Assembly (NCBI RefSeq): GCF_000332115.1
Contig: NC_020156.1
Location: 1-64,000, forward strand
Length of the DNA: 64,000 nucleotides
Source of the DNA: Nonlabens dokdonensis DSW-6
GTDB lineage: Bacteria; Bacteroidota; Bacteroidia; Flavobacteriales; Flavobacteriaceae
Reading direction: 5' to 3'
The notes below the pieces were generated by a model. It saw only the letters and a list, made by a program, of their open reading frames with translations, was not told where the DNA came from and ran no database searches. The position numbers were made by a program, and so were the translations under genes. This document shows, in pieces, positions 1-64,000 of this stretch (its first letter is position 1; each line of letters begins with the position of its first letter).

Positions 1-1428
1 ATGGCACTGACGGCAGAATCGGTATGGGACAATTGTCTCGCTTTTATAAAAGATAATATTACTCTCCAAGCATACAAAACCTGGTTTGCACCTATTCAAC
101 CTGTAAAGCTAACTGATACCGCATTAAGTATTCAAGTACCTAGTCGTTTTTTTTATGAATGGCTGGAAGAACATTACATAAAATTATTGAAAGCAGCTCT
201 TACAAGAGAGCTAGGTGAAGGCGCAAAATTGATTTATGCTATAAGAATGGAAAATCCTACTAAAGGGATGGAAGCTTTTACTGAAAAAATACCAAGTAGT
301 AATCGATCTATAAAAAATTCTCAATCTGTTGATGCTCCTGTAAGAAGTAAAAGTCCTGAACTTAAAAATCCTTTTATAATTCCAGGAATAAGAAATGTAA
401 AAATTGAATCTCAATTAAATCCTTCTTATAACTTTGAAACTTTTTTAGAAGGAGATTCTAATAGACTGGCACGTAGTGCAGGAATGGCTGTAGCAAACAA
501 GCCTGGTGGAACAAGCTTTAATCCGTTACTTATTTTTGGAGGTGTAGGATTAGGTAAAACACACCTAGCTCACGCAATAGGTGTAGGAATTAAAGAAAAT
601 TATCCAGATAAGACAGTTCTTTATATCAGTGCTGAAAAATTTACCCAACAATATATAGAATCTGTACGTAAGAATAATAGAAATGATTTCATCCACTTTT
701 ATCAGATTGTAGATGTACTGATTGTGGACGACATTCAATTCTTTGCTGGAAAGGCAAGTACTCAAGATGTTTTCTTCCATATTTTTAACCATCTACATCA
801 AAATGGGAAACAAGTAATCTTAACAAGTGATAAGAAACCTGTAGATATGCAGGATATTGAACAACGATTGCTTTCGCGTTTTAAATGGGGACTTAGTGCA
901 GAGTTGAATCATCCAGATTATGAAACGCGTGTTTCTATAATCAAGAATAAATTATACCGTGACGGTGTAGAAATGGAAGATGATGTAGTGCATTATCTTG
1001 CCGATAATATTAAAACAAACATACGTGAACTAGAAGGTGCTATCATCTCACTAATTGCACATTCTTCTTTTAATCGCAAAGATATTACTATAGAACTTGC
1101 TCGCAAGATTGTTGAGAACTACGTTAAGAACACAAAACGTGAGATTTCAATTGATCAAATACAGCAAGTGGTAAGTGATTATTTCTCAATGGATGTAGAA
1201 ACCTTACAATCTAAAACACGTAAGCGCCACATTGTGCAGGCTAGACAACTTGCTATGTATTTTTCTAAAAAGTTAACTAAAGCTTCTCTTGCTAGTATAG
1301 GAACTCAAATAGGAAAACGTGATCATGCAACTGTTCTTCACGCTTGTAAAACAGTAGACAATCTTGCTTCTACAGATAAACAATTCAACAAATACGTTGA
1401 AGATCTACGTAAGAAACTATCGAATTAA
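1..1428 (+). CDS. dnaA: Chromosomal replication initiator protein DnaA
   Basis: DnaA binds DnaA boxes at the origin and opens the duplex. The 475 residues are full length for the family. Domain I occupies roughly residues 1-85, a poorly conserved linker runs to about 140, and the AAA+ domain III carries Walker A GGVGLGKT (180-187) and Walker B LIVDD (240-244). The C-terminal helix-turn-helix domain carries the DnaA signature around D441-H442-A443-T444. The gene starts at base 1 with ATG, so its promoter and any upstream origin boxes lie outside the window. The phosphatase gene follows after 5 bp and is probably cotranscribed. Confidence 0.98.
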   Translation: MALTAESVWDNCLAFIKDNITLQAYKTWFAPIQPVKLTDTALSIQVPSRFFYEWLEEHYIKLLKAALTRELGEGAKLIYAIRMENPTKGMEAFTEKIPSSNRSIKNSQSVDAPVRSKSPELKNPFIIPGIRNVKIESQLNPSYNFETFLEGDSNRLARSAGMAVANKPGGTSFNPLLIFGGVGLGKTHLAHAIGVGIKENYPDKTVLYISAEKFTQQYIESVRKNNRNDFIHFYQIVDVLIVDDIQFFAGKASTQDVFFHIFNHLHQNGKQVILTSDKKPVDMQDIEQRLLSRFKWGLSAELNHPDYETRVSIIKNKLYRDGVEMEDDVVHYLADNIKTNIRELEGAIISLIAHSSFNRKDITIELARKIVENYVKNTKREISIDQIQQVVSDYFSMDVETLQSKTRKRHIVQARQLAMYFSKKLTKASLASIGTQIGKRDHATVLHACKTVDNLASTDKQFNKYVEDLRKKLSN

Positions 1429-1433
1429 GCATT

Positions 1434-1895
1434 ATGAAAACAAACATATTAATGATATGTTTAGGTAATATATGCCGATCGCCTCTTGCTGAAGGTTTAA
1501 TGAGGTCTAAGCTTAATTTTACCAAATTTACAGTAGACAGCGCAGGAACAAGCGGTGGTCACAAAGGAGAGGCACCAGATAAAAGATCTATCGCCGTTGC
1601 TAAGAAAAACAGTCTTGATATTACTAAGCAAAAAAGCCGTAAACTTTTAAAGGAAGATTTTCAGGAGTTTGACTTTTTGTACGTCATGGACGAGTCCAAC
1701 TATCGAGACGTAGTTTCTATGGCAGCTACTGACGAAGAAAGGAATAAAGTCATTAAAATTCTAGATGAAGTTTTCCCTGGTGAAAATCTTGATGTACCAG
1801 ATCCTTATTATGGCGGTTCTCAAGGTTTTGAAAACGTTTACAAAATGCTAGATCGAGCTACCGATGCGATTGCTAAGAAATTAGATAGCAAATAG
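1434..1895 (+). CDS. Low-molecular-weight protein-tyrosine phosphatase
   Basis: Small cytoplasmic phosphatase of 153 residues, the usual size of the LMW-PTP family. The phosphate-binding loop C9-L-G-N-I-C-R15-S16 matches CX5RS, with C9 as nucleophile, and the general-acid motif DPYYGG sits at 123-128. The ATG is 5 bp after the dnaA stop, implying cotranscription. Members remove phosphate from tyrosine kinases of polysaccharide export systems or from arginine residues; no kinase partner lies nearby, so the substrate is unknown. A strong hairpin follows the stop. Confidence 0.93.
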   Translation: MKTNILMICLGNICRSPLAEGLMRSKLNFTKFTVDSAGTSGGHKGEAPDKRSIAVAKKNSLDITKQKSRKLLKEDFQEFDFLYVMDESNYRDVVSMAATDEERNKVIKILDEVFPGENLDVPDPYYGGSQGFENVYKMLDRATDAIAKKLDSK

Positions 1896-1915
1896 AATGA
1901 TTAGCTTTAAATAAC

Positions 1916-1954
1916 AATAACCCTATTTAATCAATTGATTTTAATAGGGTTATT
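1916..1954. terminator. Bidirectional terminator between the phosphatase gene and menE
   Basis: Perfect 12-bp inverted repeat AATAACCCTATT / AATAGGGTTATT around a 15-nt loop that is itself largely palindromic. It sits between convergent genes, with T-rich sequence on one side and A-rich sequence on the other. Confidence 0.8.
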
Positions 1955-1982
1955 CATTTCATTTCTAATAAGATTCTATAAT

Positions 1983-3038
1983 TTATCTATGATCAGAAAA
2001 AAGTTTTTCTAGCGTTGTGCGCTTATCAACCTTTCCTGTGTGCGTCCTATCAAAGGAATTTACAAAAAAGATTTCCTTAGGCTTTTCAAATTTTTCAAGT
2101 TTTTTGAATGCATCTTGTACATCTCGCTCGTCACCTTCTACGATTAAGACTACCTTTTGACCTAAATCTTCATCTGCTTTTCCGGAGATGAAGAAATTTC
2201 CAGTTAAGCGATGAGATAATTTTTCTTCTATTTGAGCAGGATGAACTTTTACAGAACCTGTGTTAATCACATCATCTACTCTACCTAACACTTTGAATTC
2301 CTTCTCTCCTACTAGCTCTACTAGGTCATTTGTAACTAATGATGTTTTAGAAAGTAAAGGTGCATGAACAACAAGTTTTCCTTGCTCGTCTTTCTCTATT
2401 TTTATATCGTCTAATACCGTGTAGTTTTCGTCATATCTAGGATACAATTGTCTCACTGCAATATGAGAACAAGTCTCTGTCATTCCATAGGTGTGGTAGG
2501 CTTTGGTGTGCTTTCTATCTAATCTTTCTATAAGACTTTTTGAAACTGCTCCACCGCCTATAATTACTTTTCTTGTTTTATGAATATCATCCAGTGATTT
2601 AGATACTTGTAATGGTGACATTGCTGTAAAGTCGTAGCGCTTTTCTGCTTTCTTTAAAGGCGTTGTACTAGGTGCCACCAAGTCAAGGTGCCATCCTAAA
2701 GTCATCGCTCTAACTAACATCATTTTCCCTGCAATATAGCTTAGTGGTAAGCAACACAATGCATCTTTTTCTTCGTCTATATTAAAACGCTTACCTGTCA
2801 TTATAGCACTATTGATCATGTGCTCTTTAAGTAGTTTGTATTCTTTAGGAACACCAGTAGAACCGCTTGTTCTAACAGTTACAACATCATAGTTATCTAA
2901 CCAACTTAATAAAAAATCTCCTACTTGTTTTTCCCATTCTTCACCTTCTTTGATATAACTATAAGCTACAATAGCAACACCTTCATTATTTAATGAATGG
3001 CCATTGAGTTTAAAATTGGGATGTACCGTTGGTATCAT
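1983..3038 (-). CDS. menE: o-Succinylbenzoate--CoA ligase-like AMP-binding enzyme (MenE)
   Basis: Adenylate-forming enzyme of 351 residues. The phosphate loop reads TSGSTGVPKEY near residue 58 and the AMP-binding motif YGMTET is present, followed by a short C-terminal domain ending in the catalytic lysine segment HTGKVDK. In menaquinone synthesis MenE activates o-succinylbenzoate to its CoA ester. The protein is shorter than proteobacterial MenE (about 450) but this compact form is usual in Bacteroidota. It follows a CPBP protease and menC on the same strand, overlapping the protease gene by 29 bp, which supports the pathway assignment. Confidence 0.85.
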   Translation of the reverse strand: MIPTVHPNFKLNGHSLNNEGVAIVAYSYIKEGEEWEKQVGDFLLSWLDNYDVVTVRTSGSTGVPKEYKLLKEHMINSAIMTGKRFNIDEEKDALCCLPLSYIAGKMMLVRAMTLGWHLDLVAPSTTPLKKAEKRYDFTAMSPLQVSKSLDDIHKTRKVIIGGGAVSKSLIERLDRKHTKAYHTYGMTETCSHIAVRQLYPRYDENYTVLDDIKIEKDEQGKLVVHAPLLSKTSLVTNDLVELVGEKEFKVLGRVDDVINTGSVKVHPAQIEEKLSHRLTGNFFISGKADEDLGQKVVLIVEGDERDVQDAFKKLEKFEKPKEIFFVNSFDRTHTGKVDKRTTLEKLFSDHR

Positions 3039-3987
3039 AATACTCGTTTTTTAAAGCTGGCACTTCTATAGCACCAAATAATTTGTGTTTCCAGTTATTC
3101 CATTTGTACTTCTTGGCAAATAAAAGAATTAAAGCCGGATAATATATAAACATAGGTATGAAAGTCTGCCAAGTCGCCGTAGGATCTGATGTATCGATTA
3201 ACAAAGAGTCTGTTTGAAAAGCAGTCCAGTCTGCAGTTACAAGTAACGCAATAAATAAATTATTTGCCGCATGAAAACCTATCGCTAGTTCTGTCCCTTC
3301 ATCCATTAAAGCCATGGTTCCTAACAAGAAACCTGTTCCTATATACCATATCATAACTATGTAACCCATTTTTGCAATTTCTGGATTGAAAATATGCATC
3401 AATCCAAAAACGAGTGAAGTAACAATAAAAGGTACCGCTCGATTGCCGGTAATAATACCTAGACCTTGCATCGCATAACTTCTAAACAGCAGCTCTTCCC
3501 AAGTCGTTTGTATCGGGACTAAAATGATCGCTATAATCGCTAGTGTGAAAAAGTTAGTAGAATTAAAGTTCCATACATAAACATCTGGATCTAAGTAATA
3601 ACTTATCACAGTAGTCGCTATAGAAACAACACCGACAACTGCAAAAGCGAAAAAGGCTCTATTCCAGTCAAAGGTCTTTCTAGAAGTAGTAGCTTCATTC
3701 CATGATAATTTATGAATATATTTTATCCAGAGCCACCAAACAATAGTACCTATTACAAAACTAATCATCAAAAGAAAGAATGTCACATTCTTTGAAAAAG
3801 TGGTCATCAAAGTAGATTCTGTAATAGAATTGAGTGATTCAGGTCCAGACTCGCTTACTAGTTTATAGAAAACTGCTATTATAAAAGGAATAGCTCCTAT
3901 TAACTGACACCCTATAAAGATAACAAATGCGCCAATAATCCATTTCCAAGAATCATGAAAACCGTTTGCACCTCTTTTAATAAACAT
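3010..3987 (-). CDS. CPBP-family intramembrane metalloprotease
   Basis: Polytopic membrane protein of 325 residues with about eight hydrophobic segments. The three CPBP (Abi/CAAX) motifs are visible: EELLFR, H in FGLMHIFNPE, and H/N in GFHAANN, which coordinate metal and bind substrate. These proteins cleave prenylated or other membrane substrates, or act as self-immunity factors; the substrate here cannot be told. It sits between menC (2 bp upstream) and menE (29-bp overlap), so it belongs to the menaquinone operon, an arrangement common in Flavobacteriaceae. Confidence 0.87.
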   Translation of the reverse strand: MFIKRGANGFHDSWKWIIGAFVIFIGCQLIGAIPFIIAVFYKLVSESGPESLNSITESTLMTTFSKNVTFFLLMISFVIGTIVWWLWIKYIHKLSWNEATTSRKTFDWNRAFFAFAVVGVVSIATTVISYYLDPDVYVWNFNSTNFFTLAIIAIILVPIQTTWEELLFRSYAMQGLGIITGNRAVPFIVTSLVFGLMHIFNPEIAKMGYIVMIWYIGTGFLLGTMALMDEGTELAIGFHAANNLFIALLVTADWTAFQTDSLLIDTSDPTATWQTFIPMFIYYPALILLFAKKYKWNNWKHKLFGAIEVPALKNEYYDTNGTSQF

Positions 3988-3989
3988 AC

Positions 3990-5033
3990 TTATAAATTTA
4001 AATCATTAGTGTTCCAGCCTGTAGATGTGTTACACCATAAATGACCTTTTTTAATCTCTAGTGGCGCATCAATATTATTTGTGTATAGAGAGCCTGTTCC
4101 TAGACCTTGTGGCATTTGACTGCCAAGAGTATAGGTAAATTGAGCAATGGCATTCAAGCCTACATTAGATTCCAAAGCACTTGTTATCCACCAGCCACTA
4201 TTGCGTTGTGTAGCAAGATCTATCCATTCTCTACTACTTTGAAAACCACCTACTAAGGCTGGCTTTAGAATAACATATTGCGGCTTGATAGTGTCTAGAC
4301 ATTTAATTTTGCTTTCTCTATCATACAATCCTATTAACTCTTCATCTAGAGCGATATCAAGTGGTGTTTGCTCACAAAGTGCAGCCATTTCTTGCCATTG
4401 ACCTTGTTTTATAGGTTGCTCAATACTATGCACTTGATGTTTAGAAATTGCCTCCAGCTTTTGTATTGCATTGTCTGGAGTAAAAGCACCATTTGCATCT
4501 ACTCTTATGGTGATCTCACTTTCGCGAAAGCGGGAACGTATCAATTTCAATAAACCCATTTCGGCTTCAAAGTCTATGGCGCCTATCTTCATTTTGATGC
4601 AATTAAAACCAGCTTTCAGCTTTTCCTCTAGCTGTTGCATCATAAAATCTTGATCGCCCATCCAGACCAGACCGTTTATAGAAATAGAATCCTGACCTTC
4701 TGTAAATAAAGACGGGAATAGAGTAAATGGATTGCTAGATTGCAAAGATTGAAGTGCCGTTTCATAACCAAACAATATCGATGGCCATTCTTTTAATTCC
4801 TGCATGATTTGTGATGGAGAAAGCGAAATATGATCGCAAATCCATTGTAGTTTCTCTTCAAAATCAGGACGGTCATCCATAGAAAGGCCTTGAAACATAT
4901 TGATCTCTCCTATTCCCTTTTTCTCGCCGTTATCAAGAATTAAAAACCAGGTGTTTTTAGTTTTTAAAACACCACGAGAAGTACCTGCTGGCTGCTTAAA
5001 ATTAAGAACATATTTCTGTATCGTTGCTTTCAT
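3990..5033 (-). CDS. menC: o-Succinylbenzoate synthase (MenC)
   Basis: Enolase-superfamily dehydratase of 347 residues forming o-succinylbenzoate in menaquinone synthesis. Catalytic lysine motif KMK (K147, K149), metal ligands in VDANGAF (D179), EQP (E205) and DEE (D230, E231), and the second lysine K257 in LKPALVGG are all visible. First gene of the menC-CPBP-menE unit. One copy of the abundant 16-bp palindrome lies inside and is read as R-F-R-E-S at residues 168-172. Superfamily members include racemases with similar motifs, but the neighbourhood favours MenC. Confidence 0.9.
   Translation of the reverse strand: MKATIQKYVLNFKQPAGTSRGVLKTKNTWFLILDNGEKKGIGEINMFQGLSMDDRPDFEEKLQWICDHISLSPSQIMQELKEWPSILFGYETALQSLQSSNPFTLFPSLFTEGQDSISINGLVWMGDQDFMMQQLEEKLKAGFNCIKMKIGAIDFEAEMGLLKLIRSRFRESEITIRVDANGAFTPDNAIQKLEAISKHQVHSIEQPIKQGQWQEMAALCEQTPLDIALDEELIGLYDRESKIKCLDTIKPQYVILKPALVGGFQSSREWIDLATQRNSGWWITSALESNVGLNAIAQFTYTLGSQMPQGLGTGSLYTNNIDAPLEIKKGHLWCNTSTGWNTNDLNL
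4517..4532. repeat. 16-bp palindrome copy inside menC (15/16 match)
   Basis: CACTTTCGCGAAAGCG, one base off the consensus CGCTTTCGCGAAAGCG. It is in frame and read on the minus strand as RFRES. Confidence 0.9.
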
Positions 5034-5168
5034 AGCGTGAAAATAAAGAATTGTTTTAATAGCGATTAGAGAAGTAAGAAAACTTTACAATCTCTAAGAT
5101 AGAATTAAGGAGATCCTTGATGAAATTGGGAACAGAAAAAAGCAAAATTTTCGAATATTAGTCTGATC

Positions 5169-5229
5169 GATAGTCGAAGAGGTTTACCTGAGAATAGAGA
5201 TTGTGCTCGGTAAAAAGGTTTCGACTATC
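5169..5229. repeat. Imperfect 61-bp inverted repeat
   Basis: Outer arms GATAGTCGAA (5169-5178) and TTCGACTATC (5220-5229) are perfectly complementary; inside them TTTACC/GGTAAA and GAG/CTC also pair, leaving small internal loops and a 13-nt apical loop. This is consistent with a folded RNA or a mobile small repeat. Confidence 0.6.
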
Positions 5230-5299
5230 ACTCAACCAAGCATGGTGCTGTTTTTCATTATTAGGGAATAAGGGTGAAACATTTTTTTAGATAAAATCA

Positions 5300-5372
5300 G
5301 CCGATCCCTGATAAATTTGGAATAGGTAATGAACTACTTTGAGATATCTCGAGCCAAATTTTCTGGGATGGC
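5300..5372. repeat. Imperfect 73-bp inverted repeat
   Basis: GCCGATCCC (5300-5308) pairs with GGGATGGC (5365-5372) with one bulge, and AAATTTGG (5313-5320) pairs with CCAAATTT (5354-5361). The apex contains the palindrome GAGATATCTC (5341-5350). Confidence 0.55.
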
Positions 5373-5449
5373 TCTGTTCGGTTGACAAACTTGGAGATAG
5401 GTTCTAAGAGATTCCAGATAATTTGCTGCGCAAATTTCTGAAATTAAAA

Positions 5450-5902
5450 CTACCCTTTCCTCCTCACCGTCCATTCAAACTGGAACTCACTTACTTGAAT
5501 TCCATCTTCATTGACACCTTGCGATGTCATCCATACAGTTTGTCCTTCTCCAGTGGCAATAGTTTTCTCGATAGCCTCTTTAATAGCGAGCCCATCATGG
5601 CATTTAAAAGTAATAAGTCCCGTAGCTTTTTTAGTAAAAGTAGCTTTATTGTTTGCGACTAGCATAGAAACTTTGGCATCACTTTGTTGAATATAAGACA
5701 TAACTAATGCACCAGTAGAAAGCTCAGCCGCCATAGCTTGAACGGCAAAATACATACTCTTAAAGGGATTCTGATTGAACCATTTATGCTTCACTGTTAC
5801 GGTACAGTTTTCAGGATCAATTTCTTGACATCTCACACCAGTCCACCAGCAACTCGGTAGCTTAAAAAAGGTAAAAGCATTGATTTTTTTAGGTGTGATC
5901 AT
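5450..5902 (-). CDS. DUF4442 hot-dog-fold thioesterase-like protein
   Basis: Protein of 150 residues resembling the DUF4442 family, which has the hot-dog thioesterase fold. Features include KHKWFNQNPFKSMYFAVQAMAAELSTG (given here only by its start region, residues about 36-60) and a C-terminal strand ending VRRKG. An ATG 99 bp further upstream is possible, but that extension would run through the intergenic palindrome and an AT-rich region and does not look like protein. The chosen ATG gives the typical N-terminus MITPKKINAFTFFKLPSC. Substrate unknown; no pathway partners are adjacent. Confidence 0.75.
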   Translation of the reverse strand: MITPKKINAFTFFKLPSCWWTGVRCQEIDPENCTVTVKHKWFNQNPFKSMYFAVQAMAAELSTGALVMSYIQQSDAKVSMLVANNKATFTKKATGLITFKCHDGLAIKEAIEKTIATGEGQTVWMTSQGVNEDGIQVSEFQFEWTVRRKG

Positions 5903-5939
5903 AAAATTAGAATTTATTTCAAAAATATTTTCAGGTATA

Positions 5940-5947
5940 CAAAAGTA
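5940..5947 (-). promoter_or_regulatory. Candidate -7 element (TACTTTTG) for the DUF4442 gene
   Basis: Matches the Bacteroidota -7 consensus TAnnTTTG on the minus strand, 37 bp before the chosen ATG. No clear -33 TTG was seen. Confidence 0.4.
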
Positions 5948-5969
5948 GTGAAAAGGCTTGTATTTATTA

Positions 5970-5985
5970 CGCTTTCGCGAAAGCG
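5970..5985. repeat. 16-bp palindrome copy, intergenic (perfect)
   Basis: Perfect CGCTTTCGCGAAAGCG between divergent genes, just upstream of the candidate DUF4442 promoter. Confidence 0.95.
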
Positions 5986-6032
5986 AAACTATTAAAACCA
6001 ACCTTGAAATTAAAAATATTTAGTACTTTGTA

Positions 6033-6064
6033 TTGCATAATACTATCTTTTAGATATATATTTG
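6033..6064 (+). promoter_or_regulatory. Bacteroidota-type promoter for the DUF4870-PadR-PspC operon
   Basis: TATATTTG (6057-6064) fits the -7 consensus TAnnTTTG; a TTG at 6033-6035 lies about 21 bp upstream at the -33 position. The ATG of the DUF4870 gene is 20 bp downstream. Confidence 0.55.
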
Positions 6065-6083
6065 CATAAGAAAATAATATGCT

Positions 6084-6584
6084 ATGGAATCAACAAACCA
6101 AAATAATCACAATAATATCGCCACTGGTATTCATTTACTGACCTTCGGTAAATGGTTATTTCCCTTGGGTAATTTTGTGCTGCCCATTCTTTTATGGATG
6201 ATCAATTCTAAAAAATCTGAATTTATAGACAGACATGGAAAGCAAGCGATTAACTTTCAAATAAGTTTGACTCTTTACACGATCGTTCTCGCATTTATAG
6301 GCGGCGGAGTTATCATAGGCTCTATGATATCTGGAGGTCCTAGTCTTTGGGAAGCGATGGATCATGGAAGTGACTTTCCTTTCTGGAATGATATGGGAAT
6401 ATTTAGTACCATCATTGCTAGCGGTGTCATTTGCGGTACTGCGATATTTGCTTTAGGTGTTATAGATCTCGTTTGTACTATAAAAGCGGCCATAAAAGCA
6501 CACGATGGAGAAAATTACGATTATCCACTAACGATTAACTTTATACCTCATCATGATGAAGTAGAGGTTTCAAAAGAAAAATAA
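6084..6584 (+). CDS. DUF4870 domain membrane protein
   Basis: Integral membrane protein of 166 residues. The N-terminal segment LGNFVLPILLWMINSKKSEF followed by DRHGKQAINFQIS is the DUF4870 signature; about three to four hydrophobic segments follow (residues 20-38, 55-80, 110-145). First gene of an apparent operon with PadR, PspC and, after a terminator-like region, a GIN-domain protein. Function is unknown; the neighbourhood suggests an envelope-related role. It is 1 bp from the PadR start. Confidence 0.82.
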   Translation: MESTNQNNHNNIATGIHLLTFGKWLFPLGNFVLPILLWMINSKKSEFIDRHGKQAINFQISLTLYTIVLAFIGGGVIIGSMISGGPSLWEAMDHGSDFPFWNDMGIFSTIIASGVICGTAIFALGVIDLVCTIKAAIKAHDGENYDYPLTINFIPHHDEVEVSKEK

Positions 6585-6585
6585 T

Positions 6586-6927
6586 ATGAAGATAGAAAAC
6601 ACAAAAGCGCAAATGCGTAAAGGAGTACTAGAGTACTGCATTCTATCCATCTTAAAAGAAGAAGATGCCTATGTCGCAGAGATTCTTGACACTTTAAAAG
6701 ATGCTAAAATGCTAGTAGTAGAAGGTACTATTTACCCTTTACTTACCAGACTAAAAAATGCTGGACTCCTTAATTACAGGTGGGAAGAAAGTACAGGAGG
6801 ACCGCCACGTAAGTATTACGGACTTACAGAAACAGGTAAAATATTTCTTACAGAACTTACTACTACCTGGGACGATCTCAAAAATGCAGTTAACCTAGTG
6901 ACCAAATCAAAAACAACGAAATCATGA
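6586..6927 (+). CDS. PadR-family transcriptional regulator
   Basis: Winged-helix repressor of 113 residues. The PadR core is visible as MRKGVLEYCILSIL (helix 1), YVAEILDTL, VVEGTIYPLLTRLKNAGLL (recognition helix and wing) and GGPPRKYYGLTETG. It begins 1 bp after the DUF4870 gene and overlaps the PspC gene by 4 bp, so the three are cotranscribed and translationally coupled. PadR proteins usually repress their own operon in response to a small molecule or envelope stress. No operator dyad was recognised at the 6033-6083 promoter. Confidence 0.92.
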   Translation: MKIENTKAQMRKGVLEYCILSILKEEDAYVAEILDTLKDAKMLVVEGTIYPLLTRLKNAGLLNYRWEESTGGPPRKYYGLTETGKIFLTELTTTWDDLKNAVNLVTKSKTTKS

Positions 6928-8669
6928 ACAAGACCATCAATATAAACCTAGCTGGGCTGTTCTTCCATATAGATGAAGATGCCTACCAACGACTGCAACG
7001 TTATCTAGCGGCAGTACGTAAATCATTTGCCGGCACTAGTGGTGCTGACGAGATCATGAGCGATATAGAATCGCGCATTGCAGAGCTATTTCTTGAAAAA
7101 AGAGCTAATGATCAACAGGTCATTTCTATAAATCACGTAGAGGAAGTCATCAGTATTATGGGACAACCTGAAGATTATGAAGTGGATGAAGAAATTTTTG
7201 AAGAGCAAACTTCTCGTAGAGCTTATAGACCTTCTGGTAAAAACAAGCAACTATTTAGAGATACACAAAACGGCTACGTAGGTGGTGTTTCTAGTGGTTT
7301 AGGTTTTTACTTAGGCATAGATACTATATGGGTACGTGTTATTTGGGTTCTATTAGTCTTTTTTAGTGTAGGATGGGCAATACCTGTTTACATTTTGCTT
7401 TGGATTCTTGTACCTGACGCGGTAACCACTAACCAGCGTCTCACGATGATGGGTAAAGAAGTAAATATTTCTAATATAGAAGAGAATTTTAAGCAGGGTT
7501 TTGAACCTGTGGTTGATGGGCAGACCGACGCCAGCCACCATATCGTAGGTCAGAAAGGAAAAAGAGGATCCATTAGATTCTTCAGCTTTTTAGGAAGACT
7601 AATTAAAGGGTTTTTTAAAGCGATCATAAAGATCATAGGACTAGTGGTATTTCTTGCCGCTATTACCGGATTAATAGGTTTAATCGTATCTATGATTACT
7701 GCTAGTGTAGTTAATGTAGATGGTCAGAATTTAATTCATTTGTTTGACCTTGTGATCCCTCATGAGCAAGCTTCTTGGGTATTGATAACTGCAATAATTT
7801 TTGCAGCAGGAATACCGTTGTTCATTCTTGCTATCTTAGGTTTAAAGTTATTAGTGAACAACTTGAAATCAATAGGTATGCCGGCCAAAATTGTTCTTGT
7901 AGTTCTATGGGTAATTTCTGTTATCGTTATAAGTGTATCAGCGGCGCGTATTGCTGCTAGCCAAGCCTTTGATGCTAATGTGATCAATGTGGAAGAGTAC
8001 GCTATTGAAAAAGACAAGGTGTTTGAATTAAATTTGTTGAAGAATACTGATTTAGGCAACGAGGTCTACGTCAATAATAATGGATTTAATGTTATTGATT
8101 ATAATGGTGAAAAGGCGATAAGAGTTAAAGAGGTACATGTAGCTGTTGCACAAAGCAGAGATAGTCTCGTTTATGTAAAGCTTAATTTCAAGGCAAAAGG
8201 TGATTCATTTACAAAAGCAAAAACTAATGCCGAATCTTTAGTTTATGAATACAAAATGACTGAAAATTCTTTTACTGCACCTAATTATATTATTGCACCT
8301 AAAGGAACTGGACTCTTCGGACAAAAAGTAAATGTAACGATATATTTACCAGAAGGAACGAAGATGAAATTGAATAGGAGGTTCCAGTACAACTATTACA
8401 ACTGGATAGGAGATGATGTTGTTGACTTGGGTCGCAACAAAGACCAAACTTTTCAAGTTCAAAACGGTAAAGCGATATGTTTAGATTGCCCGATAGAAGA
8501 AAATCTAAATTCGGATGATGCGTTAGAATTAGATCAAAGATCAGATTCGAGTACATCTACAGATGGACAATGGAAATACTCAGAAGATGACGAACAAGTA
8601 ATCAAAACTAAAACAGATACTTTACAAAATGGAAGCGTATCAAAAACAACGATTACAATAGATAAATAA
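6924..8669 (+). CDS. PspC domain-containing membrane protein
   Basis: Protein of 581 residues. Residues 1-95 form a soluble region ending in acidic sequence. A PspC domain at about 105-165 (GVSSGLGFYLGIDTIWVRVIWVLLV begins it) contains two membrane segments; further hydrophobic segments lie near 225-260, 285-310 and 320-345. The last 230 residues are extracytoplasmic and beta-rich, ending in an acidic, Ser/Thr-rich tail. This long PspC architecture preceded by PadR is typical of Bacteroidota. PspC in proteobacteria senses envelope stress; here a similar role is inference. It overlaps padR by 4 bp. Confidence 0.88.
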   Translation: MNKTININLAGLFFHIDEDAYQRLQRYLAAVRKSFAGTSGADEIMSDIESRIAELFLEKRANDQQVISINHVEEVISIMGQPEDYEVDEEIFEEQTSRRAYRPSGKNKQLFRDTQNGYVGGVSSGLGFYLGIDTIWVRVIWVLLVFFSVGWAIPVYILLWILVPDAVTTNQRLTMMGKEVNISNIEENFKQGFEPVVDGQTDASHHIVGQKGKRGSIRFFSFLGRLIKGFFKAIIKIIGLVVFLAAITGLIGLIVSMITASVVNVDGQNLIHLFDLVIPHEQASWVLITAIIFAAGIPLFILAILGLKLLVNNLKSIGMPAKIVLVVLWVISVIVISVSAARIAASQAFDANVINVEEYAIEKDKVFELNLLKNTDLGNEVYVNNNGFNVIDYNGEKAIRVKEVHVAVAQSRDSLVYVKLNFKAKGDSFTKAKTNAESLVYEYKMTENSFTAPNYIIAPKGTGLFGQKVNVTIYLPEGTKMKLNRRFQYNYYNWIGDDVVDLGRNKDQTFQVQNGKAICLDCPIEENLNSDDALELDQRSDSSTSTDGQWKYSEDDEQVIKTKTDTLQNGSVSKTTITIDK

Positions 8670-8689
8670 TTGCATTAATTTAAGTTGAC

Positions 8690-8718
8690 GTTCTACCCTT
8701 GTGATTGAGATGTAGAAC
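8690..8718 (+). other. Small hairpin after the PspC gene
   Basis: GTTCTAC (8690-8696) and GTAGAAC (8712-8718) form a perfect 7-bp stem immediately before the 8724 terminator. There is no T-tract. Confidence 0.4.
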
Positions 8719-8723
8719 ACTTG

Positions 8724-8757
8724 ACCGCTCTATTTCACTATGGAGCGGTTTTTGTTT
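8724..8757 (+). terminator. Terminator after the PspC gene
   Basis: ACCGCTC / GAGCGGT stem (8724-8730, 8743-8749) followed by TTTTTGTTTT. Confidence 0.75.
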
Positions 8758-8765
8758 TACATTTG
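8758..8765 (+). promoter_or_regulatory. Candidate -7 element (TACATTTG) for the GIN-domain gene
   Basis: Exact TAnnTTTG match 17 bp before the ATG at 8783, directly abutting the T-tract of the preceding terminator. The -33 element is unclear. Confidence 0.5.
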
Positions 8766-8782
8766 TAAATTAAATAAACAAC

Positions 8783-9607
8783 ATGAAAAAATTAGTACTA
8801 TTCATTTTTGCAATAACAACTTCTATTGTAAATGCCCAAGACCTTGTCAAGGTGAAAGGAAACCGAGAAGTAACTACAGAAATTAGCCCACTTAATTCTT
8901 TTGATTATCTAGAAATAAGCGGTGACTATGAAATTGAAATCGTTCCTGGAGTAGCTCCACAAATAGAAATTACTACAGACTCCAACTTACACCAATACCT
9001 CGCAGCAAGTGTAGTAGATGGAAAACTAGTGGTGACCACTACTGCTAGAATTCGTTCAAAGAAGGAAATGAAATTTAGAATAATTTACGGACCTGAATTA
9101 AATAAAATAACGGTTACCGAGGACGCACAACTCTCTTCTGTTACAAGTTTGACTTTTGATGATCTAGAACTTAATATTAAAGAAGATGCAGAAGTTTATA
9201 TGACTGCCAATGTTGCTAGACTCAATCTCTATGCAGAAAAAAGCACCAAAGCAGAATTAAACCTTACTGGGAAAACGGCTGTCATTAATCTAGAAGATAA
9301 TGCAGAAATTAAAGCGCTCATAAAATACAGTGATCTAGAATTAAACGCTAAGGACAGAGTGGACGCTCGTATAGAAGGAGATGTAGATAGTGGTATCATA
9401 AACCTAAAGGATCGTTCAAGTATTGAATTTAAAAATCTTGTTTTTGATAAACTGGATCTTAAAATAAAAAATAATACTAATGCTCAAGTAAATGTAAAAG
9501 GCAATTTTTATTTAGAATCTACAGATGATGCAGAAGTTTCTCTTTATGGCTCACCGAGTATCAAAATCAATAAATTTACAGGAAAGTCGGTTCTTAAAAA
9601 GGAATAG
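8783..9607 (+). CDS. Exported head GIN domain (DUF2807) protein
   Basis: Protein of 274 residues with a signal peptide ending near A18-Q19 (MKKLVLFIFAITTSIVNAQ). The rest is a repetitive beta-helical sequence with regularly spaced short strands and Asp/Asn turns, typical of the putative auto-transporter adhesin head GIN (DUF2807) family. It lies downstream of the PadR-PspC genes, as is common in Bacteroidota, but has its own candidate promoter and is separated by a terminator. Likely periplasmic or surface located; molecular role unknown. Some homologues are lipoproteins; no lipobox is present here. Confidence 0.85.
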   Translation: MKKLVLFIFAITTSIVNAQDLVKVKGNREVTTEISPLNSFDYLEISGDYEIEIVPGVAPQIEITTDSNLHQYLAASVVDGKLVVTTTARIRSKKEMKFRIIYGPELNKITVTEDAQLSSVTSLTFDDLELNIKEDAEVYMTANVARLNLYAEKSTKAELNLTGKTAVINLEDNAEIKALIKYSDLELNAKDRVDARIEGDVDSGIINLKDRSSIEFKNLVFDKLDLKIKNNTNAQVNVKGNFYLESTDDAEVSLYGSPSIKINKFTGKSVLKKE

Positions 9608-9635
9608 ATTGTAAATTGTAAAAAGTCTAAATTTT

Positions 9636-9678
9636 AAAATCCCCTTTGAAAACTTCGTTTTCAAAGGGGATTTTTTTA
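9636..9678. terminator. Strong bidirectional terminator between GIN gene and trxB
   Basis: 18-bp perfect stem with a TTC loop (9636-9653 / 9657-9674, core ATCCCCTTTGAAAAC) followed by a T-tract. It lies between convergent genes, with A-rich flank on the other side. Confidence 0.9.
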
Positions 9679-9764
9679 TTTCCTTTTTGAACTAAAAATT
9701 ACAGCTCAATATAAAATTACTTCTCTTTTTTATTCTGATTTAGAAACGACAAGGTAATTTATAA

Positions 9765-10751
9765 CTAGCTGATGCTATAATCTCCAGCTTTTACCTCTTC
9801 TACAACACCTATGTCTGCAAGATAGCGCTCTGCATCTAGAGCGGCCATACATCCAGTTCCGGCAGCTGTAACGGCTTGCCTGTAAATTTTATCTTGAACG
9901 TCACCTGATGCAAATACACCAGGAAGATTAGTTTTTGTAGAACCAGAAACAGTTTTTAAATAACCGTCCTCTCCCATTTCCAGTTGACCTTTAAAAATAT
10001 CTGTGTTAGGCTTATGTCCTATCGCGATAAAAATTCCTGTGATTTCAATTTCATGCTTTTCTTGCGTTTGATTGTTTACGATACGTAATCCCTCAACAAC
10101 TTGATCTCCTAAAACTTCATCAACCTCAGAGTTGTATAATACTTTGATGTTCTCAAGACTATTTACTCTGTGTTGCATCGCCTTTGAAGCACGCATGTAG
10201 TCCTTACGCACTAACATGGTTACACTTTTACAAATCTTGGCAAGATAAGAAGCCTCTTCTGCAGCAGTATCTCCTGCTCCTACTATGGCTACATCTTGAT
10301 TTTTATAGAAAAAACCATCACAAACTGCACATGCACTTACTCCACCACCACGTAAACGTTGTTCACTAGGTATATTCAAATATTTTGCTGATGCTCCTGT
10401 AGAAATAATCACCGTATTGGCTTCGATCTTAGTTTTTCCATCCACTACTGCGGTATGAATTCCACCTTTTTCTGTAGCAAAGTTCACCTCAGTAATCATT
10501 CCTATGCGTACTTGAGTACCAAAACGCTCTGCCTGTTTCTGTAAGTCTACCATCATCGCCGGCCCATCGATTCCATCAGGATAACCTGGAAAATTATCTA
10601 CCTCTGTAGTAGTAGTAAGTTGTCCACCTGGTTCCATACCTGTATAAACTACTGGTTTCATATCTGCACGAGCAGCATAAATAGCAGCCGTGTATCCAGC
10701 AGGACCTGAACCTATGATCAAACACTTAATTCTTTCTATATTTTCTGACAT
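9765..10751 (-). CDS. trxB: Thioredoxin-disulfide reductase
   Basis: FAD- and NADPH-dependent reductase of thioredoxin, 328 residues from the chosen ATG. FAD-binding GSGPAGYTAA lies at 14-23, the redox-active cysteines are C141-A-V-C144, the NADPH Rossmann motif GAGDTAAEEA is near 157, and the C-terminal FAD motif GVFASGDV is present. The open frame extends 19 codons further upstream but that segment overlaps a promoter and is unlike the family N-terminus (MSENIERIKCLIIGSG is normal). No thioredoxin gene is adjacent. Confidence 0.96.
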   Translation of the reverse strand: MSENIERIKCLIIGSGPAGYTAAIYAARADMKPVVYTGMEPGGQLTTTTEVDNFPGYPDGIDGPAMMVDLQKQAERFGTQVRIGMITEVNFATEKGGIHTAVVDGKTKIEANTVIISTGASAKYLNIPSEQRLRGGGVSACAVCDGFFYKNQDVAIVGAGDTAAEEASYLAKICKSVTMLVRKDYMRASKAMQHRVNSLENIKVLYNSEVDEVLGDQVVEGLRIVNNQTQEKHEIEITGIFIAIGHKPNTDIFKGQLEMGEDGYLKTVSGSTKTNLPGVFASGDVQDKIYRQAVTAAGTGCMAALDAERYLADIGVVEEVKAGDYSIS

Positions 10752-10770
10752 AATCTTAAACTTAAGATTA
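10751..10770. promoter_or_regulatory. 20-bp perfect dyad in the trxB leader
   Basis: TAATCTTAA-AC-TTAAGATTA, two 9-bp arms with a 2-bp spacer, lying between the trxB -7 element (10771-10778) and its start codon, touching the A of ATG. The position suits a repressor operator covering the transcription start; the protein is unknown. Confidence 0.5.
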
Positions 10771-10778
10771 CAAATGTA
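10771..10778 (-). promoter_or_regulatory. -7 element (TACATTTG) for trxB
   Basis: Exact TAnnTTTG match on the minus strand, 19 bp before the trxB ATG; this supports the shorter start. Confidence 0.55.
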
Positions 10779-10858
10779 AGAGTATGAGCTACCATTTCTA
10801 TCACTCACTTATCATTATTTATTATCCATTTATTAAGGATTTCCATAGCATTGATAAT

Positions 10859-10866
10859 TACCTTTG
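10859..10866 (+). promoter_or_regulatory. -7 element (TACCTTTG) 4 bp before the cupin ATG
   Basis: Exact TAnnTTTG match followed by ATCC and then ATG at 10871. Given the usual distance to the start site, the transcript would be leaderless or nearly so. Confidence 0.5.
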
Positions 10867-10870
10867 ATCC

Positions 10871-11419
10871 ATGCCACAAGTCTATCTCAATCCTATAACA
10901 CAAGAAAAAGCGACCATACTTGAGACAAGTAAAGAAACTCATGGCGCTTACACTTTAATTGAAGTAGAGTTGCAGCCAGGTGGTGGTAACCCCATACACT
11001 TTCACGAGCGATTTACTGAAGATTTTTATCCGCAGGAAGGTGTTCTAGGAGTTCATTATTTAGGAGAAGAAATTATGTTAGCTCCTGGAGAACATTTTAA
11101 AGTACCGCTACTAGATGTGCATCGATTTTATAATCCTAATGAGTATCCCATCGTTTTTCAAGCAAAATTAGAGCCTGGACAACCTGGATTTGAAAATTTT
11201 ATGGCGGTACTTTTTGGTCTAGTAAATGATGGAAAAACATTCGGCAAGAATCAAATCCCATACAATCCTTTTCACGCCACTCTTTTATTACATTGGGGCG
11301 ATACTCAAGTAGATCATTTTCTATTTAGATGGATAAAACCCTTGCTTTCTTTGTTAGTTACGCTTTCGCGAAAGCTAGGTTATGAAAAAAAACTTCTCAA
11401 AAAATATAAAACCGAATAA
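10871..11419 (+). CDS. Cupin domain protein
   Basis: Protein of 182 residues with one cupin barrel at about 28-105. Metal-ligand candidates are H43 and H45 in NPIHFHERFTEDFYPQEG and H84 in DVHRFYNP; the G-rich PGGGNP loop precedes them. The last 40 residues are an extra helical tail with a hydrophobic stretch (LLSLLVTL). One palindrome copy encodes L-S-R-K at 165-168 in this tail. Cupins are functionally diverse (isomerases, dioxygenases, sensors); no substrate can be assigned. Confidence 0.8.
   Translation: MPQVYLNPITQEKATILETSKETHGAYTLIEVELQPGGGNPIHFHERFTEDFYPQEGVLGVHYLGEEIMLAPGEHFKVPLLDVHRFYNPNEYPIVFQAKLEPGQPGFENFMAVLFGLVNDGKTFGKNQIPYNPFHATLLLHWGDTQVDHFLFRWIKPLLSLLVTLSRKLGYEKKLLKKYKTE
11361..11376. 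repeat. 16-bp palindrome copy inside the cupin gene (15/16)
   Basis: CGCTTTCGCGAAAGCT, read as TLSRKL in the C-terminal tail. A second copy lies only 94 bp further on. Confidence 0.9.
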
Positions 11420-11469
11420 CATTTCAGACAATTGATAGCTAATCGCTTGCAAGATTTGAGTTGTAATTT

Positions 11470-11485
11470 CGCTTTCGCGAAAGCG
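11470..11485. repeat. 16-bp palindrome copy, intergenic (perfect)
   Basis: Perfect CGCTTTCGCGAAAGCG between the cupin and antiporter genes. Confidence 0.95.
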
Positions 11486-11577
11486 AGATCATCATCACCC
11501 ATTACCACCATTCCATCAAATCTAGTTTGCAACTCCATTAACAATATCGTAACATTACAGTCCATCAACGAAAACCT

Positions 11578-13110
11578 ATGGAAAGTCAAAATATCAACAA
11601 CGAAGACGAAAAAATAATTGAAAACAGAGAACTGAGTATTTGGGAAGCACTTGTTCCTGTTATTGCTCTAATTGGGATGCTGGCGTACAACGTTTTTATT
11701 TACGGAGACAGTGCGTTAGGAGGAACAAACCAATTTATCCTTATTCTAGGTGGTGCGATTGCCGCTATTGTAGGCTTTAAAAATAAAGTGTCTTATAAAA
11801 CTATGGTAGAAGAGGTTGCGCAAAACCTAAAATCTACCACTGGAGCTATATTGATCCTACTCATGGTAGGTGCGCTAGCTGGTACGTGGCTGGTGAGCGG
11901 CATAATACCGACAATGATATATTATGGACTAGATATATTAAATCCAACTATTTTTCTTGCAGCATGCGTTATCATTTGTGCAGTAATTTCTGTAGCTACG
12001 GGAAGCAGCTGGACGACTAGTGCGACTGTAGGTATTGCTTTAATAGGTATTGCTGGCGCGCTAGGAATAAGTCCAGGAATGACCGCTGGAGCGGTATTGA
12101 GCGGTGCTTACTTCGGCGATAAATTGAGCCCGTTAAGTGACACGACTAACCTTGCTCCTGCCATGGCTGGAACAGATCTATTTACTCACATTAAATACAT
12201 GACACTTACTACGGTACCAACAATTGTTGTTACATTAATAGTTTTTGTCATACTAGGTTTTACAAATGATACCAGCGGCGCTGCTGATGTTTCTCAATAT
12301 CAAAATGCGATAGACGCTACTTTTAATACCACACCATGGTTGTTTCTAGTGCCAGTTGCTGTGATCGCTATGATTATAAAGAAAATTTCTCCTTTGATTG
12401 CTTTACTTATAGGAACATTATTGGCGGCTGTTTTTGCATTGATTTTTCAACCAGATATTGTTCTTACCGTATCTGGATTAAAGGAATGGACATTTGAAGC
12501 TGCTTACAAAGGAATCATGAATTCAATTACAGTGAAGACATCTGTTAATCCTATCTCTGATAATCCTCAAATAGTTGAGGAGCTTTCTGGTCTTTTTGAA
12601 GGAAAAGGAATGGAATCTATGTTAGGAACTATTTGGTTGATTATTTGCGCAATGGTTTTTGGAGGAGTTATGGATGCTATAGGCGCTTTGAGCCGTATTT
12701 CTCGCAGTTTACTAGATTTATTCAGTAGTACCTTTGGATTGTTTTTTAGTACCGTTGCCAGTTGTCTTGCGATTAATGTAACCGCTAGTGACCAATATTT
12801 AGCGCTGGTAGTACCAGGTAAGATGTATGAAAAAGCATATAGAGAAAAAGGACTGGCTCCTGAAAACTTGTCTCGTACATTAGAAGATTCCGGAACAGTG
12901 ACATCAGTTCTAATTCCATGGAATACCTGTGGTGCTTATCATAGCAGTACTTTAAGTGTAAGTGTTGCAGATTATGCTTTTTATGCTATTTTCAGCTGGC
13001 TATCTCCTATAATGACCTTAATTTTTGCTGCCTTTAGTATTAAAATCAGACAACTTGTGAGCAAAAAACCTACTTTAAGTACTTTAGGAGAAGATCCATC
13101 AGAGCTTTAA
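11578..13110 (+). CDS. nhaC: NhaC-family Na+/H+ antiporter
   Basis: Polytopic inner-membrane antiporter of 510 residues with about a dozen hydrophobic segments. The NhaC family core is seen as GSSWTTSATVGIALIGIA and GAVLSGAYFGDKLSPLSDTT (residues about 140-200), with a C-terminal region containing LIPWNTCGAYH. It exports sodium in exchange for protons or other solutes, a sensible function in a marine bacterium. The N-terminal 20 residues are charged and cytoplasmic. It stands alone after the cupin gene. Confidence 0.9.
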   Translation: MESQNINNEDEKIIENRELSIWEALVPVIALIGMLAYNVFIYGDSALGGTNQFILILGGAIAAIVGFKNKVSYKTMVEEVAQNLKSTTGAILILLMVGALAGTWLVSGIIPTMIYYGLDILNPTIFLAACVIICAVISVATGSSWTTSATVGIALIGIAGALGISPGMTAGAVLSGAYFGDKLSPLSDTTNLAPAMAGTDLFTHIKYMTLTTVPTIVVTLIVFVILGFTNDTSGAADVSQYQNAIDATFNTTPWLFLVPVAVIAMIIKKISPLIALLIGTLLAAVFALIFQPDIVLTVSGLKEWTFEAAYKGIMNSITVKTSVNPISDNPQIVEELSGLFEGKGMESMLGTIWLIICAMVFGGVMDAIGALSRISRSLLDLFSSTFGLFFSTVASCLAINVTASDQYLALVVPGKMYEKAYREKGLAPENLSRTLEDSGTVTSVLIPWNTCGAYHSSTLSVSVADYAFYAIFSWLSPIMTLIFAAFSIKIRQLVSKKPTLSTLGEDPSEL

Positions 13111-13167
13111 TTAAGGAATGATTTATGACAATAGACTTATAGTTTTACCACTAAATAGAATCTAAAA

Positions 13168-14043
13168 ATGAAAAAATTACTTTTTACGCTGGCTATCATC
13201 ACCAGCTTCTGGTCACATGGTCAAGACCGATTTAAAGGAGTAGAAATTACCACTACACAAATAACCGATCAGGTTTATATGCTACAAGGTGCCGGCGGCA
13301 ATATTCTCATACAAGTTTCTGAAAACGAAGTGGTCATGATAGACTCGCAATTTGCACCATTGAGTGAAAAAATAAAAGAAGCTATCAAAAATATCACAGA
13401 TAGTCCGATACGTTATTTGATCAATACACACCATCATGGCGATCATACTGGAGGAAATGGTAATTTTAATACAGAAGAAACAATTGTTATCGCTCATAAA
13501 AATGTATTGACAAGGCTACAAGAAAGTGAAAAAGAAGAGCGTTTCTTTCCAGAGAAAACAATCGAAGAAGACTATGAACTTTCTTTACCAGATGATAACA
13601 ACTTAATTATTCACGTACACAATGCTCATACTGACGGCGATAGTTTTATTTATTTAACTAAAAGCAACGTAGTGCACATGGGAGATGTATTTTTTAATGG
13701 TCGTTATCCTTATATAGATTTAAAATCTGGTGGTTCTATTTCAGGATATATCGCTGCACAGAAAAAAGTGCTGAGTACTATTAATGAAGAAACAAAGATA
13801 GTACCTGGGCATGGGCCGCTTGGTTCTTATGATGATCTCGCTGCTTATATTCCTATGCTGGAAGATTTAAAAAAGAATATCAAAAAGGCAATAAGTGATG
13901 GCAAGACACGTGCTCAAGTAGAGAAAAACACCTCGCTTACTAGAAAGTATGATGCCGCTGGTTTTGGCGATGGATTTATCAATTCCTCTAAGATCAGAAC
14001 TACTATCTATGACAGCCTTATCTTAGAGTCTGAAGGGAAATAA
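13168..14043 (+). CDS. Exported metallo-beta-lactamase-fold hydrolase
   Basis: Protein of 291 residues with a signal peptide ending about G18-Q19. The zinc motif H88-x-H90-x-D92-H93 (NTHHHGDHTGG) is intact; further ligands are the H in NAHTDGD, the D/H pair in HMGDVFF, and the H in VPGHGPLG. The fold is that of MBL hydrolases; the sequence resembles environmental periplasmic MBL proteins rather than a recognised resistance enzyme, so the substrate is left open. The patatin gene starts 7 bp later, suggesting cotranscription. Confidence 0.88.
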   Translation: MKKLLFTLAIITSFWSHGQDRFKGVEITTTQITDQVYMLQGAGGNILIQVSENEVVMIDSQFAPLSEKIKEAIKNITDSPIRYLINTHHHGDHTGGNGNFNTEETIVIAHKNVLTRLQESEKEERFFPEKTIEEDYELSLPDDNNLIIHVHNAHTDGDSFIYLTKSNVVHMGDVFFNGRYPYIDLKSGGSISGYIAAQKKVLSTINEETKIVPGHGPLGSYDDLAAYIPMLEDLKKNIKKAISDGKTRAQVEKNTSLTRKYDAAGFGDGFINSSKIRTTIYDSLILESEGK

Positions 14044-14050
14044 TATAAAT

Positions 14051-14962
14051 ATGAAAGCTCTTGTAATTTCTGGTGGAGGAAGCAAAGGAGCCTTCGGTGG
14101 TGGAGTGGCTCAATACCTGCAAGAAGAATTAGGACATACCTACGATCTTTATATAGGAACGTCTACAGGTAGTTTACTTATTGCTCATCTAGCATTAAAT
14201 AAAATCGATAAGATCAAAGAAGTTTATACGAGCGTTAATCAATCTTCTATCTTTAATCGCAGACCGTTTCTTGTAAAGCGAGACAAATACGGTCAGGATC
14301 AAATTAGTATCAATCATTTTAAGGTATTACGTAATTTTCTTAGAGGCTCAAAAACTTTTGGTGAAAGTAGAAATCTTAGAAAGCTGATTAAAAAAACACT
14401 TACTCCAGAAGAATTTCAAGAATTACAAAACGGTGCAAAGGATGTAGTAGTTACGGTCTCTAATCTTTCCATGAATGAAACCGAATACAAATCCATCAAG
14501 GACTTTAATTATGAAGATTTTATAGACTGGATTTGGATTTCTTGCAACTACATTCCATTTATGAGTCTGGTGAGAAAAAATGGCTGCGAGTATGCTGATG
14601 GAGGTTTTGGAAGTATGGTTCCTATTAAAGAGGCTATAGATCGAGGAGCAACAGAAGTAGATGTCATTATCCTAGAAACGGAAGTGATGTACTATAACAA
14701 TTTACCTTCTAAAAATGTTTTTTCTCTTATTTCTAATTTGCATGGTTTTATGATGGATCGCATTGAAAAGCAAAACATTACCATAGGGAAATACGTTGCA
14801 AATAATCATGATGCGATAATTAACCTCTACTACACTCCTACTGTACTTACTACGAATTCCTTAGTCTTCAAAAAAGAAAAAATGAAACTTTGGTGGGAAA
14901 GCGGCTATCAATATGCTGCTAGCAAAAATATAGAACTCAATGAAATCAAGCCTGAGGAATAG
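14051..14962 (+). CDS. Patatin-like phospholipase
   Basis: Cytoplasmic-type patatin hydrolase of 303 residues. Glycine-rich oxyanion loop GGGSKGAFGGG begins at G8, the nucleophile serine is S38 in G-T-S-T-G, and the catalytic aspartate is D183 in Y-A-D-G-G. No signal peptide is visible. It would hydrolyse acyl esters of phospholipids or related lipids. It starts 7 bp after the MBL gene. The stop codon is followed immediately by a 7-bp tandem repeat array. Confidence 0.9.
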   Translation: MKALVISGGGSKGAFGGGVAQYLQEELGHTYDLYIGTSTGSLLIAHLALNKIDKIKEVYTSVNQSSIFNRRPFLVKRDKYGQDQISINHFKVLRNFLRGSKTFGESRNLRKLIKKTLTPEEFQELQNGAKDVVVTVSNLSMNETEYKSIKDFNYEDFIDWIWISCNYIPFMSLVRKNGCEYADGGFGSMVPIKEAIDRGATEVDVIILETEVMYYNNLPSKNVFSLISNLHGFMMDRIEKQNITIGKYVANNHDAIINLYYTPTVLTTNSLVFKKEKMKLWWESGYQYAASKNIELNEIKPEE

Positions 14963-15074
14963 TGATTAATGATTAGTGATTAGTGATTAATGGTTAATGG
15001 TTAATGGTTAATGGTTAATGGTTAATGGTTAATGGTTAAAGTTTAATGATTAATGATTAATGATTAATGATTAA
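14963..15074. repeat. Sixteen-unit 7-bp tandem repeat array
   Basis: Exactly 112 bp made of 16 heptamers: four TGATTAA/TGATTAG, seven TGGTTAA, one AGTTTAA, four TGATTAA. It begins directly after the patatin stop codon. Because 7 is not a multiple of 3, stop codons occur in all frames. Confidence 0.95.
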
Positions 15075-15090
15075 TAAAAACTAAAAAAAG

Positions 15091-15113
15091 TCAGTTCGAG
15101 CGCAGTCGAGAAC
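15091..15113. repeat. Dispersed near-palindromic element containing TTCGAGCGCAGTCGAGAA
   Basis: Near-palindrome with arms TTCGA/TCGAGAA-like around GCGCAG, just downstream of the heptamer array. I recognise the motif as a common small intergenic repeat of Flavobacteriaceae; only one copy was seen here. Confidence 0.55.
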
Positions 15114-15407
15114 GATTCTACAGCAAGAAGCCTAGAGGTTACAGAGCTATTTAAAATAGTTTAGATAAGATAAAAGGTGTAGTCTTAAGTTAAGAACGGT
15201 TAATTTTCGCTTTTTCTTATTCATTAGGGTTTAAGAAAAACAAACACAGCAGACTCTGTTTTCATGTCATATCGGCTATCGTTGTACGCGCTAACCCCTA
15301 AATTTTTTTTGCGGGATAAAGTGTACATTTGAGTTGATGTAACAAGTTGTGGTGCATTTGAGAAGAACTCTCGAAACACATCAAATTACGATTGCTGAAT
15401 AAAAATT
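15113..15407. other. AT-rich non-coding interval before the two-gene cassette
   Basis: No gene recognised in about 295 bp. It contains TACATTTG (15324-15331, possible -7 element), a direct repeat GTACATTTGAG / GTGCATTTGAG at 15323 and 15352, and the left inverted-repeat arm GTTGTGGTGC at 15346-15355. Confidence 0.5.
15346..15355 (+). repeat. Left 10-bp inverted-repeat arm of a candidate gene cassette
   Basis: GTTGTGGTGC, the exact reverse complement of GCACCACAAC at 16134-16143. The two arms bracket the two small AT-rich genes between them. Confidence 0.55.
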
Positions 15408-15719
15408 ATGGATAGAAAAAAGATAATTTATTTGATAATATTCGTGAGTTTTATTTGCTTGATTTTTTCTATAAAAGTAAACATAAATACTTATCAAGAT
15501 TATATTCAGTCAACTGGAAAAACAAGAGCGTTATTTGGATTATCGGAATTGAAGTTTAGTTATAAATATTATTTCGGAATTATATCTTTAATTGGGTTTA
15601 TAATTGGTGCCAACTATTTAAGAAAAAAAGAAAATAGATTATTATTATCTTTTGCAATGTTAATTTCAATTCTTGCAACAATTATATCATTTTTTAAAAT
15701 TTGGAGAATATTTATTTAA
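15408..15719 (+). CDS. Small membrane protein of unknown function
   Basis: Protein of 103 residues that I do not recognise. It has three clear hydrophobic segments (residues about 5-23, 52-70 and 78-97) separated by short charged loops. Codon use is markedly more AT-rich than in the flanking housekeeping genes, and the gene sits with its neighbour between 10-bp inverted repeats, consistent with acquisition as a cassette. The next gene starts 5 bp after its stop. Confidence 0.65.
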   Translation: MDRKKIIYLIIFVSFICLIFSIKVNINTYQDYIQSTGKTRALFGLSELKFSYKYYFGIISLIGFIIGANYLRKKENRLLLSFAMLISILATIISFFKIWRIFI

Positions 15720-15724
15720 AAGAT

Positions 15725-16129
15725 ATGAGAAAATTACTGACTTTGATTCTAATAGGATTTAGTTTTTATTCTTTCAGCCAAGAATCGGCTTCTGATAGAG
15801 AAAAATTTAGGAATATCGGAAATCTGATTTTTAGTGAGGATGTTGATTGTAATAAAGCTGTCAAATTTGCCGAATCTGATATTAAAAATGGACAACCGAT
15901 TTTATTACTTGCTGGAGGAATTGCACCTGTGCATATTCTGACTGATGTTGATTTTGAGAAAAAGTTTAATGTTTCGTTTTATGACTATGGCTGTGTCCAA
16001 CCTTCAGAAATCTGTATGGAAAAATATAATTGGAAAATATTCGACCATCTAACTGAAAAATATGGAAGAAAATGGCAAAAAGAAATTAGAGATGACGTAG
16101 TCGGATTTAAAAAATGGAAACAAAAATAA
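15725..16129 (+). CDS. Small exported protein of unknown function
   Basis: Protein of 134 residues with a signal peptide (MRKLLTLILIGFSFYSFSQ). Mature sequence contains FYDYGCVQPSEICMEKYN and a C-terminal block DHLTEKYGRKWQKEIRDDVVGFK, a pattern I associate with hypothetical proteins carried by AT-rich accessory genes in Flavobacteriaceae; no enzymatic motif is visible. An ATG 24 bp upstream also opens the frame, but the chosen ATG begins the signal peptide. The GCACCACAAC arm follows 4 bp after the stop. Confidence 0.65.
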   Translation: MRKLLTLILIGFSFYSFSQESASDREKFRNIGNLIFSEDVDCNKAVKFAESDIKNGQPILLLAGGIAPVHILTDVDFEKKFNVSFYDYGCVQPSEICMEKYNWKIFDHLTEKYGRKWQKEIRDDVVGFKKWKQK

Positions 16130-16133
16130 AAAC

Positions 16134-16143
16134 GCACCACAAC
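16134..16143 (-). repeat. Right 10-bp inverted-repeat arm of a candidate gene cassette
   Basis: GCACCACAAC, exact reverse complement of the left arm at 15346-15355. Confidence 0.55.
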
Positions 16144-16452
16144 AAAGAACTGAGGTAAAAAACAACCTTTTTCTTCATTAAATTTAGACACTAATTTTTG
16201 AGGCTCAGAAGTCAGTAATTTGATTTATGAGCTCTTTATTTCTATATAATTTCTACAATCTATCCTAATTTTAAAACAAATGTTGGACCTTAAGGTGTAC
16301 CAGATGTTGAGATGGAAAACATTTTTTAGGCAGCTCATTCCCAATTTGCAAAAGTCCTTACAAATCTTGTATCTGCGATATAATTATTAAATTTAGTGCT
16401 TAAATCTGCAACTCATCTTGATACCACAAGTGAGTCATTTAAATAAACCATA
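16144..16452. other. AT-rich interval without a recognised gene
   Basis: Nothing convincing seen in about 310 bp beyond the cassette arm at its left edge. Short frames here lack family resemblance. The following gene appears to lack an ATG, so part of this stretch could be decayed 5' sequence. Confidence 0.4.
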
Positions 16453-16944
16453 TTGAGGACCTTATCACTACTTCTATTTTTGACTGTTATTTTTTGTGAA
16501 GAATCTAGCTCGCAGGAAGCTAAAGTTGATAATGAACCAAGGGAGACCTCAACTGCAGCAATAAAAACTGCATTAAGTTTTATTAATAAGTATGTGGACT
16601 ATTGCAATGATTTAAATCCTGAAATCACACTAAAAGACTGGATCGATGAACAGTCCCAGGTTACAGAACAATTCAAAAAAGAACTTAAAAGAACCATTGC
16701 TAAAGCTGATCAACAAGAACCTCAATTAGGTATAGGTGCAGACCCCATTTTTGACGCTCAAGATTATCCAGAAAATGGATTTGAAGTAGATACGTCCCAT
16801 AAAGAATCTGATCTTATAAGAGTACAAGGAAAAGAGTGGAAGGACTTCAAATTGAACATAAAAATGACTTTGAAAAATGGTCAATGGTTTGTAAACGGAA
16901 TCGGAATGATAAATATGTCAGAAAACGAAAGATTTGAGAGATAA
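16453..16944 (+). CDS. Putative exported protein, weakly DUF3828-like
   Basis: Frame of 163 residues starting with TTG; no in-frame ATG precedes it before a stop. The N-terminus RTLSLLLFLTVIFC looks like a signal peptide or lipoprotein leader with C15 as a possible but non-canonical lipid site. The mature part (TALSFINKYVDYCNDLNPEITLKDW..., shown only in part; ADPIFDAQDYP; WKDFKLNIKMTLKNGQWFVNGIGMINM) resembles small periplasmic DUF3828-type proteins. The unusual start codon could mean natural TTG use or loss of an ATG. Function unknown. Confidence 0.5.
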   Translation: MRTLSLLLFLTVIFCEESSSQEAKVDNEPRETSTAAIKTALSFINKYVDYCNDLNPEITLKDWIDEQSQVTEQFKKELKRTIAKADQQEPQLGIGADPIFDAQDYPENGFEVDTSHKESDLIRVQGKEWKDFKLNIKMTLKNGQWFVNGIGMINMSENERFER

Positions 16945-17199
16945 AAAACTATACAAAACAGTGTCTCTGGACGTTTAAAAACCTTATTACTGTTGTTGAT
17001 CAAAAGACAACTGTAAACATATAACGGTTTGGGTTCTGTTAGAAAAAGATTTACTTTTCAAGTAAGCCAGTAATCTTACATAATAACACCTTTGTAATCA
17101 TATCATTATATTTTATTGTTTGTGAATTTTTGAAATAAGATAAACCTATTTTAAACAAGTAGAAACTATGTGGTATTTGTTAAGAAATAGATACTATTC

Positions 17200-17215
17200 C
17201 GCTTTCGCGAAAGCG
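17200..17215. repeat. 16-bp palindrome copy, intergenic (perfect)
   Basis: Perfect CGCTTTCGCGAAAGCG, 45 bp beyond the terminator of the LruC gene. Confidence 0.95.
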
Positions 17216-17259
17216 TAGATAAAATTATTGTTATACATCTGATTTAATACATCAGAGAA

Positions 17260-17285
17260 AACCACCACTCGTAGAAGTGATGGTT
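17260..17285 (-). terminator. Terminator of the LruC/DUF4114 gene
   Basis: On the minus strand AACCATCACT pairs with AGTGGTGGTT over 10 bp with one U-G wobble, followed by TTCTCT. It starts 26 bp after the stop codon. Confidence 0.6.
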
Positions 17286-17310
17286 TAAGTTTAAGTAAAT
17301 TGTAATGGGT

Positions 17311-19740
17311 TTATTCTTTAACGATCTTACCTGAATAACTTTGATTTCCATCATCTGTAATTCTATAAACATAAATTCCTGGTCGTAACGAAGCTTGTGA
17401 ATATCTCGCAGTAAGGTTTCCTTGCTCGGTAGTCATATTCTGAACATCTACTACTCTACCTGATAGATCAAAGAGCGTTAGGGTAATTTTTTCGCTTTCT
17501 TTAGCTAACTGAAAAGTAGTTGTATTCACAAAAGGGTTAGGATAATTACTTACTGCTGCTTGATTTATTGAGCTTGCATTATCTACACTCAAAGTACTAT
17601 TCAATTGAAATTTCAAATCATTGATGCTCAAATCAAAAGGCTGAAATGTATTGTAATCGCCACTCATAGAAAACACTATGGACCTAAAGTGATCGCTAGC
17701 GCTAGAAATACCAGCAGGATTGATAAAATCATCAAAATCAATGGTAACATTTGCAGGCATTGCATGCGCTGGAATCGTATAGCGGTAACGAGCTGACCAA
17801 GCTATGGCCTCATCAGTAATCAGAACAATCTCTATAGGTAACGAGTTACTAACTTCAAAAGACATCTGGTCATAATCTGATACGTCAACTAATTGATCAC
17901 CTGCTTTTAAATGTCTAAACAGGTTGAGCGTTTCTTTAATGTTACCTTGAATCGTTGGATTTCTTTCTACATAATAGGTATCATTAGCAGGAAAAGAACT
18001 TGTAGAGGTGATGTCAAAACTGTTGACCATAACTTCTCCATCTATATAATCAGTTCCCCAAGGACCATCTGCCAGATACAAGGCATCAATTTGTTCATTC
18101 GGTCCAGTTGAAAGGGAAACACCTGCATCAAATATCCCACCGGTGTTTACTTCTACGGTTTGAATATAATCGCCAGTTAAACTTATGGAGTTAGAATAAG
18201 GAATGAGACCAGCTACTTCAGTTTGTTTCAAATTTGCATCTAGTAAGACTGAAGAAAGCCTGTTTAAATTATTAATCTCAAGGTGTAACTTACCATTTTC
18301 ATAATACCCATTACGCACAAAAACTGGAGGAACTAGATTATTTAAAGTTAGACTGTTCAACGTTTTCTGTGCTGTGTAAGTATCTAATATATGATTCACT
18401 ATATGAAATACTTGAGCATAAGAACTACCCCAAATTTGATAATTGTTATAATCTCCTGCTGGATAACGGTCAATACTCCAGTAACTGTATAAATCATTTT
18501 CTACTGCTCCTAATTTAATTGAAAAGCTTACAGAATATTCTATAGATCCATTATCGCGTATGATTGTAGAAGTTAAGAGCTGGTGACCTCTCGCAGTTAC
18601 CGTTCTTACATCATCTAATGTAGAATTATTCAATCGGTCACAAATGGCTTTAGAATGATCATAAACTCCATTTTGAGTGTCTGTTGCAAGCACAGCAGCA
18701 ACACGATTTGCTTGTTGATAATAATCTACGGCAAGGACTTCATTTGCATTTGTAATTCCTAATAAATCTGTAGGTGTAGAATATTGAGGGTTTTCTGTTC
18801 CATACTGACCAGTTAATGGTAAATAACCGTCTAGACTATTAATTGTCCCACTTTTTACAAGAAAAGATGATTGAGCAGCTTTTTTAGACATCTGGTTATT
18901 ATCCTTCAGTCTATTTAAATTGCGCTTAGCAATTAAACTAGCTAGGTCTCCATTACTTTCTAGACCGCCATTATTTCCTGAAGAAACCGTGTTAGAGCCA
19001 GAAGCATCTGGACGAGTTAAATTGATTGTTTTTAAAGCAGTATAAGGATTTGCCGTGATGTAAAAGATAGCATCATTAAAATCCTGATCACAAGAGGCAT
19101 AATCACGACGTATATCTTCAAAACCTAGTATAATTCTCTCATTTACATCATCATTCAAAAGAACATTATGCTTTCTCAAAGAAGGATCATTTTCTGGATT
19201 ATAGTCCTCATTAGAGTATACTTGCCATTGTCCTGCTGTTACTTGATTGTTTTGAAAACCGTTAGCTAAAAGAACCCAACCTATTCCTGTACCTGCTGGA
19301 AACCTGCCTATATGAACCTTATTTCCAGCAAGTAGTCCACCACCACTCCATTGTGCAGAGACATTTGGGAAAATGATTGTTATGTCGCTTGCACTAGGTG
19401 CTGGATGATTTGTAATTGAGGTATCATAAGTGTAAAAACCTAATACATTTTTATATCCAGCTCCTTCTGCAACAAAGGTTACCCAGACATCTGCCTGATC
19501 TTCTAGTAGAATATCAGTATCATAACCAGAAGAAATGTACTGTGGATTAAAATCTGGCACAGGATAACTTTCTGGAAGAGCATTATTCACCATTTGTAAA
19601 AAATCTCCAGTAATCACATCATCTACTGGTTCTAAATAATCTGGTGTCCCGTCAGAACTAAATGTTCCTAGGTATTGATAGTTTTGAGATGGCGCAATAA
19701 AGCTTATCAACAACGCGACAATTAAAATAATTTTATTCAT
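17311..19740 (-). CDS. LruC/DUF4114 domain protein with type IX secretion sorting domain
   Basis: Large exported protein of 809 residues with signal peptide MNKIILIVALLISFIAPSQ. A DUF4114 block lies near residues 80-235, including the Asp-rich ASCDQDFNDAIFYI, a motif of calcium-dependent surface proteins; the centre is LruC-like. The C-terminal 80 residues (from NYPNPF, through LFDLSGRVV, to YRITDDGNQSYSGKIVKE) are a type A T9SS sorting domain, so the protein should cross the outer membrane. Role probably adhesive or matrix-related. Its promoter carries two LytTR-like direct repeats, and it lies just downstream of the LytTR gene. Confidence 0.85.
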   Translation of the reverse strand: MNKIILIVALLISFIAPSQNYQYLGTFSSDGTPDYLEPVDDVITGDFLQMVNNALPESYPVPDFNPQYISSGYDTDILLEDQADVWVTFVAEGAGYKNVLGFYTYDTSITNHPAPSASDITIIFPNVSAQWSGGGLLAGNKVHIGRFPAGTGIGWVLLANGFQNNQVTAGQWQVYSNEDYNPENDPSLRKHNVLLNDDVNERIILGFEDIRRDYASCDQDFNDAIFYITANPYTALKTINLTRPDASGSNTVSSGNNGGLESNGDLASLIAKRNLNRLKDNNQMSKKAAQSSFLVKSGTINSLDGYLPLTGQYGTENPQYSTPTDLLGITNANEVLAVDYYQQANRVAAVLATDTQNGVYDHSKAICDRLNNSTLDDVRTVTARGHQLLTSTIIRDNGSIEYSVSFSIKLGAVENDLYSYWSIDRYPAGDYNNYQIWGSSYAQVFHIVNHILDTYTAQKTLNSLTLNNLVPPVFVRNGYYENGKLHLEINNLNRLSSVLLDANLKQTEVAGLIPYSNSISLTGDYIQTVEVNTGGIFDAGVSLSTGPNEQIDALYLADGPWGTDYIDGEVMVNSFDITSTSSFPANDTYYVERNPTIQGNIKETLNLFRHLKAGDQLVDVSDYDQMSFEVSNSLPIEIVLITDEAIAWSARYRYTIPAHAMPANVTIDFDDFINPAGISSASDHFRSIVFSMSGDYNTFQPFDLSINDLKFQLNSTLSVDNASSINQAAVSNYPNPFVNTTTFQLAKESEKITLTLFDLSGRVVDVQNMTTEQGNLTARYSQASLRPGIYVYRITDDGNQSYSGKIVKE

Positions 19741-19760
19741 GACTTATTTGATTTATAAGC

Positions 19761-19768
19761 CAAAAGTA
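19761..19768 (-). promoter_or_regulatory. -7 element (TACTTTTG) for the LruC gene
   Basis: Exact TAnnTTTG match on the minus strand, 20 bp before the ATG. No TTG occurs at the -33 position, consistent with dependence on an activator bound to the upstream repeats. Confidence 0.6.
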
Positions 19769-19811
19769 AAACGCTATGTCGCCTTAAATTTTAATTTACG
19801 ATTAGCACCAT

Positions 19812-19842
19812 TTTGGTGTCGTCGAGTGGTAGTTTAACATCG
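19812..19842 (-). promoter_or_regulatory. Two LytTR-like direct repeats upstream of the LruC gene
   Basis: TTTGGTGTCG (19812-19821) and TTTAACATCG (19833-19842) are spaced exactly 21 bp start to start, two helical turns. They lie 44 bp upstream of the -7 element. The same motif at the same spacing and almost the same distance (46 bp) precedes the signalling operon at 26126-26177. LytTR proteins typically bind direct repeats at 21-22 bp spacing. Confidence 0.6.
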
Positions 19843-19862
19843 TTGAGTAAAATCAGAGAATT

Positions 19863-20609
19863 TTAAAGTAAGTTCAACCTACGCATTAATTCTGGTCTGT
19901 TAGACCTGCTTATAGGAATCACATTCTTTTCTATCAACACACTATTATCCTCTATATCAATAATTTTATTGATGTTAATTATATAAGAACGGTGTACTTT
20001 CAGGAATAAAGATTCTGGTAACTTTTCAACTATTTTTTTGAGAGTAGAATGAACCGTGTAATTTTTGTGTTCTGTTTTTATTAAAACATAATCTCCTTTT
20101 GCCTCAATTAAGTAAATATGTTCAAATTCTATTTTGACGAGCCTGCGATCAATATTGACATACATTTCCTTTTCTGGAGCAGAAACACCACTTGAAGACG
20201 GCGCTATTTCTTTTTTAAGAGATGGAGTGACCTCTTTCTTTTGTACTTTCTCAATAGATTTTAAAAACCTAGGTAAGGTTATAGGTTTGAGTAGATAATC
20301 TACAATACAATCGTATTCAAAAGCCTCAATCGCAAAATTTCTATCTGATGTAGTTAGAACAATCTTAGGTGGATTACGCAGTGTTTCTATAAAGTCAAAA
20401 CCGCTAAAATCAGGCATATGAAGATCTAAGAATATTAGATCAATATCATTTTTTCTTAGAAACTTCATTGCACTTAGTGCATTAGGAAACTCCTCGATTA
20501 CATCAAGGTTTTCCACCTGACTGCACAAATGAGTCATGATAGTTCTCGCTGCAGCCTCATCATCAATTATAATACAATTCAAATTGAAATATTTTTGATT
20601 ATAAAGCAA
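19863..20609 (-). CDS. LytTR-family response regulator
   Basis: Protein of 248 residues. Receiver domain at about 10-125 with acidic pocket D16-D17-E18, phosphoacceptor D62 in IFLDLHMPDFSG, and conserved K in YLLKPI. A linker of about 25 residues precedes a LytTR DNA-binding domain at about 150-248 (LVKIEFEHIYLIEAKGDYV begins it; HRSYIINI and ISRSNRPEL follow). Last gene of the seven-gene signalling operon, 8 bp after hpt. It is the only DNA-binding output of the operon and the likely reader of the 21-bp-spaced repeats. Confidence 0.93.
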   Translation of the reverse strand: MLYNQKYFNLNCIIIDDEAAARTIMTHLCSQVENLDVIEEFPNALSAMKFLRKNDIDLIFLDLHMPDFSGFDFIETLRNPPKIVLTTSDRNFAIEAFEYDCIVDYLLKPITLPRFLKSIEKVQKKEVTPSLKKEIAPSSSGVSAPEKEMYVNIDRRLVKIEFEHIYLIEAKGDYVLIKTEHKNYTVHSTLKKIVEKLPESLFLKVHRSYIININKIIDIEDNSVLIEKNVIPISRSNRPELMRRLNLL

Positions 20610-20617
20610 TTTACATA

Positions 20618-20935
20618 TTATAAATCACTTATAAAACGATTACAGGAATCAAGTAAGGAGTCAAATTTTTTTTTGAGCGTACTTTTACCGTTACGCAATT
20701 CTTCTTCATAAGCTATGGCGAGCTCATATCCTTGAGATAGTCCTAATATTCCTAGTTTGTGCTTTAATTTGTGTACGTTTTCTGCCGCTTTCGCGAAAGC
20801 GGAATCATTAAAATTCTTCTCGTACAACTGTATCTCTTCTGGTAATTCCTTTTTTACAACGTCGAGTAATTTATCGACAAACGTAGGATCTCCACCAGCA
20901 ATTTCATTAATATAATCTAGATTAGGTTGTTCCAT
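20618..20935 (-). CDS. Hpt (histidine phosphotransfer) domain protein
   Basis: Single-domain phosphotransfer protein of 105 residues. The phosphoacceptor is most likely H55 in VHKLKHKLGILGL, matching HxLK(G). A palindrome copy encodes A46-F-A-K-A50 in the helix just before this histidine. In a relay, Hpt passes phosphate from a kinase receiver to another receiver; here the partner would be the adjacent LytTR receiver, though neither kinase in the operon carries its own receiver domain. The gene is 3 bp from the upstream kinase and 8 bp from the LytTR gene. Confidence 0.85.
   Translation of the reverse strand: MEQPNLDYINEIAGGDPTFVDKLLDVVKKELPEEIQLYEKNFNDSAFAKAAENVHKLKHKLGILGLSQGYELAIAYEEELRNGKSTLKKKFDSLLDSCNRFISDL
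20786..20801. repeat. 16-bp palindrome copy inside the Hpt gene (perfect)
   Basis: Perfect CGCTTTCGCGAAAGCG within an 18-bp palindrome (20785-20802), read as AFAKA immediately before the phosphohistidine helix. Confidence 0.95.
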
Positions 20936-20938
20936 GAA

Positions 20939-21988
20939 CTAGGATTTAGGTAATGTAAAAAATATGGAAGTTCCAACGCCAGGAAGACTTTCAATCCAAA
21001 TTTCTCCTTTATAAAACATGATAATTTTCTTTACAATGGAGAGTCCGATTCCTGTACTGCTAGAGTCGTTCTCAAGTTTTTGAAAAACTTGAAAAATTTT
21101 ATCAAAATAAGCAGGTTCAATGCCTTTACCATTATCTTTTATTTCAAACTGATACTTTGATTCTAGATCTCTTGATATAATATCAATGCGGCCATTAGGT
21201 TTATCCATATTTTTGACTGCGTTGTCTATTAGGTTTTGAAAAACCTGTTGCAATTTGACTGGATCTCCTTTAATGGTAGGAAGTAAATGCACTACTATTT
21301 TTACATGATCCGGTATGTGAAGTAATTTTATATTTTCACGAACCAATGTGTTTAAATCTAGCTCATGCTCTGTTCTTATCTCCTTATCTATCGAAGAATA
21401 TTCTAAAATCCCAGAAATTAAGGAATCCATTTTTTCCAAATGTGAGACGATTAAGGACAAATGCGTTTTACCTTCATCACCTAGAACTTCTTCATAATCC
21501 TCTTTGATCCAACTCACCAGAGCCTCTATACTTCTTAATGGCGATTTCAAGTCATGTGAAACAATATGAGCATAATCATTAAGCTCCTGATTTTGAAGAG
21601 CTAGTTCTTCTAGCAGCTTTTCTTGATCTTTGTTTACTTTAATCAATTGCTCTGCCTGCTCACTTATATAGTTAGCTAAGTTTTTCTTATCGGTAAGCTT
21701 GATTTCAGTGCCGCCTTTCTTATTATTTTCAAACGGCTTTACTGCATTAATAACCGATTGTAATTTGAGTAACAAATAACGTTGTTGTTTAGTCTCTTCT
21801 CTCAGAGCTTTATTTGCCTCAAAAAGTTCATCTGAGCTTATTTTCATAGCCCTTTGCGTCATTTTAAACTGATCATCAAGATTATCATAAGACGCAGAAA
21901 CCGCTTTAAAAAAAGAATGCATGTCTTCTCGATCTTTAAGATCGTCTGGAAAATACTTGCGGATTTGCCTCTTTAAAAGTGGATTCAT
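20939..21988 (-). CDS. Cytoplasmic sensor histidine kinase
   Basis: Protein of 349 residues without membrane segments. Residues 1-135 are charged and helical, probably coiled coil. HisKA domain at about 135-205 with H145 in IVSHDLKSPLRS; HATPase domain at about 240-347 with N-box NLIDNAVKN, DNGKGIEP, F-box and GIGLSIVKKI. No PAS or receiver domain. Starts 0 bp after the FIST gene, strongly suggesting it receives the FIST signal. The catalytic part closely resembles that of the larger PAS kinase in the same operon, indicating duplication. Confidence 0.92.
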   Translation of the reverse strand: MNPLLKRQIRKYFPDDLKDREDMHSFFKAVSASYDNLDDQFKMTQRAMKISSDELFEANKALREETKQQRYLLLKLQSVINAVKPFENNKKGGTEIKLTDKKNLANYISEQAEQLIKVNKDQEKLLEELALQNQELNDYAHIVSHDLKSPLRSIEALVSWIKEDYEEVLGDEGKTHLSLIVSHLEKMDSLISGILEYSSIDKEIRTEHELDLNTLVRENIKLLHIPDHVKIVVHLLPTIKGDPVKLQQVFQNLIDNAVKNMDKPNGRIDIISRDLESKYQFEIKDNGKGIEPAYFDKIFQVFQKLENDSSSTGIGLSIVKKIIMFYKGEIWIESLPGVGTSIFFTLPKS

Positions 21989-23119
21989 TTATTCACTTAT
22001 TAAAGTTATAGTCATGGTCTGATTGTGTAATTTACAACTGCGTTCTCCATAAAAAGGAGCTATTTCTCCATAAGAATACATTCCAGCAATTATCGTTTCA
22101 TTTCCTATTATGCCTCTTACTTCTTCTATTTCTTCTTCAATTCTCTGATCTAGAACTAATTTACGTCCTATACAACTTATAAGTAAGGCCAGATGTGGTG
22201 GCTCTATACGTCCTTCCATTGCTCTTATGGCTGCAGTTTCTGAAGCCGCCGCGATACTATCCATGTTTGTCATCATAAGTTGCACAGTAGAATTAACAGG
22301 CACATCGCCTGCAAGAATCATAGCATTTTTTTCTTCGTCTATATTTAGAATTGTGCGAACAAAGGATTGTTTATTCTCCTGACTCTTAACATTTAAAGGA
22401 TATATCAAAGCAGATCCTGGTAGTTCCTTTGCTTTATCACCTAAGTATGTTTTGTACAAATCTAAAGCTGGTTTTCCATCAATTTCGTATAATATATTAC
22501 CATCTGATTTTGTTACTAATCTTTCAGGACCAAAAGGCGTCCAGCCACCGTAAATAGAAAAAGAAGCTTCTAAACTTTCTCCATAAAATCCTATAACAAT
22601 GATCTCTCCTTCCTTAGGCGTTTCATTGAATGAAGCTAAAGTTTTCTCAAAACGATCATCATCTCCACATAATCCTCCAGTTATAAGAACCTTAGGAAGG
22701 TGTTCTTGCATTCCTTTGGTCAAATCTGAGCCATTTACAAAACTTCCTTCAGAAATTACAAATACGTGTTTCAATCCCTCTTGAGTTAGCTGTTTTACAG
22801 CTTCTCGACCTGCTTTCTCACTATCTTCTTTTGTATCGTGTACATTATATCGTTGTACTTCATAAGTAGCTCGTTCAAATTCTATTGCAGTAACTGTTAT
22901 ATGTTTATCATTTACTGAACTGCCAACTAGTTCACCACAAGAAGATCCAAAAACCAAATTCCCTTCTGGAAACATACCTCGAACCTCATTAAAAAGACTC
23001 TCATCTTCTAATAAAAAACGGTTACCAAAGATCAATACTAAAGGAGTATTTAGATGTTGTTTCTTTCCTAAGTAGTGCCATTCTCCACCTGCTCGTTTTT
23101 GTAGCTGTACTGTCTTCAT
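21989..23119 (-). CDS. FIST domain signal-sensing protein
   Basis: Protein of 376 residues with FIST_N (about 25-215; LVFGSSCGELVGSSVNDKHI and ITGGLCGDDDRF) and FIST_C (about 225-365; ALDLYKTYLGDKA, GMYSYGEIAPF) domains. FIST proteins are proposed small-ligand sensors, perhaps for amino acids, that feed histidine kinases or cyclases. No membrane segment. It lies between the two kinases, 4 bp after the PAS kinase and directly abutting the second kinase. Its presence in an H-NOX operon implies a second input to the relay. Confidence 0.9.
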   Translation of the reverse strand: MKTVQLQKRAGGEWHYLGKKQHLNTPLVLIFGNRFLLEDESLFNEVRGMFPEGNLVFGSSCGELVGSSVNDKHITVTAIEFERATYEVQRYNVHDTKEDSEKAGREAVKQLTQEGLKHVFVISEGSFVNGSDLTKGMQEHLPKVLITGGLCGDDDRFEKTLASFNETPKEGEIIVIGFYGESLEASFSIYGGWTPFGPERLVTKSDGNILYEIDGKPALDLYKTYLGDKAKELPGSALIYPLNVKSQENKQSFVRTILNIDEEKNAMILAGDVPVNSTVQLMMTNMDSIAAASETAAIRAMEGRIEPPHLALLISCIGRKLVLDQRIEEEIEEVRGIIGNETIIAGMYSYGEIAPFYGERSCKLHNQTMTITLISE

Positions 23120-23123
23120 CTCT

Positions 23124-25109
23124 TTATTTTTCTATGGTAAAATAAAACGTTGTTCCTTCTCCTACTTTACTATCTAACCAGATTTTACCATTATATAAAT
23201 CAACAATCTTTTTGACGATTGATAGACCTATACCTGTAGAGTTCTCTCTTTTATTTAATGATTGAAATATTTGAAATATTTTATCATGGTACTCCTTATC
23301 GATTCCAATACCATTGTCCCTTACAGAGAATTTGTATTCATTCAAATTTTCTTCAAAATTAACCTCGATAATTCCTTGTTCTTTATCGCAATAGGAAATA
23401 GCATTGCTTATCAAGTTTTGAAATAATTGTTGAATTTTTACTCGATCTACTTTTAAAGTGGGTAATGTTTTTTTTACGTTAAAATCAATGTGTTCTGGAA
23501 AATGAAGTAAGGTTACGATATCATCCATTACCTTATTTAAATCAACTTCAGAAACAGTTTCCTTGTTACTTATTATGCTAGAATATTCTAAAACATCAGA
23601 GATGAGCTGCTCCATTTTTTCTAAGGTCGCGTCTATCATTTTAAAATTCTCTAAAGTTTCGGAAGATAATTTACCTTCATTGTCATCCTTTATCCAGCTC
23701 ATTAACGCACTTATACTGCGCAAAGGGGATTTTAAATCATGAGAAACTACATGTGCATATTCTTGCAACTCTTCGTTACTATTCTCAAGTTTTTTCAGCA
23801 GATTTTCCTTTTGAAGCTCGAGACTTTTAAGTTGAGTAATATCTAAGTGGATTCCGATGGAACCAATTACCTGACCGTTAATACTATAATTAGGTGCCCC
23901 ACTAATAAGCCAATATTTAATTGAACCGTCCTTGGCTTTGATCTTTACTTCATAGGAGTTTGACAATCCCTCTATACGTTTGCTATTTTCTTTTTCTAAT
24001 ATTTTAAGGTCATCCTTTACTAGTAGAACATCCTTACCTCTGCGACCTATTAACTCCTCGCTAGAATATCCAGACATTTGTTCTAGACTCTGGTTGACCA
24101 TAATAATGTTGTCCTCATTATCCACCTCAATGAGACCCAAGTTCATGTTTGCGATAATGTTGCTATATTTTTGACGCTCTGCTTCAATACTTTCACGGTA
24201 TTTTCTCCTGAGAGTCACATCTCGATAAGTCCACAAATGACCACGGTATTCATCGTTTTCATAAATAGGAATGAAATCGCGTTCTAACACTCTACCGTCA
24301 ACTAAGTAAAGTTCATCTGATAAAACTTGTTTTTTTTCATCGGTCAAATGGTTAATTCTTTCTACAAATTCTTCAGGGTTCTTGAAAAGACTTTTGCTTT
24401 GCTCAGCTGCATTTGCACAATTAACACCTACCATTTGTTCAGGTGAAACAGGAATTTTAAAAAATTGACAAAATCTTTGATTAGTAACTACCACGTTACG
24501 ATTTTCATCTTCTAATAGAACTGCACTATGAAGATGGCTGATAAGGGTAGAAAGTCTGTTTTGAGATTCAAGCAATAGCTTCTGAGCGGCATTTTCTTCT
24601 GTGATATCTCTGACTATACCTTGTGCTGCAACTGGCTGATTCTTGCCATTAAAAATAATACTGGCATTGATATGAACAAGCCTTACCGCGCCACTAGCTA
24701 CTTTTATTTTGACTTGAAAATCTGTTATTGACCCATTTTCAGAAAACTCTTTAAAACTGGTAAGAACTTTAACTTGTTCCTCAGGTAGGACGAGAGAAAA
24801 TAAATTCAACTTTGTATCTGTGGAATAACCTAATAAATCTTGTGCGGCATTGTTCATCCTTATGACAACACCGTTTAGATCCATTACTACATAAGCGTCT
24901 ACTATGTTCCCAAAAACACCTTTAAGCTCAGATGTTTTAGTTAGTAATAACTCTTCTAATTTTTCATTGGAAACCTTTAACTCTTGAGATTTTAAATAGA
25001 GTTCTTTAGATTTTTCTTCAAGTATACGTTCGGCTTCTTTCCTTGCAGCTTTCTCTCGCGCAAGTGCTCGTTCGTAAATTTTGATTTTATCATTATCCAT
25101 GTGTGGCAA
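23124..25109 (-). CDS. PAS-domain histidine kinase, probable partner of H-NOX
   Basis: Soluble kinase of 661 residues. Residues 4-65 are a strongly charged coiled coil (KEAERILEEKSKELYLKSQEL). Three PAS domains follow at about 65-175, 185-300 and 312-432, the last with a PAC motif (GSIKYWLISGAP). HisKA has H457 in VVSHDLKSPLRS; HATPase carries NLISNAISYC, RDNGIGI and GIGLSIVKKI. Its start overlaps the H-NOX stop by 17 bp, the usual coupling of an H-NOX with its kinase. No receiver domain is attached, fitting the separate receiver and Hpt genes. Confidence 0.93.
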   Translation of the reverse strand: MPHMDNDKIKIYERALAREKAARKEAERILEEKSKELYLKSQELKVSNEKLEELLLTKTSELKGVFGNIVDAYVVMDLNGVVIRMNNAAQDLLGYSTDTKLNLFSLVLPEEQVKVLTSFKEFSENGSITDFQVKIKVASGAVRLVHINASIIFNGKNQPVAAQGIVRDITEENAAQKLLLESQNRLSTLISHLHSAVLLEDENRNVVVTNQRFCQFFKIPVSPEQMVGVNCANAAEQSKSLFKNPEEFVERINHLTDEKKQVLSDELYLVDGRVLERDFIPIYENDEYRGHLWTYRDVTLRRKYRESIEAERQKYSNIIANMNLGLIEVDNEDNIIMVNQSLEQMSGYSSEELIGRRGKDVLLVKDDLKILEKENSKRIEGLSNSYEVKIKAKDGSIKYWLISGAPNYSINGQVIGSIGIHLDITQLKSLELQKENLLKKLENSNEELQEYAHVVSHDLKSPLRSISALMSWIKDDNEGKLSSETLENFKMIDATLEKMEQLISDVLEYSSIISNKETVSEVDLNKVMDDIVTLLHFPEHIDFNVKKTLPTLKVDRVKIQQLFQNLISNAISYCDKEQGIIEVNFEENLNEYKFSVRDNGIGIDKEYHDKIFQIFQSLNKRENSTGIGLSIVKKIVDLYNGKIWLDSKVGEGTTFYFTIEK

Positions 25110-25635
25110 TACTGAATTTTACCTCCGTACCGTTTTCCTTAATATTTTCTACTAAAATAGTTGCATTAGTATTGAAATATTCAAAAGTCTTATTCATAAG
25201 CCCTTTTCCAAAAGAAGACATGGCTCTACTAGATTTATAGATCATTACTAATGTAGTATCTGTTTTATCTACTACAGTGAAACTCGGTAACTCTGCGTCC
25301 GGATAGATTTTACGTACTTCTACATGAATATGATTTTCGATGGAAGATATCATTTCTATAGGATCTTTGTATTGAGTTAAAAAGGAGGAGTAACTTCTCT
25401 CTACGACACTAAAAAAATGCTCGCCGTAAAGGAGCAGCAGATCCTCAATCGCTATTCCTGTTTCTTTGTTTAAATTAGTAAGTAAACTTAACATTTCAGA
25501 AAAACTGTAAGTTCCTACCGCTGTATAAGAGCCATTAGATGGTAGATTAGAATTATTGATTATGGTATCTACCATTTCAAAACCGAATTTATCTTCTACT
25601 AAATCTAAAAACTCTGTAAAGACTATTCCTTTCAT
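25093..25635 (-). CDS. H-NOX (heme nitric oxide/oxygen binding) sensor
   Basis: Heme sensor of 180 residues, normal H-NOX length. It opens with the family N-terminus MKGIVFTEF. The proximal heme ligand is H104 by alignment of ENHIHVEVRKIYPDAELPSF with the family motif, and the heme-propionate motif Y133-x-S135-x-R137 (YKSSR) is intact. No distal-pocket tyrosine is obvious, so NO-selective binding is more likely than O2 binding; this last point is inference. It shares one base with the preceding receiver gene and overlaps the PAS kinase gene by 17 bp. Confidence 0.93.
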   Translation of the reverse strand: MKGIVFTEFLDLVEDKFGFEMVDTIINNSNLPSNGSYTAVGTYSFSEMLSLLTNLNKETGIAIEDLLLLYGEHFFSVVERSYSSFLTQYKDPIEMISSIENHIHVEVRKIYPDAELPSFTVVDKTDTTLVMIYKSSRAMSSFGKGLMNKTFEYFNTNATILVENIKENGTEVKFSIATHG

Positions 25636-26051
25636 TATGCTTTTATTAATTCATTCATCGACCAATAGTCTAAAGTAACCTTTATTTTATTAACGTAATC
25701 CTCATATTTAAGGGGCTTTATTATATAGCCTGCTACACCTGTGGAGTAACATGCAAGCACATCTCTACGGTTATTTGAAGTAGTTAAAATGATCGTTGGG
25801 ATATATTTCAACACTTCATCTTCTTTCAAAATTTTAAGAAACTCTAGCCCATTAATTTTGGGCATATTCAGGTCTAAAAAGATGACATCTGGTATAATAT
25901 GATCTTGTTTAAGGATTTTTAAGGCCTCTTCTCCATTCTTAGCTTCTATGAGATCGTGATTTAATTCAAGCTTAACAATAGCGCGCTTCAGTTTCATAAC
26001 TTCGATCGCATCGTCTTCAATAAGTAATACTTTTAACTTGACATTTTTCAC
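25635..26051 (-). CDS. Single-domain response regulator (CheY-like)
   Basis: Receiver-only protein of 138 residues from a GTG start. Acidic pocket E-D-D follows KVLLI; phosphoacceptor D61 is in IFLDLNMPKING; TTS and K in IIKPL complete the site. The longer frame opens with TTG at 26075, but that codon lies inside the -7 element (26073-26080), and a stop closes the frame at 26084, so GTG (KNVKLKVLLIEDD) is preferred. First gene of the operon, with its stop overlapping the H-NOX start. Probably a relay intermediate or phosphate sink. Confidence 0.85.
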   Translation of the reverse strand: MKNVKLKVLLIEDDAIEVMKLKRAIVKLELNHDLIEAKNGEEALKILKQDHIIPDVIFLDLNMPKINGLEFLKILKEDEVLKYIPTIILTTSNNRRDVLACYSTGVAGYIIKPLKYEDYVNKIKVTLDYWSMNELIKA

Positions 26052-26072
26052 ACTAATAGCTTTTAAAACTAT

Positions 26073-26080
26073 CAAATATG
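26073..26080 (-). promoter_or_regulatory. Candidate -7 element (CATATTTG) of the H-NOX signalling operon
   Basis: Seven of eight bases match TAnnTTTG, 21 bp before the GTG start. It lies 46 bp downstream of the nearest LytTR-like repeat. Confidence 0.5.
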
Positions 26081-26125
26081 ATTAATAATTCATTACTTTA
26101 TTTAAAATGTTAGTCGAATGACGCG

Positions 26126-26177
26126 TTTAGTGTCGATGGATAACCTTTAAGTGTCGACGAATGGAAATTTGGTGTTG
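26126..26177 (-). promoter_or_regulatory. Three LytTR-like direct repeats upstream of the signalling operon
   Basis: TTTAGTGTCG (26126-26135), TTAAGTGTCG (26147-26156) and TTTGGTGTTG (26168-26177) are spaced exactly 21 and 21 bp. Two more copies with the same spacing precede the LruC gene. The last copy touches the trhA stop codon. This is probably an autoregulatory site of the operon's LytTR protein. Confidence 0.65.
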
Positions 26178-26178
26178 A

Positions 26179-26808
26179 TCAAACTACTACGTACCAGACC
26201 ATCGCAGCATGACTAATACTGCCGCCTAAAACGAACAAGTGCCAGATCACATGATTAAAATAAAGTTTGTTCCAGACGTAAAAAACAATTCCTACAGTAA
26301 AAAAAATTCCACCTGCAATAAGCAAATTCATTTGCAATTCTGTGAAAGCAGCGATAAGATTAGTCAAATCAAAAACGATCAACCATCCCATCACTAGATA
26401 AAGGATACTTGAAAAAGCTTCAAATTTCCCTGTGAAAAATAATTTCCAAATAATTCCAAATACAGCAATACCCCAAACTGCGGCAAGTATATACCAACCA
26501 CTACTTTGTTCTAGGGTTATTAAACATATAGGCGTATAAGTTCCTGCTATCGAACCGTAAATAGAAATATGATCAAGTTTGCGCAACTTAAACTTTAAGG
26601 TGCCTTCTTTTGCCCTATGATAAGTAGTAGACGCACAATAAAGAATTAATTGAGATAAACAGTAGACTACTAAACCTACTATCATGTAATCCTTAGATAA
26701 ATCTGCATTAATAAATAGTGCAATAGATATGGCAGCAAATAGCAAGAATCCTAATCCATGTGTAATTACGTTCCACGTCTCCTCTACGACTGTTTGCGCT
26801 CTAGCCAT
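26179..26808 (-). CDS. trhA: Hemolysin III / PAQR-family membrane protein (TrhA)
   Basis: Seven-helix membrane protein of 209 residues. Conserved positions of the family are visible: H in ITHGLGF, YH in TYHRAK, DH in KLDHISIYGSIAGTYTP, and the C-terminal HxxxxxxxxxH in VIWHLFVLGGSISHAA. Despite the name it is not known as a true toxin; bacterial members affect membrane fluidity and lipid balance. Its start overlaps the oxidoreductase gene by 8 bp, so the two form an operon. Confidence 0.92.
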   Translation of the reverse strand: MARAQTVVEETWNVITHGLGFLLFAAISIALFINADLSKDYMIVGLVVYCLSQLILYCASTTYHRAKEGTLKFKLRKLDHISIYGSIAGTYTPICLITLEQSSGWYILAAVWGIAVFGIIWKLFFTGKFEAFSSILYLVMGWLIVFDLTNLIAAFTELQMNLLIAGGIFFTVGIVFYVWNKLYFNHVIWHLFVLGGSISHAAMVWYVVV

Positions 26809-27757
26809 GTAACGAAAGGTTAAATAACTCTATTCTTGCCAGTTCGAATTCTTTCACCATATCTTCGACAACTTGTGCCGCAGGAATAATATCATCAATT
26901 AATCCAGAAACCTGACCTATTTCTAGTTCGCCATCGTTTAAATCTCCTTCAAACATACCTTTTTTGGCTCTTGCTCTTCCCAATAAAGTTTTTAGGTCTT
27001 CTGGTGAAGGTGCTGTCCTATATAACTCTTGAACTTGATCCCAAAATTTATTACGCAGCATTCTTACTGGTGCAAGTTCTTTTAAAGTCAAATGAGTTGC
27101 ACCTTCTCCAGCCTCGATAACAGCCTTTTTAAAGTTAATATGACTACTTGCTTCGTTAGTTGCCACAAAACGGCTTCCTACTTGCACACCATCTGCTCCG
27201 AGAGTCATAGCGGCTAGCATAGCACGACCAGTTGCAATTCCTCCAGCCGCTATTAATGGGATATCAATTGCTTTTGCTACCTGAGGGATTAAAGTCAATG
27301 TAGTTGATTCTTCTCTACCGTTATGTCCACCAGCTTCAAAACCTTCAGCGACCACAGCATCTACTCCAGCCTCTTGTGATTTTACTGCAAATTTTACAGA
27401 GCTCACTACATGCACAACCGTAATTCCTGCTTCTTTTAATCTTTTAGTATAAGTTTTAGGGTTTCCCGCACTGGTAAAGACAATAGGAACTTTTTCTTCT
27501 ATTATGATTTGAAGTATCTCCTCCAGATCAGTATACAATAATGGTACGTTCACTCCGTAAGGTTTATCTGTTCCAGCTTTGGTTTTCTGAATATGTTCTC
27601 TCAACACCTCTGGATACATAGATCCTGCTCCTATTAAACCTAAGCCACCAGCATTACTTACTGCGGTCACTAATTTACGACCACTTGCCCAAATCATTCC
27701 TCCTTGAATGATTGGATATTTGATGTTAAAAAGTTCGGTGATTTTATTTTGAGGCAT
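26801..27757 (-). CDS. Nitronate monooxygenase-like FMN oxidoreductase
   Basis: TIM-barrel FMN enzyme of 318 residues of the 2-nitropropane dioxygenase/FabK superfamily. Motifs: YPIIQGGMIWASG, SNAGGLGLIG, EGFEAGGHNG with H, and AAGGIATGRAMLAAMTLGADGVQVGSRF. The substrate could be nitronates or an enoyl-ACP; sequence alone does not separate them. It is the first gene of a two-gene unit with trhA, and has a TAAATTTG -7 element. Confidence 0.85.
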   Translation of the reverse strand: MPQNKITELFNIKYPIIQGGMIWASGRKLVTAVSNAGGLGLIGAGSMYPEVLREHIQKTKAGTDKPYGVNVPLLYTDLEEILQIIIEEKVPIVFTSAGNPKTYTKRLKEAGITVVHVVSSVKFAVKSQEAGVDAVVAEGFEAGGHNGREESTTLTLIPQVAKAIDIPLIAAGGIATGRAMLAAMTLGADGVQVGSRFVATNEASSHINFKKAVIEAGEGATHLTLKELAPVRMLRNKFWDQVQELYRTAPSPEDLKTLLGRARAKKGMFEGDLNDGELEIGQVSGLIDDIIPAAQVVEDMVKEFELARIELFNLSLHG

Positions 27758-27779
27758 TTTTAAGCTTTTTTACTTTGTG

Positions 27780-27787
27780 CAAATTTA
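27780..27787 (-). promoter_or_regulatory. -7 element (TAAATTTG) for the oxidoreductase-trhA unit
   Basis: Exact TAnnTTTG match on the minus strand, 22 bp before the ATG; -33 unclear. Confidence 0.5.
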
Positions 27788-27960
27788 AGTAAGAATAGAT
27801 AGGTAAAAGCATCGAGTCAAACCCTTTTCGTTAGCAGCAAAGAGACTTAAACTTTTCCCCTTCGGTTGAAGAGAATCTTTTTTTACTGAGAATGACTTGA
27901 AATTCAGTGTGATTTTTGAAACCCTTGATCATTGGTTAGGTCGAATTCCTGGGATTAGTA

Positions 27961-29541
27961 TTATCGAATCACCAATTTATGACTATCCTCACTTTGATCA
28001 ACTCTAAAAAAATACAATCCGTTAGAGACTTGATTAAGGTCGATAAAGCCTTCTTGTGTTGTAGCTTGTTCTAAAACCAATTGTCCTTGCAGGTTAAAGA
28101 GCTGGAAAGATGTTAGGTTTTCGCCTTGAGCGGTATTAAAATACAAGATTTTATCTTTTACATGATAATTGAAATGGGCTGTAGAATAATTATTAAAACT
28201 TAAGGTTTGTTGAGCTGCTCCAAAATCTGGTATACCATAACCCAAAAGATTATCTGGCGTGGTAAATTGTTGCGCACTAGCGCGAACAGCGTCTATAATT
28301 TCTTGTGGGGTAAGATTAGGAAAAGCCTGCATTAAACAAGCGATCGCACCAGTAATAGTAGGCGCGCTAAAACTCGTACCACTGCTACTGACCAGATTTC
28401 CAGATTCATCTATAGTTGCAGATGCACTGCCTTGCGCAGCTATATCAGGACGTATCCGGCCATCAAAGGTTGGGCCGATACTAGAAAAATTAGATTTCAC
28501 CTCATTTGCAGTCACAGATCCTATGGAAAACGCTCCAAAAGCATCGGCTGGAGCGGCGTTGTATGGATGTGTAGCGCTGTTTCCAGAATTTCCTGCGCTG
28601 GTAACAACCAGCATTCCTTTTTCAAAAGCAACATTTGTCCCTTGCGAGATAAAGGCTGTTGTACCGTTCATGTCTTGATAGCTGAGACTTTCGGCAGCGT
28701 TATCAAAACCTAAGTAACCTAAAGAAACATTGATCACATCTACTCCAAGAGAGTCGGCGCGCTCTGCAGCCTGGACCCAATAAGACATTTCGGCTGGTGT
28801 TTCTTGTGATGCTTCTTCTGTACGAAATAAGTAATAACGTGCGTCTGGTGCCGTACCTTCAAAGTTACCAGGATCATTACCTGCCATAACGCTCAATACT
28901 CGTGATCCATGAAAGTGATCTTCATAAATAGTTGCGTCACGATCTACAAAATCCCAGCCACCAGCAATACCATTATTATTGCGCAATTGGGCAAAACCTG
29001 TATTCACATCTACATTAGGAAAACCAGAGTCAGTGACTGCTATGAGCATTCCTGAACCAGTATTACCGGTGTTATGTAAGTCATCAATACCTATCATTTC
29101 TATTTGATTTCTAGCTGTCCCATATGCAAGCGGTGTGGTCACCATATTTGCAAACTTATCCTCATTACTTATGGAAGAACTTTTAGTAGGATCTGTAAAA
29201 TCAATAGTTGAAACAAAAGGTAAACTGGCTAGGGCATTAATATCTGCTGGTGAACCGACTACATGAACACAATTGAACCACTTAGATTGCGCCTTATACG
29301 TAATTCCTGGTTGCGTTTTTATTTGTGCGATATAAGACTGATTCATAGGCATGTCCCGATCGTCGATTGGGATGTTGTGCCTTGCTTTGCGGTCTATAGC
29401 TCTTTGGGTAAGTATGGTTTGTAAGTTAGTTAATGAAGCTGCCGTATTAGGTTTATCATTAAAAAATACTAATGCATGAAAATCTTGGGCGTGAGAGGTA
29501 ACAAAACGTAAAATAAATAATATCAACACTAGCTTTTTCAT
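27961..29541 (-). CDS. Secreted subtilisin-like (S8) serine protease with T9SS sorting domain
   Basis: Exported protease of 526 residues. Signal peptide ends near A18-Q19; residues 20-120 look like a propeptide. Catalytic triad D171 (AVTDSG), H211 (HFHGSRV) and S390 (GTSFSAP), with the oxyanion region SAGNSG. The last 80 residues, including LQGQLVLEQ and GLYFFRVDQSEDSHKLVIR, form a type A T9SS sorting domain. A GTG two codons upstream also opens the frame, but ATG before KKLVLIL is preferred. Likely a secreted nutrient-acquiring protease. Confidence 0.92.
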   Translation of the reverse strand: MKKLVLILFILRFVTSHAQDFHALVFFNDKPNTAASLTNLQTILTQRAIDRKARHNIPIDDRDMPMNQSYIAQIKTQPGITYKAQSKWFNCVHVVGSPADINALASLPFVSTIDFTDPTKSSSISNEDKFANMVTTPLAYGTARNQIEMIGIDDLHNTGNTGSGMLIAVTDSGFPNVDVNTGFAQLRNNNGIAGGWDFVDRDATIYEDHFHGSRVLSVMAGNDPGNFEGTAPDARYYLFRTEEASQETPAEMSYWVQAAERADSLGVDVINVSLGYLGFDNAAESLSYQDMNGTTAFISQGTNVAFEKGMLVVTSAGNSGNSATHPYNAAPADAFGAFSIGSVTANEVKSNFSSIGPTFDGRIRPDIAAQGSASATIDESGNLVSSSGTSFSAPTITGAIACLMQAFPNLTPQEIIDAVRASAQQFTTPDNLLGYGIPDFGAAQQTLSFNNYSTAHFNYHVKDKILYFNTAQGENLTSFQLFNLQGQLVLEQATTQEGFIDLNQVSNGLYFFRVDQSEDSHKLVIR

Positions 29542-29653
29542 GACCACTAATTTACGTTTTATCTATCACAAAAATATTGGACTGTTCTCAACCTTTTTTA
29601 AAATATCGTTATTCATTTATTTAGGCATTCGTAAAACCCTTTTGGTTGCTCTA

Positions 29654-29704
29654 TCGGCTGTGCCGAAATCGTCGCCAACCTGTTTTCCCTTTTGAAAAGG
29701 GAAA
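29654..29704. other. Two small hairpins between the S8 protease and mnmA
   Basis: TCGGC-TGT-GCCGA (29654-29666) and the near-continuous palindrome TTTCCCTTTT-G-AAAAGGGAAA (29684-29704). They lie 134-184 bp beyond the mnmA stop and upstream of the protease, so their role as terminators is unsure. Confidence 0.45.
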
Positions 29705-29753
29705 TGCTTTTATCTGTCTTAAAATCGAAGTTTGAGTTCTAAGTAAATTTGTA

Positions 29754-29836
29754 ATTCGAATTCAAATTACAATTCGAGTTCGAGTTCGAGTTCAAGTTCG
29801 AATTCAAATTCAAATTCGAATTCGAATTCAGATTCT
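29754..29836. repeat. Hexamer TTCGAA/TTCGAG/TTCAAA-type tandem array
   Basis: About 14 degenerate 6-bp units (AATTCG, AGTTCG, AATTCA) ending at the mnmA stop codon. A similar shorter array lies at 52309-52345, again touching the 3' end of a minus-strand gene. Confidence 0.85.
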
Positions 29837-29837
29837 A

Positions 29838-31034
29838 TTAACTTATCACTCCGCTACCTAAACACTCATTTTCTTGATACCAAGCTACAAATTGTCCAGG
29901 AGAAATGGCGCTTTGCTCGTTATCAAAAATAACGTACAATCCATTTTCTGCTCGATGTAGCGTTGCTTTTTCAAGCGTCTGACGGTAACGTATGCGCGCC
30001 ATTACTTCCATCGTTTCACCTTCTGCTATTTCCAGATCTTCTCTAATCCAGTGCATTTCATCTGCGGTTACAAAAAGTCCTCGACGGTATAAGCCAGGAT
30101 GTTGTTTTCCTTGCCCCACGTAAATAGTGTTCGTAAGTACATCAGTTTCTATCACAAAAAGTGGCTCAGGTGTTCCTCCTACGGCGAGTCCTTTGCGCTG
30201 TCCACGAGTAAAATAATGTGCTCCTTGATGCTGCCCAACTACCTTTCCTTCTGTGGGATGGTATTTCCGCTTTCGCGAAAGCGAGACCAATTCATTCTCA
30301 TCTCCCATTTCTTCCACTGGAACTAATTCCAACATTTTCTCACGACTAGTTTGTGCGTCTATCTCTACGATATCGCCAGCCTTATGTTGTAATTGCTGTT
30401 GTAAAAAATCTGGTAAACGTACTTTACCTATAAAGCACAATCCTTGAGAATCTTTTTTACCAGCGGTAATCAAGTTCTGTGCAGCGGCAATTTCTCTTAC
30501 TTGAGGCTTTTGAAGATGGCCAATTGGGAAAAGGGTTTTGGCAAGCTGTTTTTGCGATACCTGACATAAAAAATAACTTTGATCTTTATTAGCGTCTGCG
30601 CCACCGATTAAATGGTGAACTTCTTGACCGTTTTCTACTGTTGTAGTTTTCTGGCAATAATGTCCTGTTGCGACAAAGTCTGCTCCTAGTTCAAGGGCAA
30701 TATCCATAAAGACATCAAACTTGATCTCCCGATTACAAAGTACATCTGGATTAGGTGTGCGGCCACGAGCGTACTCGTCAAACATATAATCTACAATACG
30801 TTTTTTATATTGATCGCTCAAATCTACCGTCTGAAAAGGAATCCCTAACTTATCTGCGACGAGCATTGCATCGTTAGAGTCTTCTAACCATGGACATTCA
30901 TCACTTATGGTAACGGTATCATCATGCCAGTTTTTCATAAACAGACCGATCACCTCATGACCTTGCTCTTTTAATAAATATGCGGCAACGCTAGAGTCTA
31001 CGCCGCCAGAAAGTCCTACTACTACTTTTGCCAT
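29838..31034 (-). CDS. mnmA: tRNA-specific 2-thiouridylase MnmA
   Basis: Adds sulfur to U34 of tRNA-Lys, -Glu and -Gln; 398 residues. PP-loop S9-G-G-V-D-S14, catalytic cysteine C100 ([12 protein letters not shown]) and C200 ([10 protein letters not shown]) are present. A palindrome copy encodes S-L-S-R-K-R at 251-256 in a loop (GDENELV... to KYHPTEG) that looks longer than in proteobacterial MnmA. The ATG chosen gives [11 protein letters not shown]; five extra codons upstream are unlikely because they overlap the -7 element. Confidence 0.96.
30268..30283. repeat. 16-bp palindrome copy inside mnmA (perfect)
   Basis: Perfect CGCTTTCGCGAAAGCG, read as LSRKR in a surface-type loop of MnmA. Confidence 0.95.
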
Positions 31035-31038
31035 ATTG

Positions 31039-31046
31039 CAAAAATA
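31039..31046 (-). promoter_or_regulatory. -7 element (TATTTTTG) 4 bp before the mnmA ATG
   Basis: Exact TAnnTTTG match followed by CAAT and ATG; predicts a leaderless or nearly leaderless transcript. Confidence 0.5.
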
Positions 31047-31206
31047 CAATAAGCACTCCCGATAATTTTTTTCATAACGTTAGATTTTTCTTATTGTAAA
31101 AAGTAATCTAACTATGAAAGAGTCTATTCTATTGATTTGAGCTTATTTTAAACAATTTAAACAGTTTGTTTTCGTTATTTTGCAAGCTGAAAAAGATTAG
31201 CAATTA

Positions 31207-32175
31207 ATGAAAATATTAAAAAAATACTCCTTTACTCTTCTGATTTTATTATTAGCCATAACTTCATGCGAAGATGCCGATGATAATGATAACAGAATCG
31301 ATCCGAATAACTCTGCTTACGATTTAACTGTAAGCAATTCTGATTTAAGTCTTTTTAATGAGGCTCTAATACGCACTAGTCTGGACGCAACTTTAGATAA
31401 TCAAGGAATTTATACCGTTTTTGCTCCTAACAATGCTGCTTTTATGCAGTTTTTAAGTACCAACGGTTTTGCAGATGTAGCTGCTGTGCCAGTAGACCAG
31501 CTTAGAGCTGTATTGCTTTATCATGTCATTACTACAAGATTGGAAACTGATGTTCTTACCAATGGATATTTAAAAACACTTGCTAAGGATGAAGAAATAG
31601 AATCCTTAGATCTTTATATCGAAGCTTCTTCACCTATCTTAATTAACGGTAACGCAACAGCTTTACAAGAAGATATTAATGTAACCAATGGTGTAGTTCA
31701 TATTATAGATGAGGTACTTGATTTACCTACTATAACTACTTTAATTAATGCAAATCCAGATTTTAGCAATCTGGCTAGTGGTTTGGCTGCTAACGGATTA
31801 GACTCCACCTTGTCGAGCGATATAGGGACTATGCAAGCTCCTTTTACTGTTTTTGCGCCTGACAATGAAGGTTTTCAAGCATTAGTAGATTTAGACACTA
31901 TGGATAGTATCGATACTGTTCAAGACATTTTAGATTTGACTAATTTGTCTGATATTTTATTGTATCATGTTTTAGGAAATGATCGTTTGAGAGCAGGAGA
32001 AATAAGCAATGGATTGAGTGTAAATACTATTATAGGAAATCCTTTTGTTATCGATACGATGACTGGAATTCAATTCACAGATGGCTCAATGACTATCGCA
32101 AACATCACCTCTACTGATGTCACTGCTATTAACGGTATCATTCATACGATAGATATCGTTATACGTCCTATGTAA
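31207..32175 (+). CDS. Fasciclin-domain lipoprotein 1
   Basis: Lipoprotein of 322 residues; the leader ends LAITSC with C21 as lipid site followed by acidic EDADDNDN, the acidic signal used for surface lipoproteins in Bacteroidota. Two fasciclin (FAS1) domains follow, at about 40-180 and 185-322, each with TVFAPNNAAF/TVFAPDNEGF and a late YHV/IHTID block. FAS1 domains mediate adhesion. The next gene encodes a paralogue, so this is a tandem duplication. Confidence 0.9.
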   Translation: MKILKKYSFTLLILLLAITSCEDADDNDNRIDPNNSAYDLTVSNSDLSLFNEALIRTSLDATLDNQGIYTVFAPNNAAFMQFLSTNGFADVAAVPVDQLRAVLLYHVITTRLETDVLTNGYLKTLAKDEEIESLDLYIEASSPILINGNATALQEDINVTNGVVHIIDEVLDLPTITTLINANPDFSNLASGLAANGLDSTLSSDIGTMQAPFTVFAPDNEGFQALVDLDTMDSIDTVQDILDLTNLSDILLYHVLGNDRLRAGEISNGLSVNTIIGNPFVIDTMTGIQFTDGSMTIANITSTDVTAINGIIHTIDIVIRPM

Positions 32176-32201
32176 ATTATTAAATCAAACTACAAATTAT
32201 T

Positions 32202-32236
32202 AAACAAGAATCTTTTTTTAAAGGTGCTTGTTTTTT
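32202..32236 (+). terminator. Terminator between the two fasciclin genes
   Basis: AAACAAG/CTTGTTT outer stem with an inner CTTT/AAAG pairing, followed by a T-run. Confidence 0.6.
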
Positions 32237-32383
32237 ATTTAATATTTTGTTTGACCTTTTAAACAATTCTAAATCAATGCGCTAAAATAATGTCATTTTC
32301 ACATTTTGTTTAATCATTTTAACAATAAGTTAGACATAACACTTAAGAACCTGTTGTTACTTTGATGAAACTAAAAAATCAAA

Positions 32384-33370
32384 ATGATGAAAAAATTAAT
32401 GAAATTCCCCACGTATTTGTTTTTAGCTTTCTTAGGCTTAGCAGTAATTTCTTGTGAAGATGACGATGATGGAGTTGTAGATCCAGGTAATTCTGCTTAC
32501 GATCTTACTAAAAGCAACCCTAACTTTTCAACCCTAGGACTTGCCATAGAACGAGCTGGTTTAGTAGATGTGTTAGATGGAAATGGAACTTTTACTGTTT
32601 TTGCGCCTACTAATGATGCATTTAATGAGTTCCTAATTGATAACAACTTTGCAACTTTAAATGATGTACCTGTAGACGCTTTACGTACGACACTTTTGTA
32701 TCACGTGTTAGGAACCTCTGTTAGAAGTGCCCAACTAGCTGATGGTTATGTAAAAACATCTGCTACAAATGCAAATGGTAATGCATATGACGCCTACATT
32801 ACGGCAGGTTTAGATCCTTCCATTAATGATGCAACTCTTGACTTGTCTCTGATTGATATAAACGTAGATAATGGAATTGTACACGTTATTGATGAAGTGT
32901 TAACCTTACCGACCATTGCTGACCTTGCTGTGTACAACCCAAATTTATCTAGTCTTGTTGCAGCTTTGAGTCAAGAAGAATTAGTATCTGTGGTAGATAA
33001 TGAAAATGCTGCGCTTACTGTTTTTGCACCATTGAATTCTTCATTTGATGCCTTGATTACTGAAGACCCATTAAATGCTGGATGGACTGACCTCAACGAT
33101 ATTCTAGCATTGGGAGATGCAGGAGCATCTGCAACAAGTACATTAGATGGTGTACTAACTTATCACGTTTTAACTACTGGTGCTGTTCGTGCAGGGACAA
33201 TTACAGATGGATTAATGCCTACTACGGCACAAGGTAGTATGTTCACTATAAACACTACTAACAATGTTACTATTACTGATGCTAATAGTAGAGTAATTAC
33301 TGTTGTTGCTACAGATATCACAGCAACAAATGGAGTAATTCATGCTATAGGAAACGTATTATTGCCATAA
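32384..33370 (+). CDS. Fasciclin-domain lipoprotein 2
   Basis: Lipoprotein of 328 residues, paralogue of the preceding gene. Leader ends LAVISC with C25, then EDDDDG. Two FAS1 domains at about 40-185 and 190-328 with TVFAPTNDAF, TVFAPLNSSF, YHVLGTS, YHVLTTG and IVHVIDEVLTLPTIADL. Unlike its partner the second domain carries an insertion around WTDLNDILALGDAGASATS. The two genes are separated by a terminator and 200 bp, so they can be regulated separately. Confidence 0.9.
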   Translation: MMKKLMKFPTYLFLAFLGLAVISCEDDDDGVVDPGNSAYDLTKSNPNFSTLGLAIERAGLVDVLDGNGTFTVFAPTNDAFNEFLIDNNFATLNDVPVDALRTTLLYHVLGTSVRSAQLADGYVKTSATNANGNAYDAYITAGLDPSINDATLDLSLIDINVDNGIVHVIDEVLTLPTIADLAVYNPNLSSLVAALSQEELVSVVDNENAALTVFAPLNSSFDALITEDPLNAGWTDLNDILALGDAGASATSTLDGVLTYHVLTTGAVRAGTITDGLMPTTAQGSMFTINTTNNVTITDANSRVITVVATDITATNGVIHAIGNVLLP

Positions 33371-33392
33371 TTTGATCATGAAATTATTGATT

Positions 33393-33427
33393 AACCTCTT
33401 ATTTCAATTTGAGATAAGAGGTTTTTT
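33393..33427 (+). terminator. Terminator after fasciclin gene 2
   Basis: 15-bp stem AACCTCTTATTTCAA / TTGAGATAAGAGGTT with one wobble, followed by TTTT. Confidence 0.85.
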
Positions 33428-33479
33428 AATGCCTTAAATTTCTCAATAAGTTTATATTTACTCACAGATCAATTTATTT

Positions 33480-33947
33480 ATGAATGACAATGACTATCTC
33501 AAATTCAAAATTGAGATAAATACCTATTGCTTATCTATTTTAAGCGATCGCTTGAACACTATTAAAAAGAATCTAGATTCTTTAATGGATGCAAAACGCA
33601 ACGAGACCAAAAGCAGTGCTGGCGATAAGTATGAAACTGGTCGAGCGATGATTCAAAATGAGGAAGAATTATTTAAAAGACAAGGCGCAGAAACTCGTAA
33701 AATATTAGATCAAATATTGCGTATAGATCCTGATAAAATATGCAGTAAAGTAGAACCTGGAGCGTTGGTACTATTACCTTCTGGTCACTTTTATATAGGA
33801 GCAGGAATGGGTAAAATGCATGTTGCAGGTAAGGATTGTTTTGCCATAAGTCTCTCTTCGCCTATGGGACAAGCTCTCAAAGGTAAAACCGCTGGTTCAA
33901 CATTTCAATTTCAGGATAAAGAAATCGTAATATTGAACATTTACTAA
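33480..33947 (+). CDS. GreA/GreB C-terminal-domain-like protein
   Basis: Protein of 155 residues. The N-terminal 75 residues are helical and charged, with SAGDKYETGRAMIQNEEE, resembling the coiled coil of transcript-cleavage factors. The C-terminal part (GALVLLPSGHFYIGAGMG; ISLSSPMGQALKGKTAGSTFQF) matches the FKBP-like GreA/GreB C-terminal domain, where SPLGxALxGKxxGD is usual. Homologues are often labelled 3-oxoacyl-ACP synthase, which the sequence does not support. An RNA polymerase-binding role is plausible but unproven. Confidence 0.7.
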   Translation: MNDNDYLKFKIEINTYCLSILSDRLNTIKKNLDSLMDAKRNETKSSAGDKYETGRAMIQNEEELFKRQGAETRKILDQILRIDPDKICSKVEPGALVLLPSGHFYIGAGMGKMHVAGKDCFAISLSSPMGQALKGKTAGSTFQFQDKEIVILNIY

Positions 33948-33970
33948 TCAAATTGAAAGAAAACTCAAAG

Positions 33971-34429
33971 ATGATCGAGCGTTTAAAAAATCAACTGAAC
34001 GAAATAGAATCCTTTATTCACAAAGGAGATATTCATAAAGAAAAAATCTCTCAAAAAGGAACCTACTGGCATATCGATCATAGCTTAAAAGTGCTAGAAG
34101 GAATACCAGAAGTACTTAAAAACTCTAATCCTCAAGATTACAAACCAAAATTCTCTTTTATTAAGTTCATGATCATGAACACAGGCTACATGCCTAGAGG
34201 TAAAGGTCGCGCACCTAAACAAGTCATCCCAGAAGGTGAACTCTCTAAAAAAGAACTCTTATTGAAGTTTGAAAAAGTGAAGACAAATATTGAAAGTTTA
34301 AAAACATTAGAAAAGGATAAAACTTTTAAGCACCCATTATTTGGATGGCTCAATCTCAATGACACCGTAAAGTTTATGGGGATTCATACGCATCATCATA
34401 TCAAAATCATAAGAGATATTTTGAAATGA
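33971..34429 (+). CDS. DUF1569 / DinB-like protein
   Basis: Protein of 152 residues with the DinB-like four-helix fold pattern: H near residue 35 in YWHIDHSLKVLEGI, and H-rich terminal helix GIHTHHHIKIIRDIL that would bind a metal ion. Function of DUF1569 is unknown. The frame could begin with TTG 18 bp upstream, but ATG is preferred. Its TGA abuts, with no spacer, the TGA of the convergent gene on the minus strand. Confidence 0.8.
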   Translation: MIERLKNQLNEIESFIHKGDIHKEKISQKGTYWHIDHSLKVLEGIPEVLKNSNPQDYKPKFSFIKFMIMNTGYMPRGKGRAPKQVIPEGELSKKELLLKFEKVKTNIESLKTLEKDKTFKHPLFGWLNLNDTVKFMGIHTHHHIKIIRDILK

Positions 34430-35410
34430 TCATTCACTTAATTTATTGTAAAATAAATAAACGCCATCTTTAGCTTTATTTCCATAAAGTTGTATTGCAA
34501 GCTTCTCAACTATGAATTTAAAGCTCATACCAGCAAAGTTGATTTCGGTCTTTTTACCTTTATAAAATCTATTTAACTTTCTAAAAGGTACTTTCTGTCC
34601 ATTTACAAAAACTAATGGTTTAGGTTCATAAGCAGAATAAAAGGCACCGCCCAAATAAAAGACTTCGTGTTCTGCAAGAAGTTCCTGTTGATCTAAGAGC
34701 TGTTTTCTTGAAATAATTATATCATTTGATTGAAAACTATGACTGTAGTTATAACCATCTTCCTCGGTAGATTCGCTTACACCTTGAAAAGTGTAAGAAA
34801 GGAGATTATTTTCTTGAATTAAATTCTCTGGCACGTTTAACGTATAATTACCTTCTTTATCTGTATAAGTAGAAATATAATCAGTTAATCCATAAAAAGT
34901 GACCTTTACTTTCGCTAGCTTTTTATTAGTTTGTTTAGACTTTACCGCTCCTTTAATCTTTAAATTTATAATGGGTGCATTTTGAAGCTTTTGTTCTGCG
35001 ACAGTGCCTGGCTTTTTAATTTTGTTATCCTTGTTACCAGTATTGCTTTTTATATCTTCCACATAACTATTAAAGGTCGGAGAATACGCTTTTGTACTTT
35101 CTTGGGCATTTCCCAAAGCAACCGCACCTATACTAGCCGCGATCATTAATTTAGTTGCTGTTTTAGAATAATTAATTGAAATTAAATCCTTTTCTTTATG
35201 AAATACAGGTTGTACCAGCTGGTTTGAAGACATTTTACCGCAAGTATTCTTATTCTTTTTCAGATAATCAAGAATTTCATTTGTAGATTTATTTGTAAAG
35301 TCTATTACACTTTTTGTGCAAGACTTACAAAATCTGCCTTTGTGATCTGGTAGCATGTCGCTCCAGTTTTCATTACACTCGTTTTCAAATTTGAGATGGT
35401 AAGTTTTCAT
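34430..35410 (-). CDS. Carboxypeptidase-regulatory-like domain membrane protein
   Basis: Protein of 326 residues. N-terminal 40 residues have C12, C28 and C31 in the pattern GRFCKSCTKSVIDFT, a cysteine motif recurrent in Bacteroidota. A hydrophobic segment (about 86-101) could anchor it, leaving a C-terminal periplasmic region with a CarboxypepD_reg-like beta domain (150-200, DKEGNYTLNVP) and a terminal TonB-plug-like block (LYGNKAKDGVYLFYNK). Probably a signal or envelope protein related to TonB-dependent systems; function unknown. Confidence 0.7.
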   Translation of the reverse strand: MKTYHLKFENECNENWSDMLPDHKGRFCKSCTKSVIDFTNKSTNEILDYLKKNKNTCGKMSSNQLVQPVFHKEKDLISINYSKTATKLMIAASIGAVALGNAQESTKAYSPTFNSYVEDIKSNTGNKDNKIKKPGTVAEQKLQNAPIINLKIKGAVKSKQTNKKLAKVKVTFYGLTDYISTYTDKEGNYTLNVPENLIQENNLLSYTFQGVSESTEEDGYNYSHSFQSNDIIISRKQLLDQQELLAEHEVFYLGGAFYSAYEPKPLVFVNGQKVPFRKLNRFYKGKKTEINFAGMSFKFIVEKLAIQLYGNKAKDGVYLFYNKLSE

Positions 35411-35547
35411 AACGTTTTAAATTTATAAAATAAAAATAAAACAGAATCGGCTCGTTCAAAATTATGAATGAGTAAAACCTACTTTTCATTTAGTGAAATC
35501 ATTATTCTGACTCCATTCAAGTTAGTACCTGATAAATAAGTGGAAAT

Positions 35548-35904
35548 TTACTCCTCTTCGTCCTTGACTTTTGGAACAAAAAGTGACGCTCGTTCTAACA
35601 GTTTCTCAGAAACTTTAAAATTTGCGCTAAATAAATAAGAAGCATCTTCTCGTGCATGCTGAAAGTATGCTGTTTTTGCCCAGCGCAAATCAGTTGCTTT
35701 TTTCAAGAACTTTTCATGAGATAAAATGTGTGCAACCTCATCATTTTTCCAAACTAAAATTTTAAAAATTCCTATCCCGTTTTGAGCACATCTTTCAATG
35801 ACGGTTTTGAAATCCTCGGATGGAAACAAAAATACTTGATCCTCTTTTTGAGTGTAATTAAGATCTTTAAAAACTAGTTTTGTGAAAAATTCTTCAATTT
35901 CCAT
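35548..35904 (-). CDS. Conserved hypothetical protein
   Basis: Soluble protein of 118 residues that I do not recognise. It lacks a signal peptide and membrane segment, is rich in Phe and Lys, and ends with an acidic tail. It has an exact -7 element TACCTTTG 20 bp before the ATG, which supports it as a real gene. Confidence 0.6.
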   Translation of the reverse strand: MEIEEFFTKLVFKDLNYTQKEDQVFLFPSEDFKTVIERCAQNGIGIFKILVWKNDEVAHILSHEKFLKKATDLRWAKTAYFQHAREDASYLFSANFKVSEKLLERASLFVPKVKDEEE

Positions 35905-35923
35905 TATGCATATTTTAGAGCGG

Positions 35924-35931
35924 CAAAGGTA
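35924..35931 (-). promoter_or_regulatory. -7 element (TACCTTTG) for the 118-residue gene
   Basis: Exact TAnnTTTG match on the minus strand, 20 bp before the ATG. Confidence 0.5.
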
Positions 35932-35989
35932 CTTCTATCTTAATGGATTTTTACCTTATATGTAATTAAGATTAAGATGGTTTTTATTC

Positions 35990-36005
35990 CGCTTTCGCGA
36001 AAGCG
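35990..36005. repeat. 16-bp palindrome copy, intergenic (perfect)
   Basis: Perfect CGCTTTCGCGAAAGCG within an 18-bp palindrome (35989-36006). Confidence 0.95.
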
Positions 36006-36035
36006 GAACTATTTCAAATAAAGCTTTTCAAAATA

Positions 36036-36518
36036 TCAATTTCCTGAGGAAGAATTAGCGTCAAATTGTGCTTTTACGTGAGGTTTATTCAAATCTAAAA
36101 GGGTAAATATCCCAAGTATAATACCTAAAACCCCAGTAATACAATTGATAATAGCAATAGCAAAGACAAAATTATAATTGCGTCGCTCTCTCAAATATTT
36201 ACTGGCGAGTATAGTGAGAATGCCTAAAACAACTGTGATTACAAATCCAAATCCTCCTATAATAATTATAAAAGTACCTGGGTTAAATGGCATGTCTGAT
36301 TGATTATCTATGGGAGCAAACATTAATGCCGACCCTACAAAAATGTATAATAGAAAAAACAAGGATAAAAGGATCGTGAGAATACCCTTTACCAGATGCA
36401 ATGTTGCAAAAGTGTTGATGTTATCTGTAGGCATGTAGTTGTAATATTGCTGCTGGTATTGCTGTTGTTGTTGCTGCTGCTGAGCAGATTGTTGATTTTG
36501 GTGGTCTGAGCTTTCCAT
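36036..36518 (-). CDS. Glutamine-rich small membrane protein
   Basis: Protein of 160 residues with a soluble Gln-rich N-terminus (two runs of Q within residues 7-24, encoded by mixed CAA/CAG) and three hydrophobic segments (about 43-68, 82-108, 118-143). It resembles Bacteroidota CCC-motif-like small membrane proteins but has no recognisable domain. The codon mixture means the run is not a simple slippage product alone. Confidence 0.65.
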   Translation of the reverse strand: MESSDHQNQQSAQQQQQQQQYQQQYYNYMPTDNINTFATLHLVKGILTILLSLFFLLYIFVGSALMFAPIDNQSDMPFNPGTFIIIIGGFGFVITVVLGILTILASKYLRERRNYNFVFAIAIINCITGVLGIILGIFTLLDLNKPHVKAQFDANSSSGN

Positions 36519-36694
36519 AAGGCTTGCGTTTCTTTATAGGTAGCTTTATAGACATCTTTGTTACAATCAACAACAAATTGAAATTAAAATTACTAACTCT
36601 TATAAACTTAAAACTTCTACCAGAATTACAAAGTCTACTGTCAAAACAAATTGCTAATCAATAAATGTGATGATACAAATAGACCTCAAAATCC

Positions 36695-36702
36695 TACCTT
36701 TG
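36695..36702 (+). promoter_or_regulatory. -7 element (TACCTTTG) 4 bp before the rluF ATG
   Basis: Exact TAnnTTTG match followed by CAAC and ATG; predicts a leaderless transcript. Confidence 0.5.
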
Positions 36703-36706
36703 CAAC

Positions 36707-37438
36707 ATGTCAGAAACTACAGGAATACGCATTAATAAATATCTGAGTGAACAAGGTTTTTGCTCAAGGCGCGCCGCAGATAAACTTATAGAGCAAGAAC
36801 GTGTTACCATCAATGGCAAAGTGCCGCAAATGGGTACTAAAGTGATGCCTAAAGATGAAGTAGCTGTGGATGGCGAACTTATCTCAAAAAAGAAAGAGAA
36901 GCCAGTTTATCTGGCGTTTAATAAGCCAGTAGGAATTGTTTGTACAACCGATACTCGCGTAGAAAAGGACAATATCATTGATTTTATTAATTATCCTACA
37001 CGCATATTTCCTATCGGGAGACTAGATAAAATGAGTGAAGGACTTATATTTCTTACTAATGATGGAGACATAGTAAATAAAATATTGCGATCTCGTAATA
37101 ATCATGGTAAAGAATATATAGTTACTGTAGACCGATCTATAGATGAGCGTTTTATTCAAAGAATGTCGTCTGGAATCCCAATACTTGATACGGTAACAAA
37201 GGAATGCGAAGTAGAGCAAATAGGTCGCAAAACATTTAGAATCGTTCTTACACAAGGGCTCAACAGACAAATACGTCGCATGTGCGAATATCTAGATTAT
37301 CGCGTGACAAAACTTAAGCGTGTACGTATAATGAATGTGAAATTAGATATACCTCATGGAACGTATCGAGATTTAACCAAAGAAGAGCTTTCTGAGCTGG
37401 ATAGATTGACGAGTAAGAGCGCTAAAACCCTTGACTAA
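36707..37438 (+). CDS. rluF: 23S rRNA pseudouridine synthase RluF-type
   Basis: Pseudouridine synthase of 243 residues. S4 RNA-binding domain at 6-60 (RINKYLSEQGFCSRRAADKLIEQ), then the RsuA/RluB/E/F catalytic domain with GRLDKMSEGLIFLTNDGD containing the catalytic aspartate. LNRQIRRMCEYLDYRV supports RluF over RsuA. It modifies U2604 of 23S rRNA in E. coli; the same site is assumed here. Starts 4 bp after a -7 element. Confidence 0.92.
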   Translation: MSETTGIRINKYLSEQGFCSRRAADKLIEQERVTINGKVPQMGTKVMPKDEVAVDGELISKKKEKPVYLAFNKPVGIVCTTDTRVEKDNIIDFINYPTRIFPIGRLDKMSEGLIFLTNDGDIVNKILRSRNNHGKEYIVTVDRSIDERFIQRMSSGIPILDTVTKECEVEQIGRKTFRIVLTQGLNRQIRRMCEYLDYRVTKLKRVRIMNVKLDIPHGTYRDLTKEELSELDRLTSKSAKTLD

Positions 37439-37515
37439 GTGCTAATAAGAGTTAAAACATTAGAGAGGTATTTGTAACGTTTTTATATTTAGTACTTCTT
37501 ATAAAATAAAAACTT

Positions 37516-38892
37516 ATGAAAAAGATCTTCTTTTTTACATGCTTGCTGCTATCCATTAATTCTCATTCTCAAAATGAGAAAGCACAAAGAATAGATAGTT
37601 TGTTCACTGCGATGAATCAAAATAACGAGTTCAACGGTGTAGTACTTTTTGCAGAAGATGGAAAAGTGATTCACAAAAAAGCTTACGGTATTGCTGATTT
37701 TGGAACCAATTCACCTCTGACAACTGCATCTGTTTTTGATCTTGCTTCAGTTTCTAAGCAATTTACTGCTATGGGAATTGTTATTTTAATGGAACAAAGA
37801 AAACTAGCATTAGAAGATCCGATTTCAAAATATCTCCCAGAATTAGAGTTCTATCCTATCATTTCTATAGAAAATTTACTGACTCACACTTCAGGTTTGC
37901 CAGATTACATGGACTTGATGAATGAGCACTGGGATCATAGTAAAATTGCTACAAATAAAGATGTCATCGATATGATGGCACTTAAAAAGCCAGAGTTACT
38001 CTTTGAGCCAGATTCTGAATATGAATATTCTAACACAGGTTACCTACTTCTCGCAAGTATTATTGAGAAAGCGTCAGGAATGAGTTATGGTGATTTTTTA
38101 TCTAAGCATATTTTTAGGCCTTTGGAAATGAACGCAACTGTTGTGAACAGACCGCGATTTGCTCCAAAAGAAATTCCTAACCTTACCAAAGGCCATGTAA
38201 ATGGTACTGATGGCAATCCAGTCGTAATAGATAGTTATGGCACTGATCAAGTTTCTTACTTTCTTGATGGAATCGTAGGCGATGGAATGGTCAACTCTAC
38301 GGTAGACGATTTATACAAATGGGATCGCGCATTGTATACAGACCAACTAGTTTCTCCTAGAAGTAAAGACAAAATCTTTACACCACACGTATTAAGCAAT
38401 GGCAAATTGACCAATTATGGATATGGCTGGCAATTAAAAGATCATGAAAAATACGGTAAAACAATAGGTCACTCTGGCGCTTGGGCAGGTTACTTGACTT
38501 ATATAGAAAGACATGTAGATAAAGATAAAACTTTCATCTTTTTACAAAACACCTCTTTAATGACTACTGGTAATCCAGTGCTCAACAGTCGTAAAATTTT
38601 ATACAATGAACCTATTGAAATAATTGAATTTATTGAGAAAGAATATACTGTGAGCGAGTTAAAATCTTATACAGGTATTTATAAAAACGCAGCTATTGCC
38701 ATGGATATCACTATCGCCATAGATGGTAATCAATTAACTGGACAAGCAACCGGGCAAGGAGCTTTTCCTTTAGATAGTTATGAAGATCATAAGTTCAAAT
38801 TTGATCCCGCAGGAATTACTATCATCTTTAGTGATGATAAAAATTCTTTTAAAATTAAACAAGGAGGAAACATTACTTTGTTTAGTAAATAA
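37516..38892 (+). CDS. Exported serine hydrolase of the beta-lactamase/PBP family
   Basis: Protein of 458 residues with signal peptide ending near S18-Q19. SxxK nucleophile S78-V-S-K81, YSN at 171-173, and HSG near 316 define the class C-like (DUF PF00144) fold. A C-terminal beta domain of about 90 residues follows (ELKSYTGIYKN). Such proteins are usually D-aminopeptidases, esterases or carboxypeptidases rather than true beta-lactamases; the third motif HSG instead of KTG fits that. The DinB-like gene follows 18 bp later. Confidence 0.88.
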   Translation: MKKIFFFTCLLLSINSHSQNEKAQRIDSLFTAMNQNNEFNGVVLFAEDGKVIHKKAYGIADFGTNSPLTTASVFDLASVSKQFTAMGIVILMEQRKLALEDPISKYLPELEFYPIISIENLLTHTSGLPDYMDLMNEHWDHSKIATNKDVIDMMALKKPELLFEPDSEYEYSNTGYLLLASIIEKASGMSYGDFLSKHIFRPLEMNATVVNRPRFAPKEIPNLTKGHVNGTDGNPVVIDSYGTDQVSYFLDGIVGDGMVNSTVDDLYKWDRALYTDQLVSPRSKDKIFTPHVLSNGKLTNYGYGWQLKDHEKYGKTIGHSGAWAGYLTYIERHVDKDKTFIFLQNTSLMTTGNPVLNSRKILYNEPIEIIEFIEKEYTVSELKSYTGIYKNAAIAMDITIAIDGNQLTGQATGQGAFPLDSYEDHKFKFDPAGITIIFSDDKNSFKIKQGGNITLFSK

Positions 38893-38910
38893 AGTAAAAA
38901 CGTTTCTAGT

Positions 38911-39372
38911 ATGAAATCTCAAATCCTTGCTCAACGTTATGATGATGTAATTTTTAATGGAAAGCACATAGCTAATACAAATTATCATGCATTTCTTCAA
39001 GAGATTGATTATGAAACAGCAATTTCTCGGGATCTTCACGTTAACAGTATTGCGCAGTTAACCAGACACGTTCATTATTACATAAATGGAGTTGCCCAAG
39101 CGTTGCAAACCGGTCATTTAAAAATTAAAGATGCGCATAGCTTTGATTTTGAGCCAATACAAAATGAGACCGAATGGAATTATATAAAAAAGATATTTTT
39201 CAAAGATGCCTCAACTTTATCGAAGCTTATAAAAGAAACGCCTGAATTTAAACTAGCACTTCCATTTATAGATGAGAAATATGGCTCGTTAGAGAGAAAT
39301 ATCAATATGATGGTAGAACATTGTTATTATCATCTCGGACAGATGGTTCTTTTATCAAAAATCATTAATTAA
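38911..39372 (+). CDS. DUF1572 / DinB-like protein
   Basis: Protein of 153 residues with DinB-like metal-binding histidines: H in LTRHVHYYINGV and H in VEHCYYHLGQMVLL. Four-helix bundle expected. Members include thiol-dependent enzymes and stress proteins, but this one cannot be placed. It follows the serine hydrolase by 18 bp, probably in the same transcript. Confidence 0.75.
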   Translation: MKSQILAQRYDDVIFNGKHIANTNYHAFLQEIDYETAISRDLHVNSIAQLTRHVHYYINGVAQALQTGHLKIKDAHSFDFEPIQNETEWNYIKKIFFKDASTLSKLIKETPEFKLALPFIDEKYGSLERNINMMVEHCYYHLGQMVLLSKIIN

Positions 39373-39426
39373 TTTCAAAACCTCCTAAATTCAGATGATC
39401 ACATCTAGAAACCCTTAAAACAAAGA

Positions 39427-40893
39427 CTATAAATTTTCTGGTACTAATGCCAGACTATTGAAAAGTCTTGCTTTGGAACTAAGCAACTTTACTCCTACTT
39501 CAAGTCTTTTAAGACTGGACTCAATTAATTTGTTTTCTCTAGAATTTATTAAAAAGAGTGAGCTGTCACCTAGGTCAAATTTACGTATCTCTGCATTGAG
39601 CATTTGTTGAGAGTCTTCTACAATTTCTTGAGTAATTTCATTTTGTAACGTGTAAGAATCAATTTCATTGAAAATTGCCTTCACCTTATTCTCAATAGCT
39701 AGTGAAGTAGCCAGAACATCGTATTCTGCATCTTGCAACTTGATTTCGGCTAGTTTAACGTCTCCTCTTTCTTTTCTAAGAAATAGCGGTGTAGAAAACT
39801 TTATCCCAGCTTTATAATCGTTAGAATTGTATGCACTAGCGTCATTCCAGTCAGGCGATATAAAATTATAATTTGCTTCTAACTTAGGCAGTAATTTATT
39901 TGCCTTTAACTGTCTTTCTACCTCAAGTTGATCCATTTTAAGCCGCAATGCCAAAATCTTTGGATGATTCTCTACTGTGAACAAATCAAGAGATTGCCCC
40001 ATAATCTCTAGAGCTGCGTCAATTTGGGAGATCAAGTCTTCCTCTGGCACAACATTATCTTGCAACTCAACAGGGACACCATCGATCCAAAGGTAGTTGG
40101 AAAGCTCTAATCGCTTCTTGATAAAATCAATTTTAGCTTGCTCAAAACCTAGCAAACGTTTCTTTACAGCAATACGCGCCTCAACAGAATCAATCACTGC
40201 TTTATCTCCTACTTCTACACTTCTTTTTATAGCATTAAGTCTTATTTGAGAATTCTCAAGAATTTCAGAAAACAATTCTCTTTCCTGAGCAGCTTGCCAC
40301 CATTCAAAGTACACCTGCGTAGCATCAAATAATACTGCGTTTACTAGCAAGTCCCGCTCTGACTGAGTTTGCTGTCTAAAAAGTTTTGCCTTTCTCAAGG
40401 TAGCCATACGATCGTTAATCCACAATCCTTGTCCTAACTGCACAGTAACTCCGGCACTGTATAAACCATCTTCTGGCACAGTTAATGAAGGGTCTAAAAA
40501 GGAACCTTCGTTGCGCTCTGCACCTGCCTTAAATTCTACTCCATACCATGTAGGTATCTTGAATGCACCTCGCAATTCATCGTAGTATTCTGTTCCTTTA
40601 AAATCTTTGCGGTCATAATCCACTTCGATTTTAGGGTCAAAACCTCCTCGAGCTTTCAGTAATTGCGCTTGTCCTTGATCGATAATAAGTCCAGCCTGTT
40701 TTACAACTGGATGGTGTTTTTTTACATAGCCTAGATATTCTTTTAGGCTCATTACAATCGTTGTATCCTGCAACACGTTTTGAGGAGTTTGTTGTGGCGT
40801 TTGCTTTCGCGAAAGCGGTACCGCAACCAGCTTCATTCCTACCATCAACATTAAGATCACAACCAAGTAAGAAACCTTGCTATTTCTTATCAT
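39427..40893 (-). CDS. TolC-family outer membrane efflux protein
   Basis: Outer membrane channel of 488 residues with N-terminal leader (MIRNSKVSYLVVILMLMVGM) and two long heptad-rich coiled regions separated by an internal repeat, as in TolC. A palindrome copy encodes P-L-S-R-K-Q just after the leader. ATG at 40893 is preferred; the frame extends 17 codons upstream inside the HlyD gene. It is the last gene of the TetR-ABC-HlyD-TolC operon and overlaps the HlyD gene by 14 bp. Confidence 0.85.
   Translation of the reverse strand: MIRNSKVSYLVVILMLMVGMKLVAVPLSRKQTPQQTPQNVLQDTTIVMSLKEYLGYVKKHHPVVKQAGLIIDQGQAQLLKARGGFDPKIEVDYDRKDFKGTEYYDELRGAFKIPTWYGVEFKAGAERNEGSFLDPSLTVPEDGLYSAGVTVQLGQGLWINDRMATLRKAKLFRQQTQSERDLLVNAVLFDATQVYFEWWQAAQERELFSEILENSQIRLNAIKRSVEVGDKAVIDSVEARIAVKKRLLGFEQAKIDFIKKRLELSNYLWIDGVPVELQDNVVPEEDLISQIDAALEIMGQSLDLFTVENHPKILALRLKMDQLEVERQLKANKLLPKLEANYNFISPDWNDASAYNSNDYKAGIKFSTPLFLRKERGDVKLAEIKLQDAEYDVLATSLAIENKVKAIFNEIDSYTLQNEITQEIVEDSQQMLNAEIRKFDLGDSSLFLINSRENKLIESSLKRLEVGVKLLSSKARLFNSLALVPENL
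40802..40817. repeat. 16-bp palindrome copy inside the TolC gene (15/16)
   Basis: TGCTTTCGCGAAAGCG, read as PLSRKQ near the mature N-terminus. Confidence 0.9.
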
Positions 40894-42238
40894 TATTACC
40901 TTTTTTAGAAGTTTCTGGAGTGTAGTAATTAGGTGGGAAACCATTTAATTGACGCCATATTTCATACCAAATAGGAACATCTTCCAACAATGCTATGGTA
41001 TAAGCACCAGAACCAGGTCGAAGAGCATCTGGCCATTTATTGTCTTCCTCATCTGGAGCAAGAAGAATTCGATATTTACCTTTTCCTTCAGTAATAAAAG
41101 TTTCTACCGCAATGACCTCAGCACCGTAAGTTCCATAAGAAGCGTTAGGCCATCCTGAAAAGATAATCGCTGGCCATCCATCAAATTGTACTCTTACTTT
41201 CTCACCAACATGAATCAATGGTAAATCGATAGGATCTACAAATGTCTCTACTGCAAGGTCATAATTGAGCGGCATGATATTAATGAGAGGTTCACCTTCT
41301 TTAAAGGTTTCTCCTTTACCTGCTTTAATGGCTTTGTTAAGATAACCATCTTGAGGAGCAGTTACAAAGTAAAGGTCATTCCTAATTTGATAATTAGTTC
41401 TATCGGTTTCTAATTTACTCACCTCAGCCTCAACACCTAACTGGCTGGATTGAGCTGTAAATTGATCGCTACGAGCTTTTTGAATTTTCTCAGCATATTC
41501 TTGTCTGATTCTATTCACCTCAATTTCTGCATTGATCAATTCATTTTTACTTTGTAAAAGCTTTTGCTCTTTTTCAGCTCTTTTTGCAAGTGTCGATTGT
41601 GCTTTTAAGCTTTTATCTTCTACTTCTGCCGGAGATTTGATTCCAAATTTAAGAAGGCTATCAGTTCGTACGTATTGTTTCTGAGCAATCAATTGATCAT
41701 TTATAGCTGCGATTAAGGCTGTACTGTCCTGAATGATCTTCATTTCGGCTTGTTTGTACTTGTTTCTTGCCATGTCTAACTTAAGCTCTCTTTCCTGATT
41801 CAGCGCTCCTATTTGTCCATCTAAAGCTTTTATTTTTTCTCGATAAGACTGCACGCTAGCTGACTTTGCATCAATTTGTTGACCTGTACGAGCAACAATA
41901 TTTGGATCCATATATTCACTTTTCACCTCGCTAATTCTTAGAATCGTATCGCCTAGTTTTACACGATCACCTTCTCTAACGTACCACTCTTCTATCTGGC
42001 CTGCAATAGGAGATTGCAAAGTGAGAGGTCTTTGTGCTGGTGTAAGCGTTGTTACAAAGCCTTTGCCGTTGATGTTTTGAGTCCATGGAAAGAACAAAAG
42101 TATGAAAGCAAAAATGGCAAAACCTCCTAAAAAACGATTAAACAACTTATAGTGCTTTCTTTTATGCACACGTCTACCTGCCTTAAAGTTATTTAAACTC
42201 AAGGAATCTACCATAGGGTTGTTAGAAATATTAAGCAT
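40880..42238 (-). CDS. HlyD-family periplasmic adaptor protein
   Basis: Adaptor of 452 residues linking the ABC transporter to the TolC channel. One membrane segment at about 35-55; a lipoyl-like half (LQSPIAGQIEEWYVREGDRVKLGDTIL) precedes a long coiled-coil hairpin (about 115-275) and the second lipoyl half (APQDGYLNKAIKAGKGETFKEGEPL). It is 2 bp downstream of the ABC gene. Export of a peptide, lipid or drug is possible; no cargo gene is next to it. Confidence 0.88.
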   Translation of the reverse strand: MLNISNNPMVDSLSLNNFKAGRRVHKRKHYKLFNRFLGGFAIFAFILLFFPWTQNINGKGFVTTLTPAQRPLTLQSPIAGQIEEWYVREGDRVKLGDTILRISEVKSEYMDPNIVARTGQQIDAKSASVQSYREKIKALDGQIGALNQERELKLDMARNKYKQAEMKIIQDSTALIAAINDQLIAQKQYVRTDSLLKFGIKSPAEVEDKSLKAQSTLAKRAEKEQKLLQSKNELINAEIEVNRIRQEYAEKIQKARSDQFTAQSSQLGVEAEVSKLETDRTNYQIRNDLYFVTAPQDGYLNKAIKAGKGETFKEGEPLINIMPLNYDLAVETFVDPIDLPLIHVGEKVRVQFDGWPAIIFSGWPNASYGTYGAEVIAVETFITEGKGKYRILLAPDEEDNKWPDALRPGSGAYTIALLEDVPIWYEIWRQLNGFPPNYYTPETSKKGNNDKK

Positions 42239-42240
42239 AA

Positions 42241-43914
42241 CTACTGATCTAAGATTAATTTACCGTTGTGTAAAGTTACCAATCTACCGCAACGTTTTCT
42301 CCATTCTATATTCTGACTTACTACCACTAGCGACCATCCGTTATCTGGATCTGTTAAAAAGTCCATGATTCTTTTTGCTTCATCTTGATCAAATTGATCT
42401 AAAGGATCTTTCAAAATTAAAATTTTAGGATTTCTTACTATGCTTCTTGCTAGAATAATCTTTTTGGAAACGGTATAGCTCAACTCTTTACCTTCAGGAA
42501 ATAAAGTAGTCTCTAATCCATGAGGCAATTTCTTTAAAAATTGGTTTAAACCGACTTTTTCAAGTGCCCAATAAATGCGGCTGTCATCTATCGATTCATC
42601 ACCAAATGTTATATTATCTCTTAATGTTCCCTCAAAAGGAGTTTCTTCGGTTAAGGATTGTCCTAAGTTTGATCTATAATAATTAAGGTCAAGACCTCTT
42701 AAGTCTGAATTATTAATGTAAATACTACCGTTAGTAGGTTCTATGATCCCAGCAATTAGTCTTAATAAAGTGGCTTTACCACTTCCATTTGCACCATTTA
42801 TCAAGATAGTACATGTCTCTGAAATTTTTAGAGTTACCTCGTCAAGAATAGGTTGTGTTCTATCTGGAACAGAGTACGTTATATTGTCTAATTCTACGGT
42901 AAAGTTTTGTTCTATACCAAAAGGCTTCTCTCCAGTTTGAGGTTCTAATTCTCTATCGACTACTTGAGCAATTTTCTCTAAAGAAGTCAACATATCATAA
43001 AACGACTCTAGACCAGAAATAATTTTTTCTACGGCGCCTATGATGATTAAGATAATCAACTCTGCAGCTACAAATTGACCTATGTTCATTTCTTGACTTA
43101 AAACAAGTAATCCTCCTATAATAAGAAGTCCTGCCGTAATAAGTACTTTAAAACCAATTAACTGAATAGCCTGAACAATTAAAATTTTAAAGTGCTTTTC
43201 ACGGTAATTTAGGTATCCAGAAACCAGCTCGTCGTTTTTATCGACCGCATGACTAGTCGCACCAGATAATTTGAAACTAACTAAAGATCTTGCTATCTCT
43301 TGCAACCAGTGAGCTACTTTATATTTACTTTTAGACTCTAAAAGACTTGTTTCTAAACCTTTCTCTGCTGTGTATTTAAAAAGGAAGTAAGCGAGAACTA
43401 CCAACAAAACTCCATATATAATAAAGAATGGATGATAAAAAGAAAGCAATAGAAGCCCAAAAATAATTTGCAATATTGCCGTAGGATAATCTACTAGCAA
43501 TTTGGAAAGACTTTTTTGAATAGTTAGTGTATCAAAGAAACGATTTGCTAATTCTGGCGGATAATACCCTTGTAAAGCACTCATTTTTATCTTAGGAAAT
43601 CGGTAAGCAAATTCAAACGATGCTCTAGTGAAAATTTTCTGCTGAATGTTCTCTGTAATTCTAATTTGCATGATCTGAAGAACCCCACCAAAACCTACTC
43701 CTAAAGTTACAAGAACGACTAGTAAAATCCAAGAGGTACTTATTTGAGCGCCTTGAATGAGATTGATAATTGCCTGTATTCCTAATGGGAGCGACAATCC
43801 CACTATTCCCGCAAATATGGCGTAATAAAATATTTGTCTAACGTCTTTTTTATCAGCCTCAAGCATACGAAGCAATCGTTGCCATGAAGTAAGGATATTT
43901 TTATTTTTTTCCAT
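42241..43914 (-). CDS. ABC transporter with degenerate ATPase motifs
   Basis: Half-transporter of 557 residues: six membrane segments at about 25-310 and a nucleotide-binding domain at about 335-557. The ATPase motifs are altered: Walker A reads GANGSGK380-A381-T instead of GKS/T-T, the signature reads LSYTVS (478-483) in place of LSGGQ, Walker B reads LILK502-D503-P where DE is expected, and the H-loop histidine is Q534. It may have little or no ATPase activity, or use a modified mechanism. It overlaps the TetR gene by 14 bp and precedes HlyD and TolC genes. Confidence 0.87.
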   Translation of the reverse strand: MEKNKNILTSWQRLLRMLEADKKDVRQIFYYAIFAGIVGLSLPLGIQAIINLIQGAQISTSWILLVVLVTLGVGFGGVLQIMQIRITENIQQKIFTRASFEFAYRFPKIKMSALQGYYPPELANRFFDTLTIQKSLSKLLVDYPTAILQIIFGLLLLSFYHPFFIIYGVLLVVLAYFLFKYTAEKGLETSLLESKSKYKVAHWLQEIARSLVSFKLSGATSHAVDKNDELVSGYLNYREKHFKILIVQAIQLIGFKVLITAGLLIIGGLLVLSQEMNIGQFVAAELIILIIIGAVEKIISGLESFYDMLTSLEKIAQVVDRELEPQTGEKPFGIEQNFTVELDNITYSVPDRTQPILDEVTLKISETCTILINGANGSGKATLLRLIAGIIEPTNGSIYINNSDLRGLDLNYYRSNLGQSLTEETPFEGTLRDNITFGDESIDDSRIYWALEKVGLNQFLKKLPHGLETTLFPEGKELSYTVSKKIILARSIVRNPKILILKDPLDQFDQDEAKRIMDFLTDPDNGWSLVVVSQNIEWRKRCGRLVTLHNGKLILDQ

Positions 43915-44587
43915 TTTTGATAATTAGTTGTTCCACTAGATCTAAAAAGTATAAGGTAGGAGTTGTTTTTTTATTGCAATCTGTAATACCTGAAAAATGC
44001 TCCTTCAAAAAATGTTGATGTAGCGCGCCATCTATAATCATACTACTCAATGAAGAAGGAAATTTATAATTGCTATTTACCGCTATAATCAAATTCTTGA
44101 GTCTCATGACTAGCCTTTTGTAAATTACAAAATAACCATCCTTATTTTCTTTGTCTACTTCTTTAGTCAGATAAGATTTTGAATACTCTGAAATAACAAT
44201 TTTATTGAGTATTACTTCATTTATGTGGCTAAAATTAGAATCTTGAGTAACTTCTTGAGTAAGAATCTCTACAGCTTTATTGAGTTTTGCATGAGGAGAA
44301 GAAATAACCATGGTTTGAAGTACAAGTTGGTATTCTAACCAGCTCCAGTACCATGAAGTGAGATATAGTAATAGTTTATGCTTATTTTCAAAGTATCTAT
44401 AAATAGAGCTTTCATTTGATTTGATCGCATTACCTAATTTCTTGAAGGTAAATTGTTCAAAACCCAACTCATAAATCATCTCAATACTATGCTTAACGAT
44501 TCGTTTACCAAGATCAGAACTCTCCGGATCTTTAACATAGATTTTATCGTTAATCTCGACTTTTAAGTTTTTAAGAAGCGTTTCCAT
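43901..44587 (-). CDS. TetR/AcrR-type transcriptional regulator
   Basis: Protein of 228 residues. The N-terminal helix-turn-helix (IVKHSIEMIYELGFEQFTFKKLGNAIKSNESSIYRYFENKHKL in part; residues about 30-75) is the TetR signature. The C-terminal ligand domain is variable and holds W-rich helices. The first ATG giving MSSIICQM-like extension is rejected because it falls in the -7 element; METLLKN is preferred. Overlaps the ABC gene by 14 bp. A 17-bp palindrome sits over its own promoter, consistent with autorepression and control of the export operon. Confidence 0.87.
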   Translation of the reverse strand: METLLKNLKVEINDKIYVKDPESSDLGKRIVKHSIEMIYELGFEQFTFKKLGNAIKSNESSIYRYFENKHKLLLYLTSWYWSWLEYQLVLQTMVISSPHAKLNKAVEILTQEVTQDSNFSHINEVILNKIVISEYSKSYLTKEVDKENKDGYFVIYKRLVMRLKNLIIAVNSNYKFPSSLSSMIIDGALHQHFLKEHFSGITDCNKKTTPTLYFLDLVEQLIIKNGKK

Positions 44588-44605
44588 TTGACAAATTATT
44601 GAAGT

Positions 44606-44613
44606 CAAATGTA
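44606..44613 (-). promoter_or_regulatory. -7 element (TACATTTG) for the TetR-export operon
   Basis: Exact TAnnTTTG match on the minus strand, 19 bp before the TetR ATG. Confidence 0.55.
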
Positions 44614-44628
44614 ATAGTATTACTATTA
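44612..44628. promoter_or_regulatory. Candidate TetR operator overlapping its promoter
   Basis: TAATAGTA-T-TACTATTA, a perfect 17-bp palindrome that overlaps the upstream edge of the -7 element and extends toward -33. Confidence 0.6.
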
Positions 44629-44711
44629 AATAATAGGATAGTTATAATTAATTAACAATAATTTTACTTTTGTGTTTTATGTAGCTCTTGACAATCATTT
44701 AATAAGCATAA

Positions 44712-44740
44712 AAAAACCTCAGTTTTCACTGAGGTTTTTA
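44712..44740. terminator. Terminator after the 1203-residue T9SS gene
   Basis: 12-bp stem AAAAACCTCAGT / ACTGAGGTTTTT with a TTTC loop, T- and A-runs on each side; 15 bp beyond the stop codon. Confidence 0.9.
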
Positions 44741-44754
44741 TTGTAGATTTTGAT

Positions 44755-47700
44755 TTACTTTTTAATTAATTTAGTTGTAAAGGATCGATCTCCCGTAGTT
44801 AATTTAGCTAGATAGATACCTTGATCTAATTCTGAAATATCAATTTGAAGACTGTTTTGAGTAAGCTTTCGCGAAAGCGTAACACGACCTCTAACATCGT
44901 AAAGTGTGAGTCTTCCTTCTTCTATTGCATCACTAAATTTGACTGTAAAGTGGTTACTTGCTGGATTAGGAGTAAGACTGAAAACAGTTTCTTCCACATC
45001 TGGATTACTCAACGGCGTGCGGAAAGTACTTGTGAAAGTATTAGTAATAATAGGCGGATTAAAATCAAAGTAAATCTCAGCAGTATTAGGAATTACCGTT
45101 CCTTCAGCCCAACCGATTCTAGGTTTGATTTTGAAATAAACATGACCGTTTGCTCCTACAGGATCTGTAGTTGAATCTGGCAGCATGATGTTATCAAATC
45201 TCCATACCACCTGATCTTCCATGCGCTCCATCAAATAATTATGACTGCTATTGATCATTTCAATAGTATTCCAATCGAGTTGCGCATCAAGCGTGTCTTC
45301 AATTCGTACATTAATAGCACTTGCTGTTCCAGTATTTTCAAATCTAATGGTATAATAAAAATAGTCCTCAGAAGTAAAAGTAGATGGGTTGATAAACTCA
45401 CCTCTCGATTCCATTTTATCATTAGGATCATAACTACCTATGATTATTTGGGTAGAAGTATTGGTATTATTTGCTGGTGTCAAGTCATTTGCAACTGGGG
45501 AAATAGTTGCCACATTTGTCAATACATCACCTAAACTCACTGTAGGAATAACAGGAATTTGCATTTCCACATCAAAAGATCCTATTGCAAATGGTGCTAA
45601 GTTAGAATAAGCAAGAGTCACGTCAGTAGGTGACACAACAGCATTAGGATCTGAAACACTTACAATACTTACCGTCTGATCATAGTCAAATATTACTTGC
45701 CCTACAGGAACGGTAGCGGTTCCTAGATTTGTATAATAAACCGTTTCTGTGTATGTAAATCCTGGTCGAGGTTGCTCTTGAGGAACTATATAAGTAACCA
45801 CGTCTTCATAAGATGCTGTAGGAGTAACTAGAAAATCTCTATTCACTACACCACTATTGTTAGGAACAGTCACTCCAGTATAAGTAGCTGGCGATACCGT
45901 GTAATTACCTGTATATGCTGGTAAAACATTATAAGCAAGGTCATAAGAATTAGTAGGATCAACATCATAAATATTATAACTTCCTAAAGGAGTTGCTATT
46001 TGCATGAGGTTTCCATTACTATTTCTTTCCCATTGAAAAACTCCAAGTGGAAAAGAAGGGTCTGTCGCATCGACTACTCCATTGAGATTGGCATCTAAGA
46101 AAGATTGCATTCTTATACCATCACAATTTACCGTTGCAGTACTAGCAGCTCCTATCTCTACTTTTAAAAACCCTGGTTGACTAGAAAAATTTGAAGTCAA
46201 TATTAAATAAAACTCTCCTGCTTGAGCGTTTGTTATTTCAGCTATCTCTGGCATAACCACAGAAAAACTATGATCGACATAATCTGCTATTGTCAAATTA
46301 CCACATTGAGAAGTTGGATTAGTAAAAGGACCATAAACAGCAAAATCAATATCTAAGTCTTGCCCCATAAAGTCTGGTTGCGTGTTTTGATAAACTTCCA
46401 AAGTAAGATCTCCTGATGTCTCTATAGGAATGTAAAACCAAGTTGGGTTTCTAGGTCCTGTACTGGATGAAAAAGGATAATAATTGCCAGGCTGCGCATT
46501 GGATCCATCAAAAACATTGACAAATGGTTGTCCAATGCGCTCACAAAGTGATTGAGCATCAGAACAATTATAGGCATTATTGCAATTTCCTTGAGGTATC
46601 AAATCTGCAGCATAAACTATATCACAGTCATTGAGTACCGTTTCCAATACAAAAATACGTTGCCCACCAGTTGTTGTTGCTACATCAAAGTTTGCAGGAG
46701 TAGCAATAGCATTTGCGTTATTCTGGGCATCTGCCAGTGTAAGGTGATAGGAAAGTGTATTTACAGTTGAAAGTTGATTTTCAAAATCAGTTAAATCAAA
46801 CACGACGGTTCCATCTAAATTATCATCGCATTCTGTTAAATCGCTCAAAGTAACGAAGTCAAAAAGACTATTTCTAACAATTAAATCAAATGCTCTTACC
46901 TGAAAAGCTCCTGTTGCATTTTCTTCTAATCTAGCAAAAGCGACCGCACTTGATGGCAAGCAGTAAGAAGAAGCATTTGCAATAGCATTTGTTCCTGCCA
47001 TAGCATCGGCATTAGTAGCATAATAGGTAACTGTAAAATCTGTTGGATTATTAGTATCTAAAATTAGCGCATCGTTTACTGTAAGATCAAAACAAGCTAC
47101 AGTATTTGGTGTTTGCAAGCATTCTTCTAGCGGATTAGGATTACCTATGATGATACAATTGACATCTTCCACAAGCTGTAATGGAGAAACACTACTACAG
47201 TTAGTAGGGAAAAAAGTTGTTCTCACATAAACAGTAGGTGTAATACTAGAAGTTACAAAATTACCTACAAAACCTATTGGGTTTACTTGATTTTCAGCAT
47301 CTAACTGAGATAAATAATATTCAGTAGAAAAATTTATAACATTATTCGGAACATTTGTGACCTCATTTAAAACACTACTCGAGTCCCATTCTATAAAACC
47401 GTCACCATCATCATCACAACCTGTGATAGGTGTAAAAGAATAAGTATCTGGAATAGAATTAACATTAATAAAGAATGATTGTGTCGTGTCTGCATTTCCA
47501 GTTGCTATTTCTTCTACTCTAACAAATATTTGCTGACTAGTTGCAGTACAATAAGTAGTAGGAATACTATTGGTATTATTATCAGCATGTGATTGTGATA
47601 AGTGATAACTTACTGCATGTGTGTTAGGAGAATTGTTTCCCAATGCAGGAAGCGTATTAATATTCAAATCAAAGCAAGCATTATTATTAACTTGATCTGT

Positions 47701-48366
47701 ACAAGATTCTAGGTTTATTAATTGTGGATTCTGATTACAACTTGTTAGAGTAGCAACCATATTAATAACTTCAAAACAATTAGTAGTAGTCTGTACTCTT
47801 ATAAATAAATCTACAGGAGTGTTTGCTTGATAAATAAAAGTTGTAGAAAGTGGATTTGAATTTGTTACAGCATCTTGTTGGCTTAAAAAATAAGTAAATA
47901 GAAGGTTACTCTGTCCATTGGAAAGAATAGGTTCTACTTCAAATAAATCAACTTGAATTTCTCCAGTTGCAGTGATAGAACCACAATAAGTATAAGTTTG
48001 TAAACTATTAACTAATGGTACGGCTTCAACTATTAAATTACTAGTAGTAATATCAAAATTTCCTGTCGCATTTTCACTTACACGAATAAATATTAATTGC
48101 GGATTTGTCAAATTTGTATAATTTGATGGAATTAATGGATTAAGATTGTTTACCGCATCAAATTGAGAAGAAAAATATGTAACAGTATGAGCAGCTGGAT
48201 CCTGATTTCCTAAAGCTGTGGAATTTAAAACAGTTAAGTCAAAAATTTCAAATCCATCATTTGAAAAATCATCACATACAATGTAATCTGGGACTGGACC
48301 TGCTGTAACTTGTGCTGTTACTGCTGTGGTAATTAGTAAAAGTACTAAGAGTAAAAATTGTTTCAT
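44755..48366 (-). CDS. Giant repetitive T9SS-secreted surface protein
   Basis: Protein of 1203 residues with signal peptide MKQFLLLVLLLITTAVTAQ. Residues 25-600 consist of about six imperfect repeats, each with a cysteine-containing start, an FDLT motif and a VTYYxSxxDA block. A middle region (about 610-900) follows, then a DUF11-like/CARDB-type beta domain (SYDPNDK to FDFNPP, about 985-1120) and a type A T9SS sorting domain at the end (TPNPASNHF, LYDVRGRV, FTTKLIKK). Likely an adhesin or surface-layer protein. The palindrome near its end is read as VTLSRKL. Confidence 0.88.
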   Translation of the reverse strand: MKQFLLLVLLLITTAVTAQVTAGPVPDYIVCDDFSNDGFEIFDLTVLNSTALGNQDPAAHTVTYFSSQFDAVNNLNPLIPSNYTNLTNPQLIFIRVSENATGNFDITTSNLIVEAVPLVNSLQTYTYCGSITATGEIQVDLFEVEPILSNGQSNLLFTYFLSQQDAVTNSNPLSTTFIYQANTPVDLFIRVQTTTNCFEVINMVATLTSCNQNPQLINLESCTDQVNNNACFDLNINTLPALGNNSPNTHAVSYHLSQSHADNNTNSIPTTYCTATSQQIFVRVEEIATGNADTTQSFFINVNSIPDTYSFTPITGCDDDGDGFIEWDSSSVLNEVTNVPNNVINFSTEYYLSQLDAENQVNPIGFVGNFVTSSITPTVYVRTTFFPTNCSSVSPLQLVEDVNCIIIGNPNPLEECLQTPNTVACFDLTVNDALILDTNNPTDFTVTYYATNADAMAGTNAIANASSYCLPSSAVAFARLEENATGAFQVRAFDLIVRNSLFDFVTLSDLTECDDNLDGTVVFDLTDFENQLSTVNTLSYHLTLADAQNNANAIATPANFDVATTTGGQRIFVLETVLNDCDIVYAADLIPQGNCNNAYNCSDAQSLCERIGQPFVNVFDGSNAQPGNYYPFSSSTGPRNPTWFYIPIETSGDLTLEVYQNTQPDFMGQDLDIDFAVYGPFTNPTSQCGNLTIADYVDHSFSVVMPEIAEITNAQAGEFYLILTSNFSSQPGFLKVEIGAASTATVNCDGIRMQSFLDANLNGVVDATDPSFPLGVFQWERNSNGNLMQIATPLGSYNIYDVDPTNSYDLAYNVLPAYTGNYTVSPATYTGVTVPNNSGVVNRDFLVTPTASYEDVVTYIVPQEQPRPGFTYTETVYYTNLGTATVPVGQVIFDYDQTVSIVSVSDPNAVVSPTDVTLAYSNLAPFAIGSFDVEMQIPVIPTVSLGDVLTNVATISPVANDLTPANNTNTSTQIIIGSYDPNDKMESRGEFINPSTFTSEDYFYYTIRFENTGTASAINVRIEDTLDAQLDWNTIEMINSSHNYLMERMEDQVVWRFDNIMLPDSTTDPVGANGHVYFKIKPRIGWAEGTVIPNTAEIYFDFNPPIITNTFTSTFRTPLSNPDVEETVFSLTPNPASNHFTVKFSDAIEEGRLTLYDVRGRVTLSRKLTQNSLQIDISELDQGIYLAKLTTGDRSFTTKLIKK
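44864..44879. repeat. 16-bp palindrome copy inside the giant T9SS gene (15/16)
   Basis: AGCTTTCGCGAAAGCG, read as TLSRKL in the T9SS sorting domain. Confidence 0.9.
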
Positions 48367-48568
48367 GATTGCTTGATTTTTGCGTGAAGTTAACTAATTA
48401 AGCATTAATAATCATCTATTTCGCTGATTTGCAATATTTAAACGCCAAAATACTTATATAGAAACCGACGAATAAGCTATAAATAACATATGTTTCATTT
48501 AATGAACGAAAAGAGAATAAATTGAAATGCTTGTATAACATCCTATCCTCCTTTACTATTTTTACATT

Positions 48569-49246
48569 ATGAAAAACAGTCTCGTAGAACTTCAAAAAGC
48601 CGAAGAAAAAGCAGCTCAATTATTTAGAGAAATAGAAAATCGTGAGCTCATTAGTGCAGGTAAATCAGAAAAACAAATCAATACTGAAATCTTTTTACTA
48701 GCCGATGAATTATTAGGTATTAAAAAATACTGGCACAAACGCATTGTGAGAGCTGGAGAAAACACCTTATTTCCCTATGATGAAAATCCAAAAGACCTGA
48801 TTTTAAAAGAAGATGATATTCTGTTTATTGATTTTGGACCTATTCTAGAGGATTGGGAAGCAGATTATGGTAGAACTTATGTCATAGGAAATGATCCCCA
48901 TAAAGAACAACTTGCTTCAGACACTGAAAAACTATGGCATATAGCAAATAATTATTATAAGAAAGATCCCTCGATAACTGGAGCTAGTTTATACCAGTAT
49001 TGTGTTGAACTAGCACAAGAATACAACTGGGAATTTGGTGGACCAATTGCTGGACATTTGATCGGGCATTTTCCTCATGAGAAATTAGATGGTGAGGAAA
49101 AGACTAATTACATTCATCCAGAAAATCACGTTCCTATGAATACAAAAGATTCGTCAGGAAATACAAGGCACTGGATTCTAGAAATACACTTGGTCGATAA
49201 AAAAAAGAAAATCGGAGCTTTTTTTGAGCAACTTGCAGGTTATTAA
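48569..49246 (+). CDS. M24-family metallopeptidase-like protein
   Basis: Soluble protein of 225 residues with the pita-bread fold of aminopeptidase P/methionine aminopeptidase. Candidate metal ligands: D in FIDFGP, D in ADYGRTY, H in HLIGHFPHE, E in ILEIHL, and E in FFEQL. It is shorter than full aminopeptidase P and lacks an N-terminal domain. A weak -7-like TATTTTTA lies 4 bp upstream of the ATG. Substrate unknown. Confidence 0.82.
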   Translation: MKNSLVELQKAEEKAAQLFREIENRELISAGKSEKQINTEIFLLADELLGIKKYWHKRIVRAGENTLFPYDENPKDLILKEDDILFIDFGPILEDWEADYGRTYVIGNDPHKEQLASDTEKLWHIANNYYKKDPSITGASLYQYCVELAQEYNWEFGGPIAGHLIGHFPHEKLDGEEKTNYIHPENHVPMNTKDSSGNTRHWILEIHLVDKKKKIGAFFEQLAGY

Positions 49247-49261
49247 AGAGTTGCATTCCAT

Positions 49262-49302
49262 AAAACACAAAATGCCTGATTAGATCAGGCATTTATGTTT
49301 TT
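49262..49302. terminator. Bidirectional terminator between M24 and clpS genes
   Basis: Perfect 11-bp stem AAATGCCTGAT / ATCAGGCATTT with TAG loop, T-rich beyond, between convergent genes. Confidence 0.85.
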
Positions 49303-49337
49303 ATTCAATGCTGAATAAAAAGGGGAAAGCAAACTTT

Positions 49338-49619
49338 TTATTGAATCTCTGCTGTTAAACCTGCTTCTAATAAAGCGGTACAACGCGGTTCTAAATCATT
49401 ATAATCACCTGATTTCACATTACATTTACCTTTGTAATGTACAATCAGAGAACATTGCTCTGCTTGTATAGGTGTATGATCACAAGCTGCGACTAACATG
49501 TCGATAACGTGATCAAATGTATTTACTTCGTCATTAAAAAGGACAATTTTATTTTCCTTCTGCTCCAAGACTTCCAACTCCAATTCTGGAAGTACTTGTT
49601 CTTGTGTGCTCAACTTCAT
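49338..49619 (-). CDS. clpS: ATP-dependent Clp protease adaptor ClpS
   Basis: Adaptor of 93 residues that delivers N-degron proteins to ClpAP. Conserved ClpS core: VLFNDEVNTFDHVIDML-like segment and AEQCSLIVHYKGKCNVKSG. It is 46 bp downstream of prmA and is the last gene of the tpiA-DUF1287-prmA-clpS unit, a common Flavobacteriaceae order. Confidence 0.93.
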   Translation of the reverse strand: MKLSTQEQVLPELELEVLEQKENKIVLFNDEVNTFDHVIDMLVAACDHTPIQAEQCSLIVHYKGKCNVKSGDYNDLEPRCTALLEAGLTAEIQ

Positions 49620-49665
49620 GGCATAAATTTAATACAATTAATAAAAATATTGTTTAACTATAACG

Positions 49666-50523
49666 TTAAAGTTCATCCTTTATCATCTTTACAGCAATCC
49701 AATTATCCTTATATAAGTGTGAGTCGTAATTAATACTCGATTCATTACACTTCTCTTGAATATGAACAAGATCTTCCTCATAAAAACCGCTGAATAATAT
49801 GGTGCCGCCACTTTTTAAGCTTTTAGCATATACAGGAATATCTTGAAGCAATATGTTTCTATTAATATTTGCAATAATAAAATCATATAATCTCCCATCT
49901 AGCTGTTCTGCTCCACCTAGAATAACATTTACTTTATCGGCATTGTTGCGCTCGACATTTTCTAAAGCATTTTCATAACACCAGGTATCTATGTCTATTG
50001 CGTCTACCTTCTTAGCACCTCGCATTTGTGCAAGAATGGCTAGAACACCTGTTCCACTTCCTATATCGAGTACATCTAGATCGTTCAAATCTTCCTTGAG
50101 TAAATGTTCTATCATCATATGAGTGGTTTGATGATGTCCTGTCCCAAAACTCATTTTTGGTTCAATAACAATGTCATATTCTACTCCACTAGCCTTATGA
50201 AATGGCGCACGTACTTCACAGCGATCGTTAACTATAATGGGATCAAAATTCTTCTCCCATTCTGCGTTCCAGTTAGTTGGTGGTACATCCGCTTTCGCGA
50301 AAGCGATATCACAAAGATCATTTTTCATAATACTTACACCTTCCAGTACCTCATCGCTGTCTTGAGATTGTAAAATATAGGCTTTTATACCATGATCTGT
50401 TTCTATAAAGCTTTCAAAACCTACCTCACCCAGTTGTGCCATAAGCACATCATTCCAAGGTTGTTGTGGAACTACTTTGAAATCGTACTCCACATATAAA
50501 AGATTAGTAGTATTATTTTCCAT
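49666..50523 (-). CDS. prmA: Ribosomal protein L11 methyltransferase PrmA
   Basis: SAM-dependent methyltransferase of 285 residues. SAM motif I is VLDIGSGTGVLAI (G155-S-G-T-G159), with NINRNIL as the substrate-side motif. The N-terminal RNA/L11-binding domain contains an AFAKA tract (74-78) encoded by a palindrome copy. The frame continues 20 codons upstream inside the DUF1287 gene; MENNTTN is preferred. Overlaps DUF1287 by 11 bp. Confidence 0.93.
   Translation of the reverse strand: MENNTTNLLYVEYDFKVVPQQPWNDVLMAQLGEVGFESFIETDHGIKAYILQSQDSDEVLEGVSIMKNDLCDIAFAKADVPPTNWNAEWEKNFDPIIVNDRCEVRAPFHKASGVEYDIVIEPKMSFGTGHHQTTHMMIEHLLKEDLNDLDVLDIGSGTGVLAILAQMRGAKKVDAIDIDTWCYENALENVERNNADKVNVILGGAEQLDGRLYDFIIANINRNILLQDIPVYAKSLKSGGTILFSGFYEEDLVHIQEKCNESSINYDSHLYKDNWIAVKMIKDEL
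50290..50305. repeat. 16-bp palindrome copy inside prmA (perfect)
   Basis: Perfect CGCTTTCGCGAAAGCG, read as AFAKA. Confidence 0.95.
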
Positions 50524-51097
50524 AACGATAATGTCCTGTGATTTTAAAGCTAAATAAGCAGTCTTCAAAAACTTGTCCTGCACCTATATTGTGAACCATT
50601 AAATAACGTTTTTTGTCTTTTGATTTAGTTTTAGAAACCATTCCTATATGAGTAAGTCCATTGCCCAATTTCCAGCTCACGATATCTCCTGGCAGGTATT
50701 CTACAGCATTTTGAGACACTGTTAAACTCTCACCATTCCTACTGAAGAAAGTACGCAAATTAGGAACACGTCTGTGATCAATATTAGTATCAGTCTTTTT
50801 TAAGCCCCAATTTTTAGGATATTCAGAAAAATGGGCTTTCATATCTTCATGAACCTCTTTTTGAAGGTCTATGCCTAGTTTTCTATAGGTTCTTATCACC
50901 AGATCGGTACAAACACCATAAGGTTTAGGGACGTCTCCGTTAGGATAAGGTATTTTGAAATAAGTACCGTTGTAAACGACCTTATCTTTTGTAAGCTCTT
51001 CAGCAGCGGTTGCTACTTTGATGCCATAACCTGTCTGTCCTACGACAGATAAACTGGTAATTAAAAAGAGAGATAAAATTATTTTCTTAAAATGCAT
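50513..51097 (-). CDS. DUF1287 domain exported protein
   Basis: Protein of 194 residues with signal peptide ending near G20-Q21. Mature region has Y-G-V-C-T-D in PKPYGVCTDLVIRTYR, PGDIVSWKLGNG-LTHIGMV, and a late HN block: a papain/NlpC-P60-like Cys-His pattern. Probably a periplasmic cysteine hydrolase acting on cell wall, but unproven. It overlaps tpiA by 11 bp and prmA by 11 bp. Confidence 0.88.
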   Translation of the reverse strand: MHFKKIILSLFLITSLSVVGQTGYGIKVATAAEELTKDKVVYNGTYFKIPYPNGDVPKPYGVCTDLVIRTYRKLGIDLQKEVHEDMKAHFSEYPKNWGLKKTDTNIDHRRVPNLRTFFSRNGESLTVSQNAVEYLPGDIVSWKLGNGLTHIGMVSKTKSKDKKRYLMVHNIGAGQVFEDCLFSFKITGHYRYGK

Positions 51098-51839
51098 TTG
51101 CTATATCAAGGAAAGATTGAGCGTCTAGTGATGCGCCACCTACTAATCCACCGTCTACGTCTGGTTTTGCAAAAATCTCTGCAGCATTTGCCGGTTTTAC
51201 ACTACCTCCATAAAGTATGCTAGTATTGATTGCTGTATCCTTTCCAAATTTAGATTCTATAAAAGAACGTAAATGTGCATGCATTTCTTGTGCTTGTTCT
51301 GGACTTGCAGTTTCTCCAGTTCCTATCGCCCATACAGGCTCATAAGCAACTACTACTTTTTCCATTTCTTTGGCGGTAAGATCAAACAAACCTTTTTCTA
51401 TTTGTGCAGTAACCGTATCAAAGTGATTACCAGCTTTGCGTTCTTCTAGATGTTCTCCACAACAAAATATGACTTTCATTCCTTTGTCGATAGCCGCTTT
51501 GGTTTTTGCAGCAAGTAATTCATCTGTCTCGCCATAAGTATCTCTACGTTCTGAATGACCTATAATTACTGTTTGTATACCTATACTTTGCAACATATCA
51601 ACAGATATCTCACCTGTATAAGCTCCTTTTTCTGCTTCACAAACATTTTGTGAGACTACTTCAATAACAGTATCGCAAGTGCTGTTAAAAGCGTTATATA
51701 AAAACGGATGTGATGGCGCGATCATTAATTCACAATTAAATTCTTTCACTAACCCTGTTTTAAGATCGGTGATTAAAGATTGTGTTTGCGGTAAATCACA
51801 ATTCATTTTCCAGTTTCCAGCTACTATATTTTTTCTCAT
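51087..51839 (-). CDS. tpiA: Triosephosphate isomerase
   Basis: Glycolytic isomerase of 250 residues. N-K motif GNWKMN with catalytic K near residue 12, H in VIIGHSERR, catalytic E in VVAYEPVWAIGTG, and phosphate loop YGGSVKPANA and GGLVGGASL. First gene of a four-gene unit; a -7 element TACATTTG and 65-nt leader precede it. Confidence 0.97.
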   Translation of the reverse strand: MRKNIVAGNWKMNCDLPQTQSLITDLKTGLVKEFNCELMIAPSHPFLYNAFNSTCDTVIEVVSQNVCEAEKGAYTGEISVDMLQSIGIQTVIIGHSERRDTYGETDELLAAKTKAAIDKGMKVIFCCGEHLEERKAGNHFDTVTAQIEKGLFDLTAKEMEKVVVAYEPVWAIGTGETASPEQAQEMHAHLRSFIESKFGKDTAINTSILYGGSVKPANAAEIFAKPDVDGGLVGGASLDAQSFLDIANAF

Positions 51840-51904
51840 GGTATTTCTCTTTTGATACTTATTTAAGCAATAATTTCAAAATTGCTGCTTTTAATTTGGT
51901 TATG

Positions 51905-51912
51905 CAAATGTA
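51905..51912 (-). promoter_or_regulatory. -7 element (TACATTTG) for tpiA
   Basis: Exact TAnnTTTG match on the minus strand, 65 bp before the ATG; the leader can fold AGCAAT/ATTGCT. Confidence 0.5.
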
Positions 51913-52037
51913 GGTTAAGGTATTAAACTTAAATTCAAGAAAATCGATTGAGTTAAACCCATCTATTAAACGAGCATTTCCCCAAGGAGGAAAATTACAT
52001 CTACCAATGTTTGTTTTAAACAAAAACCAGTGAGCTT

Positions 52038-52238
52038 GCACTTTTTTAAATTTAAATTGAAACTTAAATCTAAACCTAGGTTTCACATATTTATCAAAAC
52101 ATAAACTTTTTAGAAAGATTCAAAACCTGTGAGGTTGCCTTTTTAAAAATTTAAACTGAAACTTAATTCTAAATTTGATTTTACATCTTCATAAAAAAAT
52201 AACTGTACGGAAAGATTCAAAACCTGTGAGGTTGCCTT
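52038..52238. repeat. Tandem direct repeats of about 98 bp
   Basis: Copy 1 starts at 52038 and copy 2 at 52137; GAAAC occurs at 52059 and 52158 (99 bp) and GAAAGATTC at 52113 and 52210 (97 bp). Both end AAAACCTGTGAGGTTGCC. A degenerate third end (AAAACCAGTGAGCTTGCAC) lies at 52023-52041, so an earlier copy may have decayed. Confidence 0.8.
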
Positions 52239-52293
52239 TCAATTATCTCAATGATTTTAACAACTTGCTACGGCGAAACCTCACAGGTTGTTT
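52218..52293. repeat. CCTCACAGG-type inverted repeat
   Basis: AACCTGTGAGGTT with flanking GCC pairs with GGC-containing AACCTCACAGGTT (52277-52289) around a 40-nt loop. The same family recurs at 61850-61885. Confidence 0.7.
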
Positions 52294-52308
52294 TGAGATT
52301 ATTTTTCA

Positions 52309-52345
52309 AATTCGAATTCGAGTTCGAGTTCGAGTTCGAGTTTAA
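52309..52345. repeat. Hexamer TTCGAG tandem array
   Basis: About six 6-bp units, mostly TTCGAG, followed by a degenerate tail (TTTAAGTTCATTCC), ending about 20 bp before the permease stop codon. Related to 29754-29836. Confidence 0.8.
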
Positions 52346-52365
52346 GTTCATTCCACATACCTAAC

Positions 52366-53439
52366 TTACTCTAATCTCACCCTAGGATCCAGCCACACAT
52401 AAATAAAGTCGACTAAAATATTTATGAGGATAAACAACGTTGCAATAACTAAAACTGCTCCAGTGATGACCGGTAAATCTTGCGTATTTAACGCCTCCAC
52501 TATTTCCTTTCCTATACCGTTCCAGTTGAAGATGTATTCTACAAACACGGCACCAGCGAGCAAACTCGCAAACCAGCCGCTTACTGCAGTAATTACTGGA
52601 TTGAGTGCATTTTTAAAAGCATGTTTTTTTATCACTTGTAAAGTAGTTAGTCCCTTAGCATAAGCTGTAGTAATATATTCTTGCCCCATTACTTCCAGCA
52701 AACTGTTTCTCATAAGTTGCGAAATGACAGCTAGTGGTCTTATTCCTAAAACCACCGCTGGCAAAATCAAATTGCGCCATTGCAATTGCATTCCTTCACC
52801 ATAATCATCCATCTCATAAAGACTACCACTCATTTTAAGACCTGTCCATTCATGCCATGCATATCCAAATACAAAAGCAAAAATAATCGCACTGAAAAAG
52901 CTAGGAACACTCATGCCCATGGTACTGATCACTTGTATCAACTGGTCTAACCAACTATTCTTATACAAAGCAGAAACAACACCCAAAATCAAACCTAAAA
53001 CTAACGCGATACTTATAGCTGCAACGGCTAGGATCATCGTATTAGGCAAGGTCTCTCCTATAATATAACTTACTTTTTTATCTGTTTTTTGAAATGACTC
53101 TCTTAGATAGGGCCATTTAAAATAGGTAGAAGTTTCACCTATCTTGAAAAGTGCTACTCCAGTATATTTACCATTATCGTAAGTAAAATCTTCTGGTTGC
53201 AAACTGTGAAAAGAGACCGGTGACAAGTCATTTAGAAAATATAAATATTGAGTTCCAATAGATTTATCAAGACCGTACTTTGCTCTTACATTAGCAAGTT
53301 GTTCTTCAGATTCGTTTTGACCCAACATCATTTGTGCTGGATCGCCTGGCAATAAATAAAACAGCAAGAATATAACCGTTACCACACCATAAAGTGTGAG
53401 CAACGCATATCCTAATTTTTTAAGCACATAGCTTATCAT
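52366..53439 (-). CDS. Peptide/oligopeptide-type ABC transporter permease
   Basis: Integral membrane protein of 357 residues of the DppB/OppB family. N-terminal YVLKKLGYALLTLYGVVTVIFLLFYLLPGDPA is the family signature; EAA-type loop LRNSLLEVMGQEYITTAYAKGLTTLQVIKKHAFKNAL lies around 245-290. Six membrane segments. No partner permease, ATPase or binding protein is adjacent. It overlaps the DoxX gene by 4 bp. Confidence 0.9.
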   Translation of the reverse strand: MISYVLKKLGYALLTLYGVVTVIFLLFYLLPGDPAQMMLGQNESEEQLANVRAKYGLDKSIGTQYLYFLNDLSPVSFHSLQPEDFTYDNGKYTGVALFKIGETSTYFKWPYLRESFQKTDKKVSYIIGETLPNTMILAVAAISIALVLGLILGVVSALYKNSWLDQLIQVISTMGMSVPSFFSAIIFAFVFGYAWHEWTGLKMSGSLYEMDDYGEGMQLQWRNLILPAVVLGIRPLAVISQLMRNSLLEVMGQEYITTAYAKGLTTLQVIKKHAFKNALNPVITAVSGWFASLLAGAVFVEYIFNWNGIGKEIVEALNTQDLPVITGAVLVIATLFILINILVDFIYVWLDPRVRLE

Positions 53440-54527
53440 AGAGATAGATCCTCAAAATCGTTCCAATGCGATTTACCGGTAATGACACCTTTTTTAATCG
53501 TCATTACGGATGGTGTAGAACGTACTGCTGTTTTTATTTGTGTCCCATCAGTCGTGTAAAAAGGAATAGACACATCATGCATTTTCAACATAGGAGCTAG
53601 CTGCTCCTCACTATTGGCACTCAAACCTATTACCTCATATCCAGCTTTTTGAGCTCTAGAAATAAAGGTAGCTAACTTAGACATTCCGCCATCTTCAGCT
53701 TTTGTCATGTCGTAGATCAATACAAAAGCTACTTTTTCTTTGTCTAGAATTTCTTGAGTAAAATCTTCTCCATTTCGCTCAATTGCAAAATCATGAATTT
53801 TAGGAAGTGCTGCTTCTTGAATCACTCGCGTTTCTACTTTATCATAGTCTGGTCTTCCTTCCGGCGGTAAACCATCGGTCGTGATGATTTCTTCTTCACC
53901 GTCTACTGTGTAGTACCAGTCATAACCATACACTTCTTTTTGGTTAGGATCTTCTTGCATAGCAACTTCTATATCTGTTCCTACTTTGTAAGCTCTAAAA
54001 TCAAGAATAGGCAAATGCATCAGCACGTAATAAGCGATCATAAAACAGATGATGGTAGCAACGAGTATGATTATGGAGGATGTCGCTTTCGCGAAAGCGG
54101 TCTTCCATTTATCCATGTTGAAAAACAAAATCAATATCATGACTAAGAGAATCACATCCTTTGCAAAAGATTCCCACGGCACTAGCGGAATCGCATCTCC
54201 GAAACAACCGCAATCAGTCACTTTATCAAAAAAAGCCGAATAAAAAGTCAAAAAGGTAAAGAAACCTATCATGAGCAACAACGACCAAATCGTAAATTTC
54301 TTCTGAAAACCAATGAGCAACATGATTCCTAAAATCACCTCAAAAATGACCAAGAAAATTGCCATGGGAAGTGCTAAAGTCTGAAGAAACTCGAGATTTA
54401 AAACATCTGCACTGAAGTATTCATCGAGCTTATAAGAAAACCCTAGAGGATCATTCAACTTTATTAAACCACTAAAAATGAACAATATACCGACAAACCA
54501 ACGGCAAAATGTAACTAATGCTTTCAT
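53436..54527 (-). CDS. DoxX-family membrane protein with redoxin-like C-terminus
   Basis: Protein of 363 residues. N-terminal four-helix DoxX-type part (residues 5-160) with the CGCFGD motif (C106, C108). A soluble C-terminal part (about 235-355) looks like a thioredoxin-fold domain (FVLIYDMTKA, LSANSEEQL, STPSVMTIKKG) but has no CxxC at the expected site. Similar to BT_3928-type proteins. A palindrome copy encodes AFAKA at 144-148, between the DoxX helices. Start at 54527 is preferred over the upstream ATG, which sits on the -7 element. Confidence 0.78.
   Translation of the reverse strand: MKALVTFCRWFVGILFIFSGLIKLNDPLGFSYKLDEYFSADVLNLEFLQTLALPMAIFLVIFEVILGIMLLIGFQKKFTIWSLLLMIGFFTFLTFYSAFFDKVTDCGCFGDAIPLVPWESFAKDVILLVMILILFFNMDKWKTAFAKATSSIIILVATIICFMIAYYVLMHLPILDFRAYKVGTDIEVAMQEDPNQKEVYGYDWYYTVDGEEEIITTDGLPPEGRPDYDKVETRVIQEAALPKIHDFAIERNGEDFTQEILDKEKVAFVLIYDMTKAEDGGMSKLATFISRAQKAGYEVIGLSANSEEQLAPMLKMHDVSIPFYTTDGTQIKTAVRSTPSVMTIKKGVITGKSHWNDFEDLSL
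54084..54099. repeat. 16-bp palindrome copy inside the DoxX gene (perfect)
   Basis: Perfect CGCTTTCGCGAAAGCG, read as AFAKA. Confidence 0.95.
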
Positions 54528-54545
54528 GCTTTTTTCTTTAAAGGT

Positions 54546-54553
54546 CAAATATA
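54546..54553 (-). promoter_or_regulatory. -7 element (TATATTTG) for the DoxX-permease unit
   Basis: Exact TAnnTTTG match on the minus strand, 18 bp before the chosen ATG. Confidence 0.5.
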
Positions 54554-54824
54554 GGAATTAGGCTTGAGTTTGTGAGTTCATGAGCCTGTGAGTTTTGAGG
54601 GGAATTATATCAAAAAAAATGTCTGCAAGATTTTATCATAAAAATAAAACTCATTTCCTAAGTATAGGAAAGGTGGGCAAAGCGAGTGATAACGAGTTTT
54701 GGTCGATAAGGTTGAAAGGCGCTTTTTATTATCAAGATTACAAATAGTTTTATAAATGAACTAAAGGATCAAAGTTAACCTGCAACCTCATACCTCATCC
54801 CAAATACCTCATCCCAAAAACCCA
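54554..54824. other. Non-coding interval upstream of the DoxX gene
   Basis: Nothing gene-like seen. A small hairpin TTTCCTA-AGTA-TAGGAAA lies at 54654-54671, and short CCTCATCCCAAA repeats occur near 54790-54815. Confidence 0.5.
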
Positions 54825-54859
54825 AAAAGCTCCATTCTTAAAATAAGAACAGAGCTTTT
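54825..54859 (-). terminator. Terminator after the peptidyl-prolyl isomerase gene
   Basis: AAAAGCTC / GAGCTTTT outer stem with partial inner ATTCTTA/TAAGAA pairing and following T-run on the minus strand, 23 bp beyond the stop. Confidence 0.7.
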
Positions 54860-54881
54860 CAAATAATTAATTAATAGATAA

Positions 54882-55814
54882 TTACTTCACAGCAACTAGT
54901 TCTACATCAAATACTAATGTTGCATTAGGTGGAATCACGCCACCAGCACCAGCACTACCATAAGCGATGTGTGATGGTATTACTAATCTAGCTTTATCAC
55001 CTACTTGTAATAATTGAATTCCTTCATCCCAGCCAGCGATTACTTGTCTCATTCCTAAAGCAAAATCAATAGGCTGCTTGCGCTCATAACTAGAGTCAAA
55101 TACTTTACCGTTAGGCAACATACCTTTATAATGTACGCTTACTGTTTTTCCTTTTTCTGCTTTTGCGCCATCACCTTTATTGATGATTTTATAACGCAAT
55201 CCGCTCTCTGTTTTATCAAAGCCCATCGCGATTTCATCGATCTCTTGATCGGCTTGCTTCCTTGCTTGTTCTTCTCTTGCTTTTGCAGCTCCTTCAAACT
55301 GGCGAAATTCTTCTACAGCATTAAAAGACTGTGCAGCATCGCCTTCTCTTACGATCGTTACCGTTTTAATCTCGTCACCTTGAGCAATTGCATCAACTAC
55401 ATCTTGACCTTCTATTACTTTTCCAAAAACAGTATGCTTGTCATCTAACCATGCTGTCTCTATGTGCGTAATAAAAAACTGAGAACCATTTGTTCCAGGT
55501 CCAGCATTTGCCATACTCAATACTCCAGGTCCATCGTGACGCAATTCTGGGTGGAATTCATCATCAAATTTATAACCTGGCCCACCAGATCCTGTTCCCT
55601 GTGGATCTCCACCTTGAATCATAAAATCTGGTATTACTCTATGAAACTTTAAACCATCATAGTAAGGAGTACCTTGATCTTTAGCAGTATTTTCTAAGTT
55701 ACCTTCGGCAAGGGCAACAAAGTTACCTACAGTACCAGGTGTTTTATCGTGGTGTAATTTTACTAGGATTTCTCCTTTTGAAGTATCAAATTTTGCGTAA
55801 ATTCCTTCTTGCAT
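54882..55814 (-). CDS. Cyclophilin-FKBP dual-domain peptidyl-prolyl isomerase
   Basis: Protein of 310 residues combining two immunophilin folds. Residues 5-160 are cyclophilin-type ([37 protein letters not shown]); a charged helical linker follows (about 160-205); residues 220-310 are FKBP-type ([61 protein letters not shown]). No signal peptide, so cytoplasmic. Such cyclophilin-FKBP fusions are known from Flavobacteria and some protists. Confidence 0.92.
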
Positions 55815-55837
55815 TTTTCTTATTTTTTTTAAAGGTG

Positions 55838-55845
55838 CAAATATA
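55838..55845 (-). promoter_or_regulatory. -7 element (TATATTTG) for the isomerase gene
   Basis: Exact TAnnTTTG match on the minus strand, 23 bp before the ATG. Confidence 0.5.
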
Positions 55846-56076
55846 ATTCATTCATTAAGAGTAGTCCATAAGCTATGAATTATTTTAACGATTGGAATCT
55901 ATGTCTGTAACGATATGCTTTTTACCTACCGTTGGTATTATGATAATTTTGGAAAAACTTTCTCTATTGTTTTGTATTTTCGCTAAGTTATTCATTTAAA
56001 GTGATTTAACTTATTACAATAACTTTATTTAGTAACCTCACATTCACAACATTACATACTATATAGCACCTATTTA

Positions 56077-56649
56077 ATGAAGATATATACCAGAACTGGA
56101 GATAAAGGAACTACTGCACTATTTGGTGGTACTCGCGTTCCTAAACATAATTTGAGAATTGACAGCTACGGAACGGTAGATGAATTAAACTCTTGGATGG
56201 GTTTAATTAGAGACCAAGAGATTTCAAAGCATACGAGCGCAACCATTAATGCCATCCAACACCATTTATTTACCATAGGTGCAGTACTGGCAACGCCTCC
56301 AGAAAAAGAAACCTTAAAAAACGGAAAAGAGCGTTTAAACATTTCTAAAATAAGTGATGAAGAAATCACGATGTTAGAGAAAGAAATGGACACCATGAAT
56401 GAAGAACTTCCAGAAATGACTCACTTTATTCTTCCTGGAGGACATCCTTCTGTGTCATATTGTCACATTACAAGAACTGTTTGTCGCCGTGCAGAGCGCC
56501 TTGCATCAGAACTTAATGAGCATACACCTATCGATCCACAAGTTTTGAAGTACTTGAACCGACTTTCTGACTACCTATTTGTATTGGCACGTAAATTGTC
56601 TAAAGCTTTACAAGCCGAAGAGATAAAATGGATCCCAGAAAAACATTGA
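56077..56649 (+). CDS. PduO-type cob(I)alamin adenosyltransferase
   Basis: Enzyme of 190 residues that makes adenosylcobalamin from ATP and cob(I)alamin. TRTGDKGTTALFGGTRVPK and SYGTVDELNSWMGL at the N-terminus form the ATP site; HITRTVCRRAERL is the characteristic C-terminal motif. Meets the cofactor need of methylmalonyl-CoA mutase, whose chaperone meaB lies 6 kb away. Confidence 0.92.
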   Translation: MKIYTRTGDKGTTALFGGTRVPKHNLRIDSYGTVDELNSWMGLIRDQEISKHTSATINAIQHHLFTIGAVLATPPEKETLKNGKERLNISKISDEEITMLEKEMDTMNEELPEMTHFILPGGHPSVSYCHITRTVCRRAERLASELNEHTPIDPQVLKYLNRLSDYLFVLARKLSKALQAEEIKWIPEKH

Positions 56650-56817
56650 TTTCATTTTAGTTAGAAGTTGTTTTCAAGTGCCTAAACAGCACATTTACAG
56701 TCATATCTAACTTAAAAGAATTAAAAAGTGGGGCAACTGATGAGCATTTTCAGCAAACATTTTGATTTTCAAAAGCTTATACGCTCTTGCAAATCTTGAA
56801 ATCAAAGTAAAATTAAC

Positions 56818-56847
56818 TTGCAAAATTCGACGATAAGTTTATTTTTG
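56818..56847 (+). promoter_or_regulatory. Promoter for the DUF2795 gene
   Basis: TTG at 56818-56820 and TATTTTTG (56840-56847) with suitable spacing; ATG 24 bp downstream. Confidence 0.6.
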
Positions 56848-56871
56848 CAAAAAACTTAACGAGTAAAAACT

Positions 56872-57093
56872 ATGTATTGGACACTAGAACTCGCATCCTA
56901 TTTAAGTGATGCACCTTGGCCTGCTGAGAAAGACGAATTGATAGATTATGCAATTCGTACCGGAGCACCGTTAGAGGTAGTGGAAAATTTACAAGCCATT
57001 GAAGATGAAGGAGACTTATATGAGTCCATTCAGGAAATATGGCCCGATTATCCTACAGACGACGATTACCTCTGGAATGAGGATGAATATTAA
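56872..57093 (+). CDS. DUF2795 small acidic protein
   Basis: Protein of 73 residues, very acidic, typical of the DUF2795 family that is highly conserved in Bacteroidota. No known function. It lies just before secA with a good promoter and a strong terminator, so it is transcribed by itself. Confidence 0.85.
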   Translation: MYWTLELASYLSDAPWPAEKDELIDYAIRTGAPLEVVENLQAIEDEGDLYESIQEIWPDYPTDDDYLWNEDEY

Positions 57094-57109
57094 CGATGTA
57101 AAATCATAT

Positions 57110-57138
57110 AAAAAGTCTCGTATAGAGACTTTTTTTTT
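57110..57138 (+). terminator. Terminator after the DUF2795 gene
   Basis: AAAAAGTCTC / GAGACTTTTT stem with GTATA loop and eight Ts. Confidence 0.9.
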
Positions 57139-57210
57139 GCTTTAATTTTAGATATTAGCAACAGCAATGAACATATTATAAATTGCTATAAATCAAATAA
57201 ATAAAAATCC

Positions 57211-60200
57211 ATGGGACTATTAGATTCCGTTTTAAAAATATTCGTAGGCGATAAGTCTAAGAAAGATATCAAAGAAATTCAACCTATAGTTGATAAAATC
57301 CTCAAGTTTGAGCCCGAGTTAGAAAAGCTTTCTCTCGATGAATTGCGTCATAAAACGGTAGAGTTTAAAGATTTTATCGCTTCCGCGAAAGCGGATACCA
57401 TGTCCCAAATTGCTACATTACAAAAAAATGCCGAGGAAGAACAAGACATCGATAAGCGCGAAGAAATCTATAATGAAATAGATCAATTAGAAGATGTTGC
57501 TTATCAACAAGGTGAAGATGCGCTGAATGAGATCATGCCCGAAGCATTTGCAGTAATGAAAGAAACTGCAAAGCGTTTTTACCACAATGCAGAACTACAA
57601 GTTGGAGCAACGCCTAGAGATAGAGAATTATCTGCAGCAGTTGATTACGTGACTTTAGATGGAGATCACGCAGTATGGAAAAACTCTTGGGATGCGGCTG
57701 GAAAACCTATCGTATGGGACATGATTCATTATGATGTACAATTAATAGGTGGTGCTACGTTACACAGCGGTAAAATTGCTGAAATGCAAACTGGAGAAGG
57801 AAAAACACTTGTTGCTACCTTACCTGTTTACTTAAATGCATTGACCGGTAATGGTGTTCACGTAGTAACGGTAAACGATTACCTAGCAAAACGTGATGGT
57901 GCATGGATAGGACCTTTATTTGAATTTCATGGTCTTACTATAGACTGTATCGATTACCACAAACCTAATTCTGAAGAAAGAAGACAAGCTTACTTAGCTG
58001 ATATCACTTATGGAACCAATAATGAATTTGGTTTTGATTACCTACGTGATAACATGGCTCACGCCCCTAAAGATCTAGTACAACGCAAGCATAATTATGC
58101 CATTATTGATGAAACCGATTCGGTTCTTATTGATGATGCACGTACACCTTTGATTATTTCTGGACCTGTTCCACAAGGAGATCGACAAGAATTTGACGTT
58201 TTAAAACAACCAGTTGCAAATATTGTTGAAGTTCAAAGAAAGGAACTGATTAAGACTCTTGCGCAAGCAAAGAAACTCATTGCAGATGGTGATCTAAAAG
58301 AAGGTGGAAAACAGTTACTACGTGTTTATCGTGGTCTTCCTAAAAACAAAGCATTAATTAAGTTCTTGAGTGAAGAAGGAATTAAAACCTTACTACAAAA
58401 AACAGAGAACTTCTACATGCAAGATAACAATCGTGAAATGCCTAAAGTAGATGAGGCACTTTATTTTGTTATCGATGAAAAAAACAATCAAGTAGAATTA
58501 AGTGATAAAGGAATAGAATTCCTTTCTGGTGAAGACCAGCCAGACTTCTTCGTGATGCCAGAAGTAGGTATGGAAATAAGCCGTATCGAGAGCGCTGGAC
58601 TTTCTAAAGAAGAAGAAGCTGAGAAAAAAGAAGAACTGTTCCGTGAATTCTCTGTAAAATCAGAACGTATTCACACTTTGAACCAGTTATTGAAAGCTTA
58701 TACCCTATTTGAAAAAGATACGGAGTACATCGTTGACGCTCAAGAAAAGAAAGTTCCTAATGGTGCTGGAGGTTTTAGAGTAGAAACAGAGATGATCGTT
58801 AAGATCGTAGACGAGCAAACTGGTCGTGCTATGGATGGACGTCGTTATAGCGATGGTTTGCACCAAGCAATTGAGGCAAAAGAGAACTTAACGATCCAAG
58901 ACGCAACACAAACTTTTGCTACCATTACATTACAGAATTACTTCCGTATGTATAAGAAGTTAGCTGGTATGACTGGTACTGCGGTAACAGAAGCTGGAGA
59001 ATTCTGGGAGATCTATAAACTAGACGTTATAGAAATTCCTACTAACAGACCTATCGCGCGAGATGATAGACAAGATTTAGTTTATAAAACAAAGCGCGAG
59101 AAGTACAACGCAGTAATTCAAGAAGTAATAAAATTAAAAGAAGCTGGTCGTCCAGTGTTGATAGGTACGACTTCGGTTGATATATCTGAATTATTAAGTA
59201 GGACATTACAACGTGCAGGGATCGAGCACAATGTCCTGAACGCAAAACAACATAAACGCGAGGCAGATATCGTTGCTGAAGCTGGAAATCCAGGACAAAT
59301 TACGATTGCCACAAACATGGCTGGTCGTGGTACAGATATCAAATTATCAAACGAAGTAAAAGCCGCTGGTGGACTTGCCATTATCGGTACAGAACGTCAC
59401 GACTCTCGTCGAGTAGATAGACAGCTGCGTGGTCGTGCTGGTCGTCAAGGAGATCCAGGAAGCTCACAATTTTATGTATCTCTAGAAGATAACTTAATGA
59501 GACTTTTCGGTTCTGAGCGTATGGCTAAAACTATGGACAGACTAGGAATGAAAGAAGGCGAGGTAATCCAGCATTCTATGATTTCAAAGTCTATAGAACG
59601 TGCGCAGACTAAAGTAGAAGAAAACGCATTCGGTGTTCGTAAGAGATTACTAGAATATGATGATGTGATGAACGCGCAACGTGAAGTGATTTACAAGCGA
59701 CGTCATAATGCGTTATTTGGTGATCGTCTTGCTGTGGATATCGCAAACATGATTTATGATATCTCAGAAAATGTAACCGAAGGAAATAAGCTGGCTCAAG
59801 ACTATAAGAATTTTGAATTTGAATTGATTCGTTTCTTCTCTATGAGCAGCCCTATTTCTAAAGAAGAGTTTGAGTCTAAGGACGATAAAACCATCACCGA
59901 CATTGTTTACAAAGCGGCTTACGAGCATTATAAACAAAAGATGGAGCGCACCGCTTCTGAGGTATATCCTGTGATTAAGAATGTAATGGAAAATGACGAG
60001 CGTAATTATGAGCGTATCGCTGTTCCATTTACAGACGGAATTAAAACCTTAAACGTAGCAACTAACTTACAAGAGGCTTACGATTCTGAAGGACGTTCCT
60101 TAGTGACTGATTTTGAAAAGAACATCACTTTAGCAATTATTGACGATGCTTGGAAAACACACCTGCGTAAAATGGATGAATTAAAGCAAAGTGTCCAACT

Positions 60201-60630
60201 GGCCGTACACGAGCAAAAAGACCCTTTATTGATCTATAAATTTGAAGCTTTTGAGTTGTTCAAATCTATGATCGACAAGGTTAACAAAGATGTTATTGGT
60301 TTCATGTTTAAAGGAGACCTTCCTTCCAGAGATGCCGCTGCAATTAGTGAAGCGAGACAACGTCAGGCTGTAAAAACGAGTACTCAAAAAGAAGAAGTTT
60401 TAAATAGCGACGAGCAAGCAGCACAAGCAAGAGCAGTAGGCGCAGGCGCGAGTCGCCAGCAACAAAGACCGCAGGTGACTGAAACCATTGTACGCGACCA
60501 GCCTAAAATAGGTCGTAACGATCGAGTTATTATCAAGAACATCATGAACGGTGAGACTAAAGAGGTAAAGTATAAAGCGGCACTTCCTTTAATTAATAAT
60601 GGACAATGGGTTTTAGATAAGAAAGCTTAA
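57211..60630 (+). CDS. secA: Preprotein translocase ATPase SecA
   Basis: Motor of the Sec pathway, 1139 residues, longer than E. coli SecA (901). Walker A G195-E-G-K198-T; DEAD-box variant D300-E-T-D303 followed by SVLIDDARTPLII; GRGTDIKL in the second motor half. An inserted region at about 335-435 (including PVANIVEVQRKELIKTLAQAKKL) and a C-terminus that lacks the zinc motif and ends in basic NGQWVLDKKA account for the length, both usual in Bacteroidota. A degenerate palindrome copy near the start encodes A-S-A-K-A. Confidence 0.97.
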   Translation: MGLLDSVLKIFVGDKSKKDIKEIQPIVDKILKFEPELEKLSLDELRHKTVEFKDFIASAKADTMSQIATLQKNAEEEQDIDKREEIYNEIDQLEDVAYQQGEDALNEIMPEAFAVMKETAKRFYHNAELQVGATPRDRELSAAVDYVTLDGDHAVWKNSWDAAGKPIVWDMIHYDVQLIGGATLHSGKIAEMQTGEGKTLVATLPVYLNALTGNGVHVVTVNDYLAKRDGAWIGPLFEFHGLTIDCIDYHKPNSEERRQAYLADITYGTNNEFGFDYLRDNMAHAPKDLVQRKHNYAIIDETDSVLIDDARTPLIISGPVPQGDRQEFDVLKQPVANIVEVQRKELIKTLAQAKKLIADGDLKEGGKQLLRVYRGLPKNKALIKFLSEEGIKTLLQKTENFYMQDNNREMPKVDEALYFVIDEKNNQVELSDKGIEFLSGEDQPDFFVMPEVGMEISRIESAGLSKEEEAEKKEELFREFSVKSERIHTLNQLLKAYTLFEKDTEYIVDAQEKKVPNGAGGFRVETEMIVKIVDEQTGRAMDGRRYSDGLHQAIEAKENLTIQDATQTFATITLQNYFRMYKKLAGMTGTAVTEAGEFWEIYKLDVIEIPTNRPIARDDRQDLVYKTKREKYNAVIQEVIKLKEAGRPVLIGTTSVDISELLSRTLQRAGIEHNVLNAKQHKREADIVAEAGNPGQITIATNMAGRGTDIKLSNEVKAAGGLAIIGTERHDSRRVDRQLRGRAGRQGDPGSSQFYVSLEDNLMRLFGSERMAKTMDRLGMKEGEVIQHSMISKSIERAQTKVEENAFGVRKRLLEYDDVMNAQREVIYKRRHNALFGDRLAVDIANMIYDISENVTEGNKLAQDYKNFEFELIRFFSMSSPISKEEFESKDDKTITDIVYKAAYEHYKQKMERTASEVYPVIKNVMENDERNYERIAVPFTDGIKTLNVATNLQEAYDSEGRSLVTDFEKNITLAIIDDAWKTHLRKMDELKQSVQLAVHEQKDPLLIYKFEAFELFKSMIDKVNKDVIGFMFKGDLPSRDAAAISEARQRQAVKTSTQKEEVLNSDEQAAQARAVGAGASRQQQRPQVTETIVRDQPKIGRNDRVIIKNIMNGETKEVKYKAALPLINNGQWVLDKKA
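57378..57393. repeat. Degenerate 16-bp palindrome copy inside secA
   Basis: CGCTTCCGCGAAAGCG, one internal substitution, read as ASAKA. Confidence 0.85.
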
Positions 60631-60655
60631 TTTATTTCTGAGAATTATAATTATT

Positions 60656-60710
60656 CCGCTTTCCGTCTTTTTAATGGAAGTTTATCCTGAGGTAGCTCAG
60701 GGCGAAAGCG
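60656..60710. repeat. Palindrome copy interrupted by a 38-bp insertion
   Basis: CCGCTTTC (60656-60663) and GCGAAAGCG (60702-60710) join to the exact 17-bp palindrome CCGCTTTCGCGAAAGCG. The 38 bp between them end in the hairpin CCTGAG-GTAG-CTCAGG (60686-60701). Confidence 0.75.
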
Positions 60711-60718
60711 AGAACATC

Positions 60719-60749
60719 AAAAATGCCTTACTGAAAAGTGAGGCATTTT
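60719..60749 (+). terminator. Terminator after secA
   Basis: AAAATGCCTTACT / AGTGAGGCATTTT stem, one wobble, short AT-rich loop, T-run. Confidence 0.8.
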
Positions 60750-60752
60750 GCA

Positions 60753-60760
60753 TATATTTG
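60753..60760 (+). promoter_or_regulatory. -7 element (TATATTTG) 3 bp before the next ATG
   Basis: Exact TAnnTTTG match, ATT, then ATG at 60764; suggests a leaderless transcript. Confidence 0.45.
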
Positions 60761-60763
60761 ATT

Positions 60764-61273
60764 ATGAAACATTTGTCTTTTTATCCTTATTTAATAATAG
60801 TCTTTATTTTACTCCATCAAAATTTGTTAGGACAAGAAAACGAAACCACAAAAGCAAATAATAAAATATCTAAAGAATTAAAACTAAATGCAAACGAATG
60901 TTTTCTAGTAAATGCCATACTTAAACTTGATTCTCAAAAAGTAACGGCAAATCGTTGGAAACCTACTAAAGAACAAGTGAAACAAATGAGAACTCTGTAT
61001 GATACAGCTGTAAAGAATGGAGTTTTTGATGGGATTAAAACCGCAAATTTTCAATCCAACTACTTTTTTCAATACATTCCTTACATTAATAATTATGGTG
61101 AAAAGATGATATTAATTAATGCGGTGATCTATAATAGTGAAACTTACAACACTTCGACTGATGATGCTGGTATCAATTTTTGTGAAGATTTAATAGAGAT
61201 CCATCATAACAATCAATGGCAACTTTTTTTGAATTTAGATGACAATAGCTATGGTAATCTTTATATACTGTAG
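60764..61273 (+). CDS. Exported protein of unknown function
   Basis: Protein of 169 residues with signal peptide MKHLSFYPYLIIVFILLHQN and cleavage near G24-Q25. The frame extends upstream but that part crosses a terminator and palindrome and is rejected. The mature region (NECFLVNAILKLD, TADDAGINFCEDL-like segment) matches nothing I recognise. Two cysteines may form a disulfide. Confidence 0.65.
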   Translation: MKHLSFYPYLIIVFILLHQNLLGQENETTKANNKISKELKLNANECFLVNAILKLDSQKVTANRWKPTKEQVKQMRTLYDTAVKNGVFDGIKTANFQSNYFFQYIPYINNYGEKMILINAVIYNSETYNTSTDDAGINFCEDLIEIHHNNQWQLFLNLDDNSYGNLYIL

Positions 61274-61404
61274 TATCATTTCGCTTTGAGAGTCGCAAAC
61301 CCAAACGCTTTTAAAACCTAAGGAGTTAGGCGTTAAAATTATCTCATTTCAAAAGTCCTTAACAGCTGGAGCTGTAAAAAGATTCTATCTTAAAAGAAAA
61401 AATT

Positions 61405-61749
61405 ATGAGCGATAGAACCAAAGACGAAACTTACGACGAATTTTATAACGTAGTCAACATGACACCTAGCGAGTTAGAGGATTGGCTCGATACCGATAAA
61501 TCAAAAAGTGTTGGGAAAGACAGCGGTGACGGCGAATCCATAGGTCATAAATCTGGACGCAAAATCATCAAGATCAAAAGAAAAAAGAAAGACGAGCTTA
61601 CTGACACTAATTACAATCACATGAATGAAGTAATAGGTTATGTGCATAGACATAGCGCGCAAAAGCCAAAAAGCGATATCAAAGAAAGTAACTGGAGATA
61701 CAGTTTAAAAAATTGGGGACACGACCCATGTAAAGAAATGGACTGTTAA
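61405..61749 (+). CDS. DUF3140 domain protein
   Basis: Basic, soluble protein of 114 residues resembling DUF3140, with MTPSELEDWLDTDKSKSVG at the start and HRHSAQKPKSDIKESNWRYSLKNWGHDP at the end, in which His residues may bind a nucleotide or metal. Its function is not known. A hairpin with T-rich loop follows. Confidence 0.8.
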   Translation: MSDRTKDETYDEFYNVVNMTPSELEDWLDTDKSKSVGKDSGDGESIGHKSGRKIIKIKRKKKDELTDTNYNHMNEVIGYVHRHSAQKPKSDIKESNWRYSLKNWGHDPCKEMDC

Positions 61750-61784
61750 TTAAAATAAACTCTGATTTACCAAGAAATAATATA

Positions 61785-61823
61785 GCTAACCTCAAAGTTT
61801 TTTTGAAATCTTTGGGGTTTAGC
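61785..61823 (+). terminator. Weak terminator-like hairpin after the DUF3140 gene
   Basis: GCTAACCTCAAAG / CTTTGGGGTTTAGC stem with one wobble and one bulge; the T-run lies in the loop rather than after the stem. Confidence 0.4.
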
Positions 61824-61849
61824 ATTATAGAAAATTTTCCATTTAAAAT

Positions 61850-61885
61850 CCAACCTCACAGGTTTTGGAAACCTGTGAGGTTTGG
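61850..61885. repeat. CCTCACAGG inverted repeat, perfect copy
   Basis: CCAACCTCACAGGTTT (61850-61865), loop TGG, AAACCTGTGAGGTT (61869-61882) then TGG. Same family as 52218-52293. It may act as a terminator for the DUF3140 gene. Confidence 0.85.
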
Positions 61886-61934
61886 CTGTAGTAACAACTA
61901 TTATTAGTATTTTTAAATCCTAAACCCAACCCTT

Positions 61935-62354
61935 ATGAACCCTATTGTTAGAAATATTATCGCTGTTGTTGCAGGCTGGATTGTAGGAAGCGTAGTGAAC
62001 ATGCTGTTGATCAATGCTGGTCATAGCTTTTTCCCTGTTCCTGGAATCGACATTAATGATATGGATGCCTACGCAGGAGTTATGCCCGATTTAGAACCTA
62101 AGTATTTCTTATTTCCGTTTTTAGCCCATGCCGTGGGAACACTAGTAGGTGCTTTGATCGCCGCAAAAGTTGCTGTATCACATCATATGAAAATGGCGTT
62201 GATCGTAGGTGGATTGTTTTTGCTAGGTGGCATTGCTGTTAACTACATGTTACCAGGTCCTACTTGGTTTACGGCTTTGGACGTGCTTGTCGCATACATT
62301 CCTATGGCTTGGTTAGGTGGTAGAATCGGTATGAAGAAAAACCCAACAGCTTAA
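61935..62354 (+). CDS. Small four-helix membrane protein
   Basis: Protein of 139 residues with four hydrophobic segments (about 5-28, 58-80, 86-106, 112-132). Hypothetical; no domain recognised. Its stop abuts the meaB start without a gap, so the two are cotranscribed. Confidence 0.7.
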   Translation: MNPIVRNIIAVVAGWIVGSVVNMLLINAGHSFFPVPGIDINDMDAYAGVMPDLEPKYFLFPFLAHAVGTLVGALIAAKVAVSHHMKMALIVGGLFLLGGIAVNYMLPGPTWFTALDVLVAYIPMAWLGGRIGMKKNPTA

Positions 62355-63368
62355 TTGGCTACCAACTCACATATAAATCCTAACGCTAGACGCAGGAAAG
62401 AAAAGCTTGACGTAAATGAATTATTTAACGAGCTGCATTCTGGTCAAGTTAGCGCGTTGAGTAGAGCGATCACTTTAGTGGAGAGTACTGCTGGTGGTGA
62501 TTCCGCTTTCGCGAAAGCAATAATAAAACAAGCCTTACCAGAGTCTGGAAAATCCTTTAGATTAGGAATAACCGGCGTGCCAGGCGTGGGAAAATCTACC
62601 TTCATAGAATCGCTAGGAAGACAGCTGATAGAACGTGGTAAAAAGGTCGCTGTACTCGCCATAGACCCATCCAGTAACATTTCACGAGGCAGTATATTAG
62701 GCGACAAAACCAGAATGGAAGAACTGGTTAAAAGCGACCAAGCCTTTATAAGACCAAGTCCAGCAGGAACCACATTAGGTGGCGTAGCTCGCAAAACACG
62801 CGAGGCTATCATTTTATGCGAGGCCGCAGGATATGATTTTATCATTGTAGAAACCGTAGGCGTAGGACAAAGCGAGACTGCAGTACATTCCATGACCGAT
62901 TTCTTCTTACTACTCAAACTCGCAGGCGCTGGAGATGATTTACAAGGCATCAAACGCGGCATCATGGAAATGGCAGACGCTATCATCATTAACAAAGCCG
63001 ATGGCGAGAATCAAACCGCCGCAAAACATGCCCGACGGGAATTTAAAAACGCGATACACCTCATGCCGCAAAAAGACCACGGCTGGCCTACACAGGTACT
63101 GACTTGTAGCGGATTGAACAACATAGGGATCACAGAAGTAATAGAAGAAATCAATAATTACCAAACTCACGCGACCGCAAACAGCAGCTTTACTAATAAA
63201 CGCAACGCGCAAGAACTCTACTGGTTCCATCAGACAATAGAAGACGCCATTAAAACCAACTTCTACAACCGTCCAGAAGTCATCGCAAAACTGGCAGTTC
63301 TAGAACAAAAAGTATTGAGCAAAAAGAAAAGCCCTTTTGACGCGGCTGGGGAATTGTTGGCGTTGTGA
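62355..63368 (+). CDS. meaB: MeaB-type GTPase chaperone of methylmalonyl-CoA mutase
   Basis: P-loop GTPase of 337 residues. Walker A GVPGVGKST (74-82), switch region DPSSNISRGSILGDKTRM, ETVGVGQSE and INKADG. It keeps AdoCbl-dependent methylmalonyl-CoA mutase active. The mutase gene is not in the window, but an adenosyltransferase is 6 kb upstream. Starts with TTG directly after the previous stop (no ATG nearby); MATNSHINPNARRRK fits the family. A palindrome encodes AFAKA at 51-55. Confidence 0.93.
   Translation: MATNSHINPNARRRKEKLDVNELFNELHSGQVSALSRAITLVESTAGGDSAFAKAIIKQALPESGKSFRLGITGVPGVGKSTFIESLGRQLIERGKKVAVLAIDPSSNISRGSILGDKTRMEELVKSDQAFIRPSPAGTTLGGVARKTREAIILCEAAGYDFIIVETVGVGQSETAVHSMTDFFLLLKLAGAGDDLQGIKRGIMEMADAIIINKADGENQTAAKHARREFKNAIHLMPQKDHGWPTQVLTCSGLNNIGITEVIEEINNYQTHATANSSFTNKRNAQELYWFHQTIEDAIKTNFYNRPEVIAKLAVLEQKVLSKKKSPFDAAGELLAL
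62504..62519. repeat. 16-bp palindrome copy inside meaB (15/16)
   Basis: CGCTTTCGCGAAAGCA, read as AFAKA. Confidence 0.9.
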
Positions 63369-63383
63369 TAATTTGAAGAAATA

Positions 63384-63878
63384 ATGCTAGTCATTTATAA
63401 AAAAACATTGAAAATAACTACCGATTCCATAAAATATTACTTTAAAATAAAAGAACTCCTAACATGTGATTTTGATGTAAATTGGACACCTGAATGGATT
63501 TATTGCGAAATGACGTCAGTACCAATTGAAGGACACTCTTGGACTTTATTAGTTAGAAACGGATCAGAAAATTTCAAACTAATTTATAGATCTAGTAAGC
63601 CTTCACAACAAAACGAAATGAATAATTTAGGTGTTTTTAATTTTGATACCATAAAAATAAACGAAAAAGTCGTACATATTTCTCATAATGATATTTCTGA
63701 AATTGAACATCTATTAGAATCTAACTTGACTGTAAACAAAACAAATAGGATAATTCTGGACGGTAATGATAATGAATTAACCGATTTTGAAAACCAAAAC
63801 AATTATAGCTGGAAATTAGATGAAGAAATTAGTTCCAATCTGAAAGAACTAGTTCAGACAATTAAAAGAATTAATTAA
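63384..63878 (+). CDS. Hypothetical protein
   Basis: Soluble protein of 164 residues without any recognised domain. It is AT-rich in codon use and starts 15 bp after meaB, so it might be cotranscribed. Two cysteines (C29 and C41) lie near tryptophans. Confidence 0.6.
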   Translation: MLVIYKKTLKITTDSIKYYFKIKELLTCDFDVNWTPEWIYCEMTSVPIEGHSWTLLVRNGSENFKLIYRSSKPSQQNEMNNLGVFNFDTIKINEKVVHISHNDISEIEHLLESNLTVNKTNRIILDGNDNELTDFENQNNYSWKLDEEISSNLKELVQTIKRIN

Positions 63879-63915
63879 ATTTTTAAAAAAGAACTAGAAC
63901 CAAAAGGAAGTAATA

Positions 63916-64000
63916 ATGAATCTATCAAATTTATTAAGTCTTGTAGCGGTAATAACCATCTTCCTAGCGGTTTTACTATCCTTTTTTTTAGTTTCTGTAA
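63916..64000 (+). CDS. Partial gene at the window end, membrane N-terminus
   Basis: Open from ATG to the last base, 28 codons (MNLSNLLSLVAVITIFLAVL begins it), a single hydrophobic segment. The N-terminus looks like those of Bacteroidota AraC-type regulators with membrane helices or of small sensors, but that is a guess. Confidence 0.45.
   Translation, partial: MNLSNLLSLVAVITIFLAVLLSFFLVSV

Follow-up and report, generated by a model that had tools for sequence, protein, structure and literature searches.

Conserved 21-bp direct repeats as a predicted LytTR binding array upstream of an H-NOX signalling operon, a secreted DUF4114 protein gene and polysaccharide genes in Nonlabens dokdonensis and related Flavobacteriaceae

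The window analysed here comprises 64,000 nucleotides of the Nonlabens dokdonensis DSW-6 genome (contig NC_020156.1, positions 1 to 64,000) and carries a signalling operon whose genes follow each other in the order response regulator, H-NOX, PAS kinase, FIST protein, second kinase, Hpt and LytTR regulator, with a gene for a DUF4114 protein next in line; the gaps among the operon's open reading frames (ORFs) range from -17 to 8 bp, and 122 bp separate the LytTR gene from the DUF4114 gene. All genes and promoter elements of the window described below lie on the minus strand. The first gene (25635..26051) encodes a single-domain response regulator (Pfam Response_reg, 4.6e-22 on the longer ORF) of 138 residues when read from a GTG codon: The GTG at 26051 is the likelier start than the TTG at 26075 chosen by the ORF finder, because the latter overlaps the -7 box (26073-26080); the 138-residue version is similar to proteins of relatives. 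The second gene (25093..25635) codes for a heme gas sensor of the H-NOX (HNOB) type, with a Pfam HNOB match (3.3e-38; 131.6 bits, cut-off 25.5) that spans residues 2-160 on profile positions 1-161 of 163. Its matches among solved structures were 6bde (1.3e-78; the file name is that of an aldolase, and the chain is one which we take to be the Kordia algicida H-NOX) and 6ocv (2.6e-35; entitled "Heme NO binding domain protein"). The hallmarks of H-NOX proteins, a proximal heme histidine and a YxSxR motif, are present as HIHVEVRKIYPDAELP and YKSSR in the alignment to 6bde.

The remaining operon genes encode the PAS histidine kinase HK1 (23124..25109; Pfam PAS, HisKA, HATPase_c), a NosP-like FIST-domain protein (21989..23119; Pfam FIST 2.8e-42, FIST_C 5.2e-35), the histidine kinase HK2 (20939..21988; HisKA, HATPase_c), an Hpt phosphotransfer protein (20618..20935; Pfam Hpt 1.8e-07) and a LytTR response regulator (19863..20609; Pfam LytTR 1.2e-19, Response_reg 6.3e-18), so that the parts of a phosphorelay (kinase, receiver, Hpt and output receiver) are all encoded together. 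The FIST protein has both the N- and the C-terminal FIST domain, yet reached only 54.1 bits against the NCBIfam NosP model, the cut-off of which is 450. In the LytTR protein, for which alone among the operon products the Pfam scan found a DNA-binding domain, receiver and LytTR domain both exceeded the Pfam cut-off and the receiver residue D62 was invariant in 11 aligned sequences, that of the window included; when its LytTR domain by itself was searched against the PDB, a single relative fell below an E value of 0.01 (3d6w, 0.00015). The downstream gene (17311..19740; Pfam DUF4114 6.7e-19, Por_Secre_tail 6.5e-09) encodes a secreted protein, labelled "LruC-type" in an earlier note on this DNA, with a C-terminal sorting domain of the type IX secretion system (T9SS) that scored 36.4 bits in Pfam (cut-off 27) and 50.6 bits for TIGR04183 (cut-off 23).

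An H-NOX gene was present in 34 of the 99 genomes compared, N. dokdonensis counted; from 32 relatives 33 loci were fetched and turned to operon direction (the H-NOX locus of genome G083 was left out), five of which (L066-L070) are H-NOX loci other than this operon. A second collection was drawn from named records (322 stretches, 286 confirmed, 80 kept), in which, among the matches listed, the H-NOX of Nonlabens dokdonensis was closest (93% identity), followed by Dokdonia, Kordia, Aquimarina, Algibacter, Lacinutrix and others. The FIST gene is missing from the operons of L040, L053, L054 and L056, so that the FIST protein and the second kinase appear to form an optional module of an operon in which H-NOX, a PAS kinase, Hpt and LytTR are retained.

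In the earlier note, five 10-mer copies of a direct repeat had been pointed out, at 26126, 26147 and 26168 before the operon and at 19812 and 19833 before the DUF4114 gene. All five are present with a spacing of exactly 21 bp, and the distances given to the -7 elements were right, the 17-bp half-sites 26126-26142 and 19812-19828 ending 45 and 43 bp ahead of CATATTTG and TACTTTTG, respectively. Three of the copies (26126, 26147, 19812) proved to be strong, conserved half-sites; those at 26168 and 19833 did not (scores 2.7 and 1.2). The scores given here and below refer to a matrix of 17 positions, built from 40 half-sites of 20 relatives with the window genome excluded (of 25 operon promoters in the alignment, the 5 poor ones had been removed by hand), for which a match threshold of 15 was chosen by the analyst. 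The half-site is written CGACACTAAA, i.e. in promoter direction, because the genes read on the minus strand.

At the operon promoter, half-site 1, CATTCGTCGACACTTAA (26147..26163; score 28.6; aligned in 27 promoters), and half-site 2, TATCCATCGACACTAAA (26126..26142; score 22.6), which lies 21 bp downstream of it, are both strong and conserved, and they are followed by a degenerate proximal half-site region (26106..26122) that was absent from the earlier note and consists of weakly conserved columns in the 27-promoter alignment. TAnnTTTG is the -7 promoter consensus; the -7 element CATATTTG (26073..26080) resembles it and stands at the conserved offset, here 45. The extra upstream copy (26168..26184) is missing in G010, the relative with the most similar H-NOX, and as a functional half-site it is unsupported by the relatives; it is not conserved and thus either lineage-specific or fortuitous. 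At the DUF4114 promoter, where the -7 element TACTTTTG (19761..19768) stands at offset 43, the one strong half-site CACTCGACGACACCAAA (19812..19828; aligned in 13 LruC-type promoters) is weak by comparison with a score of 16.8. The pair 19812/19833 was replaced as the essential one: Because the aligned promoters have a degenerate half-site 21 bp downstream of the strong one, the better partner of 19812 is the proximal half-site TGCTAATCGTAAATTAA (19791..19807), unlisted before, which lies in conserved alignment columns and is the better conserved, though neither partner scores well on the matrix (-5.8 for the proximal one; the distal one, 19833..19849, has some conserved columns in LruC-type promoters).

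The DUF4114 promoters that adjoin the LytTR gene in G001, G002, G009 and G011 scored 9.4-13.1. Among the DUF4114-type genes located away from the operon, that of G024 has a site 71 bp ahead of its start (score 15.0), that of G009 one scoring 25.0 and that of G039 a possible one (17.7, inside a called ORF); no site of at least 14 was found at those of G023 and G047. The operon-linked locus of G009 (L039, oriented position 9956) holds a DUF4114 fragment only; its DUF4114-type gene is at C1:3087416, downstream of another half-site at C1:3085777. In G007 (L043, oriented position 8900) the promoter element is kept at the place expected for the DUF4114 gene, and no such gene was found genome-wide. 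Furthermore, in Lacinutrix, Algibacter and another relative (L277, L282, L290, L291, L306; approximately 15.9-16.2 kb), a phased site precedes a gene of about 164 residues, lipoprotein-like by eye, just before the DUF4114-type gene; this gene is likely a further target.

Searched in the 3.91-Mb genome of N. dokdonensis with up to 3 mismatches, the spaced pair TTTRGTGTCG-N11-TTTRGTGTCG gave 4 matches versus 2 for the reversed control, and three of the four were the sites already noted. By count, the pair thus exceeds chance modestly, and conservation is the deciding evidence. The fourth match (746845) and another candidate (602634) were rejected as targets, the best matrix scores there being 0.7 and 3.2. 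Footprinting of both promoters in relatives, which the earlier note had proposed, found the element conserved: In many relatives the operon promoter contains CCATTCGTCGACACTTAA with a second copy 21 bp further, and the refined half-site derived from them reads CATTCGTC(G/T)ACACT(T/A)AA, arranged as 21-bp direct repeats. Imperfect direct repeats approximately 21-22 bp apart are a trait of LytTR targets, and a conserved array of such spacing is present here. In the 99 genomes, GTCKACACTWAA-N9-GTCKACACTWAA with up to 3 mismatches had 21 matches versus 1 in the reversed control; 16 of them stand before the operon (in 15 genomes, two in N. dokdonensis itself) and 5 elsewhere in four operon-less genomes. 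With the matrix, 27 of the 30 operon promoters (N. dokdonensis, G027 and 28 relatives) scored at least 15, and no such match was obtained in the operon promoters of G031 (best 5.7), G032 (1.5) and G039 (10.5).

Over 42 loci, 20 of which had supplied training sites, the matrix recognised 104 half-sites of at least 15 (three sites in overlapping loci were counted twice), versus a mean of 1.7 in three shuffles; 102 were intergenic, and all 104 were on the strand of the operon or the polysaccharide genes. Outside this set, in 73 loci (the 80 named ones minus 7 on contigs already used), 161 matches were found versus 6 in one shuffle, among them 155 intergenic ones, 150 on the operon strand and 93 with a TTTG at 43-45 or 64-66. 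A match ahead of the response regulator gene was recognised in 47 of the 69 outside loci with enough upstream DNA by a text rule that misses some. Judged by this conservation, the repeats are a real, conserved control element. In two Aquimarina loci (L266, L275; at about 9330), a strong half-site was observed on the opposite strand, before a gene resembling by eye a nucleotide-sugar dehydrogenase, a possible divergent target.

The notion that the matches are merely chance or composition-driven repeats of an AT-rich genome draws on the count of single half-sites within N. dokdonensis: With up to 3 mismatches, the 17-bp half-site had 36 matches there versus 71 in the reversed controls and is, by number, unenriched. 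Against it stand the conservation over the 42 and the 73 loci and the narrow distance to the -7 box, on which it was rejected as having a negligible probability; moreover, 30 of the 36 matches lie inside ORFs and one (L098) is intergenic without a -7 box, whereas the five phased ones are outside genes. These five are operon half-site 2, the DUF4114 site and two polysaccharide sites, each at 43-45 from a -7 box, plus operon half-site 1, one repeat upstream. The joint architecture of half-site and -7 box singles out four promoters in this genome, namely those of the operon, of the DUF4114 gene and two in a polysaccharide locus 2.96 Mb away (C1:2982822, offset 44, score 12.6; C1:2985225, offset 43, score 21.2, sharing bases with the 5' end of a putative ORF that runs the opposite way). 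The earlier proposal that operon and secreted-protein gene share a LytTR-type 21-bp direct-repeat element in fixed orientation and at fixed distance to the -7 box is thus supported, the phased element being conserved and not scattered genome-wide; the "compact regulon" of the operon plus one adhesin-like protein, by comparison, was drawn too narrowly, since the polysaccharide locus elsewhere shares the promoter architecture.

Three further genes are preceded by matches, encoding a STAS-like protein, a polysaccharide flippase and a GT4 glycosyltransferase. In N. dokdonensis the glycosyltransferase (C1:2985670-2986863) had 71 bits for Pfam Glycos_transf_1, and no Pfam match at 0.001 was obtained for the STAS-like and flippase proteins; in G027, one STAS-like protein scored 30.3 bits and the other 22.5 for STAS (cut-off 22.6), and the flippase 41.3 bits for Polysacc_synt_3. 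Near the N. dokdonensis polysaccharide locus (C1:2977800-2987000, L211), inspection by eye suggested a transposase-like ORF (L211:9878-11434) and a pair of genes that resembles a toxin-antitoxin system.

The promoter geometry was compared in 71 promoters picked by hand from the matches (27 of the operon, 13 of the DUF4114 type including one that lacks its gene, 15 of STAS, 11 of glycosyltransferase and 5 of flippase genes), a set that leaves out weaker promoters such as those of the DUF4114 genes of G001, G002, G009, G011 and G057. The TTTG of a TAnnTTTG-like box was located at offset 43-45 in 57 of the 71, the next best offset having 4, and no second recurrent TTTG, as a possible -33 box, occurred at any offset in more than 4. 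In the 73 outside loci, the TTTG offsets had two maxima, one at 43-44 and the other, a single 21-bp step beyond it, at 64-65. The strong half-site has a neighbour on either side at the 21-bp interval: downstream a degenerate copy (such as ATCGAAAT or ATCGTAAAT), upstream a weaker one. Both the narrow -7 distance and the absence of any recurrent -33 word speak for an activator in contact with the polymerase. Alternatively, LytTR might bind the array and repress, the gas signal releasing or tightening repression of the matrix genes; indeed, AlgR activates some promoters and represses others, according to passages of PMC4064291, and H-NOX pathways either raise or lower biofilm formation, according to passages of PMC8738867. 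We consider repression improbable in view of the promoter geometry just described, and LytTR systems whose repeats directly precede the promoter activate themselves according to PMC6193735. Activation is hence the preferred reading.

A LytTR orthologue (E <= 1e-90) was present in 29 of the 99 genomes, plus G012, whose contig ends within the operon, and the glycosyltransferase (E <= 1e-60) occurred in 27 of the 30 operon genomes versus none of the 69 others (Fisher 3e-21); for 20 of these 27, the fetched 19 kb contained it together with the operon (19 of the 33 fetched loci plus G027). The strict half-site CATTCRTCKACASTWAA with up to 1 mismatch, counted by hand, had 72 matches in 29 of the 30 operon genomes (reversed control 22), of which 25 are operon-promoter sites used to make the pattern, so that 47 remain to be set against the 22; outside the operon genomes there were 19 matches in 14 of 69 (control 20). 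Both this pattern and the GTCKACACTWAA pair were derived partly from genomes in which they were searched. The element might be real and yet be bound by another transcription factor encoded elsewhere, with LytTR as a mere neighbour; many relatives do possess other LytTR proteins, as many as 14 matches having been counted in a genome at E <= 1e-30. The strict half-site, however, exceeds its control only in the set of genomes with this LytTR orthologue, core and spacing are LytTR-like, and no other product of the operon showed a DNA-binding domain in Pfam. In addition, sites and LytTR are kept together in G027, which had no H-NOX match, whereas none of the fetched H-NOX loci outside this operon had a matrix match, be it those of G072, G097 and G065, which lack a LytTR orthologue, that of G061, which has a more distant LytTR only, or the second H-NOX gene of G009. 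In consequence, we hold another factor to be improbable: The element, on balance, follows LytTR and its targets rather than H-NOX, and very likely it is to this operon's LytTR regulator that it serves as a binding site. The operon of G027 itself (L213, C13; oriented positions 5002-8505) consists of response regulator, PAS-GAF kinase, Hpt and LytTR and is followed by the DUF4114 gene; beyond this come a TPR-type gene on the other strand, two STAS genes, a flippase and a glycosyltransferase gene, with the motif still present.

As to the signal, H-NOX and FIST might sense O2, CO or the redox state instead of NO and still feed the same LytTR output, for which the distance of the FIST protein from the NosP cut-off (54.1/450 bits) and the lone PAS-GAF kinase of G027 could be quoted. 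Yet the solved chains that come nearest to the sensor belong to H-NOX proteins (6bde, presumably, and 6ocv), and the characterised kinase-adjacent H-NOX proteins are NO sensors according to PMC6769237; a signal other than NO thus appears rather unlikely, and NO is retained as the preferred one.

From the element, its geometry, its conservation and the gene set, all taken from the sequence, we infer binding by LytTR, activation rather than repression, the order of the phosphorelay and NO as the signal. According to the proposed mechanism, the H-NOX heme sensor, aided in some species by the FIST protein, would set the activity of the histidine kinases, from which phosphate would reach LytTR by way of Hpt and, before it, the single-domain response regulator. 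Phosphorylated LytTR would bind CATTCGTC(G/T)ACACT(T/A)AA half-sites every 21 bp. Between the -7 box and the end of the strong half-site closest to the promoter, a distance of 43-45 bp, a degenerate copy takes the place of a -33 box, as would suit an activator touching RNA polymerase. In this way LytTR would activate the operon that encodes it, the DUF4114 protein secreted by the T9SS and the matrix-polysaccharide locus (STAS-like, flippase, GT4), with NO-responsive switching of matrix export and secreted surface protein, in either direction, as a plausible role. We regard this explanation as a whole as probable, i.e. that the repeats are the array bound by the operon's own LytTR and that this regulator, fed by the H-NOX phosphorelay, activates operon, DUF4114 and polysaccharide genes. 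With more reserve, we lean slightly towards a generalisation to the Flavobacteriaceae: H-NOX, with or without FIST, would act via a phosphorelay on a LytTR activator of a T9SS surface protein and a polysaccharide locus that share one rigid promoter architecture, forming a direct, c-di-GMP-free circuit from NO to matrix in which regulator and targets are co-inherited and sensors swapped. The analysis provides a base-by-base prediction of the target promoters of a gas-sensing pathway across a large marine bacterial group, connects signalling through H-NOX with the export of matrix sugars as well as with a T9SS surface protein, and bears on whether these bacteria use NO for surface control.

No description of such a circuit was found in the titles and abstract starts of the open-licence literature on H-NOX or LytTR in Bacteroidetes among the matches listed, and the passages of PMC7356049 that concern Kordia algicida, nitric oxide or histidine kinases do not mention the pathway. 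Several characterised systems share parts of it, as judged from the passages available of the sources cited. In the H-NOX/kinase pathways of Shewanella and Vibrio, H-NOX likewise adjoins a histidine kinase and acts through a phosphorelay with biofilm output; as their outputs, PMC6769237 and PMC8738867 name c-di-GMP enzymes, quorum signalling through LuxU/LuxO and, in broad terms, the regulation of genes, whereas the output encoded here is a LytTR transcription factor with predicted matrix-gene targets. A FIST-domain protein and a kinase in one operon recall NosP of V. cholerae and P. aeruginosa (PMC6769237), from which the present FIST protein differs by its low score for that family and by sharing its operon with an H-NOX. 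LytTR repeats are known from upstream of autoregulated promoters, with spacers of 11-12 bp in Streptococcus mutans and 11-13 bp in others, and the HdrRM and BrsRM LytTR Regulatory Systems of S. mutans resemble the present case in having direct repeats immediately upstream of a self-activated operon and a few targets (PMC6193735); here, in contrast, LytTR has a receiver domain, the phosphorelay is co-encoded, and no inhibitory membrane protein as in those systems is among the Pfam names of the seven operon products. AlgR, a LytTR response regulator of Pseudomonas aeruginosa, recognises the core half-site CCGTTCGTC (PMC4064291), which the core CCATTCGTC of the present element resembles, and controls exopolysaccharide and surface traits. 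According to PMC4064291, however, its sites need not form direct repeats 12 bp apart, whereas most targets described here share one geometry to the TTTG of the -7 box, and an H-NOX gene is in the same operon.
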